Below, one piece after another: positions 1 to 64,000 of a DNA stretch of 64,000 nt (positions within the stretch are counted from its first letter, which is position 1; every line of letters begins with the position of its first letter). The position numbers were made by a program, and so were the translations under genes. The stretch is from Eutreptiella sp. 'Long Island Sound 2002' (Eukaryota; Euglenozoa; Euglenophyceae; Eutreptiales; Eutreptiaceae), in the NCBI GenBank assembly GCA_964036045.1, contig OZ038401.1, positions 34,572,910-34,636,909 on the forward strand, given 5' to 3'. The notes under the pieces are model-generated. The model did no database searches. It saw only the letters and a program-made list of their open reading frames with translations, and had not been told where the DNA came from.

Positions 1-3000
1 GCCCCTCCGTGAATTTTTTACCCCTCTGCGTGAATTGTTTGACCCCTGTGTGAATTATTTGACCCCTCCGTGAATTGTTTGACCCCTCCGTGATTTATTT
101 ACCCCCCTCCGTGACTTATTTGACCCCTGTGTGAATTATTTGACCCCTCCGTGAGTTGTTTACCCCCCTCCGTGAATTATATGACCCCTCTGTGAATTGT
201 TTACCCCCCTCCGTGAATTATTTGACCCCTCCGTGAATTATTTGACCCCTCCGTGAATTATTTACCCCCCTCCGTGAATCATTTGACCCCTCCGTGAATT
301 ATTTACCCCCCTCCGTGAATTATTCGACCCCTCCGTGAATTATTTGACCCCTCCGTGAATTATTTACCCCCCTCCGTGAATTATTTGACCCCTTTGTGAA
401 TTGTGTACCCCCCTTGGTGAATTATTTGACCCCTCCGTGAATTATTTACCCCCCTCCGTGAATTATTTGACCCCTCCGTGAATTGTTTACCCCCCTCCGT
501 GAATTATTTGACCCCTCCGTGAATTGTTTACCCCCCTCCGTGAATTATTTGACCCCTCCGTGAATTGTTTACCCGCCTCCGTGAATTATTTGACCCCTCC
601 GTGAATTGTTTACCCCCCTCCGTGAAATTTTTTACCCCTCCGTGAATTATTTACCCCCCTTCCGTAAATCATTTGACCCCTCCGTGAATTTTTTGACCCC
701 TCCGTGAATTATTTGACCCCTCCGTGAATTATTTGACCCCTCCGTGAATTATCCCCTCCCCTCCGTGAATTATTTCACCCCTCCGTGAATTCTTTGACCC
801 CTCCGTGAATTATTTACCCCCCTCCGTGAATTATTTGACCCCTCCGTGAATTATTTGACCCCTGCGTGAATTATTTACCCCCCTCCGTGAATCATTCACC
901 CCCCTCCGTGAATTATTTGACCCCTCCGTGAATTATTACCCCCCTTCCGTGAATTATTTCACCCCTCCGTGAATTGTTTACCCCCCTCCCTGAATTATTT
1001 GACCCCTCTGTGAATTATTTACCCCCCTCCGTGAATTATTTGACCCCCCTGTGAATTGTTTGACCCCTCCGTGAATTATTTGACCCCTCCGTGAATTATT
1101 TCCCCCCCTCCGTGAATTATTTGACCCCTCCGTGAATTGTTCAACCCCCTCCGTGAATTATTTGACCCCTCCGTGAATTATTTACCCCCCTCCGTGAATT
1201 ATTTGACCCCTCCGTGAATTGTTTGACCCCTCCGTGAATTGTTTGGCCCCTCCGTGAATTTTTTACCCCTCTGCGTGAATTGTTTGACCCCTGTGTGAAT
1301 TATTTGACCCCTCCGTGAATTGTTTGACCCCTCCGTGATTTATTTACCCCCCTCCGTGACTTATTTGACCCCTGTGTGAATTATTTGACCCCTCCGTGAG
1401 TTGTTTACCCCCCTCCGTGAACTATATGACCCCTCTGTGAATTGTTTACCCCCCTCCGTGAATTATTTGACCCCTCCGTGAATTATTTGACCCCTCCGTG
1501 AATTATTTACCCCCCTCCGTGAATCATTTGACCCCTCCGTGAATTATTTACCCCCCTCCGTGAATTATTCGACCCCTCCGTGAATTATTTGACCCCTCCG
1601 TGAATTATTTACCCCCCTCCGTGAATTATTTGACCCCTTTGTGAATTGTGTACCCCCCTTGGTGAATTATTTGACCCCTCCGTGAATTATTTACCCCCCT
1701 CCGTGAATTATTTGACCCCTCCGTGAATTGTTTACCCCCCTCCGTGAATTATTTGACCCCTCCGTGAATTGTTTACCCCCCTCCGTGAATTATTTGACCC
1801 CTCCGTGAATTGTTTACCCGCCTCCGTGAATTATTTGACCCCTCCGTGAATTGTTTACCCCCCTCCGTGAAATTTTTGACCCCTCCGTGAATTATTTACC
1901 CCCCTTCCGTAAATCATTTGACCCCTCCGTGAATTTTTTGACCCCTCCGTGAATTATTTGACCCCTCCGTGAATTATTTGACCCCTCCGTGAATTATCCC
2001 CTCCCCTCCGTGAATTATTTCACCCCTCCGTGAATTCTTTGACCCCTCCGTGAATTATTTACCCCCCTCCGTGAATTATTTGACCCCTCCGTGAATTATT
2101 TGACCCCTGCGTGAATTATTTACCCCCCTCCGTGAATCATTCACCCCCCTCCGTGAATTATTTGACCCCTCCGTGAATTATTACCCCCCTTCCGTGAATT
2201 ATTTCACCCCTCCGTGAATTGTTTACCCCCCTCCCTGAATTATTTGACCCCTCTGTGAATTATTTACCCCCCTCCGTGAATTATTTGACCCCCCTGTGAA
2301 TTGTTTGACCCCTCCGTGAATTATTTGACCCCTCCGTGAATTATTTCCCCCCCTCCGTGAATTATTTGACCCCTCCGTGAATTGTTCAACCCCCTCCGTG
2401 AATTATTTGACCCCTCCGTGAATTATTTACCCCCCTCCGTGAATTATTTGACCCCTCCGTGAATTGTTTGACCCCTCCGTGAATTGTTTGGCCCCTCCGT
2501 GAATTTTTTACCCCTCTGCGTGAATTGTTTGACCCCTGTGTGAATTATTTGACCCCTCCGTGAATTGTTTGACCCCTCCGTGATTTATTTACCCCCCTCC
2601 GTGACTTATTTGACCCCTGTGTGAATTATTTGACCCCTCCGTGAGTTGTTTACCCCCCTCCGTGAATTCTATGACCCCTCTGTGAATTGTTTACCCCCCT
2701 CCGTGAATTATTTGACCCCTCCGTGAATTATTTGACCCCTCCGTGAATTATTTACCCCCCTCCGTGAATCATTTGACCCCTCCGTGAATTATTTACCCCC
2801 CTCCGTGAATTATTCGACCCCTCCGTGAATTATTTGACCCCTCCGTGAATTATTTACCCCCCTCCGTGAATTATTTGACCCCTTTGTGAATTGTGTACCC
2901 CCCTTGGTGAATTATTTGACCCCTCCGTGAATTGTTTACCCCCCTCCGTGAATTATTTGACCCCTCCGTGAATTGTTTACCCCCCTCCATGAATTATTTG

Positions 3001-5128
3001 ACCCCTCCGTGAATTGTTTACCCCCCTCCTTGAATTATTTGACCCCTCCGTGAATTGTTTACCCGCCTCCGTGAATTATTTGACCCCTCCGTGAATTATT
3101 TACCCCCCTTCCGTGAATTATTTGAACCCTCCCGTGAATTGTTTGACCCCTCCGTGAATTATTTGACCCCTCCGTGAATTGTTTGACCCCTCCATGAATT
3201 ATTTACCCCCCTCCGTGAATTATTTGACGCCTCCGTGAATTATTTGACCCCTCCGTGAATTATTCCCCCCCCTCCGTGAATTATTTCACCCCTCCGTGAA
3301 TTGTTTGACCCCTCCGTGAATTATTTACCCACCTCCGTGACTTATTTGACCCCTGTGTCAATTATTTGACCCCTCCGTGAATTATTTACCCCCCTCCGTG
3401 AATTATTTGACCCCTCCGTGAATTGTTTACCCCCCTCCGTGAATTATTTGACCCCTCCGTGAATTATTTACCCACCTCCGTGACTTATTTGACCCCTGTG
3501 TCAATTATTTGACCCCTCCGTGAATTATTTACCCCCCTCCGTGAATTATTTGACCCCTCCGTGAATTGTTTACCCCCCTCCGTGAATTATTTGACCCCTC
3601 CGTGAATTGTTTGACCCCTCCGTGAATTGTTTGACCCCTCCGTGAATTATTTGACCCCTCCGTGAATTATCCCCCCCCCCCTCCGTGAATTATTTCACCC
3701 CTCCGTGAATTATTTGACCCCTCCGTGAATTATTTGACCCCTCCGTGAATTATTTACCCCCCTCCGTGAATTATTTGACCCCTCCGTGAATTGTTTGACC
3801 CCTCCGTGAATTATTTGACCCCTCCGTGAATTATTTGACCCCTCCGTGAATTCTCCCCTCCCCTCCGTGAATTCTTTCACCCCTCCGTGAATTGTTTGAC
3901 CCCTCCGTGAATTATTTACCCCCCTCCGTGAATTATTTGACCCCTCCGTGAATTTTTTGACCCCTCCGTGAATTATTTACCCCCCTCCGTGAATTATTTG
4001 ACCCCTCCGTGAATTATCCCCCCCCCTCCGTGAATTATTTCACCCCTCCGCGAATTGTTTGACCCCTCCGTGAATTATTTACCCACCTCCGTGACTTATT
4101 TGACCCCTGTGTGAATTATTTGACCCCTCCGTGAATTGTTTACCTCCCTCCGTGAATTATATGACCCCTCGGTGAAGTGTTTACTCCCCTCCGTGAATTA
4201 TTTAACCCCTCCGTAAATTTTTTACCCCCCTCCGTGAATTATTTGACCCCTCCGTGAATTATATAACCCCCTCCGTGAATTATTTGACCCCTCCGTGAAT
4301 TATTTACCCCCCTCGGTGAATTATTTGACCCCTCCGTGAATTATTTACCCCCTCCGTGAATTATTTGACCCCTCCGTGAATTATATGACCCCTCCGTGAA
4401 TTGTCTACCCCCGTCCGTGAATTATTTGACCCCTCCGTGAATTGTTTACCCCCCTCCGTGAATTATTTGACCCCTCCGTGAATTGTTTACCCCCCTCCGT
4501 GAATTATTTGACCCCTCCGTGAATTATTTACCCCCCTCCGTGAATGATTTGACCCCTCCGTGAATTATTTACCCCCCTCCTTGAATTATATGACCCCTCC
4601 GTGAATTGTTTACCCCCCTCTGTGATTTATTTGACCCCTCCGTGAATTATTTGACCCCTCCGTGAATTGTTTGACCCCTCCGTGAATTATTTGACCCCTC
4701 CGTGAATTATTTGACCCCTTAGCGACTCTCCCCTCCCCTCCGTGAATTATTTCACCCCTCCGTGAATTGTTTTACCCCTACGTGAATTATTTACCCCCCT
4801 CCGTGAATTATTTGACCCCTCCGTGAATTATTTGACCCCTCCGTGAATTATTTACCCCCCTCCGTGAATTATTTGACCCCTCCGTGAATTATTCCCCCCC
4901 CTCCGTGAATTATTTCACCCCTCCGTGAATTGTTTGACCCCTCCGTGAATTATTTACCCCCCTCCGTGAATTATTTGACCCCTCCGTGAATTGTTTACCC
5001 CCCTCGGTGAATTATTTCACCCCTCCGTGAATTGTTTACCCCCCTCCGTGAATTATTTGACCCCTCCGTGAATTATTTGACCCCTCCGTGAATTGTTTGA
5101 CCCCTCCGTGAATTATTCTACCCCCCGG
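1..5128. repeat. 20/21-bp minisatellite with 1,245-bp higher-order period
   Basis: Head-to-tail copies of a 20/21-bp unit of the form GACCCCTCCGTGAATTATTT, alternating with a variant carrying ACCCCCCTCC. Distinctive variant blocks recur exactly 1,245 bp apart: the opening block GCCCCTCCGTGAATTTTTTA is at 1, 1246 and 2491. The first two copies differ by only a few bases; the third follows them to about 3.08 kb and then diverges. A separate local duplication of about 142 bp lies near 3.33-3.6 kb. There is no gene in this stretch; the short ORFs are products of the repeat. Confidence 0.97.
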
Positions 5129-5129
5129 G

Positions 5130-6195
5130 GAGGGTTGTACACTGCCTCCGTGGAATATTTATCCGCCGTGGAGGGGTCTACACTCCCTCTGTGGAATATT
5201 TATCCACTGGAAAGGGGTGTACCACCTCAGTGGAATAATTATCCCGAGGGGGGTTGTACACCACCTCAGTGGAATATTTATCCAGAGGGGGGGCGTACAC
5301 CACCTCAGTGGAGCAATTATCCACAGGGGGGTCCTACACCACCTCAGTGGAATATTTATTCAGAGGGGGGGGGGGTACACCACCTCAGTGGAATGTTTAT
5401 CCAGAAGGGGGTGCACACCAGCTCAGTGGAATATTTATCCACATGGGGGGGGGTGCACCACCTCAGTGGAATATTTTTCCACATGGGGGGGGTACACCAC
5501 CTCAGTTGAATATTTTTCCAGAGGGGGGGGTACACCACGTAAGTGGAATTCTTATGCATAGGGCGGGGGGTGCACCACCTCAGTGGAATATTTATCCTGA
5601 GGGGGGGGGTACACCACCTAAGTGGAATATTTATCCAGAGGGGGGGGGTACACCACCTCAGTGGAATATCGATCCAAAGTGGAGGGCGTACACCACCTCA
5701 GTGGAACATTTTTTTACAGGGGGGGGGGGTACACCACCTCAGTGGAATATTTATCCTGAGGGGGGGGGTACACCACCTCAGTGGAACACCTATCCAGAGG
5801 GGGGGGCGTACTCCAGCAGTGGAACATTTTTCCACAGGGGGGGGGGTACACCACCTCAGTGGAATATTTGTCCACAGGGGGGGGGGGGGCACCACCTCAG
5901 TGGAATATCTATCCAGAGGGGGGGGCGTACACCACCGCAGTGGAACATTTTTCCACAGGGGGGGGGGGACACCACCTCAGTGGAATATTTATCCTGAGGG
6001 GGGGGGGGGTACACCACCTCAGTGGAATATCTATCCAGAGGGGGGGGCGTACACCACCTCAGTGGAACATTTTTCCACAGGGGGGGGGGTACACCACCTC
6101 AGTGGAATATTTGTCCACGGGGGGGGGCACCACCTCAATGGAATATTTATCCCAAGGGTGGGGGTACACCACCTAAGTGGAATATTTTTCCCGGC
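5130..6195. repeat. ~38-bp G-rich minisatellite
   Basis: Tandem units of about 38 bp with the core ACACCACCTCAGTGGAATAT followed by TTATCCAGAG and a run of 6-12 G. It starts directly where the 20-bp satellite ends (about 5.13 kb) and ends near 6.19 kb. G-run length varies from unit to unit, so all three plus frames stay open for long stretches (translations such as TPPQWNIYPEGG). These ORFs are repeat artefacts. Confidence 0.95.
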
Positions 6196-9100
6196 CTCCC
6201 ATTTTCCTCAATGCTCCATTTTTCCACCCTTTTTTTTTCTTGGGGGGGGGCTGTTCCCCTGTGTTGCATGGTCTCCCATTCTTCCCAACCTTCAGTTTTC
6301 ATGATGGTTTTTTTTCTGGTGGGTGGTTGTGTTGCGGGGGGGGGGGGAGTGGCAGACTTTTCCTTGTCCCTTTCTGAGATGAAGGAAGGAAGGGAGGGGT
6401 CGGGTACCACACTTTTATCAGACTTTTGCTGAGATGTATTTTATGTCCTTGACACGAGATGCCAAATCGGACTTCAGACTTCAGACTTTATACACATAGC
6501 TGTTGCGTGCTTCTCTTCCCCGCTCTTCTTTTCTTTGCTGAAAGTATGCGGCCATGCTCAGCCCTTGGAGGATCAGGTGTTGCTGGGTGCTGCGAATGTT
6601 GTGTTGTTCCATCCAACCGTCCATGCTTTGGGCGCCAGATGGTGCAAGACGAGGAGCTATACAAATGTCGTTTGTTGCTCTTTGAAGGTCCCGCCCTCGA
6701 AGCTCGACCCCGGCGTGTGGTACCCAAGGGTTATCTCTCCTTGGGGGGCATTTTGGGAGGTGTGTCAAACACAGCCCCTTGCGGGTAAGCACGTTGGAAA
6801 AGTAGCGTGCGGCGCGCGTGGAGCATACTCCCCCCTATTCTCTTGTGGGGTGCAAGGTGCATTGGGTCTTCATCATTAATAGCTTTGCCAAGTTTGTAGC
6901 AATCTTGGCACTTTAGGGTGATGCGGAAGTTCTAGGGGGCCATGCCATGCTTTGTTGCGGCAGGTGTTTAGGCTACAAAAGCACCAAGGCATACGGGAGG
7001 CTTGGGGGGCCGCCCTAGGCGGTGGGGCACGTGTCTAGTTCGCGCCTCGACGTCCTACGTGGTAGGGATGAAGACCATGTATGCGCACGGGCCATGGTGT
7101 GATGCTAGCACACGTACTTGGCAGATTTGGCTTGGGTCTCGGCTTGCGCCGAAGTCGAGGGCCCCACATCCTTTGCGTATCTTACCTTGCTAGCGTGACT
7201 AGGCCCACATGCCTATCACTACAGGCGTGATTCATCCTTATCGCACGAATAGCAACAATGTAGGAATGGCCATGGGTGGTCACATTTCCAATGTTAAGCT
7301 GCATTGGAGCAAAACCGCCTTGCACATAGTACGCAAACCATCCTCCTATTGAGTATGCATCCCTGTGCAGTCAATGGACAAATTGTCGACACACTTAATA
7401 TCCTGATGTGTTAAGCGTGAAGCAACAAAGCAACCGCATAATTGTCCTACAGTTAGTTGCGGACTTTGATGCTGCGCACACAAGGGGCTGACTGGCCCTG
7501 CGCACGGAGAACAGTGCAACGGCAACTTTGCTGTCCCTGCAAGGCCAACTGCCCGCACATGCCGCGCACCACTGATCCAGAACCCCATGGCCTGTTGTAC
7601 ATTTCCCACATCAGTGGTGGAGAGCACCCTCCAAATTTCATGGTCCTAGAAAAGGATTTGTGTGAAGCATGCTCCTAGTTACTGCATATGCATGCGTTCT
7701 CGGTAAATTGAAGGTCTCCACAATGAATGTAGTGCAGTGTGGGGCCCGAAACAACAAAGAAACAACAAGCTACTGTATATTTAATGTGCGGACCATCCAC
7801 CCACTGAGTGCACAAGTATGCGTAGTAATTGGCCATAAGGCACAAAGCAACCAAGCAACAGCAAAATTGCCTCTCCGTTAGTGTGCAAACCATCCTCCCA
7901 CTCATTGCACACGCGTGTGTACTGAGTAGGCGCATGGTTTGCACAATGAATGTAGTGCACTTTTGGACAGGAAGCAACAAACCATCGGCGTTGCCTTTAT
8001 GCAGTGTACAATGGCAACTGAACCACATCCGAACCTCAATCCAAACACCTTTTTCATTTGCAACACAAGTCCCACGCCCACATTTTTTCCTTGCTCCCTT
8101 GCTATTTTATTCAACACAAGACCCCCCCCCTCCCCGAAAACGGTGAAGTTTTATGTGCCCCGGGACAATTCTTTCACGTCCTCCTCTACCCTCTTGCTGT
8201 AGATGCAAATGAACTCCCCCACATGACGGACCGAGCCCATTTCCAATGCAACACCCTGGTTGGGATACAAAACACAAGCTCAACATTAAAAAGCCACAAT
8301 CAACTATGCGTAACACAAGTAAATGTCGACCAACTATGGTCATGTCCCCTGCTCCTCCGGCAGCACTATCTTTGAACACTTGGGGCTGTGGGGGGGGGGG
8401 GAAGTAGCATACGAGAACTGGGCCTAGAACAGGGCCCACATGCCTGCTTTTATGCGCATGCACTGATCCTTGCCCCTAGCCATGAACTAGAGACTCTACC
8501 CCCACACCACACCGGCAAAACACCCCACACCACACCACAATACACCGCAGTGCACCCCTCCAAACGACCGTCGGTGTCTAGGGAGTATTTGGGGGGGGGG
8601 GTGACAATTTTGTGCGAAGGATTTCGGCGGTCCACCTTGCCCATGCGCTTTGGGTGAAATGAACGCTAATTTGACCAATTTTGGGTCCTCCTTCACATTG
8701 GTCCAAATTTCATGGCGGTGTATGGTTCTAGAACTCCTTCAATGAAAAGATTTGCCATGGGATGTGATTCTACGGCGATGTGTCTATTGTTGACACCTTC
8801 GGGGGAAAGTGGACATCACTAGGGGGGGAGGCGTTCATTGTATGGGGCACAAAGACATGATACATCACACCCAGGTACCTACTGATACGGAGGTGTTGCA
8901 CACACAGGAGGTGTTCGTTGCAGGGCCAAGGTTGTGCTTGCTGCTGAAGAAAGGGGTGTGATGTGGTGCAGGTACGCATCGTTGCAATTTCAACCCATTC
9001 TCATCACCCGCAAAAAAACACAGACCGGTTGTGGCAAAGGCGGCCAATTTTTGCATTGGTGACCGCAATGGTGTTTCCGGACACTGGATGATTGGCAAGT

Positions 9101-10045
9101 TCTCCATGGCAGTGTGTGGATGTAGACAAAAGTATTTGCTTATTTTCTGTTGGGTGCAAAATTGTGCATCACTCAAAAAGGCGTGCATTGTACCAACAAC
9201 TTGTAAGATTTCATCTTTTTCTCTATTGTTTCAACCTAGAATGTGATGATCGTTTGGGCAACTTGGGTCGTCCCCTCACTTGGCACCTCCCCACCCGCCC
9301 CTAGGACAGCCCCAAACCACCCCTAACCCCTACTACACCCCCCCACATCCCAACACTAGCAACCTCCCCTCACGTGTGTCCCCCCCAGTGATGTCCGCTG
9401 TCCTCCAAATCCTAAGGTATCTGGAACCACACACATTGTTGCATACTCACGTACCATGGTGCAACTTTTCATGAGAGGTGTGCAGAACTCAACAATGGTG
9501 TTAAAATGAGTCGGTGGAAACAAGCCTCCGTTGACCCGCATGTCTAGTTTCTGACACCCCTTGCACAAATGGCCGCCTGCTTCGTGTGTCCCGGTTTCAT
9601 GGCCAGTGTTTTGGGAGAGTTTGGGGATGAATAGTGTGCACTTCCACGGGCGCATAGCCGTCAAAGCCCACCCGGCACCATTTTCGTCAACTATTGTGCA
9701 AATCCCGACGAGCCGCGAAAAAGCAAGTCGCATGTGGCTTTCTTGTGCCATCGTACCATGCAAGAAAAATGTAGCATGGACAATGGGGAAGGTAAAATAA
9801 CGGGAAAAGGTGGGAAAAGGGTCAAATTCAGCATTTTGCTCGCATTACTCACAGGCAATACCACAACACAAACCATGTAAAAAATGGTTATTTGCACAAT
9901 GTAGTTGCAAATAAGGGCCGACAGATGTCTTTACATGCAATTTGCTTTCGTCTATTCATTTTCCTCAAGGGCCGTCTAAGATAGATAGGGATCTAAAACA
10001 CACCGTTTTGCCAGCATCCTCATTTGTGGTTTATGGATGAAGGCA
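6196..10045. other. No supportable gene; non-repetitive spacer
   Basis: Mixed-composition DNA with only short scattered ORFs on both strands and no recognisable domain. A dispersed motif (CAGACTTCAGACTTTATACA, then CATAGCTGT) at about 6,474-6,503 recurs near 30,251-30,285 and, partly inverted, near 20,333-20,390. Homopolymer G and C runs occur at 6.34, 8.39 and 8.59 kb. It could be intron or intergenic DNA. Confidence 0.6.
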
Positions 10046-10049
10046 AGAA

Positions 10050-10200
10050 CTATAGGAGCTGTAGGTAAAACCACCGGTACCTTGATAGGTCATCCACAAC
10101 GCAACACTTCCACAAGCTACATGTAAAAGTACGGGCACCTTTGGCGGGTCCTCCGGAAGGCCACACCTATGCGAGTTGTAGGTAAAATCACAAGCACCTT
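10050..10200 (-). repeat. Left array of ~60-bp units (inverted relative to 10.78-11.0 kb)
   Basis: Three degenerate units in which a GGTACC/GGCACC-like core follows AGCTNNANGTAAAA. The ACC of each core falls at about 10,079, 10,137 and 10,196, so the period is 58-59 bp. Read on the minus strand, the units match those at 10,781-11,010 (for example CCCGCCAAAGGTGCCCGTAC). The two arrays therefore form an inverted pair about 580 bp apart. Confidence 0.7.
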
Positions 10201-10780
10201 TGCCACCCCCCCCCCCCCAAATCAATCCCCTTTCGCAGCTCGGAAACGTTTTTCGGGAAAAGTACGGAGAACATTTCCGGGCACCGTTTTTGTGCGTGCA
10301 AACGTGGGTTGGAACCCCCACATTAGCTGCAAAAATGCAGGTTTTAAATCTTTAGTAGGATAAGCACTATTTTAACATGTGCTGCGAGACTAGATTTGTG
10401 TTCGTTGGCTGCACGCAAATGGTTGTGTTTTTAGGTGGTTGGGTGGCCACGTGGGCGGGTAGGCACTTAGGTCCTATAGGCTTAGGAAGGGCCCCAATCC
10501 CCCCCGCCTCCCGGTCCATCGACGTATGGTTTGGTGGTTTGTTGCTCTTCCATTTCATCTGTGGATACGGCAGCTGCAAGGACCCTCCCCTTATGCCATC
10601 TACCTAGAGTAGGACATGCAGTAAACCAGGTCGTCAAAGGCCGTGCGAAGTGTTGGATAACAGCGAGAGCCCAATACCTGGATTTTCAGAGGTGCCTCAC
10701 ATTTCTTTCTTCCACTTTTTGTGTTGTTATGTCCTTTTCGTTTTGTGCCATGTGTCCTATGTGTTTCCCCCGCCCGCCCG

Positions 10781-11010
10781 TCAAAGGTGCCCACAACTTT
10801 ATCCCGATCCAGCCCCTGTAGGTGTTGCTGTCACGATGAGCGTTCGAAGGTACCCGTTATTTCGCCTTGGCTCATGAAGGTCCAACCTTCCGTATTGCCC
10901 GTCAAAGGTACCCGTAATTTTTTCTGTGGCTCATGTAGGGCTATCCTTCTTCGATGACCCGCCAAGGGTGCCCATAGTTTTCCTTGGAGCTCGTGTAGGC
11001 TTTATCTACA
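10781..11010 (+). repeat. Right array of ~60-bp units
   Basis: Four degenerate units sharing CCCGTCAAAGGTRCCCGTAATTT followed by a TGGCTCATGTAGG-like segment. The GGT of each unit lies at 10,786, 10,849, 10,907 and 10,967 (spacing 63, 58, 60). It is the inverted counterpart of the array at 10,050-10,200. No gene is visible between the two arrays. This could be a non-autonomous relative of the phased-repeat elements A and B, but I found no TIR. Confidence 0.7.
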
Positions 11011-11020
11011 CCATTTACTT

Positions 11021-12316
11021 GAATAGCTGCCACGAAAATCCCAAATTCGACCGCAAAGTAGATTTTTGGACAAAATTTGAAATAGGGAAAATCAATTTGC
11101 CGGTTTCATGCACCAAAATGTGTAGGATGAAGGCCCGACAAAACGCTTTCATGTGGCCACCTAGATTGTTGAATATCCTCGAATCCCACCGAGGCACTAG
11201 TGGAAGGGAGGTATTGCTGTGCTTGTGTGTATTGTCGGCGCGCGTCCAAGAGTTGACAAGCAGCGGTGCACCGTGTCTCAGGAGTGCAAGCCGGTCTTTG
11301 CAGGCCCTTGGGCTGGTCCCGCACATCAGTTGCCCCATAGGGGAAGGGAGGGGAGGGGGGAGGAGTAGGACAGCTACGACTAGCCACAACAACCTGAAGG
11401 GCCAGTCCTAGGTGTTGTTCCCTATGTGCAACCATCGACCTACCATTGGTTCCATCGTTTCTTCCCACAGTAACATGAGTTGCACACTTGCTATTTTACT
11501 TTGTGAGTGTTGCTCTTGCTTCAAAATTCTATTAAAGTCTTAGGGCCCGCATTTGATGGTTCGGTTTATGCCTGCACAAGCCGCGCTGATTTGAGCCGCA
11601 CTTGACATTTTCGACAGATTACTTCAACGACTCGGAACGGGTGCAGTACCACCTCCGGGCGCATCTTTCATCTAGCCCAGGGTCATGAGAAAGCCGGAAA
11701 CCTCCAAGTCTCTCTCTTCAATGTCACGTAAGACAACCCCCAGTTCCGTGCCCCACTCACCCGTGCGGATTGTCTTTAGCCTCCTCCTCCAAAACCACCT
11801 CAAGGGCAGCTGGCTCAGCAGCGGCAAAACTCACAGGTCGGGACCGAGGATGGGGAACAGGAGCAAGACCCTGCCCCAAAAAGTCTATTGGGAGCAGTTT
11901 CCGACCCTCATAGGACTTGCCAAAGGGCAAAATCGGTCGTGGACGAGGCACCAATTGATGGATCACGCCTCATAAGGCTTGCGGCTCTCACAGGGACGAA
12001 TTAGCTTGAGACCAAGTTTGTTGATCTTACATAGTAATGAAGTGGCAGAGGCGCTCGGAGTACGGGACTTCGTGGAGCTTTGGATGGCCTGTTACTGGGG
12101 GTTTGGGCAGTGGTGTTCAAGGAATCCACATGCCCTAAACTAAAGGTGGTCTTCTTAACTCGCGAAGTCCGGAAGCGTGGTATAGGAGACATGGGCTCCA
12201 TTGCCATCCCGTATTTTATCTTGTCCGCCGTTGTGTCTAGAGAATCCTATGACATTGCAGAGATTATTTTTTTGGGGCGGGGGTTCGCCCTATTTCTGGG
12301 GATGGCCTTGCAAGCA
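11021..12316. other. No clear gene; one small open frame at 12,080-12,319 (+)
   Basis: Mostly featureless. The frame at 12,080-12,319 encodes 79 aa with a hydrophobic stretch (IPYFILSAVV) and ends at the insertion site of element A. I see no homologue and treat it as doubtful. If it is an exon, element A inserted just at its 3' edge. Confidence 0.3.
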
Positions 12317-12321
12317 TGACT

Positions 12322-12346
12322 CTTAGGCGTCACAAGTTGCCCACCC
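12322..12346 (+). repeat. Element A left TIR, preceded by TSD TGACT
   Basis: 25 bp, perfectly inverted at 18,818-18,842. It is preceded by TGACT at 12,317-12,321, which is repeated in direct orientation after the right end. Confidence 0.93.
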
Positions 12347-12526
12347 TCTAGGACCCCGTATACGCGCGATTCGACAATATTCTACATTTCTACTTTGAGT
12401 ATGTTATTTGACGTATGTGACCAAAGTTGTTGGCAGAGCTGTGTGACACCCGTTGAAATACGTGTTGATGTGTTAGCCTTGTGTATCCCCGTCTTCTAGT
12501 GTGTTGTATTTGACATTTTTCTGAAG

Positions 12527-12827
12527 CTGGCCGAAATTTCGGCCAGGTTTTGGGTAACATTGCAAACAACTATGTGTATATGCAGTTTTTGACCCTTCTG
12601 GCCGAAATTTCGGCCAGCTTTTTGGTTTCATGGTGAATAGGCATAGTTATTTTCATTTTTCTTAGGGCTGGCCGAAATTTCGGCCAGCTTTTTGGTCTGT
12701 TCACTATTCAAGCACTTATATTCTGGTTTTTGGGCGGGCTGGCCGAAATTTCGGCCAGCTTTTCCTATTTTTGAACATTTAAGCAATTATTTCCCCTTTG
12801 AACACACCTGGCCGAAATTTCGGCCAG
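12527..12827. promoter_or_regulatory. Upstream array of five 20-bp palindromes, ~70-bp period
   Basis: Five perfect copies of CTGGCCGAAATTTCGGCCAG begin at 12,527, 12,598, 12,668, 12,739 and 12,808. Spacing is 71, 70, 71 and 69 bp. The sequences between them are only loosely similar (often CTTTTTGG after the palindrome), so the palindrome and its phase are what is conserved. The last copy ends about 70 bp before the ATG of the transposase-like gene. Possible roles are binding sites for transposase or for the ParB-like protein, a promoter, or an anti-silencing platform. Confidence 0.9.
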
Positions 12828-12898
12828 CTTGCAATTGTCGTTGTTCATGAGTATTACACCATACACTCCTACATAACTGTTTTCTTGTCTCAGCATTA

Positions 12899-15109
12899 AT
12901 GTCTTCTGCTATTATTGTCAATGTTGTACATGCTGCAGTTACTGGTGCTTTTGCTACTACAGCCAAAGGGCTGTTGCGAAATGCATTACGTGGTGGGACT
13001 CTGCAAAAGCTTTTGCAATTGTGCCTCTTGTTGCGGAAGAATCGCAGGAGCCGGCACTCCCTGACACAGTTGAAGGCCGCCGCCACTGAGAAGAAGCCCC
13101 CACGATGGTACATGACATTTTTGTCACAGTTCCATGCCCTATACTGCCTGCTGCGCCCTATGGCCCTCCCATACTCTAACTGTGGGTCTGGTTACAACTG
13201 GGGTATTATGTCCTGCCGCCAACGCCGTAAGGTAGGAGTCCTTGGTCAGTGTAACACTAAGCAGGAGTCCATTCACCATCGTGCTGGACTAGCAGCACAC
13301 AACTTGTGGAACACCATGCACCGTAGGCAAGTTTGTATATGGTTTGATAACCTGAGGCGTTACAGGTCGGGAGCTGATCCCCATTCACCCGACTTAACCC
13401 TAAACTGTACAGCTGTTGCTGTTTTGCACACTACTGCCCTACCTGCATACCGGGGTTTGCCGGAGCTAGCCGAAATTGAGGCCAGGGTACCAAAGGTTGC
13501 TGATGACATCTTTCGCTCACATAGAGCATTGTTTGATCGTATTGATGTTGCCAACCAAGGTATTCAGAGAGTTTGGGTTCGTGCTCCTTTGGATATTGCC
13601 AGAAAAAATGTTCGTTCCCTCAACTGGAGACCCTTTTTCCTGTCTGAGCTCCGCTCCGGCACACACAAAGAGCTTTTACAACTCGTGGTTGATTCGTCAT
13701 GTGTGGAACACCGCACCAGACACTGTGTTCCGCTGCTTGTGGACATGAAAATACACTTTGCCCTACTTAAGCTGTGTTATGGTGCTGCTTATGTTCCATG
13801 GAATGTACCACAATTACTGTTGGGTTTTCCTTTGGTGTACGGAGTATGGCATAGCTATAAGTATTGCGTTGAATTGATCTACAGGGCGTTCCTGCCGTTC
13901 ATTAAGTTTTTGGAGCAGGGGAACAGCCTTCAGGTTGGGTCTATCCTCCCTCGCAAGGTCAAGGTCATCCATATGGAGAAGACGTTGCTTGGACTCATGC
14001 TAGCCACATCATCCAATAGAGGCAGACTAGATGAGCGCGTCACTTCCCTGCTCAATAGCCAGCGGGATTTGACACCCATTCAGCGCAAGGGTTTGCGTAT
14101 GTTATTAGCCCTTAAGGCTTTGCTGTACACATACTGTCCAGCTGCTTTCAGCATTGGGACTTTGGTTCGTGAGTGCAACTGGGAGGGACGGGGGGCAGGT
14201 TCCGGTATTGTAGCTAAGCAAGCACTTGAGATGTCCCTACTGCTCATGCTGAACATCCTAAAGCCCGAGGAACAGTTAACCACGGAGTATGTGAAAACCA
14301 CCGTTGTTGCTCTTTTGTTTTGGAGTCAGTGGCATTCCGCCTCCCTAGGGTGTATTCACTGTGAGGAGCTGGGTGAGGCACTTCTGAGCCGGTTCTCAGC
14401 CCACTGTCGCCGCAACACTGCCTGTACTAGTGTCCAACAGTCGTCTGATTTATTTCTGACACTTCCCCCTGTCCAACCGAGAGAGAAAATTTTGCGTGGT
14501 GTGCTGACTGAGAGATCCGTGGCAATGTTCTCTGCCAATCTTAAACAATTCATCTTGACAGCCCATACACAGAGCCTGCCCATTTGTGTTCCCGTTCCGG
14601 ACTATAAAGTTGAGGTGAGAAGACTGGATGCGGTTGAGGATTTGGCGTTTGCCGGTACCATGTCTAGGACACGAATCACCACACACCGTTTAAAAGTGGT
14701 TTTGTTGCATGCAATGCAAAATCTGGTTGCGCGTACCAGGGTTCCTGAGGGTGTTGAGGATTTTTTACAGACAAATGCACCTGCCCGCACTGCTGCCGAG
14801 CAAGGGGTGTTGCGTACTGCACATGCTTCTATTCGCGCTGCCAACCGTGCACCGCCTGCTGCTGCTGCTGTTGCTCCTGGTGGAATTGCCTTGCCCCCAA
14901 AGCCACCCCCGAAGCCCCGAGCCAGAGGCCCCTCAGTACCCCCCCCGCCCCCCCCCCGCCCAGTACCCCCCCCCGCCCTTGATGATTCCATTGCTATCGA
15001 CTCTTGTGATAGTGACCAGGATATTGATTGTGATGCAGACAGCGTTGCCTCCTTTGAAGCCCTAGATGAGGCGGAACACATCGGTGTGGATACCCAGGAC
15101 TGGGACTGA
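12899..15109 (+). CDS. Transposase-like protein of element A (P1), 736 aa
   Basis: Intronless ORF starting about 70 bp after the palindrome array and ending in TGA. It is homologous along most of its length to the broken ORF of element B (21,225-23,449), which makes it the element's core protein. Visible features in order: a basic segment (about 46-72; KNRRSRH, EKKPPRW); a conserved W148-F-D-N motif; LLVDMKIHF with D282, then YG and W317-H-x-Y-K; E489-E-L-G-E493-A-L-L-S-R; a proline/arginine-rich linker (about 664-694); and an acidic tail (about 695-736) rich in D, E and S. D282 and E489/E493 lie in segments conserved between the two paralogues and could be RNase-H-fold catalytic residues, but that is inference. 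The GEALLSR segment faintly recalls KDZ-type transposases. I do not recognise a named family. Its neighbour downstream is the ParB-like gene in the same orientation. Confidence 0.85.
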   Translation: MSSAIIVNVVHAAVTGAFATTAKGLLRNALRGGTLQKLLQLCLLLRKNRRSRHSLTQLKAAATEKKPPRWYMTFLSQFHALYCLLRPMALPYSNCGSGYNWGIMSCRQRRKVGVLGQCNTKQESIHHRAGLAAHNLWNTMHRRQVCIWFDNLRRYRSGADPHSPDLTLNCTAVAVLHTTALPAYRGLPELAEIEARVPKVADDIFRSHRALFDRIDVANQGIQRVWVRAPLDIARKNVRSLNWRPFFLSELRSGTHKELLQLVVDSSCVEHRTRHCVPLLVDMKIHFALLKLCYGAAYVPWNVPQLLLGFPLVYGVWHSYKYCVELIYRAFLPFIKFLEQGNSLQVGSILPRKVKVIHMEKTLLGLMLATSSNRGRLDERVTSLLNSQRDLTPIQRKGLRMLLALKALLYTYCPAAFSIGTLVRECNWEGRGAGSGIVAKQALEMSLLLMLNILKPEEQLTTEYVKTTVVALLFWSQWHSASLGCIHCEELGEALLSRFSAHCRRNTACTSVQQSSDLFLTLPPVQPREKILRGVLTERSVAMFSANLKQFILTAHTQSLPICVPVPDYKVEVRRLDAVEDLAFAGTMSRTRITTHRLKVVLLHAMQNLVARTRVPEGVEDFLQTNAPARTAAEQGVLRTAHASIRAANRAPPAAAAVAPGGIALPPKPPPKPRARGPSVPPPPPPRPVPPPALDDSIAIDSCDSDQDIDCDADSVASFEALDEAEHIGVDTQDWD

Positions 15110-15201
15110 TTTCTGTTTGCAGCTGTGTTTGTCACTGTGGTATGGGTTCTGCCACGCATTGCCAGTGATTTTGGTGTGTCTATTTGCTGTTTCATGTTTT
15201 T

Positions 15202-15360
15202 CTGGCCGAAATTTCGGCCAGACTTGTTGTTTTGTCATATGGCTACCCCCAGAACACAAATGACTTAAGGTTCTGGCCGAAATTTCGGCCAGCCTCTCAG
15301 AATGGTATTTGTACACAGTGGTTTGACATGCAGAGCAGTGCTGGCCGAAATTTCGGCCAG
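15202..15360. promoter_or_regulatory. Intergenic array of three palindromes
   Basis: Perfect copies of the 20-bp element A palindrome begin at 15,202, 15,273 and 15,341 (spacing 71 and 68). They lie between the TGA of P1 and the start of the second gene, keeping the ~70-bp phase of the upstream array. Confidence 0.9.
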
Positions 15361-15479
15361 GTTATCCGAATTTCCTGTCAGGCAGTCCGTTTTGGTCCTT
15401 TTTTGGTTGATCTGTGCTTGTTATTTGCTATGTGGGAACTCTCCCCTTCATGAAATGTTGCCCTGTAGCCCTTTATTTT

Positions 15480-18050
15480 ATGACTGAGCCTGGAGGGGTA
15501 TCGCAGGACATGGCTGTTTCGCCAGATGTTGAGCCTGCAGCAGACAATGGGCAATCTCAAGTGCAATCCCAGTTTGAAGAGGACCAGGCGAGCACAGAGG
15601 GACTTCAAAAGAAGCCTAAGGCCGCACCAAAGAAAAATTCATCCTCCTCCATCAAGTTATCCGACTGGGTTACGTCAACGACGAAAATAAAGGTTCGGTG
15701 GGATCAGATTATTATCGACCACGACCGAAAATTTGGGCAGGTCCGTAGGATTTCGGATGATCGCGTGCAACGCCGCTACGACGATCTGAAGGCAGCCCCG
15801 CCTGTGGATTACATCCAGGATCTTCTTTTTTATAAAGTCACTCGTATGTGTGTTGTGGTATTCTTCTCGATAGTACCGTTTTCGCGTCTGAATTTTCGAC
15901 CCTGCTGTTACGAATATTCATGTTGCACAGCCACTCACTGGGTTCTGTTGGGGGGTCAGCATGTTTACACTGCTGACCAAAAACACAAGACCGAATTTGA
16001 GATGAAAAATATGGAGACTCCGGATTGGACCCTGGTATTTGGTGGTTACGAAGTCAAACAGGACTGCCCCCTGCGGACTAGGCGCCGGCTTGCAGGCTTA
16101 CATCAAATCCAGACCACTGCTGGCTCAGCATCCACCACATCGGAGCGAATGTCCCTACTCCTGGATAGGCTTGAGGATGAGGATGCCTATTAGTACACCC
16201 TGTACCATCACATTACTGTTATGCTTGAAGAGTGTGGTGTTACTGCCGAGGAAGGCACTGTGGTGTGTTTCGTTTATTAATTCGGTTTTGTCGATCGACC
16301 AGGCCGAAATTTCGGCCAGCTTCTGTGTTCCACATGTTCTCCTGTGCAGAGTGCTGTTGCCAAACGGTGGGGTGGCGTTGGGCGTTTGGTGAAATTCGGG
16401 GGTCTTCCTTCAGTAGACGCCATGGCAGCCATGGAAAAGCGTGGACTACATCCCGCACTGGGTACGTTCAAGGAAGTGGAAGGCATCACGCCTGACCGAC
16501 TTCGCGAGATCGTAGGTTATATGGATGGGACAAAAAGTACCCTACCTGGTCTCAAAAAAATTATAAAAGATGTTAAAAAGGCCCAGATGTGGTCCTGGCA
16601 CATTCTTCGTCCCGAGGCGGCTACCAATGGGCTTGTGAACAACACCAGAGGTATGTTTTGGTCAAACAGGGGTTTGTATTCGAATAATAATTTCGGCCAG
16701 CTTGTGTGTCGTTCAATTAATGCACAATAGGAGCCCACCCTGTGCTACCACCTGTCTGCAGCTACACTTGGTACTATCGAGATGGCCAAAAGGCAGTGCG
16801 CTATTGCATCACACCTGAAGGTAGCCTATGGCAGTTGGACCTGGACTGAAGAAAACCCCTGGCCCCCGTGGTCAGCAGTAATTAAGGCCCCTCTTTGGAA
16901 GGAACCCAAATATGAGGGGTTGCGGGGATTGTTGCAGAAGCCTGTTGCTAAGCCTGTTTGTGAAAAATCTGATACTGGTCTGGTCAGTATCTAGTGTGCT
17001 AGGGAGTCCCTCGTTGAGTCAAGCACAGGCAAACTCATTGCAGAGTCAGGCCGTGTGGAACTGATGGCAATGCCTTGTGGAGTCCCTGTTCCCAGTATCA
17101 TTAGTTCACTGTCCTTTGCTGCTTGTGTCATTGAGGTGCCCCGCCTCTATACAGCTGGTTTGCATAACCTGGTTGCGCAGCTGCTTTTGTCCGGTGTGCC
17201 TGTGTTCATTGCGGGTGAGTCTGCTGATGTGAAAGCCACTGTTGCTGCTTTGAAGGCCACTGTGGCTGAGGATATGTATCAGTGTGATGTTGCACTTTAC
17301 AATTTGTCAAGCAAGACCCCGCTGTACACTTCTACGTCCCATCTGGTTTCCATTTGTTCTGCCACTGCCTTTGATAACAGGCTGCCCCGTTACGTGGCTT
17401 TTACTGAAGGACCCATGTCGTCTGTGATGCCTGTTGAAATATTCTCATTTCTTTTGAGCCTGGTTCCGGTCCCAGAACGGGCAGGCAACTGGTTTTTGCT
17501 GGGGACTCTGTCTGTGTATTTTGCAGGCATGATGTCTACCAGGTTTTCCAAGGACTGTAATGTTGTGTGTGCCCTTTTGGGTGAGGAGACTGTTGTGCCC
17601 GATGACTTTGTTCACCTCATCAGAGCAGGTATCACCAACGCCGACACGTGCCCCCCCAAGTCATGGGAGGATGTGTACCACGACTTGGGGGCAGGTTTTC
17701 CTGTGGATTGTTCTGGGGTTAGGTATGTAGATGAGGATCCTGAGGAGCAAGATGGGGAGGCAGAGTCGCAACCAGAGACACACACTCCAAAGAAGAAACC
17801 CAAAACTGCCCCTGCCCCCTCACCCAGTGGCACGCAGTGCGCTCAGGCCACCCCAGCTTCCTCCCCAGGCACTGTTGCCCCTACTGGCAAAGGTATGAAT
17901 ACTTTTGTGAATCATTTTTCACCATCCCAGGGTGGAAACACACAGTCACAGAACTCTGCCACTGCCAAGTCTGGTGCTGCAGCCCCTGCCAAGCAGCCTG
18001 CTAACACAGGTGCTAAGAAGCCCCGTGCATCTGGTCTGCGCAAGCGCTAA
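15480..18050 (+). CDS. Four-exon accessory gene of element A with ParB/sulfiredoxin-like motif; two in-frame TAG
   Basis: The model is join(15480..15843, 15931..16262, 16350..16650, 16762..18050). Every junction is GT-AG and phases agree (1, 0, 1), giving 762 codons ending in TAA. Exon 1 starts with a low-complexity, Q/E/K-rich segment. Around residues 72-136 the pattern resembles the ParB/Srx fold: IKVRWDQIIIDHDRKF leads to THWVLLGGQHVYTA, whose GGQHxxxA (about 129-136) resembles the GxHRxxA nucleotide-binding box. The rest is unassigned; the C-terminus has KKKPK and a basic KKPRASGLRKR end, likely nuclear. TAG codons interrupt codon 209 (16,191-16,193) and codon 410 (16,992-16,994), yet protein-like sequence and correct phase continue on both sides. 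So this copy is either nonsense-mutated or read through. Introns 2 and 3 carry element A palindromes. Confidence 0.7.
16300..16319. promoter_or_regulatory. Element A palindrome inside intron 2
   Basis: AGGCCGAAATTTCGGCCAG with the full 16-bp core GGCCGAAATTTCGGCC at 16,302-16,317, inside intron 2 (16,263-16,349). Intron 3 (16,651-16,761) holds a half copy, AATTTCGGCCAGCTT, near 16,687-16,701. Confidence 0.85.
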
Positions 18051-18089
18051 TGCCAGTCCTACTGCTTATATTGCCTGTCAGCATGAAGT

Positions 18090-18413
18090 CTGGCCGAAAT
18101 TTCGGCCACCATGCAGTCCTCAGCCTCTTCAGCCTTTTATTATTGTGTTTCCCCATAGGCACTGCAAAAGTTTGCTTTGATTCGTCAAGTGGCAAGTATT
18201 TGCTTGCAATTGAGTATATTATGTTGCACACCCTGTGCAAATGTCACTGCTCCCGTGTTCCTTGCTCATGTCTACTGTCTCAGGTACCCATTTCAGTGAT
18301 CATATTCGGAGTTTCGATGGACGTGGCCGAAATTTCGGCCAGCTTAGGCCTGTCTGTCAAATAGGACCATGTGTTTGGACATTTTTCGAAGAGTTGGCCG
18401 AAATTTCGGCCAG
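18090..18413. promoter_or_regulatory. Downstream palindromes of element A (three copies)
   Basis: Copies with the intact 16-bp core lie at 18,092-18,107, 18,325-18,340 and 18,396-18,411. The last two are 71 bp apart, the same phase as the upstream array. The outer bases are slightly degenerate. They lie between the TAA of the ParB-like gene and the right TIR. Confidence 0.88.
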
Positions 18414-18817
18414 GTTGGTTAAAATAGGAAATACAAGTACATGCTTTGGGATAGTTTTCTGTGTGCTTCAATGAAAGGTATGTTTGGGGTTCCCTCATCT
18501 GTGGTGTATAGGGGGGTTCTGTGATCAACCTCGAACAAAGGGGAGAGAAAAATAGCCCCCCCCCCCCCCCCCCCACACACACACTGGAATGCAGTGGTCT
18601 AAATGTAAAACAACACTATATTTTGGTGATTGAATGTCTTTATTTTGAAAATCTGTGTGTTTCCAGAAATGCAAATAATGGCATATATTTGAAATACACA
18701 CCTTGTTTTTGCATGTTGCCACCAGGGGGGTTTGGGTACCCAAAAAATAACACCTCTTTTCACATACTTTCCCCCTCATTACAACATGGACTTCCGTGGG
18801 CCATAGCGCCAGGTGGG
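18414..18817. other. Right subterminal region of element A, no gene
   Basis: Non-coding, with a C-run and short CA repeat at about 18,555-18,585. It leads to the right TIR at 18,818-18,842. Confidence 0.6.
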
Positions 18818-18842
18818 GGGTGGGCAACTTGTGACGCCTAAG
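18818..18842 (-). repeat. Element A right TIR, followed by TSD TGACT
   Basis: Perfect 25-bp inverse of 12,322-12,346, followed immediately by TGACT at 18,843-18,847. Just outside lies an ACTGGCC-rich partial palindrome (about 18,853-18,875). Confidence 0.93.
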
Positions 18843-19251
18843 TGACTTAAGCACTGGCCAGGCCACTGGCCAAATGGCAAATGAACGCCTTTATGCGTTT
18901 ATTTTTCGAAAAATGAGTTTTTGAGGGGGATAACCGTTGTTTATCAACGTTTATTGGTATTGACATTCGTGCATTCATTGCTGGTGGTTTTTGTACCCTG
19001 TGTGACGTTTTTTTAGAGCATTTGTGCGTTTGTGCATGTTTGAGGGTATCAAAGATGGAATGTGGTGCATGTAAGGGTGAGTAGCATTGTGTGTCGGCTG
19101 GCATGGTGCATCATAGTGGGAAGATCTAGGATGTGGGTCATGGCATGAATGGACACACGGACACGCCATGTACACTCATTCATGCCCCGCATTCATGTCA
19201 TGTGCATGTGTGCAGGTGTGTCATTAACATTTTCTATTGTTCCGTTTCGTT

Positions 19252-19709
19252 TCACATGCATGTGTCGGGCTTGCAGGCGTGCACTAACCGCCCATTTGGT
19301 GCAATGCCGGAAGTGCAATTTTCGGGTTCATGGTGAATGCACCATAGATGGTGTTTGCACCCTTTGTAGTGCCGCACGTGCTTCCGGTGGGAGTGCTACA
19401 CTGCGGAAGGCGCGCAAGTTCAATCAAAAGTGGCTCTTGTCTAGGCCTTGGCTTCGGTACTACCCGGTTTGGGTCTTGATGTGGTGCGAGTCTTGTCGCA
19501 CGCATCCACAAATTGGCTGTCCTGTGCCCTTTGTCCAAGGTACCTCCAACTTCAAGGTCTTCTCTTTGAAAGAACATGGAAAATCGGGCACCCATTCCGT
19601 CTCTCCTGACGATTTTCAAGGGAGAAACTACAATGGAACACAAAGACAATTGTGTGTTGTTGAGGGTGGCAACCAATGCGCTGTTCATGGCTTTTCCAGT
19701 TGTGCATGA
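19252..19709 (+). CDS. Zinc-finger protein exon: PHD-like C4HC3 plus TTF/BED-like finger (partial)
   Basis: Within a 186-codon open frame the 3' 150 codons look clearly coding. A cross-brace pattern C-x2-C-x10-C-x2-C-x4-H-x2-C-x5-C-x2-C (CRAC ... CRKC ... H ... C ... CTLC) resembles a PHD or RING-type finger. It is followed by KWLLSRPWL and then C-x2-C with FVQGTSNFKVFSLKEH and a second H. That arrangement is typical of TTF/BED-like fingers at the N-terminus of hAT-related proteins such as the ZNF862 group. The frame ends at TGA; the upstream edge is uncertain because an AG acceptor (TTGCAG) lies inside the motif and the true start may be upstream. It lies 0.4 kb beyond element A. It could be a host gene or the 5' part of another transposon. 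Confidence 0.55.
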
Positions 19710-20137
19710 TGTGTGTTCTGTGAAGGGAAGGTAGTTTGCAACTTTCTTGAGCTGGAGCAGTTTGGGTCACATAATTCTAAGGGCGTTTCCAAGGGGTGTG
19801 CTTGGGGGCTCTTCGGGGGGAACATAGTCTAAAAGTAGCGCGCAGTGCGCGCGCAGTGCAAAGATTCCCCCATAGACTCGTGCAATCCTATCAGCCCATG
19901 ACTTGCCTTGAGCGTAATGCTGAATTGGTAGCGCTCAATGGGGTCCGTATTCTCCCCAGTTATCGCTCCCGCTTTTCAGGTGCTGAGATTTTGAGGTTCA
20001 TTGTCCAGCCCTTCCGTGCCTCGCAGGGTGCCATTGTGACTGGATGCGAATTCTTGGGCGTCACATGAGATTCGTGTACCGACCGTTCATCAAAGAAGGA
20101 GGACCTTTTTTTATGTTCGTACGGTCGTGGATGCACA

Positions 20138-20333
20138 AATGGCAATTTGGACGAAAACAACCTCAAGCAAATAGGAAGTGCAAATGAACTTGCAAAAAGC
20201 ATAAGGTAAGAAGCATTTTTTACACAAAAACACAAAAAAACCAAAGAGCAGTGTGTATTTTAAGGCAATTTGGATGAAAACAACCTCAAGCGAATAGGAA
20301 GCGCAAATGAGCTTGCAAAAAGCATCAGGTAAC
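20138..20333 (+). repeat. Direct repeat of ~70 bp, two copies 124 bp apart
   Basis: The segment GGCAATTTGGACGAAAACAA with the following CCTCAAGC...AAAAAGCATAAGGTAA occurs at about 20,138-20,209 and, with a few substitutions, at about 20,262-20,333. No coding role is visible. C-rich homopolymer runs follow at 20.40-20.50 kb. Confidence 0.75.
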
Positions 20334-20711
20334 AGCTATGTGTATAGCGACCTAGTCGGCTATCAGACATCACACATCAGACTTTTATGGACCATCACCC
20401 CCAACCCCCCCCCCCCCACCCAAACACCCTTTCTAACCCCCCCCCCCCCCCGTGTCAGACTTCGCCCCCCCCCCCCCCCGTGTCCCCCCCAATATCAGAC
20501 TTGTCCCATTGTCTTAGGCCACGCAAACTGCCCACCCCGGTGGCACACTTTTGCCCGGTTCTATACCCAAAAAGAGCAGTGTAAAAAACTCCCCCTTTTT
20601 GAACGTGTATTTTCGCGGCCGATGAAGTTAGGGGTTCAAAACACCCTTTCTACACTACTACTTCATGATGATTGAAAATGCTGATCTCAAAAGTATGTTT
20701 CCCATGATTGC

Positions 20712-21068
20712 AGCTGGGGCCAGCACCTTCCTTGACGAAAAGTACTTGTGGGATGTCCCGCAATTACATTTGTTGGTGATATTGAATCGTGCACATGTTG
20801 GTTACTATAGTCACCGCGTATTGGACATGTCTTGTTACTTTGTATCTTTGGTATCAAGTTTATCATTGAAGCAGCTGGGGCCAGCACCTTTGCAAGCAAT
20901 TTCACCTTTCCTTGGTTCTCTTTGGCAGAAAGGTGCGGGTGCCAGCACCTGCTGACTCAAATGGTCTTCTCGAATCCCCCTTTGGCTCAAAGTAGCTGGT
21001 GCCAGCACCTTTCAATGCAATCGAGTCTCTGAGATGATGTTCCGGACTATGAGTGCTGGCACCAGCAC
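20712..21068. promoter_or_regulatory. Element B palindrome array, ~60-bp period
   Basis: Sites at 20,712-20,728, 20,873-20,889, 20,931-20,950, 20,994-21,010 and 21,053-21,068. Measured at the shared CAGCAC they lie at 20,721, 20,882, 20,943, 21,003 and 21,063, so the last four are spaced 61, 60 and 60 bp. The site at 21,053 is a perfect 16-bp palindrome, GTGCTGGCACCAGCAC; the others are near-palindromic variants such as AGCTGGTGCCAGCACCT. The array ends about 155 bp before the transposase-like ATG, as in element A. Confidence 0.82.
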
Positions 21069-21224
21069 CAACTCCAGCGAGCAACCTGGTTAGTACCATT
21101 CCCATATCCATTCCACCGATGTTTATCTTCATAAGGTACGTGCATCTCATTGAAGGATAGGGAGTGTGCTGTGTTTTGCCACCATGTGCATCGTGTCTTT
21201 TACTTGCATCACCAGACTTTTGTC

Positions 21225-23449
21225 ATGAAATTTTCCTACTCCGTTGTTCGGCATCTACTACGTACTGGACATTATTCAAATGGGTCTTCTTTATTACGTG
21301 ATGCCCATGCTGGCGAGCCGGGGGTTCTGATGTTAGTGCACCTATTGGCACAGGTCCGCTGCAACCGTCGTACTCGTAAGACTGTACCTCAAATTGTTGT
21401 TGCAAGTAAGCAAAATAGGAAGCCTCGTTGGTTGTCCGTTTTCACGAAACAGTTATATATGCTATGGTCTGTCCTGCACAAGGCTGCACGTCCAACTAGT
21501 AAGGTATCACGGAAAGACACACTTACAGGTCAACCTTTGACGCAGGGTGTTCGCCGTGTTATAGCAAACTGTGGTGTTGTTACCAATCGCCCTGTACCAC
21601 TAACTGCTAAGGCTACCTCGGCTGCACAACAACTGTGGTCGTCCATGTCAAACCACCAAATGGCTATGTGGTTTGATAACTGGTGGTGGAAGAGGTCTAC
21701 TCCTACCCAGAGCATCCCAATCCCAGCATGAACCTGACGGTGTTTGCAATGTTGCGAACTACAGACCTATGTCCCTTCCCTGGGCATCCATCTTTGGTAA
21801 CCGTGTTGGGACAGCTGGACTCAGCTGTGCATTCCACTGCTACTGCACTTCGCTCCTTGAACGATGTTACACGGGTTTCGCTTGATGCGGAGCCTGAGTT
21901 TATTCGTGTTCCCCTCGATATTAAACGGGACAACGTTAGGTCACTACAATTCCGGCCACTGTTGTTGACCGATTTGACTACCGGTGGGATCCTTGATTTG
22001 CTACACATTCTACAAGAGATCCAGGACATACAGCGGCACACCCGGCGCCCCATGCCCCTAATAATTGATATGAAAATACATTTTTATTTACTGCGTTTTT
22101 TGTACGGGGAGTCATATGTGCAGTACAATTTCCATGAGCATCTGTCCATGTTGCCTTGTATGTACAGTGCGTGGCACCCTTACAAACACACTGCCCTTGA
22201 GGTATACAAGGCCTTCTTTCCTATCTTTGCTGCTGTGGAAAACTGTAATTTGCAAGTGGGTGCCATGGTGTACCACCACCGTAAGCTGCTCCACATTGAG
22301 AAAGTGGTAGCAGCACTACTACTTGTAGGTAACTCTGTACGTGTACGTATTCAACGCAAATTGGAATGGTTGCAGCTGGCACCAGCATCTCTCTCATCAG
22401 TTCAAGTGGATACAGCTACCCGTTGGTTGCAAGGACTGCAGTCCTTGCTGTTTAGTTATGTCCCTGCGCTTTTTGCGTTAGGCGTACAGGTACGCAACTG
22501 CAACTGGTCAGGGCGACAGCCAGGCACTGGTCAGGCAGCCCACACAGTTTTGCAATGGAGCCTGTTGCTACATGTGTTTCTTACTGGCGATTGGGACGCC
22601 AAAACAGAATACGTTCGCAGTTTGAGTGTCACACTTGCAGTGTGGCAGGAGTGGATGAGTAATACCCTAGGTTGTCTCTTTGCTAAAGAGATTGGTGAGG
22701 CCCTGTTGTCCCGGCTCTCCGCCCGGGTCAAGCTGCATCCAACTGCATTATCGCAACCCGCTCTAATGGACTTGTTCCTTAGCATGCCACACCCGCGCAT
22801 GGGCACCAAAGCCCTTCGCGGCAAGCTACGCACTGGTCTGTGCGATCTTTTTCGAGCACGCCTCCGTCACTTTATTGCCTGGTGTACCCGTCCCCAGCTT
22901 TTGTTTGCCCCATTTACTACAGCTAAAACCACTGCTTTTGTTGGCCTTCTACCTGAAGGACACACATTTCCCAAGCCCATCCCTGATTCTGTTAATGAGG
23001 CTGCTCTGCGAAAGGTTTTTCGCAGGAGTGTGCTGTTATTATTATCCAACCGGTCCCCTCCGGAAGGTGTTACTGAGTATTTGGATCAATGCAATTTTAG
23101 GAGAGACCCTGCAGAGGTTGCACAGCTCACTAGCCTGAGGGAACGGTTCCGCACACGGAACGTCAGTGGCTCTGTCCATACGAAGGGCAGCGCACATCGC
23201 AGTCAATTAATCCCCGACAGCGGCATCCGCTTCGCTACTACTGACATGGCACTGGTAAATTGCGTACTTGTTCCAAAGCCCTGGAAGGAGACGGCCGTCT
23301 CAAATGATCAATTTTCCGTGACTGGTCAGTACACGTGCCAGACTTTGATTCCATTGCATCCAGACCCAACAGACCGAACAGAAAACAGTGCGACAGACAA
23401 CAGACAACGGTGTGTGCGCAATGTGCAGCGAGGAAAGCAGGAACAATAG
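21225..23449 (+). pseudogene. Transposase-like protein of element B (P2), frameshifted
   Basis: Paralogue of P1. The N-terminal part (from ATG 21,225) contains a basic region (CNRRTRK, NRKPRW) and MWFDN near 21,669. Shortly after, between about 21,672 and 21,725, the reading frame changes near a GGT-rich run; the second frame continues without interruption to TAG at 23,447. The shared landmarks are all present: PLIIDMKIHFYLLRFLYG, WHPYKHTALEVYKAFFP, NCNWSGR, and EIGEALLSRLSA. The C-terminus differs from P1: it lacks the proline-rich linker and acidic tail and ends in ENSATDNRQR...GKQEQ. The frameshift suggests this copy is inactive unless a small intron or programmed shift restores it. An internal near-consensus element B palindrome lies at 22,372-22,390. 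Confidence 0.8.
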
Positions 23450-23457
23450 GAGGGAAT

Positions 23458-23469
23458 GCTGGCACCAGC
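23458..23469. promoter_or_regulatory. Element B palindrome just after P2
   Basis: GCTGGCACCAGC (within AATGCTGGCACCAGCTTCT), a perfect 12-bp palindrome with the element B core, begins 8 bp after the P2 stop. Confidence 0.75.
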
Positions 23470-23559
23470 TTCTCATGCAGACAAGCGTAACCCTACCCTA
23501 TAGTTAGGCAGGGGGGCGGGGGGTTATTCTTGGAACACTGCCCCCTCCTCCTCGTCACT

Positions 23560-23777
23560 GGGAGGCAAACTGAATTCGTCTTCCTCTTGAAGCAAAACCA
23601 AGGGGGGGGGGGTGCATCACTCATGGTATCCACATCAACTACCAGATGCCCCAGGGAGCCAAGGGAATCAGCACTGGACACGGATATGTGGTCATCCTCT
23701 ACCCCCACAAACCGATCTGGTGCATCAGCATCATCAGCATCAGGGGCACCCTTACCCTTGCCCTTCCCCCCACTGTA
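23560..23777 (-). pseudogene. C-terminal fragment of a related transposase (minus strand)
   Basis: On the minus strand the frame reads GKGKGKGAPDADDADAPDRF followed by an acidic, serine-rich stretch (DDHISVSSADSLGSL) and then VVDVDTMSD. This resembles the P1 tail of element A (DDSIAIDSCDSDQD..., GVDTQDWD) in composition and motif order. Poly-C runs after it obscure the stop. The fragment begins abruptly where the palindromic satellite starts at about 23,778. It looks like the end of a third family member in inverted orientation, cut off by the satellite. Confidence 0.5.
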
Positions 23778-26700
23778 GACCCCCCAAATATTTGACGGAC
23801 ATACATCCGTCAAACATTTCGGGGGTCTACACCCCCCAGATAACTGACGCATGGGCATGCGTCAAATATTTGACGGACATACATCCGTCAAATATTTTTG
23901 GGGTGTAGACCCCCCAAATATTTGACGGACATACATCCGTCAAATATTTGGGGGGTCTACACCCCCGAGATAACTGACGCATGGGCATGCGTCAAATCTT
24001 TGACGGACATACATCCGTCAAAAATTTTGGGGGTGTAGACCCCCGAAATATTTGACGGATGTATGTCCGTCAAATAATTTGGGGGTGTAGACCCCCCCAA
24101 TATTTGACGGACATACATCCGCCAAATATTTTGGGGGTCTACACCCCCCAGATAACTGACGCATGGGCATGCGTCAAATATTTGACGGACATGCATCCGT
24201 CAAATATTTTTGGGGTGTAGACCCCCCAAATATTTGACGGACATACATCCGTCAAATATTTTTGGGGTGTAGACCCCCCAAATATTTGACGGACATACAT
24301 CCGTCAAATATTTGGGGGTGTAGACCCCCCAAATATTTGACGGATGTATGTCCGTAAAATATTTTGTTGGTATAGACCACCCAAATATTTGACAGACATA
24401 CATCCGTCAAAGATTTCGGGGGTCTACACCCCCCAGATAACTGACGCATGGGCATGCGTCAAATATTTGACGGACATGCATCCGTCAAATATTTTGGGGG
24501 TGTAGACCCCCCAAACCTTCGACGGACATACATCCGTCGAATATTTTTTGGGGTGTAGACCCCCCAAATATTTGACGGACATACATCCGTCAAATATTTT
24601 TTGGGCTGTAGACCCCCCAAATATTTGACGGACATACATCCGTCAAATATTTCGGGGGTCTACACCCCCTAGATAACTAACGCATGGGCAGGCGTCAAAT
24701 ATTTGACGGACATACATCCGTCAAATATTTGGGGGTGTAGACCCCCCAAATATTTGACGGGTGTATGTCCGTCAAACATTTTGGGGGTATAGACCCCCCA
24801 AATATTTGACGGACATACATCCGTCAAACATTTCATGGGTCTACACCCCCCAGATAACTGACGCATGGGCATGCGTCAAATATTTGACGGACATGCATCC
24901 GTCAAATATTTTGGGGCTGTAGACCCCCCAAATATTTGACGGATGTATGTCCGTCAAATATTTTGGGGGTGTAGACCCCCCAAATATTTGACGGACATAC
25001 ATCCGTCAAATATTTTTTGGGCTGTAGACCCCCCAAATATTTGACGGACATACATCCGTCAAATATTTCGGGGGTCTACACCCCCTAGATAACTGACGCA
25101 TGGGCCTGCATCAAATATTTGACGGACATGCATCCGTCAAATATTTTAGGGGTGTAGACCCCCCAAATATTTGACGGATGTATGTCCGTCGAATATCTTG
25201 GGGGTGTAGACCCCCCAAATATTTGACGGATGTATGTCCGTCAAACATTTTGGGGTGTAGACCCCCAAAATATTTGACGGACATACATCCGTCAAATGTT
25301 TCGTAGCTCTACACCCCCCAGATAACTGACGCATGGGCATGCGTCAAATATTTGACGGACATGCATCTGTCAAATAGTTCGGGGGTGTAGACTCCCCGAA
25401 TATTTGACGAATGTATGTCCGTCAAATATTAGGGGGGTCTACACCCCAAAAAAATTTTGACGAATGTATGTCCGTCAAATATTTGGGGGGGTCTACACCC
25501 CCAAAACATTTGACGGACATACATCCGTCAAATATTTCGGGGGTTTACACCCCCAAGATAACTGACGCATGGGCATGCGTCAAATATTTGACCGACATGC
25601 ATCCGTCAAATATTTTGGGGGTGTAGACCCCCCAAATATTTGACGGATGTATGTCCGTCAAATGTTTTGGGGGTGTAGCACGCCCCAGATAACTGACGCA
25701 TGGGCATGCGTCAAATATTTGACGCACATACATCCGTCAAATATTTCGGGGGTCTACACCCCCCAGATAACTAACGCATGGGCATGCGTCAAATATTTGA
25801 CGGACATACATCCATCAAATATTTTGAGGGTGTAGACCCCCCAAATATTTGACGGACATACATCCGTCAAATATTTCGGGGGTCTACACCCCCCAGATAA
25901 CTAACGCATGGGCATGCGTCAAATATTTGACGGACATACATCCGTCCAATATTTTGGGGTTGTAAACCCCCCAAATATTTGACGGACATACATCCGTCAA
26001 ATATTTTGGGGGTCTACACCCCCCAGATAACTAACGCATGGGCATGCGTCAAATATTTGACGGACATACATCCGTCAAAAATTTTTGGGGGGTAGACCCC
26101 CCAAATATTTGACGGACATACATCCGTCAAATATTTTTCGGGTCTACACCCCCCAGATGACCGACGCATGGGCATGCGTCAAATATTTGACGGACATGCA
26201 TCCATCAAATATTTTGGGGGTGTAGACCCCCCAAATATTTGACGGACATACATCCGTCAAATATTTCGGGGGTCTACACCCCCCAGATAACTAACGCATG
26301 GGCATGCGTCAAATATTTGACGGACATACATCCGTCAAATATTTTGGGGTTGTAGACCCCCCAAATATTTGACGGACATACATCCGTCAAACATTTCGGG
26401 GGTGTACACCCCCCAAATAACTAACGCATGGGCATGCGTCAAATATTTGACGGACATACATCCGTCAAATATTTTTGGGGTGTAGACCCCCCAAATATTT
26501 GACGGACATACATCCGTCAAATATTTTGGGGGTCTACACCCCCTAGATAACTGACGCTTGGGCATGCGTCAAATATTTGACGGACATGCATCCGTCCAAT
26601 ATTTTGGGGATGTAGACTCCCCAAATATTTGACGGACATACATCCGTCAAACATTTCGGGGTTCTACACCCCCCAGATAACTAACGCATGGGCATGCGTC

Positions 26701-26812
26701 AAATATTTGACGGACATACATCCATCAAATATTTTGGGGTTGTAGACCCCCCAAATATTTGACGGACATACATCCGTGAAATATTTTGGGGGTGTAGACC
26801 CCCCAAATATTG
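23778..26812. repeat. Palindrome-rich satellite, 130-bp higher-order period
   Basis: Built from three hairpin modules: TTTGACGGACATACATCCGTCAAA (9-bp stem), GACGCATGGGCATGCGTC, and GGGGTGTAGACCCC-type stems joined by AAATATTT. The module GATAACTRACGCATGGGC recurs exactly every 130 bp at 25,766, 25,896, 26,026, 26,156 (as GATGA), 26,286, 26,416 (as AAATAA), 26,546 and 26,676; the left half is less regular. Short ORFs on both strands (SVKYLGGLHP...) are repeat artefacts. Confidence 0.96.
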
Positions 26813-29800
26813 TGGGGGCCTATGGGGGCCTGTGGGGACCTATCAGGACCTATGGGGACCTATGGGGGCCTATGGGGGCCTATGGGGGGCCATGGGGACC
26901 TATAGGGGCCTATGGGGACCTTTGGGGGCTTATGGGGACCTTTGGGGAGCTATGGGGACCTATGGGGACCTATGGGGACCTATGGGGACCTAAGGGGACC
27001 TATGGGGGCCTATGGGGACCTATGGGGACCTATGGGGACCTATGGGGACCTATGGGGACCTATGGGGACCTATGGCGACCTATGGGGGCCTATGGGGACC
27101 TATGGGGACCTATGGGGGCCTATTGGGGCCTATGGGGACCTATGGGGACCTTTGGGGGTCTATGGGAACCTATGGTGGCCTATGGGGACCTATGGGGGTC
27201 TATGGGGACCTATGGGGACCTATGGGAGCCTTTTGGCGCCTTTGGGGACCTATGGGGACCTATGGGGGCCTATGGGGGCCTATGGGGGCCCATGGGGACC
27301 TATGGGGCCCTATGGGGGCCTATGGGGCTCTATGGGGACCTATGGGGGCCTATGGGGACCTTTGGGGGCCTATGGGGACCTATGGGGACCTATGGTGGCC
27401 TATGGGGGTCTATGGGGACCTATGGGGGCCTATTGGCACCTTTGGGGACCTGTGGGGACCTATGGGGGCCTATGGGGGCCTATGGGGGCCCATGGGGACC
27501 TATGGGGACCTTTGGGGGCCTATGGGGACCTATGGGGGCCTATGGGGACCTTTGGGGGCCTATGGGGACCTATGGGGACCTATGGTGGCCTATGGGGGTC
27601 TATGGGGACCTATGGGGGCCTATTGGCACCTTTGGGGACCTATGGGGACCTATGGGGGCCTATGGGGGCCTATGGGGGCCCATGGGGGCCCATGGGGACC
27701 TATGGGGGCCTATGGGGCTCTATGGGGACCTATGGGGGCCTATGGGGACCTTTGGGGGCCTATGGCGCCCTATGGGGGCCTATGGGGGCCTATGGGGCTC
27801 TATGGGGACCTATGGGGGCCCATGGGGGCCTATGGGGCTCTATGGGGACCTATGGGGGCCCATGGGGGCCTATGGCGGCCTATGGGGACCTATAGGGGCC
27901 TATGGGGACCTTTGGGGACCTATGGGGACCTTTGGGGGCCTATGGGGGCCTGTGGAGACCTATGGGGACCTATGGGGGTCTAAGGGGCCCTATGGGGGTC
28001 TATGGGGACCTACGGGGACCTAGGGTGGCCTATGGGGGTCTATGGGCACCTATGGGGGCCTATTGGCACCTTTGGGGACCTATGGGGACCTATGGGGGCC
28101 TATGGGGGCCCATGGGGACCTATGGGGCCCTATGGGGGCCTATGGGGGCCTATGGGGGCCCATGGGGACCTATGGGGCCCTATGGGGGCCTATGGGGCTC
28201 TATGGGGACCTATGGGGGCCTATGGGGACCTTTGGGGGCCTATGGGGACCTATGGGGACCTATGGTGGCCTATGGGGGTCTATGGGGACCTATGGGGGCC
28301 TATTGGCACCTTTGGGGACCTATGGGGGCCTATGGGGGCCTATGGGGGCCTATGGGGGCCCATGGGGACCTATGGGGGCCCATGGGGCTCTATGGGGACC
28401 ATTGGGGGCCTATGGGGGCCTGTGGGGCCCTATGGGGGCCTATGGGGCCCTATGGGGGCCTATGGGGCTCTATGGGGACCTATGGGGGCCTATGGCGGCC
28501 TATGGCGGCCCATGGGGACCTATAGGGGCCTATGGGGACCTTCGGGGACCTTTGGGGGCCTATGGGGGCCTGTGGGGACCTATGGGGACCTATGGGGACC
28601 TATGGGGGCCCATGGGGACCTATGGGGGCCTATCGGGGCCTATGGGGGCCTATGGGGGCCTATGGGGACCTATAGGGGCCTATGGGGACCTATGGGGACC
28701 TTTGGGGGCCTATGGGGACCTTTGGGGGCCTATGGGGGCCTATGGGGACCTATGGGGGCATATGGGGACCTATGGGGACCTGTGGGGGCTTATGGGGACC
28801 TGTGGGGACCTATGGGGACCAATGGGGGCTTGTGGGGACCTATGGGGGCCTATGGGGGTCTATGGGGACCTATGGGGACCAATGGGGGCTTGTGGGGACC
28901 TTTGGGGGCCTATGGGGGCCATTGGGACCTATGGTGACCTATGGGGACCTATGGGGGCCTATGGGGGCCTATGGGCACCTTTGGGGGCCTATGGGGGCCT
29001 ATTGGGGCCTATGGGGGCCTATGGGCGCCTATGGGGGCCTACGGGGGCCTATTGGCACCTTTGGGGACCTATGGGCATCTTTGGGCACCTTTGGGGGTCT
29101 ATGGGCACCTTTGGGGACCTATGGGGACCTTTGGGCACCTTTGGGGACCTATAGGGGTCTATGGGGACCTATGGGGACCTATGGGGGTCTATGGGGACCT
29201 ATGGGGACCTATGGGGGTCTATGGGGGTCTACGGGGACCTTTGGGGACCTATGGGGACCTTTGCGCACCTTTGGGGACCTATGGGCACCTTTGGGGACCT
29301 ATGGGCACCTATGGGGATGGGGGCCGATGGGGACTCATCGGCATCTAGGGGGACCTATGGGGGCCTATGGGAGCCTATGGGGGCCTATGGGGAGCTATGG
29401 GGGCCTATGGGGGCCTATGGGGACCTTTGGGGGTCTATGGGGACCTATTGGGGCCTATGGGGATCTATGGGGACCTATTGGGGCCTATGGGGACCTATGG
29501 GCACCTATGGGGATGGGGGCCGATGGGGACTCATCGGCATCTAGGGGGACCTATGGGGGCCTATGGGGGCCTATGGGGGCCTATGGGGGCCTATGGGGAC
29601 CTTTGGGGGTCTATGGGGACCTATTGGGGCCTATGGGGGCCTATGGGCACCTTTGGGGGCCTATGGGGGCCTATTGGGGCCTTTGGGGGCCTATGGGGAC
29701 CTATGGGGACCTATGGGGGCTTGTGGAGGCCTGTGGGGACCTATGGGGACCTATGGGCACCTTTCGGGACCTATGGGGACCTATGGGGCCGATGGGGACT

Positions 29801-29962
29801 CATTGGCATCTAGGGGGACCTTTGGGGACCTATGGGCACCTCTGGGGACCCATGGGCACCTTTGGGGGCCTATGGGGGCCTATGGGGGCCTATGGGGACC
29901 TATGGGGCCCTATGGGGACCTATGGGCACCTTTGGGGGCCTATGGGGGCCTATGGGCACCTT
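26813..29962 (+). repeat. 10-bp G-rich minisatellite, ~3.1 kb
   Basis: About 310 copies of TATGGGGACC / TATGGGGGCC. Unit length stays at 10 bp for almost the whole array with few indels, so all plus frames are open over hundreds of codons (translations such as GAYGDLWGPM). These long ORFs are not genes. GGGG runs recur every 10 bp on the plus strand. A 23-bp segment GATGGGGACTCATCGGCATC plus TAG recurs at about 29,325, 29,523 and (with CATTGG) 29,792, marking a small higher-order duplication near the 3' end. Confidence 0.97.
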
Positions 29963-30345
29963 TTTGTTTGCCACTTTCCTTGCTCACACATTTTCCCCAT
30001 TTTCCCATTTTGGTGTTCAAAGTCTTTTTTACTTTTGTACTGCCATGTTTTTGATTGTCCAAAGTGGTTCCCCAATGATTTTTCAATTGTGTCCTCCCTT
30101 TTTGTTTTTTTCATTTGGGGGGGGGGTTGATTTAGATTTAGGCATAGTTTCTCCCAATTTCCTCTGGGCATTAGACCCCTAGACCCACCTCCAGTAGATA
30201 AGAATATCAGACATCTTCTTGGACAGACCGCACACACAACATCCCTTATCAGACATCAGACATCAGACTTTATATACATAGCTGTCAGGTAATTAGCAAA
30301 AATGACAAAAAACACAAAAAAAATAAACATTGAAATCAATAGTCT
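29963..30345. other. Spacer between satellite and RT-like relic
   Basis: No gene. Contains the dispersed CAGACATCAGACATCAGACT...CATAGCTGT motif at about 30,247-30,285. Confidence 0.6.
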
Positions 30346-30380
30346 ACTGGCCACTGGCCAAAAAACTTTTGGCCAGTGTT
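30346..30380. repeat. Hairpin: CACTGGCCAAAA / TTTTGGCCAGTG
   Basis: A 12-bp inverted repeat (CACTGGCCAAAA, AAC, TTTTGGCCAGTG) directly upstream of the RT-like relic. A similar ACTGGCC-rich segment lies just outside the right end of element A near 18,853. Confidence 0.65.
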
Positions 30381-30399
30381 TAATTCTTGCTTGACTAGC

Positions 30400-32390
30400 A
30401 CAGTACTGTCCCACACTGCTCCAAGCAGGACCGTTCGAGCGTACATGGTGGTCAGACCTTAAACGGTGGGCAGTCAATGACATACCACCCGTTATTTCCG
30501 ACAACGACACTCCGAACAGTAAGCGGGCAAACCTACACAGCACCATATTGCACATGCTGCATGAGCTACGTACGACAGGCATGCCAGCACAGGGACGGAC
30601 AGCATGTAATGCAGGGAACACGCACAAAACTTTTCCCTGCTGTTCCATGTCTCCGGCACCATTACAGTACAAAACCTCAGCACCGTTCCGAAAACCGTAC
30701 TCACCTTCATCGTACATAAGATGTTGCATAGGGGCGACCTGAAAGCCTATGAACCACAGGCAGTGCGTAACACAGTGAATTGTGAGGTCAAATCCACACA
30801 CCGTCTGATCCATTTCCTAGTCACGGGCCATGGCACACAGCTGCTAACATCACGCCCCGCCCTGCCGATGCGCTAAATTCCAAGAAGTGGTTTCACAGCA
30901 CGGCGGTCAAGATGACCAACGGCCACTGTGCGCTGATCCCGGTACACCTCAATATTGCAGGACAAAAGAGCATGCGGCCAAACGATCGGTGCCAGTACAC
31001 GGTAAACGAGCATGGGACGGGGCAGTCGCCGGCCTCACAGAGTTTGCCACCCACCTAAATATCGTCCTTCCCCCACTAAATGTACTCTTGCCTTCTTTGC
31101 TGTTCCCGGAACAGGCCACTCTCCTAAAGCAGTGGTAGCGCCTGGCAAAATTTTGATCCCAGTACCAGTACATGCGCATCGTGGACAAAGGGGCGGGGTA
31201 ACTACATGGATGTGGTACACGGTCGCATAGTTCATGGAGGAAGAAAAATTCCACGTCACCGGTTGCTCGACAGCCCTTTGGGAAGCAGCCATAGCTAAAG
31301 CGGCGCTGGACATGAATTCGGAGAGGACTCCACAATGTAAACGGTGTCTCCTTTACATCTTGGCGAAGGCAAAGTTGCTGAGGACCCGCAAATGGAGTTT
31401 CCGTGGTATTTCAGCATCCCCAACCCCTATTTTGAAACGCCACGTCCCGCTTGCGGGGGTACAAGCATTTACCTGCATGCTACGCATGCTGTTACAAGAG
31501 ATCCCCCCACAATTTCCAGTTCGCTGACGTAAAACAGGTGGCTGCTTGGTTCCACTTCGTCGCACGACACGGTGCACGTTCCAGCACAGAAGTTGGATTG
31601 TAAGAAACAATTTGACAACATTTGCCCCTGGTGAGTGGTGACATCATTTGCCGCAGCCACAAAATGGCTATAGAAGAAACGTCGGTGGCGGCAAAGGGAT
31701 CTACATTGATCTGTGCAGCGGGATACACCAAAACTGCATCGGTCTGTGAAGGGAACAGGGGGGTATTTTGGCACGCGCCACATGCCAAACTTACGCCCCA
31801 GTTAGATTTCGAGTTGCTGCATAATTATGCTCTACAGGTTGTTGGTAAGCTGTGGTCCAGGGTCTCCCACATACCTATGGGAGGCCCGTTTTCGGCGCAG
31901 TGTGCAGATTTAGACACAATGTGGGGTATCAAAAGGGCAGGGGCCAAACTTGGCGACTAGGGTGCACTACAAATTTTGGAAGAAGGCTGCGTGTTGTGGA
32001 CCCGGGGGCCGTTGTGGTTCAGTGTGGCCCAATTCAGGGATAATGTGTTGCTTGCTACCAACCTGCCCCTCCCGTACCCCCACAAAGCTGGTGCCAGAGG
32101 TATGTGATACAGTGTCGCCGGTGTGGGACCGGGAGGTCCTGTGCCCATGCGTGGGCGGGGGGAGCGAACCGTGGTGGGGAGACTGTGTGAGTGAATGTCG
32201 CCATTGGTTCATGTGCTGGTTTGGCGTGTGCCCACCCCTCTACCCAGACAATCAACTCGTCACTGCAGCACGGGCAACCCTGTATCACCCCGGGCAGGGC
32301 ACCAAAGGAATACTTGTCCAGCATCTATACAAGCAGCTTAGCGCCTGCCATGTCGTGGTAGCGGTCATGGGCCGGCCAAATTTTATCTGA
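30400..32390 (+). pseudogene. Decayed copy 1 of an RT-like element
   Basis: Coding-like segments in changing plus frames align with the copy at 44.6-48.0 kb: ERTWWSDLKRWAVND (about 30,430), LYILAKAKLLRTRKW (about 31,350), then three RT-palm-like motifs. Motif A is LDCKKQFDNICP (about 31,593-31,630). Motif B is SHIPMGGPFSAQCADLDTMWG (about 31,866-31,925). Motif C is AQFRDNVLLA (about 32,020-32,050), where the usual xDD is DN. Multiple frameshifts and stops show it is inactive. The substrate would be an RNA template; the type of element is unknown. Confidence 0.6.
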
Positions 32391-32399
32391 TCTAGCCTA

Positions 32400-33889
32400 G
32401 GCCCATGTCGGTGTGTTGTCTGACTACCCACGTATGGCGGTCATGTGAGCTATTCATAAAGCGGTGCGCCGTGTGTGTGCAGCGTCACCGTGGTACGCAG
32501 AGCACACTATGCGCGCGGCATGTGCGGTTAGCCATCACCTCACATGCACTCGGAGACAGGCCTGCCAAAAACCTTTTCACTAGGTGAAGGCGAACACAAT
32601 CTGGGACAGGGGGAAGTACACAGACGTAGTAATAGGGGAGGCATACCACCCCGAGGGGTACACACCTGTGTGGTGCCACAATATTGATCTACTATGCCAG
32701 CTGGCTGCAGCATCTGCCTGACCCCTCTATGCCAAACCTAGCCTGAATTCTGTGTGTGTGTGGTTGGGTGGTAGCACCTAGCACAGGATAATTAGCATGC
32801 ACATTGATGGCTTATGGTAGCAGGACGCACGAACTCCTCCATGGAACTATTGAGGTGCGTTACAGGGCGCAAGGGCACGCGATGCATGCGCCGTGCACTC
32901 TTTGACACAGCAAAAGACGTCTAGGGCTGCTCGCGGTTCCTAATGTGTGTGTGTGTGTGTGTGTGTGTGTTTATGTGTGTGTGTGTGTGTGTGATCGCGC
33001 GGCTACGCGCGGTCTATGCTGAACAATGCCACTCCCCCATCCCTGTATGTTGTATGTGCGGACCACGAGCATGTAAGCAATGCTGCAAGGTATACATCGA
33101 CCTCCTCTCCTCAGTGCTAGGGGCAACAAGACTACAGGGGGGCTGATATGACTTAATGACAATGTTTTTTGTTGTGGCCTGACGAGCTGCTTTGACAAGT
33201 GCCCTGTTTGCCTGCTATCGACAGTGGGTTCGGGTTTCTCGATCTCCGTCACGTAGTGTGTGTGTCGGGGGGTATTCCCCCGGGAATAAGGTGATCAGTG
33301 AACTGGCATGTGCTCATATCAAGCTTTCTGACCCTGTTGGCTGTAGTTAACTGACTTCCCGTGTATGTCCCTCCCGTGTATGTCCCTCCCCTTTCAAGCT
33401 GTTGTTAGTCACTTTGTCGTGGTTACTGTTTGAACGCCGGTGGTTGCTAGTCAACGGGTCAACGGAGCCTGAATACACAGTGTGTTTAACCGCTATTGGG
33501 ACCAGAGGTGACCGTTTAGAGACCTTGTTTTTGTTCCCCTGTCCCTTTCCCTCTTGCCCTTTTTCCTTTTTCAATTGGGTCCCGTGAAGCCCATGTTAGG
33601 CACCACCACGCCAGTTTGATGACAGACAACGCATGCGGCTGTTTGTGTTTTGTATGGTGTTCTTGGTCCAAACCAAGGATTGCAGCACGAGGTGCATGGT
33701 GGTCCAACCCGTTGACAATGTCTGCGGATATGTGAAGGACTGGACCTTTATACACACGTGTATGTGTAGCATTTATACCCAACGGGTATGTGGGGGACTA
33801 ATTTGCCGGGCAGTACTCACCGGCTAACGACTGGTTACCCTTGCACTGTGTGGACCCGGCCATTGGATCTCCAGCAAATGGGTATGCGC
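32400..33889. other. No supportable gene; (GT)n microsatellite at 32,944-32,993
   Basis: Scattered short ORFs only. The GT repeat is interrupted once. The upstream Walker A exon of the ABC transporter could lie in or before this stretch, but I could not find it. Confidence 0.55.
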
Positions 33890-33897
33890 TGAATAGC

Positions 33898-34626
33898 AGG
33901 GCTATGCGTTCGCCAAAACTTTGGCGAGCTTGGCGAGTGGACTTGCTTTGGCTTTGGCGAGTAAATTTCCCATAATTCCTAAAGGGGTACTGTGGGAGTG
34001 GTTCTCGGCCAATGGCGCGTAGGGACCGTTGGGTGGAATTATGGGGAATTATGGGGAATTATGGGGAATTATGGGGAATTATGGTTCAACAATGGGCAAT
34101 TATTGGGAATTATGGGACAATTTTGGTTCATCCATGGAGAATTATGGGGAAATTTGGAGAATTATGGGGAATTATGGGGAATTATGGGGAATCATGGGGT
34201 TCTATGGGGAATTATGGGGAATTTTGCTGCTGTTGCTGGTGTCTATCTTATTCCTTTTGTGCTCCTTCCCCACAGACATGTTGCACACGCATCATGAAAC
34301 TTCCCCATACAACCCCACACAACCCCATACAACCCCATTATTCCCCATAATTCCCCATAGAACCCCATAATTCCCCAAAATTTCCCCATAATTCCCCATA
34401 ATTCCCCAAAATTTCCCCATAATTCCCCATAATTCCCCATAGAACCCCATAATTCCCCATAATTCCCCATAATTCCCCATAATTCCCCAAAATTTCCCCA
34501 TAATTCCCCATAATTCCCCATAGAACCCCATAATTCCCCATAATTCCCCATAATTCCCCATAATTCCCCATAATTCCTATCCTTTGGCGAGCAGACGTCG
34601 TCTGGCGCTGGCGAGAGCATAGGCCT
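33898..34626. mobile_element. hAT-like non-autonomous element with inverted 10-mer arrays (copy 1)
   Basis: Ends are AGGGCTATGCGTTCGCC on the left and, inverted, AGGCCTATGCTCTCGCC on the right. Flanking 8-mers TGAATAGC (33,890-33,897) and GGAATAGC (34,627-34,634) differ by one base, consistent with an 8-bp TSD as in hAT elements. Inside, an array of GGGGAATTAT units (about 34,036-34,222) faces an inverted array of ATTCCCCATA units (about 34,338-34,577), so the element can fold into a long hairpin. No transposase is encoded. The second copy is at 44,840-45,923. Confidence 0.82.
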
Positions 34627-34655
34627 GGAATAGCTGTGCTGCTACTTGGTGCTGC

Positions 34656-34694
<39 letters not shown>

Positions 34695-35365
34695 TCGCGC
34701 ACGATTGCGTGGGGTTTCGTGCATCCAATACGGACAGGCACCTCCTTTTTTGCTTGGCCCTGCGGCTGGTGGTGGAGTCTGGTGTCATTGGCGTTACCAG
34801 TGCACTTGGACGGCTTGTGCTGTAATTGTGGTGTGTGACCGGACCCTTGGTGTGGCGGACGGCCTCTCATAGAGATCAGCGATGTCAGTGAGACGTCGCA
34901 CTGAGGTGCTCGCTGGTGGAGAGAGATAACATGGTGAACCCAAGTTGCAGCTCGCCCTGAGCACCAGTCACTGGCTGCCTTTGTGTGTACTGCTAACAGA
35001 TCCCTGCACAGCTTGATGCTGTATGAACACGGTCTACACATGTTGTTAGATCTTTGGTTCTTACAGTGTGTGTTTGTATGTGTGTTTGTACGCTTGAGGA
35101 ACAAGTGGAGGGAAAAGAGGAGGGAGAACATGAGATGAGGAGGGGGATCTGCGTCCCAGAGAAGACGGCAGGTTGGGCGAGAAAGAAGGCTTCAACCCCA
35201 GGTCCCCATCTACTACCTACTGTGTACTGCATGCACATGCACCCGCCCCCCTCACACATACAGAACTATAAAGGACGCGTACCGTCACACATGAAGGTTA
35301 GCACACATACAGGCAGGCATGCACACCCAAGCCCATCAGTCCCCCTGTCCTGCCTTGCCCCACAG
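34627..35365. other. Probable intron with (GT)n microsatellite at 34,656-34,691
   Basis: Lies directly upstream of an ABC-transporter exon and ends in a pyrimidine-rich tract and CACAG acceptor at 35,361-35,365. No coding segment recognised. Confidence 0.5.
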
Positions 35366-37373
35366 CAACCTGCCGGATAAGTTCAACACTCAAGTAGGCG
35401 AGGCAGGGTCGCAGCTCAGTGGTGGGCAGAAGCAGCGTATCGCCATTGCTCGGGCCATCATCAAGAACCCGAAGATCCTGCTTTTGGATGAGGCCACGAG
35501 TGCACTGGACCGTGGGAGCGAAGTGGTTGTCCAGGAGGCCCTCCAGGTGTCTCCGGCCCTTTGCAAGTATCTGGACCTCAAGCCCACAGACCCACACGCC
35601 TTGGTGCAAGTTGGAAAGGATGTCCAGACTCTCTGCCAACTTGACACAAGCACCTATGCAGGGGAACCCCAGTAAAAAAGCAATCTGGCACGAACACATT
35701 TTGCCTGTTTACTTTGGTGACCGCTCTCCTCAACAGCTCCCCACCATGGACAAACCCCCACCCAACCACCCGCACCACAGGACACGTGCAGCATGCCTGC
35801 AGTGTACCTCCAAGCAAACCCAGAGATTCTCAGAGGTGGAGTCCTTTGACTTACTAGGGAGAGTATTTGGCGGGGTACTTGTTCACACGGCTTGATGGTG
35901 TCCAAAACTCAGGATCCTTAAGACCAGTGGTAAATTTTTGGCAAGGGCCAAGAAGAAGGAGTGGAAACAGGGAAAGGGTCATGAGAGGCAAGGAAAAGCA
36001 GGGAGCAAACAGGCAGTGTCATGTTGTGCTCAAGGTTGATCTTGATTTTTTGTTTGCCCCTTGTTATGATGTTGGATTTCATCCTCATTTTATATTAAAT
36101 TTTCACCAGCATGAAAATGTTTGGTTGGAGCAAGCACCGCCTTCAAGAAAGTGTTCATTGTTTTCCATTCCGTTGCATCATGTGCCTCAAGAATCGTGCA
36201 GCCAACAATTGTGGCATGTCGCATGAGGCGGACTGCTGCGCTTTGTGAGCCATTGTATGTGCTTCGCCTGGCTTTGCTTTGCGGTTCCTTTTATTTTCTC
36301 CGCATTTCGATCCTCTAGTTGCAACTGTGTGCACTCCTATACTTTTTGTCTCTCCTGGTGATCTGTGGCCAAATGGTGCTTCGTGGCAGATACAAAATTG
36401 GCCTGCGTTGTATAATGGCTGTTTGTACCTCAGTGGGCAAGGACAATTTGAGTGTTGTTCACATTGACGTTGCATGGTACACAGTAATCCTGACCATTTT
36501 GCGATTAGTCCCCGACATGACAAAGGGTTTGGGGATCTTGCTAACATGATGTGGCTGTAGAAGGGGAGCATCGTGGCAAAAGTGCTTTGCAGTTGATGAT
36601 GTTGATTGCATGTTGTATTGTTGCCTCAATTTCTTCTGGCATTTGGACCAGAGTGATACAAGTTCTTCAGATGAGCGCAGTACCGCAAAACATGAAGGGT
36701 CTTTGCCAAGAGATCCATGTGCACCCCCCCTTGTTGACTGTGAACTTGTGAACTGATTCCATGCCCACTTGCGCTAGACAGCATCTTTTTCTTGGCCTTT
36801 GTTTTGGCCGTGTTGTTGTGAGTGCACTACTTGCTGCGACCTGGACTGATCCCGTTTGGTATGGAAGGGAGGGGGGAAGCACATGCCGATGTCCATGCTG
36901 GCATGTTTTTTGGATTGCATTGCTACATGACCAATATAGTTGGGCTTCTGTAGGGTTGATGGGTGCGGATGCTGTGAGAACGATTCCCTGGCATGGACCG
37001 AACGCATGTCGAAGCTTTGCCCGCCCCCCTGGGTAATTTTGAAGGACATGTTACTTCACTTGTTGTTTGCCTTTATTGGTTCAAGTGCCTTAGGTATCTG
37101 ACAACCGCCAGGTGGTATGTTACAAACTGCAGGCTTGTGAGTGTCATCTCAATACATGTCGCAAAGGAGCTGACTGAGACTGTTACAAACTGGTTGCTTC
37201 TTACAGAATGTCATGCGGGGCAGAACAGTTCTGACCATTGCACACCGACTGGTGACCATTATGGATGCCGATAATATTTGCTTTATTCAGCCCCGTGACC
37301 CAACTGCCCCACCAAACAGCCCAGAGGCGTTTTCCCGAGTGCTTGAGCATGGCACACATGACGAATTGATGAG
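35366..37373 (+). CDS. ABC transporter nucleotide-binding domain, two exons (partial gene)
   Basis: Exon 1 (35,366-35,546) reads [20 protein letters not shown] and continues with the rest of the signature motif ([15 protein letters not shown]), Walker B ([13 protein letters not shown]) and VQEALQ. Exon 2 (37,207-37,373) continues with [15 protein letters not shown], supplying the H-loop histidine, and [12 protein letters not shown]. The join is phase 0 with consensus sites CAG/GTGTCT and TTACAG/AAT; the 1,660-bp intron (35,547-37,206) holds nothing I recognise. A donor GAG/GTATCT follows exon 2. The sequence fits an ABCB-type (multidrug resistance/half-transporter) ATPase that couples ATP hydrolysis to membrane transport. 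Walker A and the membrane domain lie upstream in exons I could not locate. No disabling change is seen in either exon, so this is the best host-gene candidate in the window. Confidence 0.88.
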
Positions 37374-38800
37374 GTATCTTACTGTAGCGCGATGCACCAC
37401 AAGCATTGCACATTGCACCACCCTCGGTTTGCGCTGCTGTGCTGGTCTGGGAGTGTTGAGGTGTAGTGCATTGTGTCATGTGTGTTGTGGTGTGGGGACG
37501 CTCTATGGTGTTGGTTTGTGCAGTATTTTGCCATCTGCTGCTCCGGGTGGTTGTGCAGTACTGTTCTGTGTGCCGTAGTGCAATGTGGCGTTGTACTGCC
37601 TGCCTTGGCCATGCCATTGACCACCAGTGGACAAAGTAGGACACCGCCCACAACATGTTGCAGAGCAACTCAAGTTGTGCGGATTTTCTCATACCACCGC
37701 TGAGGATCGGTTTCTCTTTGTCTAAGGGTTTTTGAACATTGTATGAAAACAGGAGCAGAAGTGTTGTGCACTTCAAGAAACCCACCGAATTGAACCACAC
37801 CACACACCCACTGTGCTGCACTGACACCACACCTCACATCATACACCGTACACATCAACCATCACAACACCCGATCTTGCAGCACCCTGCACTACCTCAT
37901 CGCGTCACTGGTGTGGTCAGGTAATACTGTCATGGCGTCCAAATGCCGACACGTCCAGCCAGCTACACACAGAGTCCAGACAGGTTTGGGCCTAAGGAGC
38001 AGAGGCCTGCCCCTTAAAAGCTTTCAGCTAGCCACTTTGGGCTGAAGTACAGATGGTCCTGTCTGAACGGTGGTGCATGGACTCAGGCCAGAGTGAGCGG
38101 GGCATCAGAGGCCCCCAGAGTCCAAAACCATTTCAAGTCCAGTTGACCTTGAGGTGCGCATGCACATAGATCAGCCATGCCAGCACCTCTGTGCTAGGGG
38201 CTCTTACCGAGCTGGGTGTGCACTAGGCACCTTTTTAGGCCTAAAGCCCCTGAGTGCTACCCCAGACACTATCCAACACTTCCTCATCTGGTTATGTAGC
38301 CATGGGAGTCCTCCCCACATTCAACACCTCAGGACAGCTAGGGTCACACAGCCATTTCACCTCTCTTTGGGAGTTTGCTTTGGGGACCCCGATGCAGCAG
38401 GGGTTACCACCGTCGACGCCCCTTTTGTGGTAAATGGAAAGGAAGTTATTGTGCCGACATTGTTGTGCATGAGCACGTTTCCTGTGGAATTTGAATCGGT
38501 TGAGCTCAGGAGGGATGGTTTTGGGGTGGATTTGGCTGGTAGGGTTGGAATTTCCACGTGCGCTTTGGACACGGCTAGGACACCTGCCCACTAGTGGCAC
38601 CCCAAGTCACAACGCACTAGCATGGTCCGGTGGCTAGTAATGGCTAAGAATAAATTCACATGGGTGTGCAGATGGACGCGGCAATGAGAGCCGCTTGGAA
38701 GCTGGTCAACCGATGCCATTGGAGGGTAGAAAGGGAAGATATGTTGCCTCAGCAACCCTGTCTTTCCGTCGCGCTGGGTCGCAACGGGGGGCAGTCCTGT
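37374..38800. other. Probable intron or 3' region; no recognised gene
   Basis: An open frame at 38,154-38,594 (+) includes GVTTVDAPFVVNGKEVIVPT, which looks mildly coding, but I cannot assign it. Confidence 0.35.
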
Positions 38801-38810
38801 GGGCGAGGGC

Positions 38811-39670
38811 TTAGGCTAACGCCCTAACCCTTACCCACAGGCCCTTCCCGGACCCATGAGCATCCAGACAGGCACCTCCACCGTTTGGGGCGTACCGCGT
38901 GGACCAGACGTTGCGAGGCCCGCTCCATGGCCACACCGAACACCATTGGGAGGTGTCCCGGGATGCCCGTGCCAGACATCGCCACGACGTCCGTGATGAT
39001 GGCCGCCATGCGCTGGGCCGCGAGGATCCCGTCAATGAGGGTGCCCAGGCGTGCCCCTTGCAGGTGGTAGGAGTACTATAGGGGGCACCCCGAGCCCGTT
39101 GCAAAGGCGGCATCCACGCCCCTGGCCGCTCGATGAGTAGGTGCCCAAGCACCACTGGCGCCATTGCTCGAAGGTCCCCTAGCGGGAAATTGAAATCCCT
39201 GCCGATGAGGAGGGATTCGTTCCCCAACCGCGCTGCATATTGGAGCATCGAGGCCCAAACCTCCGCACTGAGCTCCGGTTTGCTCTTTACCCCATACACA
39301 GACGGAAGCTGCAGTGTTGTGTTGCCTGTGTCCACCGCGACACGGACATGCAAGAACTTGGCAGACAGCCACAGGTCTCAAGCCAGCCGATCGAGCTCCC
39401 GCTTCTTTGGCAGTTTTGCCGCCTCCGCCGCGTGTCCGGCGCGCACGAGCACCACGACGCCCCTCGCCAGAATGTCCTCGCTCCCCCGCCCCCGCGACTC
39501 CAAAGGCGTCCGCTAGAAAACCACCCACCTTGCCACCCCCGCTGGCGCAAAGCCCCCCGGAGGACCCTCGGTCGTGACACGCACAGCTTGGTCTATGTCC
39601 ACGTCCCACGATGTCACATGGTCCATGTGCAAGCGCAGTGATGTTGTGTTTATGATGGCCGCCCGTGGCA
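38811..39670 (-). pseudogene. LINE relic: endonuclease domain fragment
   Basis: On the minus strand INTTSLRLHMDHVTSWDVDI (about 39,650), GVVVLVRAGHAAEAAKLPK (about 39,430), FLHVRVAV, YAARLGNESLLIGRDFNFP and APVVLGHLLIERPG match the endonuclease of the LINE at 48.6-54.7 kb almost word for word. The copy has TAG and TGA stops at tryptophan positions and several frameshifts, including loss of frame after LIERPG. It contains only the EN part. Confidence 0.8.
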
Positions 39671-39959
39671 GCCCAGTTGGAGGTGAATGTCGCCGCTTAG
39701 CAAAACATGTTGTTGTGATGCGACGTGTGCTCAGCTTTCCCCACACATAACCCCTAGGCCGGTGAGCTGCGTTCCCGCGCGAAGTCATGTGGGGTGGGAA
39801 ATCAACCCCTTCCCCCCCCTCCCCTGCCTCCCTCCACAGTGGCGGCTCATTTTAGCCGCATTTCGGCATACTTGGTGGCAGCGCGGCAACCGCCGTGGGG
39901 CTCCCCTAGTTATACTTCACCACCTCCCTCACCCTCTCCCCGCCACTACAGGAGGCGGC

Positions 39960-41015
39960 ATGGCTTCCATGAAGGGAGGCTCCCACGGCCATCCCGGCGG
40001 CGTCCCGACTTTGGGGCAGCATTAGCCGTGCCCGCAGTGCCCTGGGGAGTGGCCCATTGCCTAACTATGAGGATGACATCATTTGACACGAGCGAGAGCC
40101 TCTACCACCAACGAATCATGCTGTTCTGGAGGCTGTTGGGCTGCGGGGGAGGCGGGACACTCACCGGAGGGCTGGTGATGATGCAATCAGATGAGGACCA
40201 CTGCTGGTCACTGTTGACGCAAGGCCAGCGGCGCCCTTGGAGGGGTTAGCGGAACTACGTTCGTTTGCACTACTTTCCACCACCCGGCCTAGGCATGGCG
40301 CCACCGTGCCACCGTGCCTTGCGTGCAAACACGGGGGTGCGGAGCTCTGCTGTTAGTAGGCCCACCGAAGGCACTGCATCAGCGTGACACAATAGCAGAC
40401 ACCGGGGCGCGCATTGCGGGCATGGTTGCGGCTAGCCCCGCCGAGGGGGGAAGCCTGGCGGCAAGATGCGCCATCAGGTGCCACTCAAGCCCGCGAAAAG
40501 GCGGAAGCACCGACCTCGGCGCACGAGCAGCCGCCGCAATGGCAGCCGCATGTGCTCACCTGAGTTGGAGCATATGACGGCGGCAACGCAGCCGATGAGC
40601 CACCGAGGACGCGGCCCGATTACCGGCGATCAACGCTGCTGGGCAATCACGTGCGCAAGCGGTCACCGACACAGAAACATGCGACACAATAGGCGCCCGC
40701 AGGTCACCAGTGCGGGCACTCGCCGTGTGTGCCACGCCCCCCCCCCCCTGCTCTAGGTAGTGGGTGCACAGCCTGAGCGGCTCTGAGTTGCAGATGGACA
40801 TTTGCGCCCCCCCCCCCCCCACACCCGGCGGGGATGCTCTTTAGCTAGTCCAGCGCCTACTTTAGCAACTGTCCCCTAGTGCGGAGGGGAAGCGTGATGC
40901 CACACAGCCACAAGCGCTAGTAGCACACACCCACCTGAGCCTTAAAGTCCACAGCCAACTCGACGAAAGTGACGTTTTCCAAGCCAGGGAACCACGTGAG
41001 GCTCGGTGCGGGTTA
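39960..41015 (-). pseudogene. LINE relic: C-terminal fragments
   Basis: Minus-strand TPPGWPWEPPF near 39,985-40,015 matches PPPGWPWEASF of the full LINE. LTWFPGLENVTFVELAVDF (about 40,945-41,005) and GITLPLRTRGQLLK (about 40,862-40,905) match its last 55 residues, with an in-frame TAG between them. These are pieces of at least one 3' LINE end, separate from the endonuclease relic because their order is inverted relative to the intact element. Confidence 0.7.
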
Positions 41016-43580
41016 GTGGGAGTATTTGGGTTGGGTTGCGGGTTTTCTTGGGGGTTAGTCGGGGGGTTAGCCGGCTTCGTTGGGGCGGGGCTTGGTGGTG
41101 GGCGTCTTGCCCTTGCGCACCTTTTGGAGGTGCGCCTCCGCGGCTTCGGCCGTGCCGAAGATGAGGTGGCGCTCCACCTCATAGAGCTTGGGGTTGCTTG
41201 GGTATCTCACCCAAACAACCCCGCTATTGTGGGTGTAGACACCGGTGACGGTGCCCACCTCTACCCCGCCGCCGCACGGGACGCGGGCAGGGGTTCCCAC
41301 GAGGGGATCGGGGTCCCCCCCCCCCCCACCTTCTTCACCCCCCCCCCCCGCTTCTTTCCCACCCTCCTCCGCCTTCTTCTCCCGCCCCTTCTCCTTTGAG
41401 GCGGGGACTTAAGGGGGGGGGTTCCTATTCAGGGGGGGGGGGGGCTGTCTTCGCCGGAGGAGGACAAAGAAGAAAAGGCGGGGTTTGCCGGACTCGTTGT
41501 CCGAGTCCGACTCGAACCGCTTCCGCTTTTATGTGGGGGGGACTTTGCCACCTTTGCCTCTCTTTGGGGGGGGGGCTTAGGCTTGGAGCAGGGGGGGGGT
41601 TGGGATGGTGGTGGTGCTTGCCCCGTCCCTTTCTTCCTTTACCTCCCTTGCCTCCCCACCTCCCATCCCCCGCCAAAGCCCCGCATCCTCACACCTCAAC
41701 CACCCTACCTCCCCCAAGTGTGCCCATGAAGTGGGCTCCTAGGGCCTCGAGGGGCCCCACAGCTGTGAGCACTGGCCGCCGTGCTCCCATTCCTTCAAGC
41801 CGCGGAGCACGGCCAGCCCAAGTGCGGGGTCTTGGGCGAGAGCTTGTGGAGCCCCCCCAACCCCACGCTTCGCTTCCCGTCCTTGTCGCTCCAAACGACA
41901 CGGACGGGGCGCATTTTGTCCCCGCAGACCGCCACGTCCTTGAACTGCAACAAAACAGGCGGTGGCCGTGGTCCGGGGGACAAACTGAATTTTTGGGACG
42001 ACTTTTTTTTTTTAGATTTTTTCTTTTAAATTTTAACGTTAATTTACAATTTCGGAGGCGCCGATCGAAATTTTAAATATTAAACCAAAATTTTTCGACG
42101 ATGTGTCCGAAAAATTAAACACACACAAACACACACATACACACACATACCTTCTCAAAAGTCTCCCGGAGGCCTGCCGCGTTGGGTTGGGTCGCGGGAA
42201 AGTGTGGACCGTAGCGGCCGTATAGTCATTGCCTCGCCGGGTCATTAACTCGGAGAGGTGGCGGAGCCCCGTCTTTGTGACAGTGAGGTCCATGAGGAGC
42301 CCAATAAAATCGGTCGAGGGACAGGGGGAGGCGTATTGTTTCACCGCCTCTACTTGCTCAGTACGAATAAGGCAGGGGTAGCCAACGTCCGTGGCCTCCG
42401 ACCATCAGGCCCGGGCCAAGGGAGAGGAAGCCACCCACTCACCAAGGAGTTGGGAGACCAAAGAGTCCCGCAAACTCTTGGCTCCACTCAAACGCACAAG
42501 CGTCATGCTAAGCTCGAGAATAGTGTCTCGAGGGAAAGGCATAACAAGTGCTACACAAGAGAAAAGGGGGTATGGAGTGGGGTTGGCGGTGAGCACAAAG
42601 AAGAGGACAAAGGGTTGGACACCGAACCCTTACGCAATCCAACATCTCTACAAACCCATTGGGCAACATTCTACCACATTAAACCCCCTCAAGACCCTAG
42701 CATACGCATGCAATTAACGGCACAAATAGTTTAAAATCTAGAAAATACCAGGTATTCTCGTTTAACATGTTAAGATTTATCGGTTTAACATTTAACACGC
42801 TTCAAAAATTGAAATTGAAAATTTAACATATTGGATTTAACGTGGGTCTCTAGAGATGCCTCGGGCCCTCACCCCATCCGTGAGGCACCGGCGGCCCAAG
42901 CAGCTGCAACACCCAGCCGGGCGCTGGAGCAGCGCCCACGGGTTGCGCTCCTCACCTATAGACAACAGTAACCCCCCATCCCCGGCGCATTATGGGACCC
43001 CCCGGCGCATTCTGCGACCCCCGGATCACACCGACGTAGCATTTTCGCCCTTTTTCGCCCCCCCCCACCCCCGAGAAGGCAGGGGTGAGGCAGCCACTTC
43101 TGATTTTGCTCCCCTTTGTTGGTGAACACTTCTTATTTTTCTCCCCTTTTTTGATGATCCCCGAGAATGCAACTTTGCCTCCCACTTCTTTTCTTTTCTT
43201 TTTTTTTTTTAACTCCTACGCTTTGCTCGCCGCCTTTTGACGTGTTCGATGAGCTCCGCAAGACCCCTTTTCGTCCACAGAAGCGGAATGAAAGGCATGT
43301 CGTTGAGGTGGAGGATGGTACTTTGCTGGGATTTGCAGCTTTCAAAGATTTGCAAGTTTTGATGGAAGAACATGCACAGGTAGAAGTTCCTCTGGAGGTT
43401 TGAGATTTGTGGGTTGTCTCCAAGAGGGCAACCGGTGACGGCGACATCGGGTTTGTGTATGGTGTTGCATTGGAGGATGAGGAAGAGGCCACTGATGAAG
43501 AGGATCCAGATAGGGTGGGCGAAGTTGCTAGTCGCTCTTCTTTTGACCATCCTAACCTAGCGGTAGGGCGCCGGCCGGCT
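41016..43580 (-). other. Possible degraded minus-strand coding segments; no firm gene
   Basis: Minus-strand fragments such as VGTVTGVYTHNSGVVWVRYP (about 41,200-41,265), FKDVAVCGDKMRPVRVVWSD (about 41,880-41,945) and GLLMDLTVTKTGLRHLSELM (about 42,245-42,310) look protein-like and might be exons of one gene or element read toward lower coordinates. G, C and T homopolymers and AT-rich stretches (42.0-42.1, 42.73-42.84 kb) break them up. I cannot join them or name a family. Confidence 0.3.
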
Positions 43581-43599
43581 GTCAGCTGCCGGTGGCTGG

Positions 43600-43845
43600 C
43601 GAGCCGCACCAGCGTGCACACATGCCTCGCATCCTAAAGAGCGTGCACTGTCGCGCACCACCCGCCGCTAGCGCCATCCATAGGTGCCCCTCGTGGTGCC
43701 GAGAGCAGCAATGTTGCACCCCCCTGTGCCCCCGGCACGACGTGCTCGCGCGGGCCCTGTGCTCAGCGCACAGGGACTGCATGGGGCGCTGTTGCTCCAC
43801 CCTCCTCGACCCCGCACGCTGCGCCGGCAACATGACCCCCTCCCC
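43600..43845 (-). pseudogene. B-box-like Cys/His motif relic
   Basis: Minus strand: SLCAEHRARASTSCRGHRG followed by VQHCCSRHHEGH. The motif C-x2-H ... C ... HCC-x3-H-x-GH matches the two plus-strand copies at 55.1 and 55.9 kb; here one cysteine pair is lost (STSC). It recalls a B-box zinc finger. Context is otherwise degenerate. Confidence 0.45.
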
Positions 43846-44589
43846 CAAGGGAGGGGGGGGGGGGGGCAACTATGAGGAGGAGTCCGGGCGGCACCTCGGC
43901 GCCCACAGGGCGCTCTAGGAGACCAAGACGGGGCCACGGGAGAGCAAAGGGGGCGGATACCTGACCCTGGCCTGAGTCCTTCTGTCACGCTGCGACACCA
44001 GGGGCGGGCGGGGGGCTTGGGGGGGGGGGGGGCTATGGGTAGACAACAAGTTGCGGTGAACCCTCCGCACTTGACTATGTGCTGAATGATGTAGGGGCAG
44101 ACACACCATTTTGTGAGCGACAGTGGGTATGGTCCACCCAATCTACCCCTCTAGAGAGTACACTGATGTTGGTTGCCTCTGCTATGTTGTCAAGTACCAG
44201 CTGGTATTTGTTCGCTACATACAAAGCACACATGTCCAGTCTGCAAAGGTTACGTCTGCACAGCCACTTTAAGCATCAAAAAAGGAAAAAGCACATTGTG
44301 GGAACCCTCGGAACATCAGCATTTGCTGTGTAATGCATACACACGGGCAATAAAAAGGGCAGATGTTGATAGTAACCTGGGGCCATGGGCATGATAGTAA
44401 CCTGGGATGCCGGATACAGCATCCACCCTTTCAGCGGAACCCACTACTCTGGATGATCCGAGCCTGCTTCCATATCCATGATTGGAGTTTATCTACCCCT
44501 GTGCACGGTCACATGATATATGTGGTATTTCACGTTCATTTGTTCTGTGTGTATGTCGGTCGGACCGAGTGTGCGTTAGTTTAGCGGCT

Positions 44590-47500
44590 GCGAAAACATT
44601 GGACAATAGCAAAAGCAGGTTGTGAGGACAGCCCATTCTACCAGATGCTGAACCGCACTGGAATCCACGAATGGACTATTGCTCCACTGCAGGGAACAAC
44701 CTTCGGAGTGAAAGCAAGTTATTTGCAGCGTGCATGGTGGTTTAAATGGCGTAGGTGGGCGTTGAATGCCTGTGCACTTGCAATTCCAAGCGACACAAAT
44801 ATAAACCCGCCACCGCCACAACACACCAAACGCTTGGGCAGGGGTATGCGGCCGCCAAATCGCTGGCGGCACTGGCGGGGAAAGTTCGTCTGGCGCCGGC
44901 GGGGAAATTTCCCATAATTCCTAAAGGCTATATTGGGCTTGTTGAACAGCTGCTGGCGGGATGATTGGGATTGGTGGAATTATGGAGAATTATGGGGAAT
45001 TATGGGGAATTATGGGGGAATTATGGGGAATTATGGGGGAATTATGGGGGAATTATGGGGAATTTGGGTGGAATTATGGGGAATTATGGGGAATCATGGG
45101 GAATTATGGGGAATTATGGGGGAATTACCCGTGCAAAGGAGAGTGCCGAGTGGCCACCAGACTTTTAAGACTTGAAAAACAATGATGCAGCGTGATTATG
45201 TTCCACAGCGTCCTCACGTGCATGTGCATTGTGCTTGCCTTTGTTTCTCCAATCCAACCCATTAGGAATCAAGCAGGCCACCGGGAATGAAGAACAAACC
45301 AGCAGGGATCAACAACAGGCCACCAGGAATCAAGACTAGCAAGAATTAACAGCAACCGGGGAAAAGTCAAAAGCAACACATCAAGAATCAACAGCAAGCC
45401 ACCAGGAATCAAGAACGAACCAGCAGGAATGAACAGCGAGCCACCAGGAATCAAGAATAGACCAGCAGGGATCACCAGCAACTGGTCAACACATCAGGAA
45501 TCAACAGAAAGCGATCAGGAAGCATCAAAAGCAAGCCATCGGGAACAAACAGCGACACATCAAGAATCAAAACCAAGCCACAATTCCCCCATAATTCCCC
45601 TAAATTCCCCATAATTACCCATAATTCACCCATAATTCCCCATAATACCCCATAATTCCCCATAATTCCCCCATAATTCCCCATAATCCCCCCATAATTC
45701 CCCATAATTCCCCATAATTCCCCCATAATCCCCCATAATTCCCCCATAATTCCCCATAATTTCCCATAATTCCACCCAAATTCCACCCAAATTCCCCATA
45801 ATTCCCCATAATTCCCCATAATTCCACATAATTCCCCATAATTCCCCATAATTCCCCATAATTCCCATAATTCCAGTCGTCTGGCGGGGAGCCGTCGCCT
45901 GGCGCTGGCGGGCGCATACCCATGCTTGGGTACCGTACTGCGCCGTCTGCATACAGCACGCATCGATCGTGACTTTGCACAAGTACACTTTTTACAAAAG
46001 GAGGTGGCTACCATCAGTGCAGACTTGAATACACCGTACCTTCCCGCCTCTGTGATAAAAGTTCCTGACCTCATTGGAGAGCAAAAGGGTGCTGTAAACT
46101 CCCTGATTCGTACAATGATCAAAAGTGTACTAGTGCCCAGGTGGCAGCATGAGGCAATCCGAGCCGCCATCAGAGTAGTACGCACAGTGCCCAATACCCT
46201 ACGGAAAATAGTAGAGAAGGAAGAGAACACTGTTTCCCGCTCCACATCCAGACCAGAATGCCGTTGTACTACTGAGAACACACATATTTGGGAAGCGGTG
46301 GGAACAATAACCATGATAGAAGGTCACTAGGCCATAGTGCCTGTTACCATATACCATCAGTGGGCTGTTTTACGTTCTGCAGACCCCATCATCACGGACC
46401 ACAACAGTTCACGGGTTGCAGCGACTTGTGCCCACTTTGCACACTGTGGTCCCCACCTTGTCCGGCACCCTCCCACACAGCCTGTTTGACGAGGACGGCT
46501 CTGCACTTATGTCCATTCAGCATTTAGTATAGCAGCTTTGTACTGTAGCATACATACACATTGAAGATAAGCACAGCTCTGTCCCGTGGGCCTGGGACCA
46601 GCATGTGAAGTTTGCACAAGGTGAGGGATACAGTGCTATGGATAGCACCCCAGAAGAGGTATGCACTCATATACAGAAGTGTGTCAGACAACGACATTGA
46701 AAGCCAGGTATCCACCCCCGAGTGGCACTAATGTATTTGCTTGGGAAAGCAAAAAGCCTGTGTTTGCCGGCAATCCTTTGGCGTCTCCATGCTACAGTCA
46801 TTGGGCCATTCGTCGGCCGGCACACACTGCGAATTGCGGCGCGAGCTTTTACCTGTTTTCTGCGATGCCTGTGTGAAGAAATCACCGCCTCTATATTAGT
46901 CCTCCGTGTTATGGATATCGCCCCCTGGGTACAGCACCTAAGTCACTGGGATGCAACTTGTATGGGTGAAGCAGATTGCAAAGAGCAGTTCTATAGAATA
47001 CAACCGGCTACTATAGTGCAGGATTTGCGTGATGCTTCCCAGTTTTTCTACCAGAAGAAACACTGGAGAGACAGCAGCATTATATGGAGTGTACATCGCG
47101 ACTCAAAAGCCTTGGATAGGGTTGGGAAAGCTGCATCTGCTTCGTTCTGGCACTTTTTGCACGAGGAACGAATTAGTATAGCGAATGTTTCTTTGACGGA
47201 GGACAACTTTGTGTGGTCATCTGGATCACTGTGGTAACGTACTGACGCCATCCCTATGGGTGGTTCCTTTAGCGCGCAGTGTGCACACCTGCACAGCATG
47301 TGGGGTCTGAAAGTACAGGTTGAAGCTATGAAACAGTTTGGAAAGTTAGTCCAAGTAACACCCGTGCCACTTTGGTTGACCCCGGCAGGTAACATAGTCT
47401 CATCGTCCCAGCTTAGAGACAATGTAAATGTTGCTGCAAAAGGCCCCTCTGCACAGATGGAGATGTCCAGAGTCTGCTACACACTGGGTGAATGTTGGGG

Positions 47501-47971
47501 ATTGCCAATTCTCTCTGACTGCTTGAGCAAGGGTGAGACATGTGTCGGGAACAACAGGTGTCCATCCCTTTGAATTTTTGGCTTGACCATCCATCTGCAC
47601 CAAGCAGTGTATGTTACTCAACCCCGTCTGCATTGACTGACAGTTGGCAGCTCAAATGGGGCCCAAGCCTGCAGAGCCCATGGGCAATGTGTTCAGCATC
47701 CCCGGGGAACATTTTCACAGGGTCCCTAATTAATGGCATGCCTTTTCATTATTCTTGGGCCTGTTTCCTGTTGAGCATCTCAACATGGCTACAAGTAGCT
47801 GTACTGTGCCAACACCCTGTGGCCACAGTGTTACGTGCTATGAAAATTGCATTTCATAAATACTATGCTAGGTCCCCGTGGTGTGTTGACGCTTCAATCA
47901 GTTGGGCTGTGTTGCAATGCAGGCACTCGCCTACCACGCCACATGACAGTGCCAGCCTACTGCGGAGTTAG
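44590..47971 (+). pseudogene. Decayed copy 2 of the RT-like element, split by a hAT-like insertion
   Basis: Segments in order: RAWWFKWRRWALNACALAIP and QHTKRLG up to 44,839; then, after the inserted element (44,840-45,923), TVLRRLHTARIDRDFAQVHF in the same frame; MYLLGKAKSLCLPAILWRLH (about 46,725); motif A ADCKEQFYRIQP (46,971-47,006); WRDSSIIWSVHRDSKALDRV; motif B AIPMGGSFSAQCAHLHSMWG (about 47,246-47,305); motif C SQLRDNVNVA (about 47,407-47,436); and a C-terminal stretch MKIAFHKYYARSPWCVD near 47,840. In-frame TGA and TAA occur, so it is inactive. Copy 1 at 30.4-32.4 kb shows the same motif C variant (RDN). Confidence 0.65.
44840..45923. mobile_element. hAT-like non-autonomous element with inverted 10-mer arrays (copy 2)
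   Basis: Ends AGGGGTATGCGGCCGCCA on the left and, inverted, ATGGGTATGCGCCCGCCA on the right. Flanking 8-mers are GCTTGGGC (44,832-44,839) and GCTTGGGT (45,924-45,931). The left internal array is GGGGAATTAT units (about 44,975-45,125) and the right one is inverted ATTCCCCATA units (about 45,580-45,872). Between them lies a degenerate ~36-bp array of AATCAAGAAC..CACCAGGAATC type (about 45,265-45,580). It shares its left subterminal sequence AAATTTCCCATAATTCCTAA with copy 1. Confidence 0.85.
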
Positions 47972-48599
47972 TTAACACGTGAGGCGCATTGGAGAGATGA
48001 CAGATATGCACCATGGCATATTCCAAACACAGGCCCCTGTACTGATTTCTGTGCACCATGGAGCTGTGATTATGTTGTCCTACAGTACCTGTGATACACC
48101 AAAGCAGTGGTGCTATATGCTGGGGGGAGGGGGGTTCTGTTTTGAGCTGAATGTCATTCAGTAGTTACCGCATGATATTGTTTGGAAGGGATTCTGATTG
48201 CTTGGTTGTGTAGTCAGCTTGGCGGCTGAAATCCCGCTGCGGCGCACAGGGTTGAATACTTCTCAGTAGAGCCAGAGTGCCTGCTTGTTGTGAGTGCATT
48301 CGTAAGATAGAGGCGCAGTGTCACCGGACACTGTGTTCTCTGTAGGTCGCGCTGCATGAAGGCCAACCACACCCCAGTACCTGGTGAGTGGATCGCACCC
48401 TGCTGCAACTCTCTTGCCCGACCGAAAGGCGCCTATGGTACCACTGATGAGGATTTTGTTTTGCTGAGCTTGTGTGTCTGTTTGTCAACCACACAACCGC
48501 GTAAACCCACAAGACTCCGTACGGGGGGGGGGGGGGGCAGCGGAGCAAGTCCTTGCTGCATAACCCCCTCGCTTAGCCCGTCGCACATTGTCCAGGACT
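47972..48599. other. Spacer between RT-like relic and LINE 3' end
   Basis: No gene recognised. Part is probably LINE 3' UTR (minus strand). A run of 13 G lies at about 48,524-48,537. Confidence 0.5.
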
Positions 48600-50230
48600 T
48601 TAATCGGCCTTTGCCCTGTTGGAAAGTACATCCAGGGCCATTTTCAGCACTTGGCCCCTGGTGCGTAGAGGCAAGGTGACCCCCCGCAGCCAGTGGTCGC
48701 TGGGGGCCGGGAGTGCCCGTGCCGCGTGGGCCTCGAAGTCCAGGGCCAGCTCCACGTATGTCACATGGCCCTGCCCCGGCAGCCACCGCAGTCGGCTAGC
48801 CCAGTGCAGGAGCGCCATCGCAAAGGATGCCTCCCACGGCCACCCTGGCGGTGGGCCGGCGCGCAACGCCAGCGGCGCCGCTGGTGGCGCCGGGGGGTGT
48901 GGGCCCGCGCCCAGCTGCCCCCATGGGTAGCCCCGGCGCGCATCGGGAGGGCGTCTGCGCGCAATCGCAAAGACCGAGGGGCCCGCGCCCGGGTCTCGTC
49001 GTGCCCCGACTTCCGCTCCCATGCGCGCCGATAGCACCGCCAGATACATGCCATAGAGGCGGTACATGAGCCGTCCCGCCTGATCCGTCTCCTCCGGCCG
49101 CACCAACGCCGCCGGCAACAGGCCCGTCGCCCGTAGGCATACCGGCCACGCCGACGGGAGGGCCAGCGCCGGCAAAAGCGCCGCCTCAGCCTGCACCAGC
49201 GCGAGCGAGGCGGCCCGCTGCGTATGCCACTGCGGGCAGTCCCATAGGAGATGGACCTCCGTCTCCGGGGGGCCCCCGCAGTAGGGGCAACCCGCCAAAT
49301 CCGAAATTCGATGCTTGCTGACCCGCGCTCCGGTCCACGTCGCCCCGGCTTGCAGTGCCCGCAGTAGTGAGCGCTCCGTCTCCGAGCTGGCGACCGTCAT
49401 GCCCTGGGCGCAGGCGGGCCTGCGCACCTCCGCCCCTAGCCCCCCAAAGGTGGCCGGTCGGCGCCGCTCCAGTGCCGCCAGTGCGGTGTATCTCTGCGAC
49501 TGCCGCACCCGGTGGCAAACATCGCCCCAATCCCCCAGGACCAGGTGTAGCTGTTCACGCTGCCCCGGCACGCGCCACACCCACCAGCCGTGCACTGCCT
49601 CCCAGCGCAGCTGCCGGACCGACTGCAAGGCCCTGCCTACTGGCCCTGTGTCCGGCGGGCGGTCGGTTTCCTCCCATATAGCCTGGACCAGCACCTGTCC
49701 GGCCCCTGGCACGCGTGCCTGGCGGGCCAGCCACAGTACCCTCGAATACTGGAGGCGCCACGCCGGTGAGACCCGGTGCCCCGGTGTCAGGACGGCCCAC
49801 AACACCTCCTTCGCGCGTGAGGTGCGTGTAGGACCCCACAGGGCGCGGACGGCGGCCAGCTCTAGCCGCGCCACATCCCGGGAGCCGACGTCCGCTAGCT
49901 CCACTCCATACATCGCCTTGGCGAGGGCCAGCGTCCCAATGGCCACCTCCCGCATGCGGAACGTCGGCAGGCATCCTACGCGCCGCAAAATGGCGGTCCC
50001 GCGCACGAATCGCTCTTGGAGCACCGGTCCGGTGCCCCTTTCTGGATCCAGGCGTACCCCCACCCCGAGCTGCTTGAACTCCCGGGCCAACGGGATCGGC
50101 ACTCCATGCAGGGTGACCGGACGCGCTAGCTGGTCGCTTATCCGCCATGAGCTGGACTTCGCGGCGTTGGCGTTCTGTCCGGTGTCCGCCAGCCCCTGCC
50201 GTGCGGTCCACGACCGCTTGCGAGTCGGGG
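48600..50230 (-). pseudogene. LINE C-terminal region with CCHC-type finger
   Basis: Continues the RT in a shifted frame from about 50.2 kb: DTGQNANAAKSSSW, VTLHGVPIPLAREFKQLGVG, the thumb-like helices, then CPYCGGPPETEVHLLWDCPQW (C-x2-C-x8-H-x4-C), a finger common at the end of LINE RTs. It ends VTYVELALDFEAH ... LPLRTRGQVLKMALDVLSNR with TAA at 48,600. GC-rich, with strong antisense ORFs that are shadows. Confidence 0.82.
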
Positions 50231-51486
50231 ACCCCTTGCGCCCCGGGCCGGGGCTCGAGCGTGATGGCCTGTGTGTCGTCCGCATACCCCAAGGCGCATA
50301 GGTCCTCGCGCCCCGGGCCCTGCGCCCGCAGGCGCGGCGGGGGGGGCAGCTGCCCTGGCGCTGCCCGGGGCTGTTCGAGCAGCGGCGGGAGCGTGGCGGT
50401 GGTCACGACGACGTGGCTCCTCATGGTGTCAATCTCCATCTTCCACACTGTGGTGAGGAGATTGATCAAGATGACACTGAGCGGGCAGCCCTGCAGGATG
50501 CCGTTGGTGGCCTGCCACCACGCCCCCAGCGCCCCCGCCAGGCGAAACGCCCGTCGGAGCTGCCGATACATGGCCGCCAGGGCGCGCAGCACCCCGTCGT
50601 CCATGCCCAACTCGCGGGCGATCCGCAGAACCACCGCTTGTCGGATGAGGTCAAAGCACTTGACATAGTCAAGGCTCAGCCCCTCCAGCCGCCATCCCTT
50701 GAGCCGGGCCAGCTCTAGGAGGACGTGGGTGACCGTGGCCGCATCCGCGGCCCCCCGCGCCAGGCGGAACCCGTAGGCCCGCGGATGGACCCATGCCTCC
50801 TGCCACCGCATCACTTCCCACAGACGTGTCCCCGCCCATAGTCTGTAAACCATGGAGAGGACCGTCAGCGGGCGTGTGCCCAATGGCCCCTCCTCCCCCG
50901 GCTTGGGGACGAGGGAGGTGTACCCCTGGGCCAGTAAGGCGGGCCACTGGCGCATCTCCTCAATAAGTGCGAGGAGCTGTGCCAACCATTGCAGCACCCG
51001 GTCCGGGAGCGCCCGCAGGTCCTGCAGACTCCACCCGTCCAGGCCCATGGCCGATGGGCGCATGGCCATGAGGCGTCGCCTGAGATACGGCCCTGTCAGC
51101 TGCTTGGCCAACATGGGCACCCGATGCAGCAGGTGCCCGTACTTTGCCACGAAGGCCTCCGGGCAGGGTTCCGGCCCTTCCGCGTACTTGCGGTTGATGG
51201 GCCCCCACGCCGCGCGGACCAGCTCGTCCATTTCCTGGACATTGGCCGTGGGGGTTCCATCCGGCCGCGCAATAAACACCACCGGCGGCGAGAACCCCTC
51301 CTCCTTGAGCTAGCGGTACACGGCTCCTGGCTTGGTTCCCCATTCGGCCTGCAGCCAGGTCCGCCACGCCTGCACGCGCTCCCGGTCCTCCCGCTGCACC
51401 TGCGTGGCCGCCAGTCTCTTTAGTTGCGCAATGCACTCGTCCAGCGTCGCTGCAGACGGGATCGGCGCCCCCCCGTTGGCTACCGC
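50200..51486 (-). pseudogene. LINE reverse transcriptase core
   Basis: Minus-strand frame. A pre-palm segment (AEWGTKPGAVYR, TAG at 51,310-51,312, LKEEGFSPPVVFIARPDGT) leads to fingers (GLDGWSLQDLRALPDRVLQW; LVPKPGEEGPLGTRPLTVLS). Motif A is LSLDYVKCFD, motif B NGILQGCPLSVILINLL, and motif C LGYADDTQA near 50,270. The catalytic aspartates are all present. A frameshift between about 50.19 and 50.26 kb moves the rest into another frame. The TAG replaces what is probably a tryptophan (YRWLK in related elements, from memory of the family). Confidence 0.85.
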
Positions 51487-53643
51487 CTACGGCGTCAGCG
51501 GAAACCGGGCTAGCTCCGGCATCCGCCACTCATGCAGCCGCTGCACCCGCCGGCGCAGCGCGCACCAGGCGTGGGACGTGCTCTCCCCCCTTCCCCGCAC
51601 CCCGCCGGCCGGCCGTTGTGGGGGGTGCGCCTGCTGCCGCAACGATCGTGCCGCTCCCTGTGCGGCGTGTATGCGGGCCAGCACTGACGTCTTCGGTCCT
51701 CCGCCCGCCCGCAGTTGCTCGGGGCAGTGCCGCACTTCGCGGATCAAGGCCGCCGTGCCCCGCCCCCGTTGCAGGGCCATCGGCGCCACCGGCAGCGGGT
51801 GGTCCTGGTTGACGTCCTCGGGCTGCAGGGCGGGCACCGACAGCGCTAGGAGGGACTCCTCCGCCGCCCACGTCCAGTAGGACCATAGCGCGTCCACCTC
51901 CCGCAACGCTAGCAGCCGGTCCCAATCCGGCTGCAGCGGCGCCGTCAGCCGCTCCTCCAACTCCATCCCCAAGACCGATTCCCTCTTTGGCACCTCCACT
52001 GGGCGGGGGCGCACCGCTCGAACCAAGCGCTGCGCGGCCCGCTCCATGGCCAAGGTGAACACCACCGGGAGGTGTCCCGGGATGCCCGTGCCGGGCAGCG
52101 CCGTGACATCCGTGACCATGGCCGCCACGCGCGGGTCTGCGAGGACCCCGTCTATGCGGGTGCCCGGGTGCACCCCCTGCTTGTGGAAGGAGCACTGCTG
52201 GAGACGCCCTGCGCCCGCGGCAAAGGCTGCGTCCACGTCAATGAGCCGTTGCGTCAGCAAGTGCCCCAGGACCACCGGCGGCACCGCCCCCAGCTCCCCC
52301 AAGGGGAAATTAAAATCCCCGCCGACGACGAACGGGGCGTTCCCCAGCCGCGCAGCGTACTGGAGTACCGAGTCCCACAGCTCCGCATTGAGCTCCGGGT
52401 CGCCCGGCACTCCATAGACGCATAGCACATGCAGCACGGTGCTGCCCATTCGCACGGCGACGCGCACATGCAGGAACCTGGCTGACAGCCACAGGTCCCA
52501 CGCCAGCGGGTCCGCCTGCCTTGCTTTGGGCAGCTTCGCCGCCTCCGCCGCGTGCCCGCCGCGCACGAGCACTGCAACGCCCCCCTCCGGAACGTCCTAG
52601 ATCCCCCGCCCTCGCGTCTCCAGGGCCGCTCCCCAGAACACAATCCACCCCCGCTGGCGCAGCGCCCCCCTGAGTACCCGCTGCCCGGATGCGGACAGCT
52701 TGGTCTCCTGGACCAAGATGACGTCCACGTCCCACGACGTCACTTCGTCCATGTGCAGACGCAGCGACGTCGTGTTTACGATGGCCGTCCGCAGCGGCCC
52801 TGGGTGGGGGTGGACGTCGCCGCTCAGCAGCGTCCGTAGCCCCACGGCGACGTGTGCCCGGTCCACCCGGCCTGCCCCACGCTCCCCAGTGCAGGCCGGG
52901 GCTGGGGCCTGCCCAGACCGAACCCCCGCTCCGGTCCGCGCTGGGGTCTGCTGAGGCTGGACCCCTGCCCTGGCCTGGGTCGGGGCCTGACAAGACTGGG
53001 CCCCAGTATGGGTCAGGGCTGGGGCTGGGCGGAGCTGGAGCTGGAGCTGTACCCCCCTCCCCCACCAGGTCAGTGCCAGGGTCCGTGTCTGGGCCCTGGC
53101 GCAGGTCAGTGCTGGGGCCTGACAAGACTGGACCCCTGTTCCAACCAGAGCAAAACCCTGCCCAGGCTGGATCCCTCTGCTGGCGTGCGCACTGTGATGC
53201 GCCATCAGGGCCTGGCAAGACTGGGCCCTGGCGCTGGTCAGAGCTGCTGGGGCCTGACAAGACTGGACCCCTGCAGAGGGCAGACCCAAACCCTGTACAG
53301 GCTGGATCCCACTACTGGCGTGCGTACGTTGGCGCGCCATCAGGGCCTGGCAAGACTGGGCCTTGGCGCAGTTCAATGCTGGGGCCTGACAAGACTGGAC
53401 CCCAGTACAGGCCAGACCCAGAAACTGTCCAAGCTGGACCCCTCTGCAGGCGTGCGCACACTGGAGCGTCAGCAGGGCCTGACAAGACTGGACCCTGACG
53501 CCCAAAAGGGGGGCCTCTGCTGCCGCCGCCGGCCACATTGGGGCCGGCTGTGCAGCCCACAGCCATAGGTCGCCCAGACCCACCATCTGGATAGCCAGAA
53601 GGGCCAGCATGGCCGGGGTCAGTGGCAGCACCCCCCCCAAGCA
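51487..53643 (-). pseudogene. LINE apurinic-like endonuclease (EN) with repeat-rich linker
   Basis: Directly follows the 2A peptide. The first about 260 codons are a linker rich in VQSCQAP / AQSCQAL repeats. The EN starts at SGDVHPHPGPLRTAIVNTTS, then VDVILVQETKLS (catalytic E), FVVGGDFNFP (D-x-N), PGTRIDGVLAD and GIPGHLPVVF (H of the final motif). TAG codons lie at 52,597-52,599 (after ETRGRGI) and 51,487-51,489 (after RFPLTP). At the first, the relic at 39.45 kb has GAG. No TAA or TGA breaks the frame. Confidence 0.85.
52880..53510. repeat. Intragenic minisatellite in the LINE linker
   Basis: Plus-strand reading shows degenerate repeats of TGGGGCCTGACAAGACTGGA plus CCCC and variants at 24-60 bp intervals. 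In the LINE frame it encodes recurring SCQAP and SCQAL. Long plus-strand ORFs here (KTGPLQR...) are antisense artefacts. Confidence 0.75.
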
Positions 53644-53682
53644 GGGTCCCGGGTTAGGCTCCACGTCCCCGCACTCCAGCAG
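53644..53682 (-). other. 2A-type ribosome-skipping peptide in LINE
   Basis: The minus frame reads LLECGDVEPNPGP; codons for DVEPNPGP are 53,667-53,644. This matches the 2A consensus D-V/I-E-x-N-P-G-P, which causes the ribosome to skip the final G-P bond so that two proteins come from one frame. Here it would separate ORF1p from the EN-RT. A second, degenerate version (GDVHPHPGP) precedes the EN. Confidence 0.8.
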
Positions 53683-53748
53683 GGCCTTGCCCGTGCCCCC
53701 TTGGGTGAGCGACGGCCGAAGGGGCCACGGGGTCCAGGCCCGCGGTGT

Positions 53749-54734
53749 TCACCCCCCCCCCCCCAAGCGGGGCACAAGCACAAACAGGAGGTCTGTGCGC
53801 TGCGCGAGGGCAGCGTCGTCGACTCCCACCATAGGCGCTGCCCCCGCCGCAGCGGCATCTCCTCCGTCACCCCCCTCCTGTCCCGACGCCTCCGAGGGGG
53901 GAGGGGGACCCTGCACCCTGTGGAACTTTCCGAGGCGTTGGACTCGCTTGGGGGGGCGCTGCACCCCCCTGACCTCCCACACCCGATCGCGGCCCCGGGA
54001 GTCTGATGAGGGTATCCAGACCCCTGGCCAGCCCTCTGGGACCCCTGTCAGTGTGAGGTCCCAGGGCGAGCAAACCCCGAGTGCGGGAGGTGCTCGCACC
54101 GGACTATGCGAACGTCCCCCGCGTCCCCCCCGAATACCTTCGGAAGCTCTTGCCGAAAAGCCGCCCAGCCATCCTCGGGCAGCCCATAGTGGATGGGGTA
54201 GCCCCCCACCCGCACCACCACCTTTCGCGGGGCTATCTGCGCCCCCAGGAGGTCCCCCACTGCCTGCGCCACACCCTGAGGTACCTGTTGTGCCCCGAAA
54301 AAACGGATCCCCACTCTCCCCTCTTGATCCCCCTGGATTAGCCCCCCGAACTGGCCGCAGATCTGGGGGTCTGAAGACAGCTTGGCCCAAAGATCGGGTA
54401 GGGGGGCCCTGGCTGAGGCTGGAAGGCGCACCCAGAGCATGCCCCCCGGCACCGGCGAATCCCCCCCTTGCATCCAGGGCCTGCAAGTGATCCCTTTGTG
54501 CTTGCCACTGGCCCTGATTACGGCCTGGGCCTGCACGAGGGGGAGCACCACGGACGCCTCGCAGCGCTTCCCCTGCGCGTCCCCCGCCTCCTGCATCGGG
54601 TAGGAGGAGGGGTCGCAGGGGGCAACAAACCCGCGCAGAAAATTCTGGACCGTGGCCCGGGTCCAGCCCCGCGCTCTCCTCTTCTCCCCCTGGCCCAGCA
54701 GGAGCTGAGGATCGAGGGTGATGGCGAGCCGCAC
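53749..54734 (-). pseudogene. LINE ORF1 protein (Gag-like)
   Basis: Minus strand from about 54,734: RLAITLDPQLLLGQGEKRRA, FLRGFVAPCD, KGITCRPWMQGG, LWVRLPAS, GQFGGLIQGD, KVVVRVGGYPIHYGLPEDGW, DVRIVRCEHLPHSG. The length and position fit an ORF1p RNA chaperone, but I see no certain RRM or zinc knuckle. Near 54.07 kb the frame shifts to PWDLTLTGVPEGWPG ... and continues to TGA at 53,749 beside a run of 12 G, beyond which the 2A frame resumes. Confidence 0.6.
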
Positions 54735-54778
54735 CTGAGCCGCATCTGCAGGCAGGGGACCTCCTGCAGGGCAAGGAG

Positions 54779-55459
54779 GTGTGGATGGCGAAGTCTCTCC
54801 TGCCGCTGGGGGGCTTCAGGTGTGTGGGGCGGTCGGCGCGCCCGCTGTTTGCCTGCCCGGCAGCCATGCTGTTTCAAATGAGGCAGCTGGAGGCGCATTG
54901 CCGCGAGCTATGGACGCGGCGCTTGGCGTGGCCGGGAAGGGGAAGGCAGGATATGTTCTTGCTGGATTACCTCCCGCCGGCGGGACCAGGGCGGCAGCCA
55001 CTGCGGCCATTTCAGCGATTGCCGCGCCGGCCGGTGCAGCGCGACCGGCACGGGGCGGGCGACGGGAGCGCGGGGCGCGCGGCGGCGCCGCCGCAGGTGG
55101 CCCTGTGCGCGAGGCACCGGGCCCCGCCTTGTGCCGCCTGCGCGCAGCGCGGAGCGGAGCACTGCTGCCGGCGGGCGCACGAAGGGCACCGCATGGATGC
55201 GGCGCAAGCGCGCGTGGCGGCGCGAGCGTTGCGGGCGTGGCTGCAGCCCGCACCGCCCGCCGGGACCGGGCCGGCGGTGACTTCACAGCCCGTGCGGGAT
55301 CCGCCGCGCGGCCGCAAGCGCCCCCGCTCGCGGTCCTCATCATCGGAGCGAGCGACGCGACGCGACGAGCGCACCCGGCGTCGCGCGTGTGCGCGCGCCA
55401 CCCGGGGGAACCTTCCGACCCCCCCCCTCGCGTCTCGATGGGGGGGGCACACAGCCTGA
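54779..55459 (+). CDS. Cys/His finger protein, B-box-like, 226 aa (uncertain)
   Basis: Plus-strand ORF divergent from the LINE. It contains LFQMRQLEAHCRELWTRRLA, then a Cys/His motif LCARHRAPPCAACAQRGAEH followed by CCRRAHEGH, a helix AQARVAARALRAWLQ, and an arginine/serine-rich basic tail (RGRKRPRSRSSSSERATRRD) that would act as a nuclear signal. The motif recurs at 55,858-55,950 and, on the other strand, at 43.7 kb. High GC makes antisense ORFs equally long, so confidence is limited. It is probably part of another element next to the LINE. Confidence 0.4.
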   Translation: MWMAKSLLPLGGFRCVGRSARPLFACPAAMLFQMRQLEAHCRELWTRRLAWPGRGRQDMFLLDYLPPAGPGRQPLRPFQRLPRRPVQRDRHGAGDGSAGRAAAPPQVALCARHRAPPCAACAQRGAEHCCRRAHEGHRMDAAQARVAARALRAWLQPAPPAGTGPAVTSQPVRDPPRGRKRPRSRSSSSERATRRDERTRRRACARATRGNLPTPPLASRWGGHTA

Positions 55460-55830
55460 GCGACTCGGGTATGTTGGATGGGCGGGGGGAGCTCCGGCGG
55501 CCCTTGCCGCTCCCCCCCCCCTCACTCCCCCCGGGGAGAGCGCCAGGGCAGGGGGGGGCAGCAGGGGGGCGGCCGCAGGTGCCACAGGCGCCGGCAGGTA
55601 GCCAGGGCGGCCGCAATATGGGGGGAGGGGGCGCACGTCCCCCTCCCCCCCCTTTACCTCCCCCCCCTCCTCCTCCCAGGGGCTGGCGGACATTTTTGGG
55701 AACATTTCCCGCCAGCTGACGGTGGCCCGGGCGGGGGTCCCGGCCCCCGGGGTGGGCACAGGCCGCCCCCCAGGGGTAGCGGACTCTTCTTCAGGGGCAG
55801 AAGAGGGCGCAGCGGGCAGGGGGAAAAAGG

Positions 55831-56025
55831 GTGGGGCAGCCGCGGCGCCCCATGCAGACCCTGTGCGATGAGCACAGGGCCCCGGCATGCAAGTCATGCA
55901 AGGGGCACAGGGGGGTGCGGCATTGCTGCAGCCGCCATCACGAGGGGCACCCCAGGGTGTTGGGGGGAGGACAACGGTGCCTGCCGGTGCAGGGGGGGGG
56001 CTACAGCAGCGAGCAGGCGTGTTGA
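55831..56025 (+). pseudogene. Second B-box-like Cys/His motif
   Basis: TLCDEHRAPACKSCKGHRG followed by VRHCCSRHHEGHP, the best-preserved of the three copies. Pattern C-x2-H-x4-C-x2-C ... HCC-x3-H-x2-H. The frame is short and surrounded by G- and C-runs, so only a fragment or exon remains. Confidence 0.45.
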
Positions 56026-56199
56026 CCTCCGGAGGGTCGGCGATTATGCCAGCCCCCGTGACCGGGGGGGAGGGGGGAGGCCCAGCAGGGCAGGGGACGG
56101 CGGCGTCGCCCCGCGGCGGCACTCGGGGCCCCGATAAGGGCCACGGGAGGGCCTCCGAGGAGGGCACATAGCCACAGGAAGGCGTCCTTCCGCCGCGCC

Positions 56200-57612
56200 G
56201 CGACATACCGGGGGGCCGGGGGTGGGATAGGGCAGGCTTCAGGCAGGCTCTAACCCGCTAACCCCTAACCCTCCCGTCGCAAGAGCGGCCAGGACATAAA
56301 TAGCCATCAACCCTGTTGGAAAGTACAGAGCCTACACGCGCACACACACACACACACACTTACGCACGCACACACACACAGACACAGACACACATGTACA
56401 ACCCCAATTCATCTGTCCTGGCACTTGGGTTAGCAGTGGTGTATGCCGTCCAGAATACTATGTTTCGTTGGTGGTAGAGTCACGCGCTTGTGTCAACTCG
56501 TGTCATTCTGTTTCTGCCCTGACAACGGTCATGCCACAATATGCCTCATCATAAGGGCTAATATTCTGCTCGAACACATGAGTTCGACGTGAGGAATGGC
56601 CCAGCAAAGCAGCACAATGCAACACTGGTTACACCACACAGAATCACCCCTGCGGCTCTTGTCCTGCCATATTTTGGTCCATTTTACCAATGCATTCTCT
56701 TGCTGCAGTTTGGAAGGCGAGTACAAGCAAATGGTCTTGACCCAATCGCAAGCAGCACAGGCCCCTGCTTCGCCAACTTCGCCAACCAAGGATGCCACCT
56801 TCAGTGCAAGTGCGTGTGCCCACCATGCACTAGCCACCCCAGAGAGGGCATTGTTGCAGGGGATGGTCTTAGCACCCTGCACATGATGAATTTCTGGGGC
56901 AGATTCTACTGCAGGGCTGGCTGCAAGGGTTGGCTGGTTTGCAAATTTCTGGGAGGGAGAATGTGGGGGTAAGTTGGCAAGATGGTCTCAAACAGCCGCT
57001 GCAGAGTGCACACAGCAGCAGCAACAGACAGCGTGCGCGGCCCTGAATACTTGACACCACTGGATCCAACCACACCCAGTGCACAACGTCATGAAAAGGG
57101 TTAGCCATGGCCTTTCTTGGGATGAAGTCAGGAACACATGGCTGCAGTGGGGTCTTTGGAGGACCAGTCTTACCTGTACCCCGCCGCAAGGAATCTCGCA
57201 AAAATTATGGAGGGCGGGGGGTTGCAGAATGTTCTGGCGTATCCACTGAATAGAGGGTTACACTCCACCTTGGGGGCAGGATACCCATGAAATCTTACCC
57301 AACAATCAGATCCCAGGCCATGTCAGCATCATCTGCGCCTTTCACACAGTGGCACGCCCCCCAATGTCGTTGCACAGTTGCCATCCTTGAAACATCAGAA
57401 CTGGGGCTTAGGGGGGGGGGGGGGCGGAGGCATGGGACTAGGCTTCTCAGGGGTAACATTTCCTCATGCCTGCCGTAAGTAGTTCGGTCATTCCCAAAAT
57501 GATTACTCGTTCACGTCCTATCCCTCCCCATGAAAGTCCAACACCTGCCCCCTCCATTTGCACTGCATGCACAAAGTCCCCGCACAACAAGGACCCATAT
57601 GAATTTTGCCAT
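56200..57612. other. No firm gene; (CA)n at 56,336-56,395
   Basis: A short telomere-like TAACCCGCTAACCCCTAACCC lies at about 56,250-56,270 but is not repeated further. Open frames at 56.6-57.0 kb follow a pyrimidine-CTGCAG acceptor at 56,707 but carry no motif I trust. Confidence 0.45.
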
Positions 57613-57725
57613 AGCTGGGCCGGAGCGATGAGGCCAAAACGGAAAGGAGAAGTGCTTGTTGCTTGCTTGTTGCTTGCTTGCTTGCTTGTTGTTTGTTGGC
57701 TAGATTTAAGGGGAGAGGGTTGTAG
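57613..57725 (+). mobile_element. Solo right end of the CTACACCCC TIR family
   Basis: AGCGATGAGGCCAAAACGGA, (TTGC)n and TAGATTTAAGGGGAGAGGGT leading to TGTAG match the right end of the copy at 61,763-63,281. It is followed by a (TA)n tract (57,727-57,767). Confidence 0.75.
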
Positions 57726-57769
<44 letters not shown>

Positions 57770-57775
57770 TCCAAT

Positions 57776-58802
57776 CTACACCCCTCTCCCAACTCTAGGT
57801 GGCTCCACCACACGGCTCTAAGGTGCGTGCGAAGGGCACAAAGTGGTGCATACATGTGGTGGAAGGGGCTAAACTCGGTCAAAACGGGCTGAAAATGGGC
57901 TAAAAACACTTGTTTGAGCATCCCAAATGTTCCGGGATCATTTTTGGAAAAACGCGTTTTTGACCCATTTTTGACCCATTTTTGGTCCCAAAATGGCCCA
58001 TTTTCAAGGCATTTTGGGATTTTCCATGGCCCAAAACGCGCCACCACGGGCTCAAAACGGCCTAAAAACACTTGTTTGAGCATCCCAAGTGGTCTAGGAA
58101 CAACTTTGGAAAAAATCATTTTTTTCGCCCCGGGGACCCTGGTGGACCCACCGTTGGCCCCCACTGTGTGTGGGCTGGCCGGCCCTCCGGCTGCAGGAAC
58201 TGACCACTGGTACGGGGGTCTACGTGTCTCGTTGGGCGATTTTGAGGCTTGGAAACCATAAAAAGTGGGGGGTTGCGGGTGGACTAGGTGCCCTCGGAAT
58301 TCGTTTTTGAGCCACGTAGCCCAAGATACGGCCCGTTCTTGGTTTCGGGGTGCTGGTGCACATTGCGCAGTTTTTGGGGCTTTTTGGCGCCTTTTTGGGC
58401 CGTTTCTCGGACATATCGTGGAGTTAGAGGGCACCAAAGGTCCCTTGGTCGCAAGAAAGTCAATCCGCACGTGCAGTGTAGCAGCCGTTTGCCTTCGTTT
58501 GGCTGTTTTGAACCCTTACTAGGGCTGTCTTGGGCGAAAAATGGCTGTTTTTGGCCCAAAACAGCGCAGATTTGGGAGGGCACCTCCCGACTTGGCGCCA
58601 CCGCCCCGGGCCGCCACCGGTGAGTTTTTGGCTCAAAACTTGGATTTGGCAAGGGCACCACCTAGGCTCCAAGATGGCTACATGGGCAAATGATCCGAAG
58701 CGTTGGGACGGAGCAATGCCCAAAACGGCAAGGAGACGTGTTGTTGTTGTTGTTGCTTGTTGTTGCTTGTTGTTAGCTAAATTTAAGGGGAGAGGGGTGT
58801 AG
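57776..58802 (+). mobile_element. TIR element E1, ~1.03 kb, non-coding
   Basis: Left end CTACACCCCTCTCCCAACTC; right end GGGGAGAGGGGTGTAG (58,787-58,802), giving about 15-bp TIRs. The interior has GCTCAAAACGGGC / CACTTGTTTGAGCATCCC repeats in two versions. The 254-aa minus ORF over it contains no domain. A second, separate right end sits at about 58,866-58,904 after a (TA)n(TG)n tract. Confidence 0.8.
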
Positions 58803-58820
58803 TAACATATATACACGCCC

Positions 58821-58866
<46 letters not shown>

Positions 58867-58904
58867 TGCTTGTTAGCTAAATTTAAGGGGAGAGTGGTGT
58901 AGTA

Positions 58905-59522
58905 ATGTATGTGGGCGTTTTACGGGGGGGGGGGGGGGTTATACCCGCCTAAATCCATCCACTAATTTTTGGCGTTTGGATTTTTCGTGAATTATGGGGT
59001 GTTGAGGGCACCCCCCCCCCTTTTTTGAGGGTGCCCGATTCATTGCTGAAGTTTTCTGCTCATGGTTTGACAATATGTTTGAGAAAATCTGGATTTTGTT
59101 GAAATTTTGGCCATTTTCGGCTGCTGCTGCCAGGCTGGTGACAGGGGCCAAAATTGCAATATCCACGTCACTGGCACCGCTTTTTCTAGGTTTTTGGTGG
59201 ATTAGCCCCCCCCCCCCCCCCTATTTTGGGGTGGGGAATCCATTTTTGAGAGTTTTGGGGTGTGGTTTGATGGTATGTTGCGGCCATTTTCGTTTTTTTG
59301 TGCTCATCGAATGCTCTCGGTGCCTGGTGATTGACACGTCATTTTTGGTGTTCAAGGGTTTGCGGGGCTGTTTTTGGCGTTGCGGTTTGTCGGGTGGCAG
59401 CCCCCCCCCTTTTTTGCGGTTGGGGAATTCATTTTTGAGGGTTGGAGGGTGCCTTGAGATGGAGGGGACATGCATTTTGCAGAATTCTTGTGTCCCCTAT
59501 CCACAGTTTTTTTGATGCAGTC
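58905..59522. other. Upstream of the 59.5-kb gene; no feature beyond G and C runs
   Basis: Two diverged versions of a segment with ATTTTTGAGGGT...GGGTGC and poly-C or poly-G runs (58.98-59.03, 59.21, 59.40 kb). It ends in a TTTTTTTGATGCAG acceptor-like sequence at 59,507-59,520. Confidence 0.4.
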
Positions 59523-61435
59523 ATGTCACAGGGCACCCCTGCCACCCCAAAGCGCGCCCGCTCCGCATCGCCCTCCCAATTCAGTCCGGTGCCATCGTTC
59601 TCGAGTTATTCAAGCACCCCCCAAAAGAGAGGCCGCGTGGATGTTCAACATCTTGCTTTCCTCTATACGAGGGAGGAAAAGGATGCGGCGATTCTCATGT
59701 TTCGTGAAACCATGACCGTGGTTCCGGACCAAAGTGCGGGACCACAACCCATTCTCAGAGCTGCCCGGGCCATCGTGAGCATCGTCATTGGGGTTTCTCA
59801 AGAAAATGGCGCCTACGCGCAATTGGTGATGGATAGGGCCAGGGACATGCTTTTTGGTCCGGATCCTCAAAAACATGAAAATACTTCGGGGGATAATCTC
59901 AAGGCCGCTGTGGGGATGAATTGAGCACACCACACCTCAGGGGGCTGGACTGCACTACGTTTTCTGGCCGCATGTGCAGCTGCACCCAACCGAGACCCGA
60001 ACTCCCCGAAAAGAGGAAAGAAGACGAAAGAAGTCAGTTTGAAAGGTTGCCCCCCCAAAAATGAATGAAGAGCTGCCCGATTTTCTGAGACATCATTTTG
60101 GATAGAATTGGGTGCAGTTGCAGGAGCAACATTTGGCCACTGTCCAGCCCCAGGGTTGGTGTGTGTCCAGCGTGGATTACCCTGAGCGCTTTGAAATGCA
60201 CACACGCGCACAAATTTCAGAGGATGAGTACCACAAAGAAAAGCTTCTCCTGCTCCTAGTTGCAACACGGTGTCATGTGGTGGAGCAGATCCAGCCCCAG
60301 TGTGACGTAGCAGTGTTCATCGGACAAGGGACCACACAAAAGTGCACTGTTGTGTCTTGGTTGGTTGTGGATCCACAGTTTTGTGGATGAAAAGCTGAAC
60401 TGGGGTCACCCGTGCTTTGTATTTTTCAGATAGGGCACGACAGGAATTCAGCAACGCAACTCTCTTCCTTGAGCTCTCACAACATGAAGCGTGGTACGGC
60501 ATTCAAGGAGAGTGGATTTTTCAGGTTGAATACCATGGTAAGGCGGTTGTGGACTGTTTGGGGGCTGGCCAGCGCCTCCTTTACCGAGAATGCACCGCCT
60601 CCTCCAAGATTATGAGCCCAATGGAGGCGGTGCGGCGCCTGCAGCAACGCACCAAATCGCGACCTGCGTGTGGCAAGTTTGCCAATTTCACTCAGTACCG
60701 CTTCACCCTCCTTGAGGAAGACAAGGGTAAAACCTTGCCAAGGGGTGCCACAGTGATGGGCACAACCCAATATTATGCAGGGGGGGGGAAAGTGCAAATG
60801 CACTTTTTTGCATTTTTTTGCACTTTTCACTTTGAGCCATTTTTTGCACTTTTTGCACTTTTTTGCATTTTTTTGCACTTGTTTCCACTGCCCTGTCAGA
60901 GTTGTTTTCGGTCTTTTGATGTTTGTGACGCAGCCAGAAGCTGGTGCGCAGGTACATACAAATGATGAGGAAGAGGAAAATGAACCTGGAAGGTAGGTTC
61001 GAAGTGGCGTAATGCCGAAACCAAGAGCACTATCCTCCTCCACAGTATCCGTATTTATAGGTACGGAGCCCCGGAGAGCAAAGGTGTCCTCAGAACCACA
61101 TCACTAGTTATAATGTTACGTTTGGAGCGCATTGTGTAGTGCACTGTTGTGTATTGTGATGCCTTGTCATTGCATTTTTATGGTTGCATTTTTTTGCACT
61201 TTTCTGCACATATTTGCACTTTTTTGCATTTTTTTGCACTGCATTTTTGGGATAGTTCATTTGCACTTTCCCCCCCCCCCTGTATTATGATTATAAATCT
61301 TGTGGCAAGCCGGGCCTCTTGCTTCGCCGCAAATTCCCATGCTTTTGCTCAGCTTGCCTCAACGACGAATCGAAAAACTGCCCCCATGCCTCGTGGAGCG
61401 GCAAGTGGGAGGAAGTGGCCGTGAAGGCCAAGTAA
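59523..61435 (+). CDS. Possible multi-exon gene of unknown function
   Basis: Segment 1 (ATG 59,523 to TGA 59,924): MSQGTPATPKRARSASPSQF, a serine/proline-rich start with a nuclear-signal-like KRARS, then a helical part (EEKDAAILMFRETM, RAARAIVSIVIGVSQENGAY). Segment 2 (about 60,124-60,350, after TTGCAG): WCVSSVDYPERFEMHTRAQI. Segment 3 (60,430 onward, after TTTTTCAG): GIQGEWIFQVEYHGKAVVDC. Segment 4 (60,900-60,992, flanked by CAG and AAG/GTAGGT): VVFGLLMFVTQPEAGAQVHT then an acidic run. Segment 5 (about 61,282-61,435): SCGKPGLLLRRKFPCFCSAC followed by CPHASWSGKWEE, ending TAA. Exon phases cannot all be reconciled, so joins are not given. TTTTTTGCAC-rich runs lie in the gaps (60.80-60.89, 61.19-61.27 kb). 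The Cys-rich end suggests metal binding. Host gene or element gene is open. Confidence 0.4.
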
Positions 61436-61762
61436 AATGGTTCAACAAGAGTGTTGGTGCCCTCACATTGATGCATTTGCCCCATGTGTGCATGAAAAAC
61501 CCATAAAACCCCCAAAAAATTGACACCAATTGACCCACCAAAGCATTGCAGCCGACACGCCTACAATGCTGTGCAGCCAATCTGCCACCAGACCAGAACA
61601 GGGCAAAAAACCCAAATCGTCCACAGTAACGGCCAAAATTCTCAAAAATATGGTCCCCCCCCCCCAACCCATACATCTCCGAAAAGCCCTTTTCGGTGGC
61701 TTTCCGAAAAGGTATAACATATTCCTACCAACGGAACACCTCTAATCCTCTAATCCTCTAAT

Positions 61763-63281
61763 CTACACCCCTCTCCCCAACTCTAGGTGGCTCCACCATA
61801 CAGCTCTAAGGTACGCGCGAAGGGTACAAATTGGTGCATACATGTGGGGGAGGAAGCTAAACTGCGTTAAATTGGGCTCAAAATGGGCTTAAAACACTTG
61901 TTTGAGCATCCCAAATGGTCCACGATCACCTCTGGAAAAACGTGTTTTTGACCCATTTTTGACCCCTTTTTGGTCCCAAAACTAAAGTTTATGCAGTAAA
62001 CTTGAGTTTAAATTGGGCAAGGGGGTGGGAGGAGGGCACCTTGTGAACACTCGCCTAGTGTTTGTTTGTTTTGTGGTGTGCCGTCGTGTTTTGTGTTCCT
62101 TGGTGGTGGTGGTGACGGATGGTGTCGCCGGCAAAGCAGCACAATGGTCACGCGACACTACGTTTCTGGGTTCAGCAATGTCCACGACTGTGCACTGTTG
62201 TCTCGTCTGCTGCGTGGATGGCAGTGAGGGGAGGTGGAAGGAGGTGCATGGGGTTTGGTGGGGCGAAGCAGCAAGTGCCAAGCCCATGGGGGGAAAAGCA
62301 ATTTAAACGGCCCCTTTTCAAGGCATTTTGGATTTGCCAGGGGCCAAAACGCCCTTCCACGTGCTCAAAATGGGCTAAAAACACCTGCTTGAGCATCCCA
62401 AATGGTCCATGATCACTTTTGGAAAAACACGTTTTTGACCCATTTTTGACCCACTTTTGGTCCCAAAACGGCCCATTTTCAAGGCATTTTGGGATTTTTC
62501 ATGGCCCCAAACGCGTCACCACGAGCTCAAAACGGGCTAAAATCACATGTTTGAGCATCCCAAGTGGTCTAGGAACAAATTTGGAAAAAATATTTTTTTC
62601 GCCCCGGGGACCCTGGTGGACGCACCGTTGGCCCCAACTGTGCGCAGGCTGTGCTGCCCTCCGGCTACACGAAGTGACCACTGGTACGGGGGTGTAGGGG
62701 TCTCGTTGGGCGATTCCGAGGCCTGGAAACCACAAAAAGTGGGGGGTTGCGGGTGGAATAGGTGCCCTCGGAACTTGGTTTTGAGCCACGTAGCCCAAGA
62801 TACGGCCCGTTCTTGGTTTTGGCCGTGTTGGACACAAATAACACACATTTTTGGCCATTTCTGGGCCGTTTCTCGGACATATCGTGGAGCTAGAGGGTAA
62901 GAAAGGGCTCTTGTTCACGGGGCAATCGAGGCGCACGTGCGATGTTGCAGCTGTTTGCCTTTGTTTGCCCGTTTTGACTGAGTTTCAGGGCCGTTTCGGG
63001 CCCAAAAAAGCTGTTTTGGGGCAGAAAATGCGCAGTTTTGGGAGGGCACCTCCTGACTTGGCCCCCCCGCCCCGGGGCGCCACCGGTGAGTTTTTGGCTC
63101 AAAACTTGGATTTGGCAAGGCCACCACCTAGGCTCTAGGATGGCTAGAGTAGAGTAGAGCCTGGAGCGATGAGGCCGAGCAATGGCCAAAACGGAAAGGA
63201 GAAGTGCTTGCTTGTTGCTTGCTTGCTTGCTTGTTGCTTGTTGCTTGCTTGTTAGCTAGATTTAAGGGGAGAGGGGTGTAG
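61763..63281 (+). mobile_element. TIR element E2, ~1.5 kb, with internal insertion and duplication
   Basis: Left end CTACACCCCTCTCCCCAACT; right end GGGGAGAGGGGTGTAG (63,266-63,281). TAAT flanks both ends and may be the TSD. Compared with E1 it carries about 330 bp of unrelated DNA (about 61,982-62,310) and a duplicated CACTTGTTTGAGCATCCC block. No coding capacity is evident. Confidence 0.8.
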
Positions 63282-63290
63282 TAATATATT

Positions 63291-64000
63291 ATCACACCCC
63301 TCTCCCCTTAAATCTAGCTAACGACAACAACAACAACAAACAACAAGCACCAACAAGACAGTCTGCATGCCGTTTTGGCCATTGCTCCGTCCCAACGCTT
63401 CGTATCTTTTGCCCATGTAGCCATCTTGGAGACCAGGTGGTGCCTTTGCCAAATCCAAGTTTTGAGCCAGAAACTCACCGGTGGCGCCCCGGGGCGTGGG
63501 CGCCAAGTTGGGAGGTGCCCTCCCAAAACTGTACAGCCTTGGGGCCAAAAACAGCCATTTTTGGCCCAAAATAGCCCCAAAACCCGGGCGAAACGCCCAA
63601 ACGAAGGGAACCGATGGCTACACCACACGTGCAGTGTCATTTCCCCGTGTCAAAGAGCACTCTAGTGCTCTTCAACTCCACGATATGTCCGAGAAACCGC
63701 CCAAATACGCCGCAAAAAGCCCCAAAATCTGCGCAATTTGCACCAACACCCCGAAACCAAGCACGGGCCGTATCTTGGGCTATGTGTTTCAAAATCCGAT
63801 TCCGAGGGCACCCAGCCCACCCGCAACCCCCCACTCTTTGTGGTTTCCAAGCCTCAGAATCGCCCCACGAGACACCTAGACCCCTGTACCATTGGTCACT
63901 TGGAGCAGCAGGAGGGTAGCCCAGCCCTCGCACAGCGTGGGCCAACGGTGGGTCCACCAGGGTCCCCAGGGCGAAAAAAAAGATTTTTTCCAAAGTTGTT
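63291..64000 (-). mobile_element. TIR element E3, inverted, cut by the window end
   Basis: Begins with CACACCCCTCTCCCCTTAAA, the inverse of the right end of E2, and continues as the reverse complement of E1/E2. E2 and E3 are tail to tail, so 63,250-63,325 is a near-perfect hairpin around TAATATATTATC. Confidence 0.8.

Follow-up and report, generated by a model that had tools for sequence, protein, structure and literature searches.

A stretch of 64,000 nucleotides from contig OZ038401.1 of Eutreptiella sp. 'Long Island Sound 2002' (the window) harbours a real, recently mobile DNA transposon. The element spans positions 12322-18842 and carries two genes (P1 and P2) plus a regular row of palindromes between perfect 25-bp terminal inverted repeats (TIRs; Table 1). 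It is probably a eukaryotic cut-and-paste transposon of an apparently undescribed superfamily, with P1 acting as a DDE-type transposase and P2 as a reader of the element's own phased palindromes. The ends, the target site duplications (TSDs), the related empty sites and the recent amplification were read directly from genomic copies, several of which also carry an open P2 splice frame.

Table 1 Features of the element and of a neighbouring related fragment (window positions)
Feature	Position	Strand	Remark
Target site duplication TGACT, left	12317..12321	.	Read at window flank
Left TIR, 25 bp	12322..12346	+	Also in 20/20 other fetched copies
Left array, five GGCCGAAATTTCGGCC palindromes	12529..12825	+	Spacing 69-71 bp
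P1, 736 aa, presumed transposase	12899..15109	+	ORF and conserved acids
Middle array, three palindromes	15203..15359	+	Between P1 and P2; spacing 71 and 68 bp
P2 exon 1	15480..15843	+	Start codon uncertain
P2 exon 2	15931..16262	+	One stop in window copy
Single palindrome	16302..16317	+	Inside P2 intron 2
P2 exon 3	16350..16650	+	Intron 2 flanks conserved in P0099 by eye
P2 exon 4	16762..18050	+	One stop in window copy
Three right-hand palindromes	18091..18412	+	At 18091, 18324 and 18395
Right TIR, 25 bp	18818..18842	-	Perfect inverted pair with 12322-12346
Target site duplication TGACT, right	18843..18847	.	Read at window flank
Family B left-end fragment with own TIR	20513..23469	+	Right limit uncertain

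Genomic copies, empty sites and age

The left 279 nt of the element was used as genome query, yielding 886 first-look candidates. Forty of these were scored: the window copy at 100% identity and 39 other places at 99%. The first 20 of the 39 were fetched and, together with the window copy, constitute the 21 copies examined; as they were picked by a near-identical left end, the sample is biased towards young copies with intact left ends. In all 20, both TIRs were present with at most one mismatch. For the window TIR, 100 shuffles gave an expectation of none within three mismatches. Each copy was flanked by a perfect 5-bp TSD, every one different and none reaching 6 bp; with the TGACT of the window, all 21 copies have a duplication of 5 bp.

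At 5 of the 21 loci, related (paralogous) empty sites aligned across the junction without a gap; at three, all were gapped. For the remaining 13, no related empty site met the limit, the match at one of them (L026) failing the stricter limit only. At a nested insertion (L028), all 17 empty-site matches were ungapped. A sequence-only reading of the window had proposed a DNA transposon with 25-bp TIRs and a 5-bp TSD, to be checked by duplications in other copies and by empty sites; the fetched copies bear out the proposal, with duplications in every one and related empty sites at some of the loci. Its description of the element as complete holds for the ends and for P1, but not for P2, which has two stops in the window copy.

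Internal deletions were found in 9 of the 20 other copies. Among the 12 full-length copies (window included), mean pairwise identity is 98.0%, and this level of identity is that of a young burst. Both genes are open in one of the 12. The variable columns of P1 in these copies of the window element's family (family A) are mostly singletons and are spread over codon positions; no purifying selection within the family was visible by codon position (with provisional exon 2 used for the P2 count), nor was any visible in the palindromes. Separately, TTAGGG telomere arrays were observed at 5 of the 12 chromosome ends inspected, two of the 12 being N.

P1, the presumed transposase

P1 has a paralogue within the window (positions 21680-23449; 37% identity over 393 aa), and 267 member sequences are represented by a single P1 cluster of the protein collection. 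P1 thus belongs to a real family, as had been argued from the paralogue, and the earlier impression that this family has no name agrees with the absence of any meaningful match in Pfam, NCBIfam, PHROGs or PDB. The scattered weak matches were to a PDB entry (E 0.02, confined to the proline-rich tail), to vinculin with a P1 profile (E 0.24) and, for P0027, to Tht1 (E 0.079, below the cut-off). Pattern matches to P1 in IMG/VR (197) and in GTDB genomes (139) yielded no confirmed relative and none was found in phages, for which reason a viral, phage or prokaryotic origin of P1 was dropped.

Among 17 aligned P1 proteins, D282, E490 and E493 are each conserved in 16. D232, D282, E490 and E493 are identical across the five P1 lineages compared, and D150 is identical in the four lineages that cover this position. 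The previous suggestion of an RNase-H fold bringing D282 close to E489 or E493 is not supported by the two AlphaFold models (mean pLDDT 54.8 and 49.6), which are too weak to show such a fold. Position 489 carries K in the paralogue of the window and E in L041, a copy of family B, so that E489, E490 and E493 are alternative candidates for the last acid. The second of these weak models places a strand before D150, another before D282, and a helical stretch followed by a helix beginning at about E490-E493; its additional strand and helix ahead of D282 speak against the fold. Neither model is confident and Foldseek searches with them returned no meaningful fold match, so that an RNase-H fold, as the order and conservation of the acids might suggest, is a guess.

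P1 might alternatively be a very divergent member of hAT, KDZ (Kyakuja, Dileera, Zisupton), CMCT (EnSpm, Transib, Plavaka and others) or P, beyond the reach of HMMs, the element then forming a new branch; we hold this to be a serious possibility, though the less probable one. The succession of conserved acids, with a long helical stretch leading up to the last ones, resembles the layouts of hAT, KDZ and Transib. CMCT transposases have an RNase-H domain in which an insert precedes the last acid, while hAT transposases contain a helical insertion and produce duplications of 5-8 bp, a range that includes the 5 bp seen here. KDZ elements are likewise eukaryotic DNA transposons, some of them with accessory genes. 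Yet P1 has no meaningful match in Pfam, NCBIfam or PDB, and neither a hAT domain nor any KDZ likeness emerged from Pfam. In PMC12730594, KDZ duplications are given as 7-8 bp, and CMCT elements as making duplications of 2-5 bp, which accommodates ours, and as having mostly CA..TG termini and C(2)C and H(3-4)H motifs. The termini here are CTTAGG..CCTAAG instead, and because only one Cys (C485) is conserved between D282 and E493 of the aligned proteins, P1 has no C(2)C motif. An undescribed superfamily is thus the reading we prefer. The element was not named in any title among the matches listed in literature searches, and a short piece of its end sequence occurs in three of the listed papers (PMC7349173, PMC3088725 and PMC10714783).

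P2, a spliced second gene

P2 reads as four exons and three introns, and in 5 of the 12 full copies its splice frame runs without a stop for 761 aa. ORFs 15411-16193, 16281-16730 and 16995-18050 all belong to this single gene; reading them as three genes was dropped, since other copies show one continuous frame. A first model of 385 aa, in which exon 2 was cut early to avoid a stop and the stop in exon 4 was misread as the gene end, was also superseded.

The gene had initially been described as a spliced, ParB-like accessory gene, of which the spliced reading is supported and the ParB homology is not. The latter was based solely on a GGQH/SGQH stretch noticed by eye and was rejected as unproven: P2 pieces from family A and its relatives matched no ParB profile in Pfam, NCBIfam or PHROGs, and a family B piece matched none in Pfam or NCBIfam, in sequence and profile searches as distinct from profile-profile comparison. 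Part of the P2 searches used the 385-aa model, and later pieces include ORFs of other copies. More broadly, searches of Pfam, NCBIfam, PHROGs and PDB gave nothing meaningful for P2, no homology to any DNA-binding family was found in the libraries searched, and no methyltransferase was returned by the family searches. Matches of P2 pieces were weak in PDB (E 0.33 and 1.4), phages (E 0.3 or worse) and plasmids (E 0.1 or worse), and the family B piece gave E 0.07 in PDB and, against an HTH model whose cut-off it missed, E 0.092.

Palindrome arrays and sister families

The 18-mer TGGCCGAAATTTCGGCCA occurs at 12 sites within two mismatches (11 exact and one with a single mismatch), all inside the element, where none is expected. 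The left five and the middle three form phased groups with spacing of 68-71 bp, in accordance with the phased array reported at first sight, and the final two right-hand sites are 71 bp apart. The left sites of family A are located at +208, +279, +349, +420 and +489 of the element, and all five are retained in 20 of the 21 copies (four in L013). Within family A, variable-column counts (20/216 in palindromes, 34/552 in left noncoding sequence and 258/2211 in P1) revealed no excess conservation of the palindromes over their surroundings.

Two further families (B and C), with P1 37-47% identical, are present in the same genome, and one copy of each was read end to end. All three families have CTTAGGC termini, CTTAGG..CCTAAG for the two ends, and make 5-bp duplications, B and C being represented by one copy each. 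Their left-hand palindromes occupy similar places but differ in sequence, a similar layout being directly observed with different sites. In the family B copy (L041; 6975 bp, TSD CCAAA), its own palindrome recurs 14 times within one mismatch, P1 has a frame of 768 aa, and there are ORFs resembling P2 by eye, while the family C copy (L042; 2642 bp, TSD AAATG) has sites at +209, +278, +347 and +458, within three mismatches of the family A site. An unbiased palindrome scan scored 8 for family B against a shuffle maximum of 8, and 5 for family C against a maximum of 7. The P1 paralogue in the window is part of a truncated family B copy with its left end at 20513, in which P1 is frameshifted (21135-21731 and 21680-23449); five GCTGGNNCCAGC sites lie near the left end, there are three others, and no right end was found for this fragment.

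Proposed mechanism and alternatives

P1, as a DDE-type transposase, would recognise the CTTAGGC...TGCCCACC ends, excise the element and reinsert it at staggered cuts, giving rise to the 5-bp duplications. P2 would be a dimer that binds DNA sequence-specifically, sitting on the element's own phased palindromes, of which one group precedes P1 on the side of the left end and another separates P1 from P2. Binding by P2 could control both genes, single out the left end as the place where the transposition complex assembles, or both. In VANDAL/VANC and Spm/TnpA, an element-encoded protein reads clustered, family-specific motifs, and the clustered motifs with a putative reader described here may be analogous, although no sequence relation was found and the motifs here are palindromes with phasing of about 60-71 bp.

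That analogy leaves some room for P2 as an anti-silencing factor, which like VANC would keep the chromatin of the element open through the palindromes with no direct role in transposition, a view that we consider unlikely. The palindromes do lie next to the starts of P1 and P2, and on the left side they vary in sequence from family to family while keeping similar positions, much as VANC motifs do, but P2 showed no homology to any such protein in the searches made. The algal Sola1-1_Ec32 of Ectocarpus carries an accessory gene for a ParB-methyltransferase protein, and PMC12477816 proposes that this protein binds the transposon encoding it and modifies it; P2 would share the binding, but had neither a ParB nor a methyltransferase match. 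A CpG-based mark cannot be the general rule, as the defined positions of the family B site lack CpG.

More doubtful still is a reading in which the palindromes are subterminal binding sites of P1 itself and P2 has another role. The strongest array is indeed subterminal, lying at +208 to +489 from the left end, and its five sites persist in internally deleted copies as well, except for L013 with four. Palindromes are, however, also found between the genes and inside an intron, and in one copy (L010) only 257 bp of the right end is left, with no right-hand sites, through a deletion that may postdate insertion. An endogenised virus or Maverick-like self-synthesising element is very improbable: the element has more than one gene and its repeats could be origin-like, but polymerase, capsid and integrase genes of the Maverick/Polinton kind had no family match, P1 has no relatives in viral contigs or phages, and the 5-bp duplications and 25-bp ends argue against it.

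The preferred reading, a cut-and-paste transposon with its own palindrome reader, can be extended to a new superfamily with at least three families in this one genome. It would combine a transposase outside the known families with a spliced reader of a family-specific palindrome, phased at about 60-71 bp beside the left end, site and reader having co-evolved while the position of the array stayed nearly fixed. For this extended version we see the balance as even.

Significance

New transposase superfamilies are rare finds, and they are possible gene-transfer tools and sources of domesticated genes. The element is both young and abundant, with at least 40, 74 and 73 places in families A, B and C, respectively (those scored, from far larger first-look lists), and with the P1 cluster noted above. 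Since some copies have one gene or both open, experiments in cells may be feasible. How the putative DNA-binding protein of a mobile element changes along with its site can be followed across the three families as a natural experiment, the layout being similar and the palindromes different.

Ends, copies and insertion sites of family A

The perfect 25-bp inverted pair described in the sequence-only reading was confirmed at 12322-12346 and 18818-18842, with TGACT at either side of the 6521-bp element; chance expectation is none for either this terminal inverted repeat (TIR) or the 18-bp palindrome. When the left 279 nt were searched against the 2.28-Gb genome, 40 of 886 first-look candidates were scored, the window at 100% identity and 39 other places at 99%. 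The first 20 of these 39 were examined, giving 21 loci with the window. Both ends and a perfect 5-bp target site duplication (TSD), the proposed hallmarks of further copies, were present in 20 of 20 (left end with 0 mismatches, right end with at most one), each TSD being different and none extending to 6 bp. Repeated insertion, the ends and the duplication length are established by these copies, of which 11 span the whole element (6474-6546 bp) and the other nine carry internal deletions (1432-5685 bp). No strict insertion target was found at the family A insertion sites.

For each of the 21 loci, the two flanks were joined and compared with DNA retrieved from the genome. The empty sites that had been proposed were recovered as ungapped related sequences at five loci (L010, L012, L021, L027 and L028) but not at the remaining 16: at L014, L016 and L025 they were gapped only, and 13 loci had none at the limits applied, among them L026 with one weaker match in a looser search. 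The matches disagree at L012 and L027, being ungapped in 3/4 and 2/4, respectively. L028 is an insertion within another copy of the same family, with the uninterrupted site in 17 of 17 matches, one of which lies in L028 itself. L014 appears nested as well, its junction being blurred by poly-C gaps.

Pairwise identity among the 12 full-length copies, including that of the window, averaged 98.0% (96.8-98.9%), and P1, the presumed transposase, showed 205 singleton variable columns and 30 common to at least two copies, about evenly spread over codon positions. Judged from these alignments, identity and singleton pattern fit a recent burst from few sources, then neutral decay.

Coding capacity

P1 in the window is 736 aa, and its lack of a nameable family was borne out by zero matches in Pfam, NCBIfam and PHROGs; PDB matches are weak (E 0.02, in the proline-rich tail, and E 0.24). 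Its relatives in the protein collection, all from 'ena' sources, numbered 22 (single query) and 81 (profile), each search having scored ~8000 candidates. Two outliers, P0026 (36% identical) and P0027 (28%), lie on short contigs of 2150 and 2608 bp. Residues conserved across the compared lineages include D232, D282, H318, E360, E463, C485, E490, E493 and R498; D150, covered by four lineages, is also conserved. The window paralogue carries K in place of E489, and L041, a family B copy, has E there. AlphaFold gave mean pLDDT of 54.8 for P1 (29 sequences) and 49.6 for residues 110-600 (26 sequences), and PDB fold searches with both low-confidence models yielded meaningless best E values of 0.43 and 0.48. 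The predicted strand and helix order is compatible with an RNase-H core plus helical insert, as a lead only.

The spliced accessory gene, P2, held up as a predicted frame: its four exons are open over 761 aa in five of 12 full copies, with GT-AG at all three introns, which establishes the splice frame. Stops occur in the other seven, two of which also have an altered acceptor. A single copy among the 12 has both genes open; in a second full copy P2 is open and P1 is 723 aa with a shifted tail. In the window copy P1 is open and P2 is interrupted by two stops. Comparison by eye with the related entry P0099 shows conservation on both sides of intron 2 but not of the intron itself. The start codon of P2 is uncertain because the first Met is replaced in related ORFs. 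The ParB-like assignment of P2 was not supported, its sole basis being a GGQH/SGQH stretch; searches with P2 returned zero family matches.

Features of the window
Feature	Position	Remarks
P2 exon 1	15480-15843	read from ORFs downstream of P1
P2 exon 2	15931-16262	read from ORFs downstream of P1
P2 exon 3	16350-16650	read from ORFs downstream of P1
P2 exon 4	16762-18050	read from ORFs downstream of P1
Family B fragment	20513-23469	1.7 kb right of family A element; own TIR and palindromes, P1 frameshifted
20-bp satellite	2-5124	CCCCTCCGTGAATTATTTGA, ~250 copies, strong strand skew
52/130-bp satellite	23774-26811	units of TTGACGGACATACATCCGTCAA palindromes; begins shortly after family B fragment
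Decamer satellite	26813-29961	TGGGGACCTA, ~316 copies
Decamer arrays	34035-34577, 44976-45127, 45578-45874	GGAATTATGG or complement
LINE-like retrotransposon	49555-52596	minus strand, GC-rich (~70%); reverse transcriptase PF00078, near-threshold endonuclease PF03372

The TGGGGACCTA satellite is probably the source of the long overlapping ORFs in its interval. TTAGGG telomere repeats were seen at five of 12 chromosome ends examined (L030, L032, L036, L038 and L040).

Sister families and palindrome arrays

The P1 paralogue noticed in the window proved real and belongs to family B (37% identity over 393 aa). The left end of its fragment agrees with family A at 19 of 24 bases; a right end was looked for and not found. 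Genome searches scored 74 family B places among 6665 first-look candidates and 73 for family C among 7860, these lists being loose and possibly overlapping between families. Family C corresponds to P0018, another of the P1 relatives from the protein collection, which is 47% identical to P1 and matches this genome at 100%; the majority of its 77 matches carry stops, and family C is therefore older. The one family B copy examined (L041) is 6975 bp, with TSD CCAAA, ends CTTAGGCCACGCAAACTGCCCGCC, a 768-aa P1 frame and split ORFs similar by eye to P2. The one family C copy examined (L042), picked for its stop-free frame, is 2642 bp, with TIRs of 22/24 and TSD AAATG.

GCTGGNNCCAGC lies at 14 sites in L041, one mismatch allowed, and occurs 12 times in the window (3.9 expected; 100 shuffles reached 9 at most), and eight of these sites lie within the family B fragment. 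The position of the array is directly observed: left sites lie at +208, +279, +349, +420 and +489 in family A, at +201, +362, +423, +483 and +543 in family B (L041) and, as GGGCGAAATTTC with one full palindrome, at +209, +278, +347 and +458 in family C (L042). An unbiased palindrome scan placed family A alone above every one of 200 shuffles (10 versus a maximum of 7), the counts against shuffle maxima being 8 versus 8 for family B and 5 versus 7 for family C. Within family A the palindromes show no special conservation, with 20 variable columns of 216, compared with 34/552 in the left noncoding stretch and 258/2211 in P1.

Relation to known elements and proposed mechanism

By the definitions in PMC12730594, TSD length counts against membership of family A in KDZ, and its termini and the Cys pattern of P1 against CMCT; hAT is disfavoured by the zero domain matches of P1. 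Among the titles listed in searches of open-licence literature, none names the family A element. Among published ideas of a transposon protein binding its own element, the nearest found is the ParB-methyltransferase accessory protein reported for an algal Sola1 family (PMC12477816).

P1 would be the enzyme that cuts and joins, and P2 may sit as a dimer on the palindrome. Alternatively, the array could be bound by P1, or palindrome binding could serve anti-silencing. With P2 as the bound protein, palindrome binding would control both genes or mark the left end.
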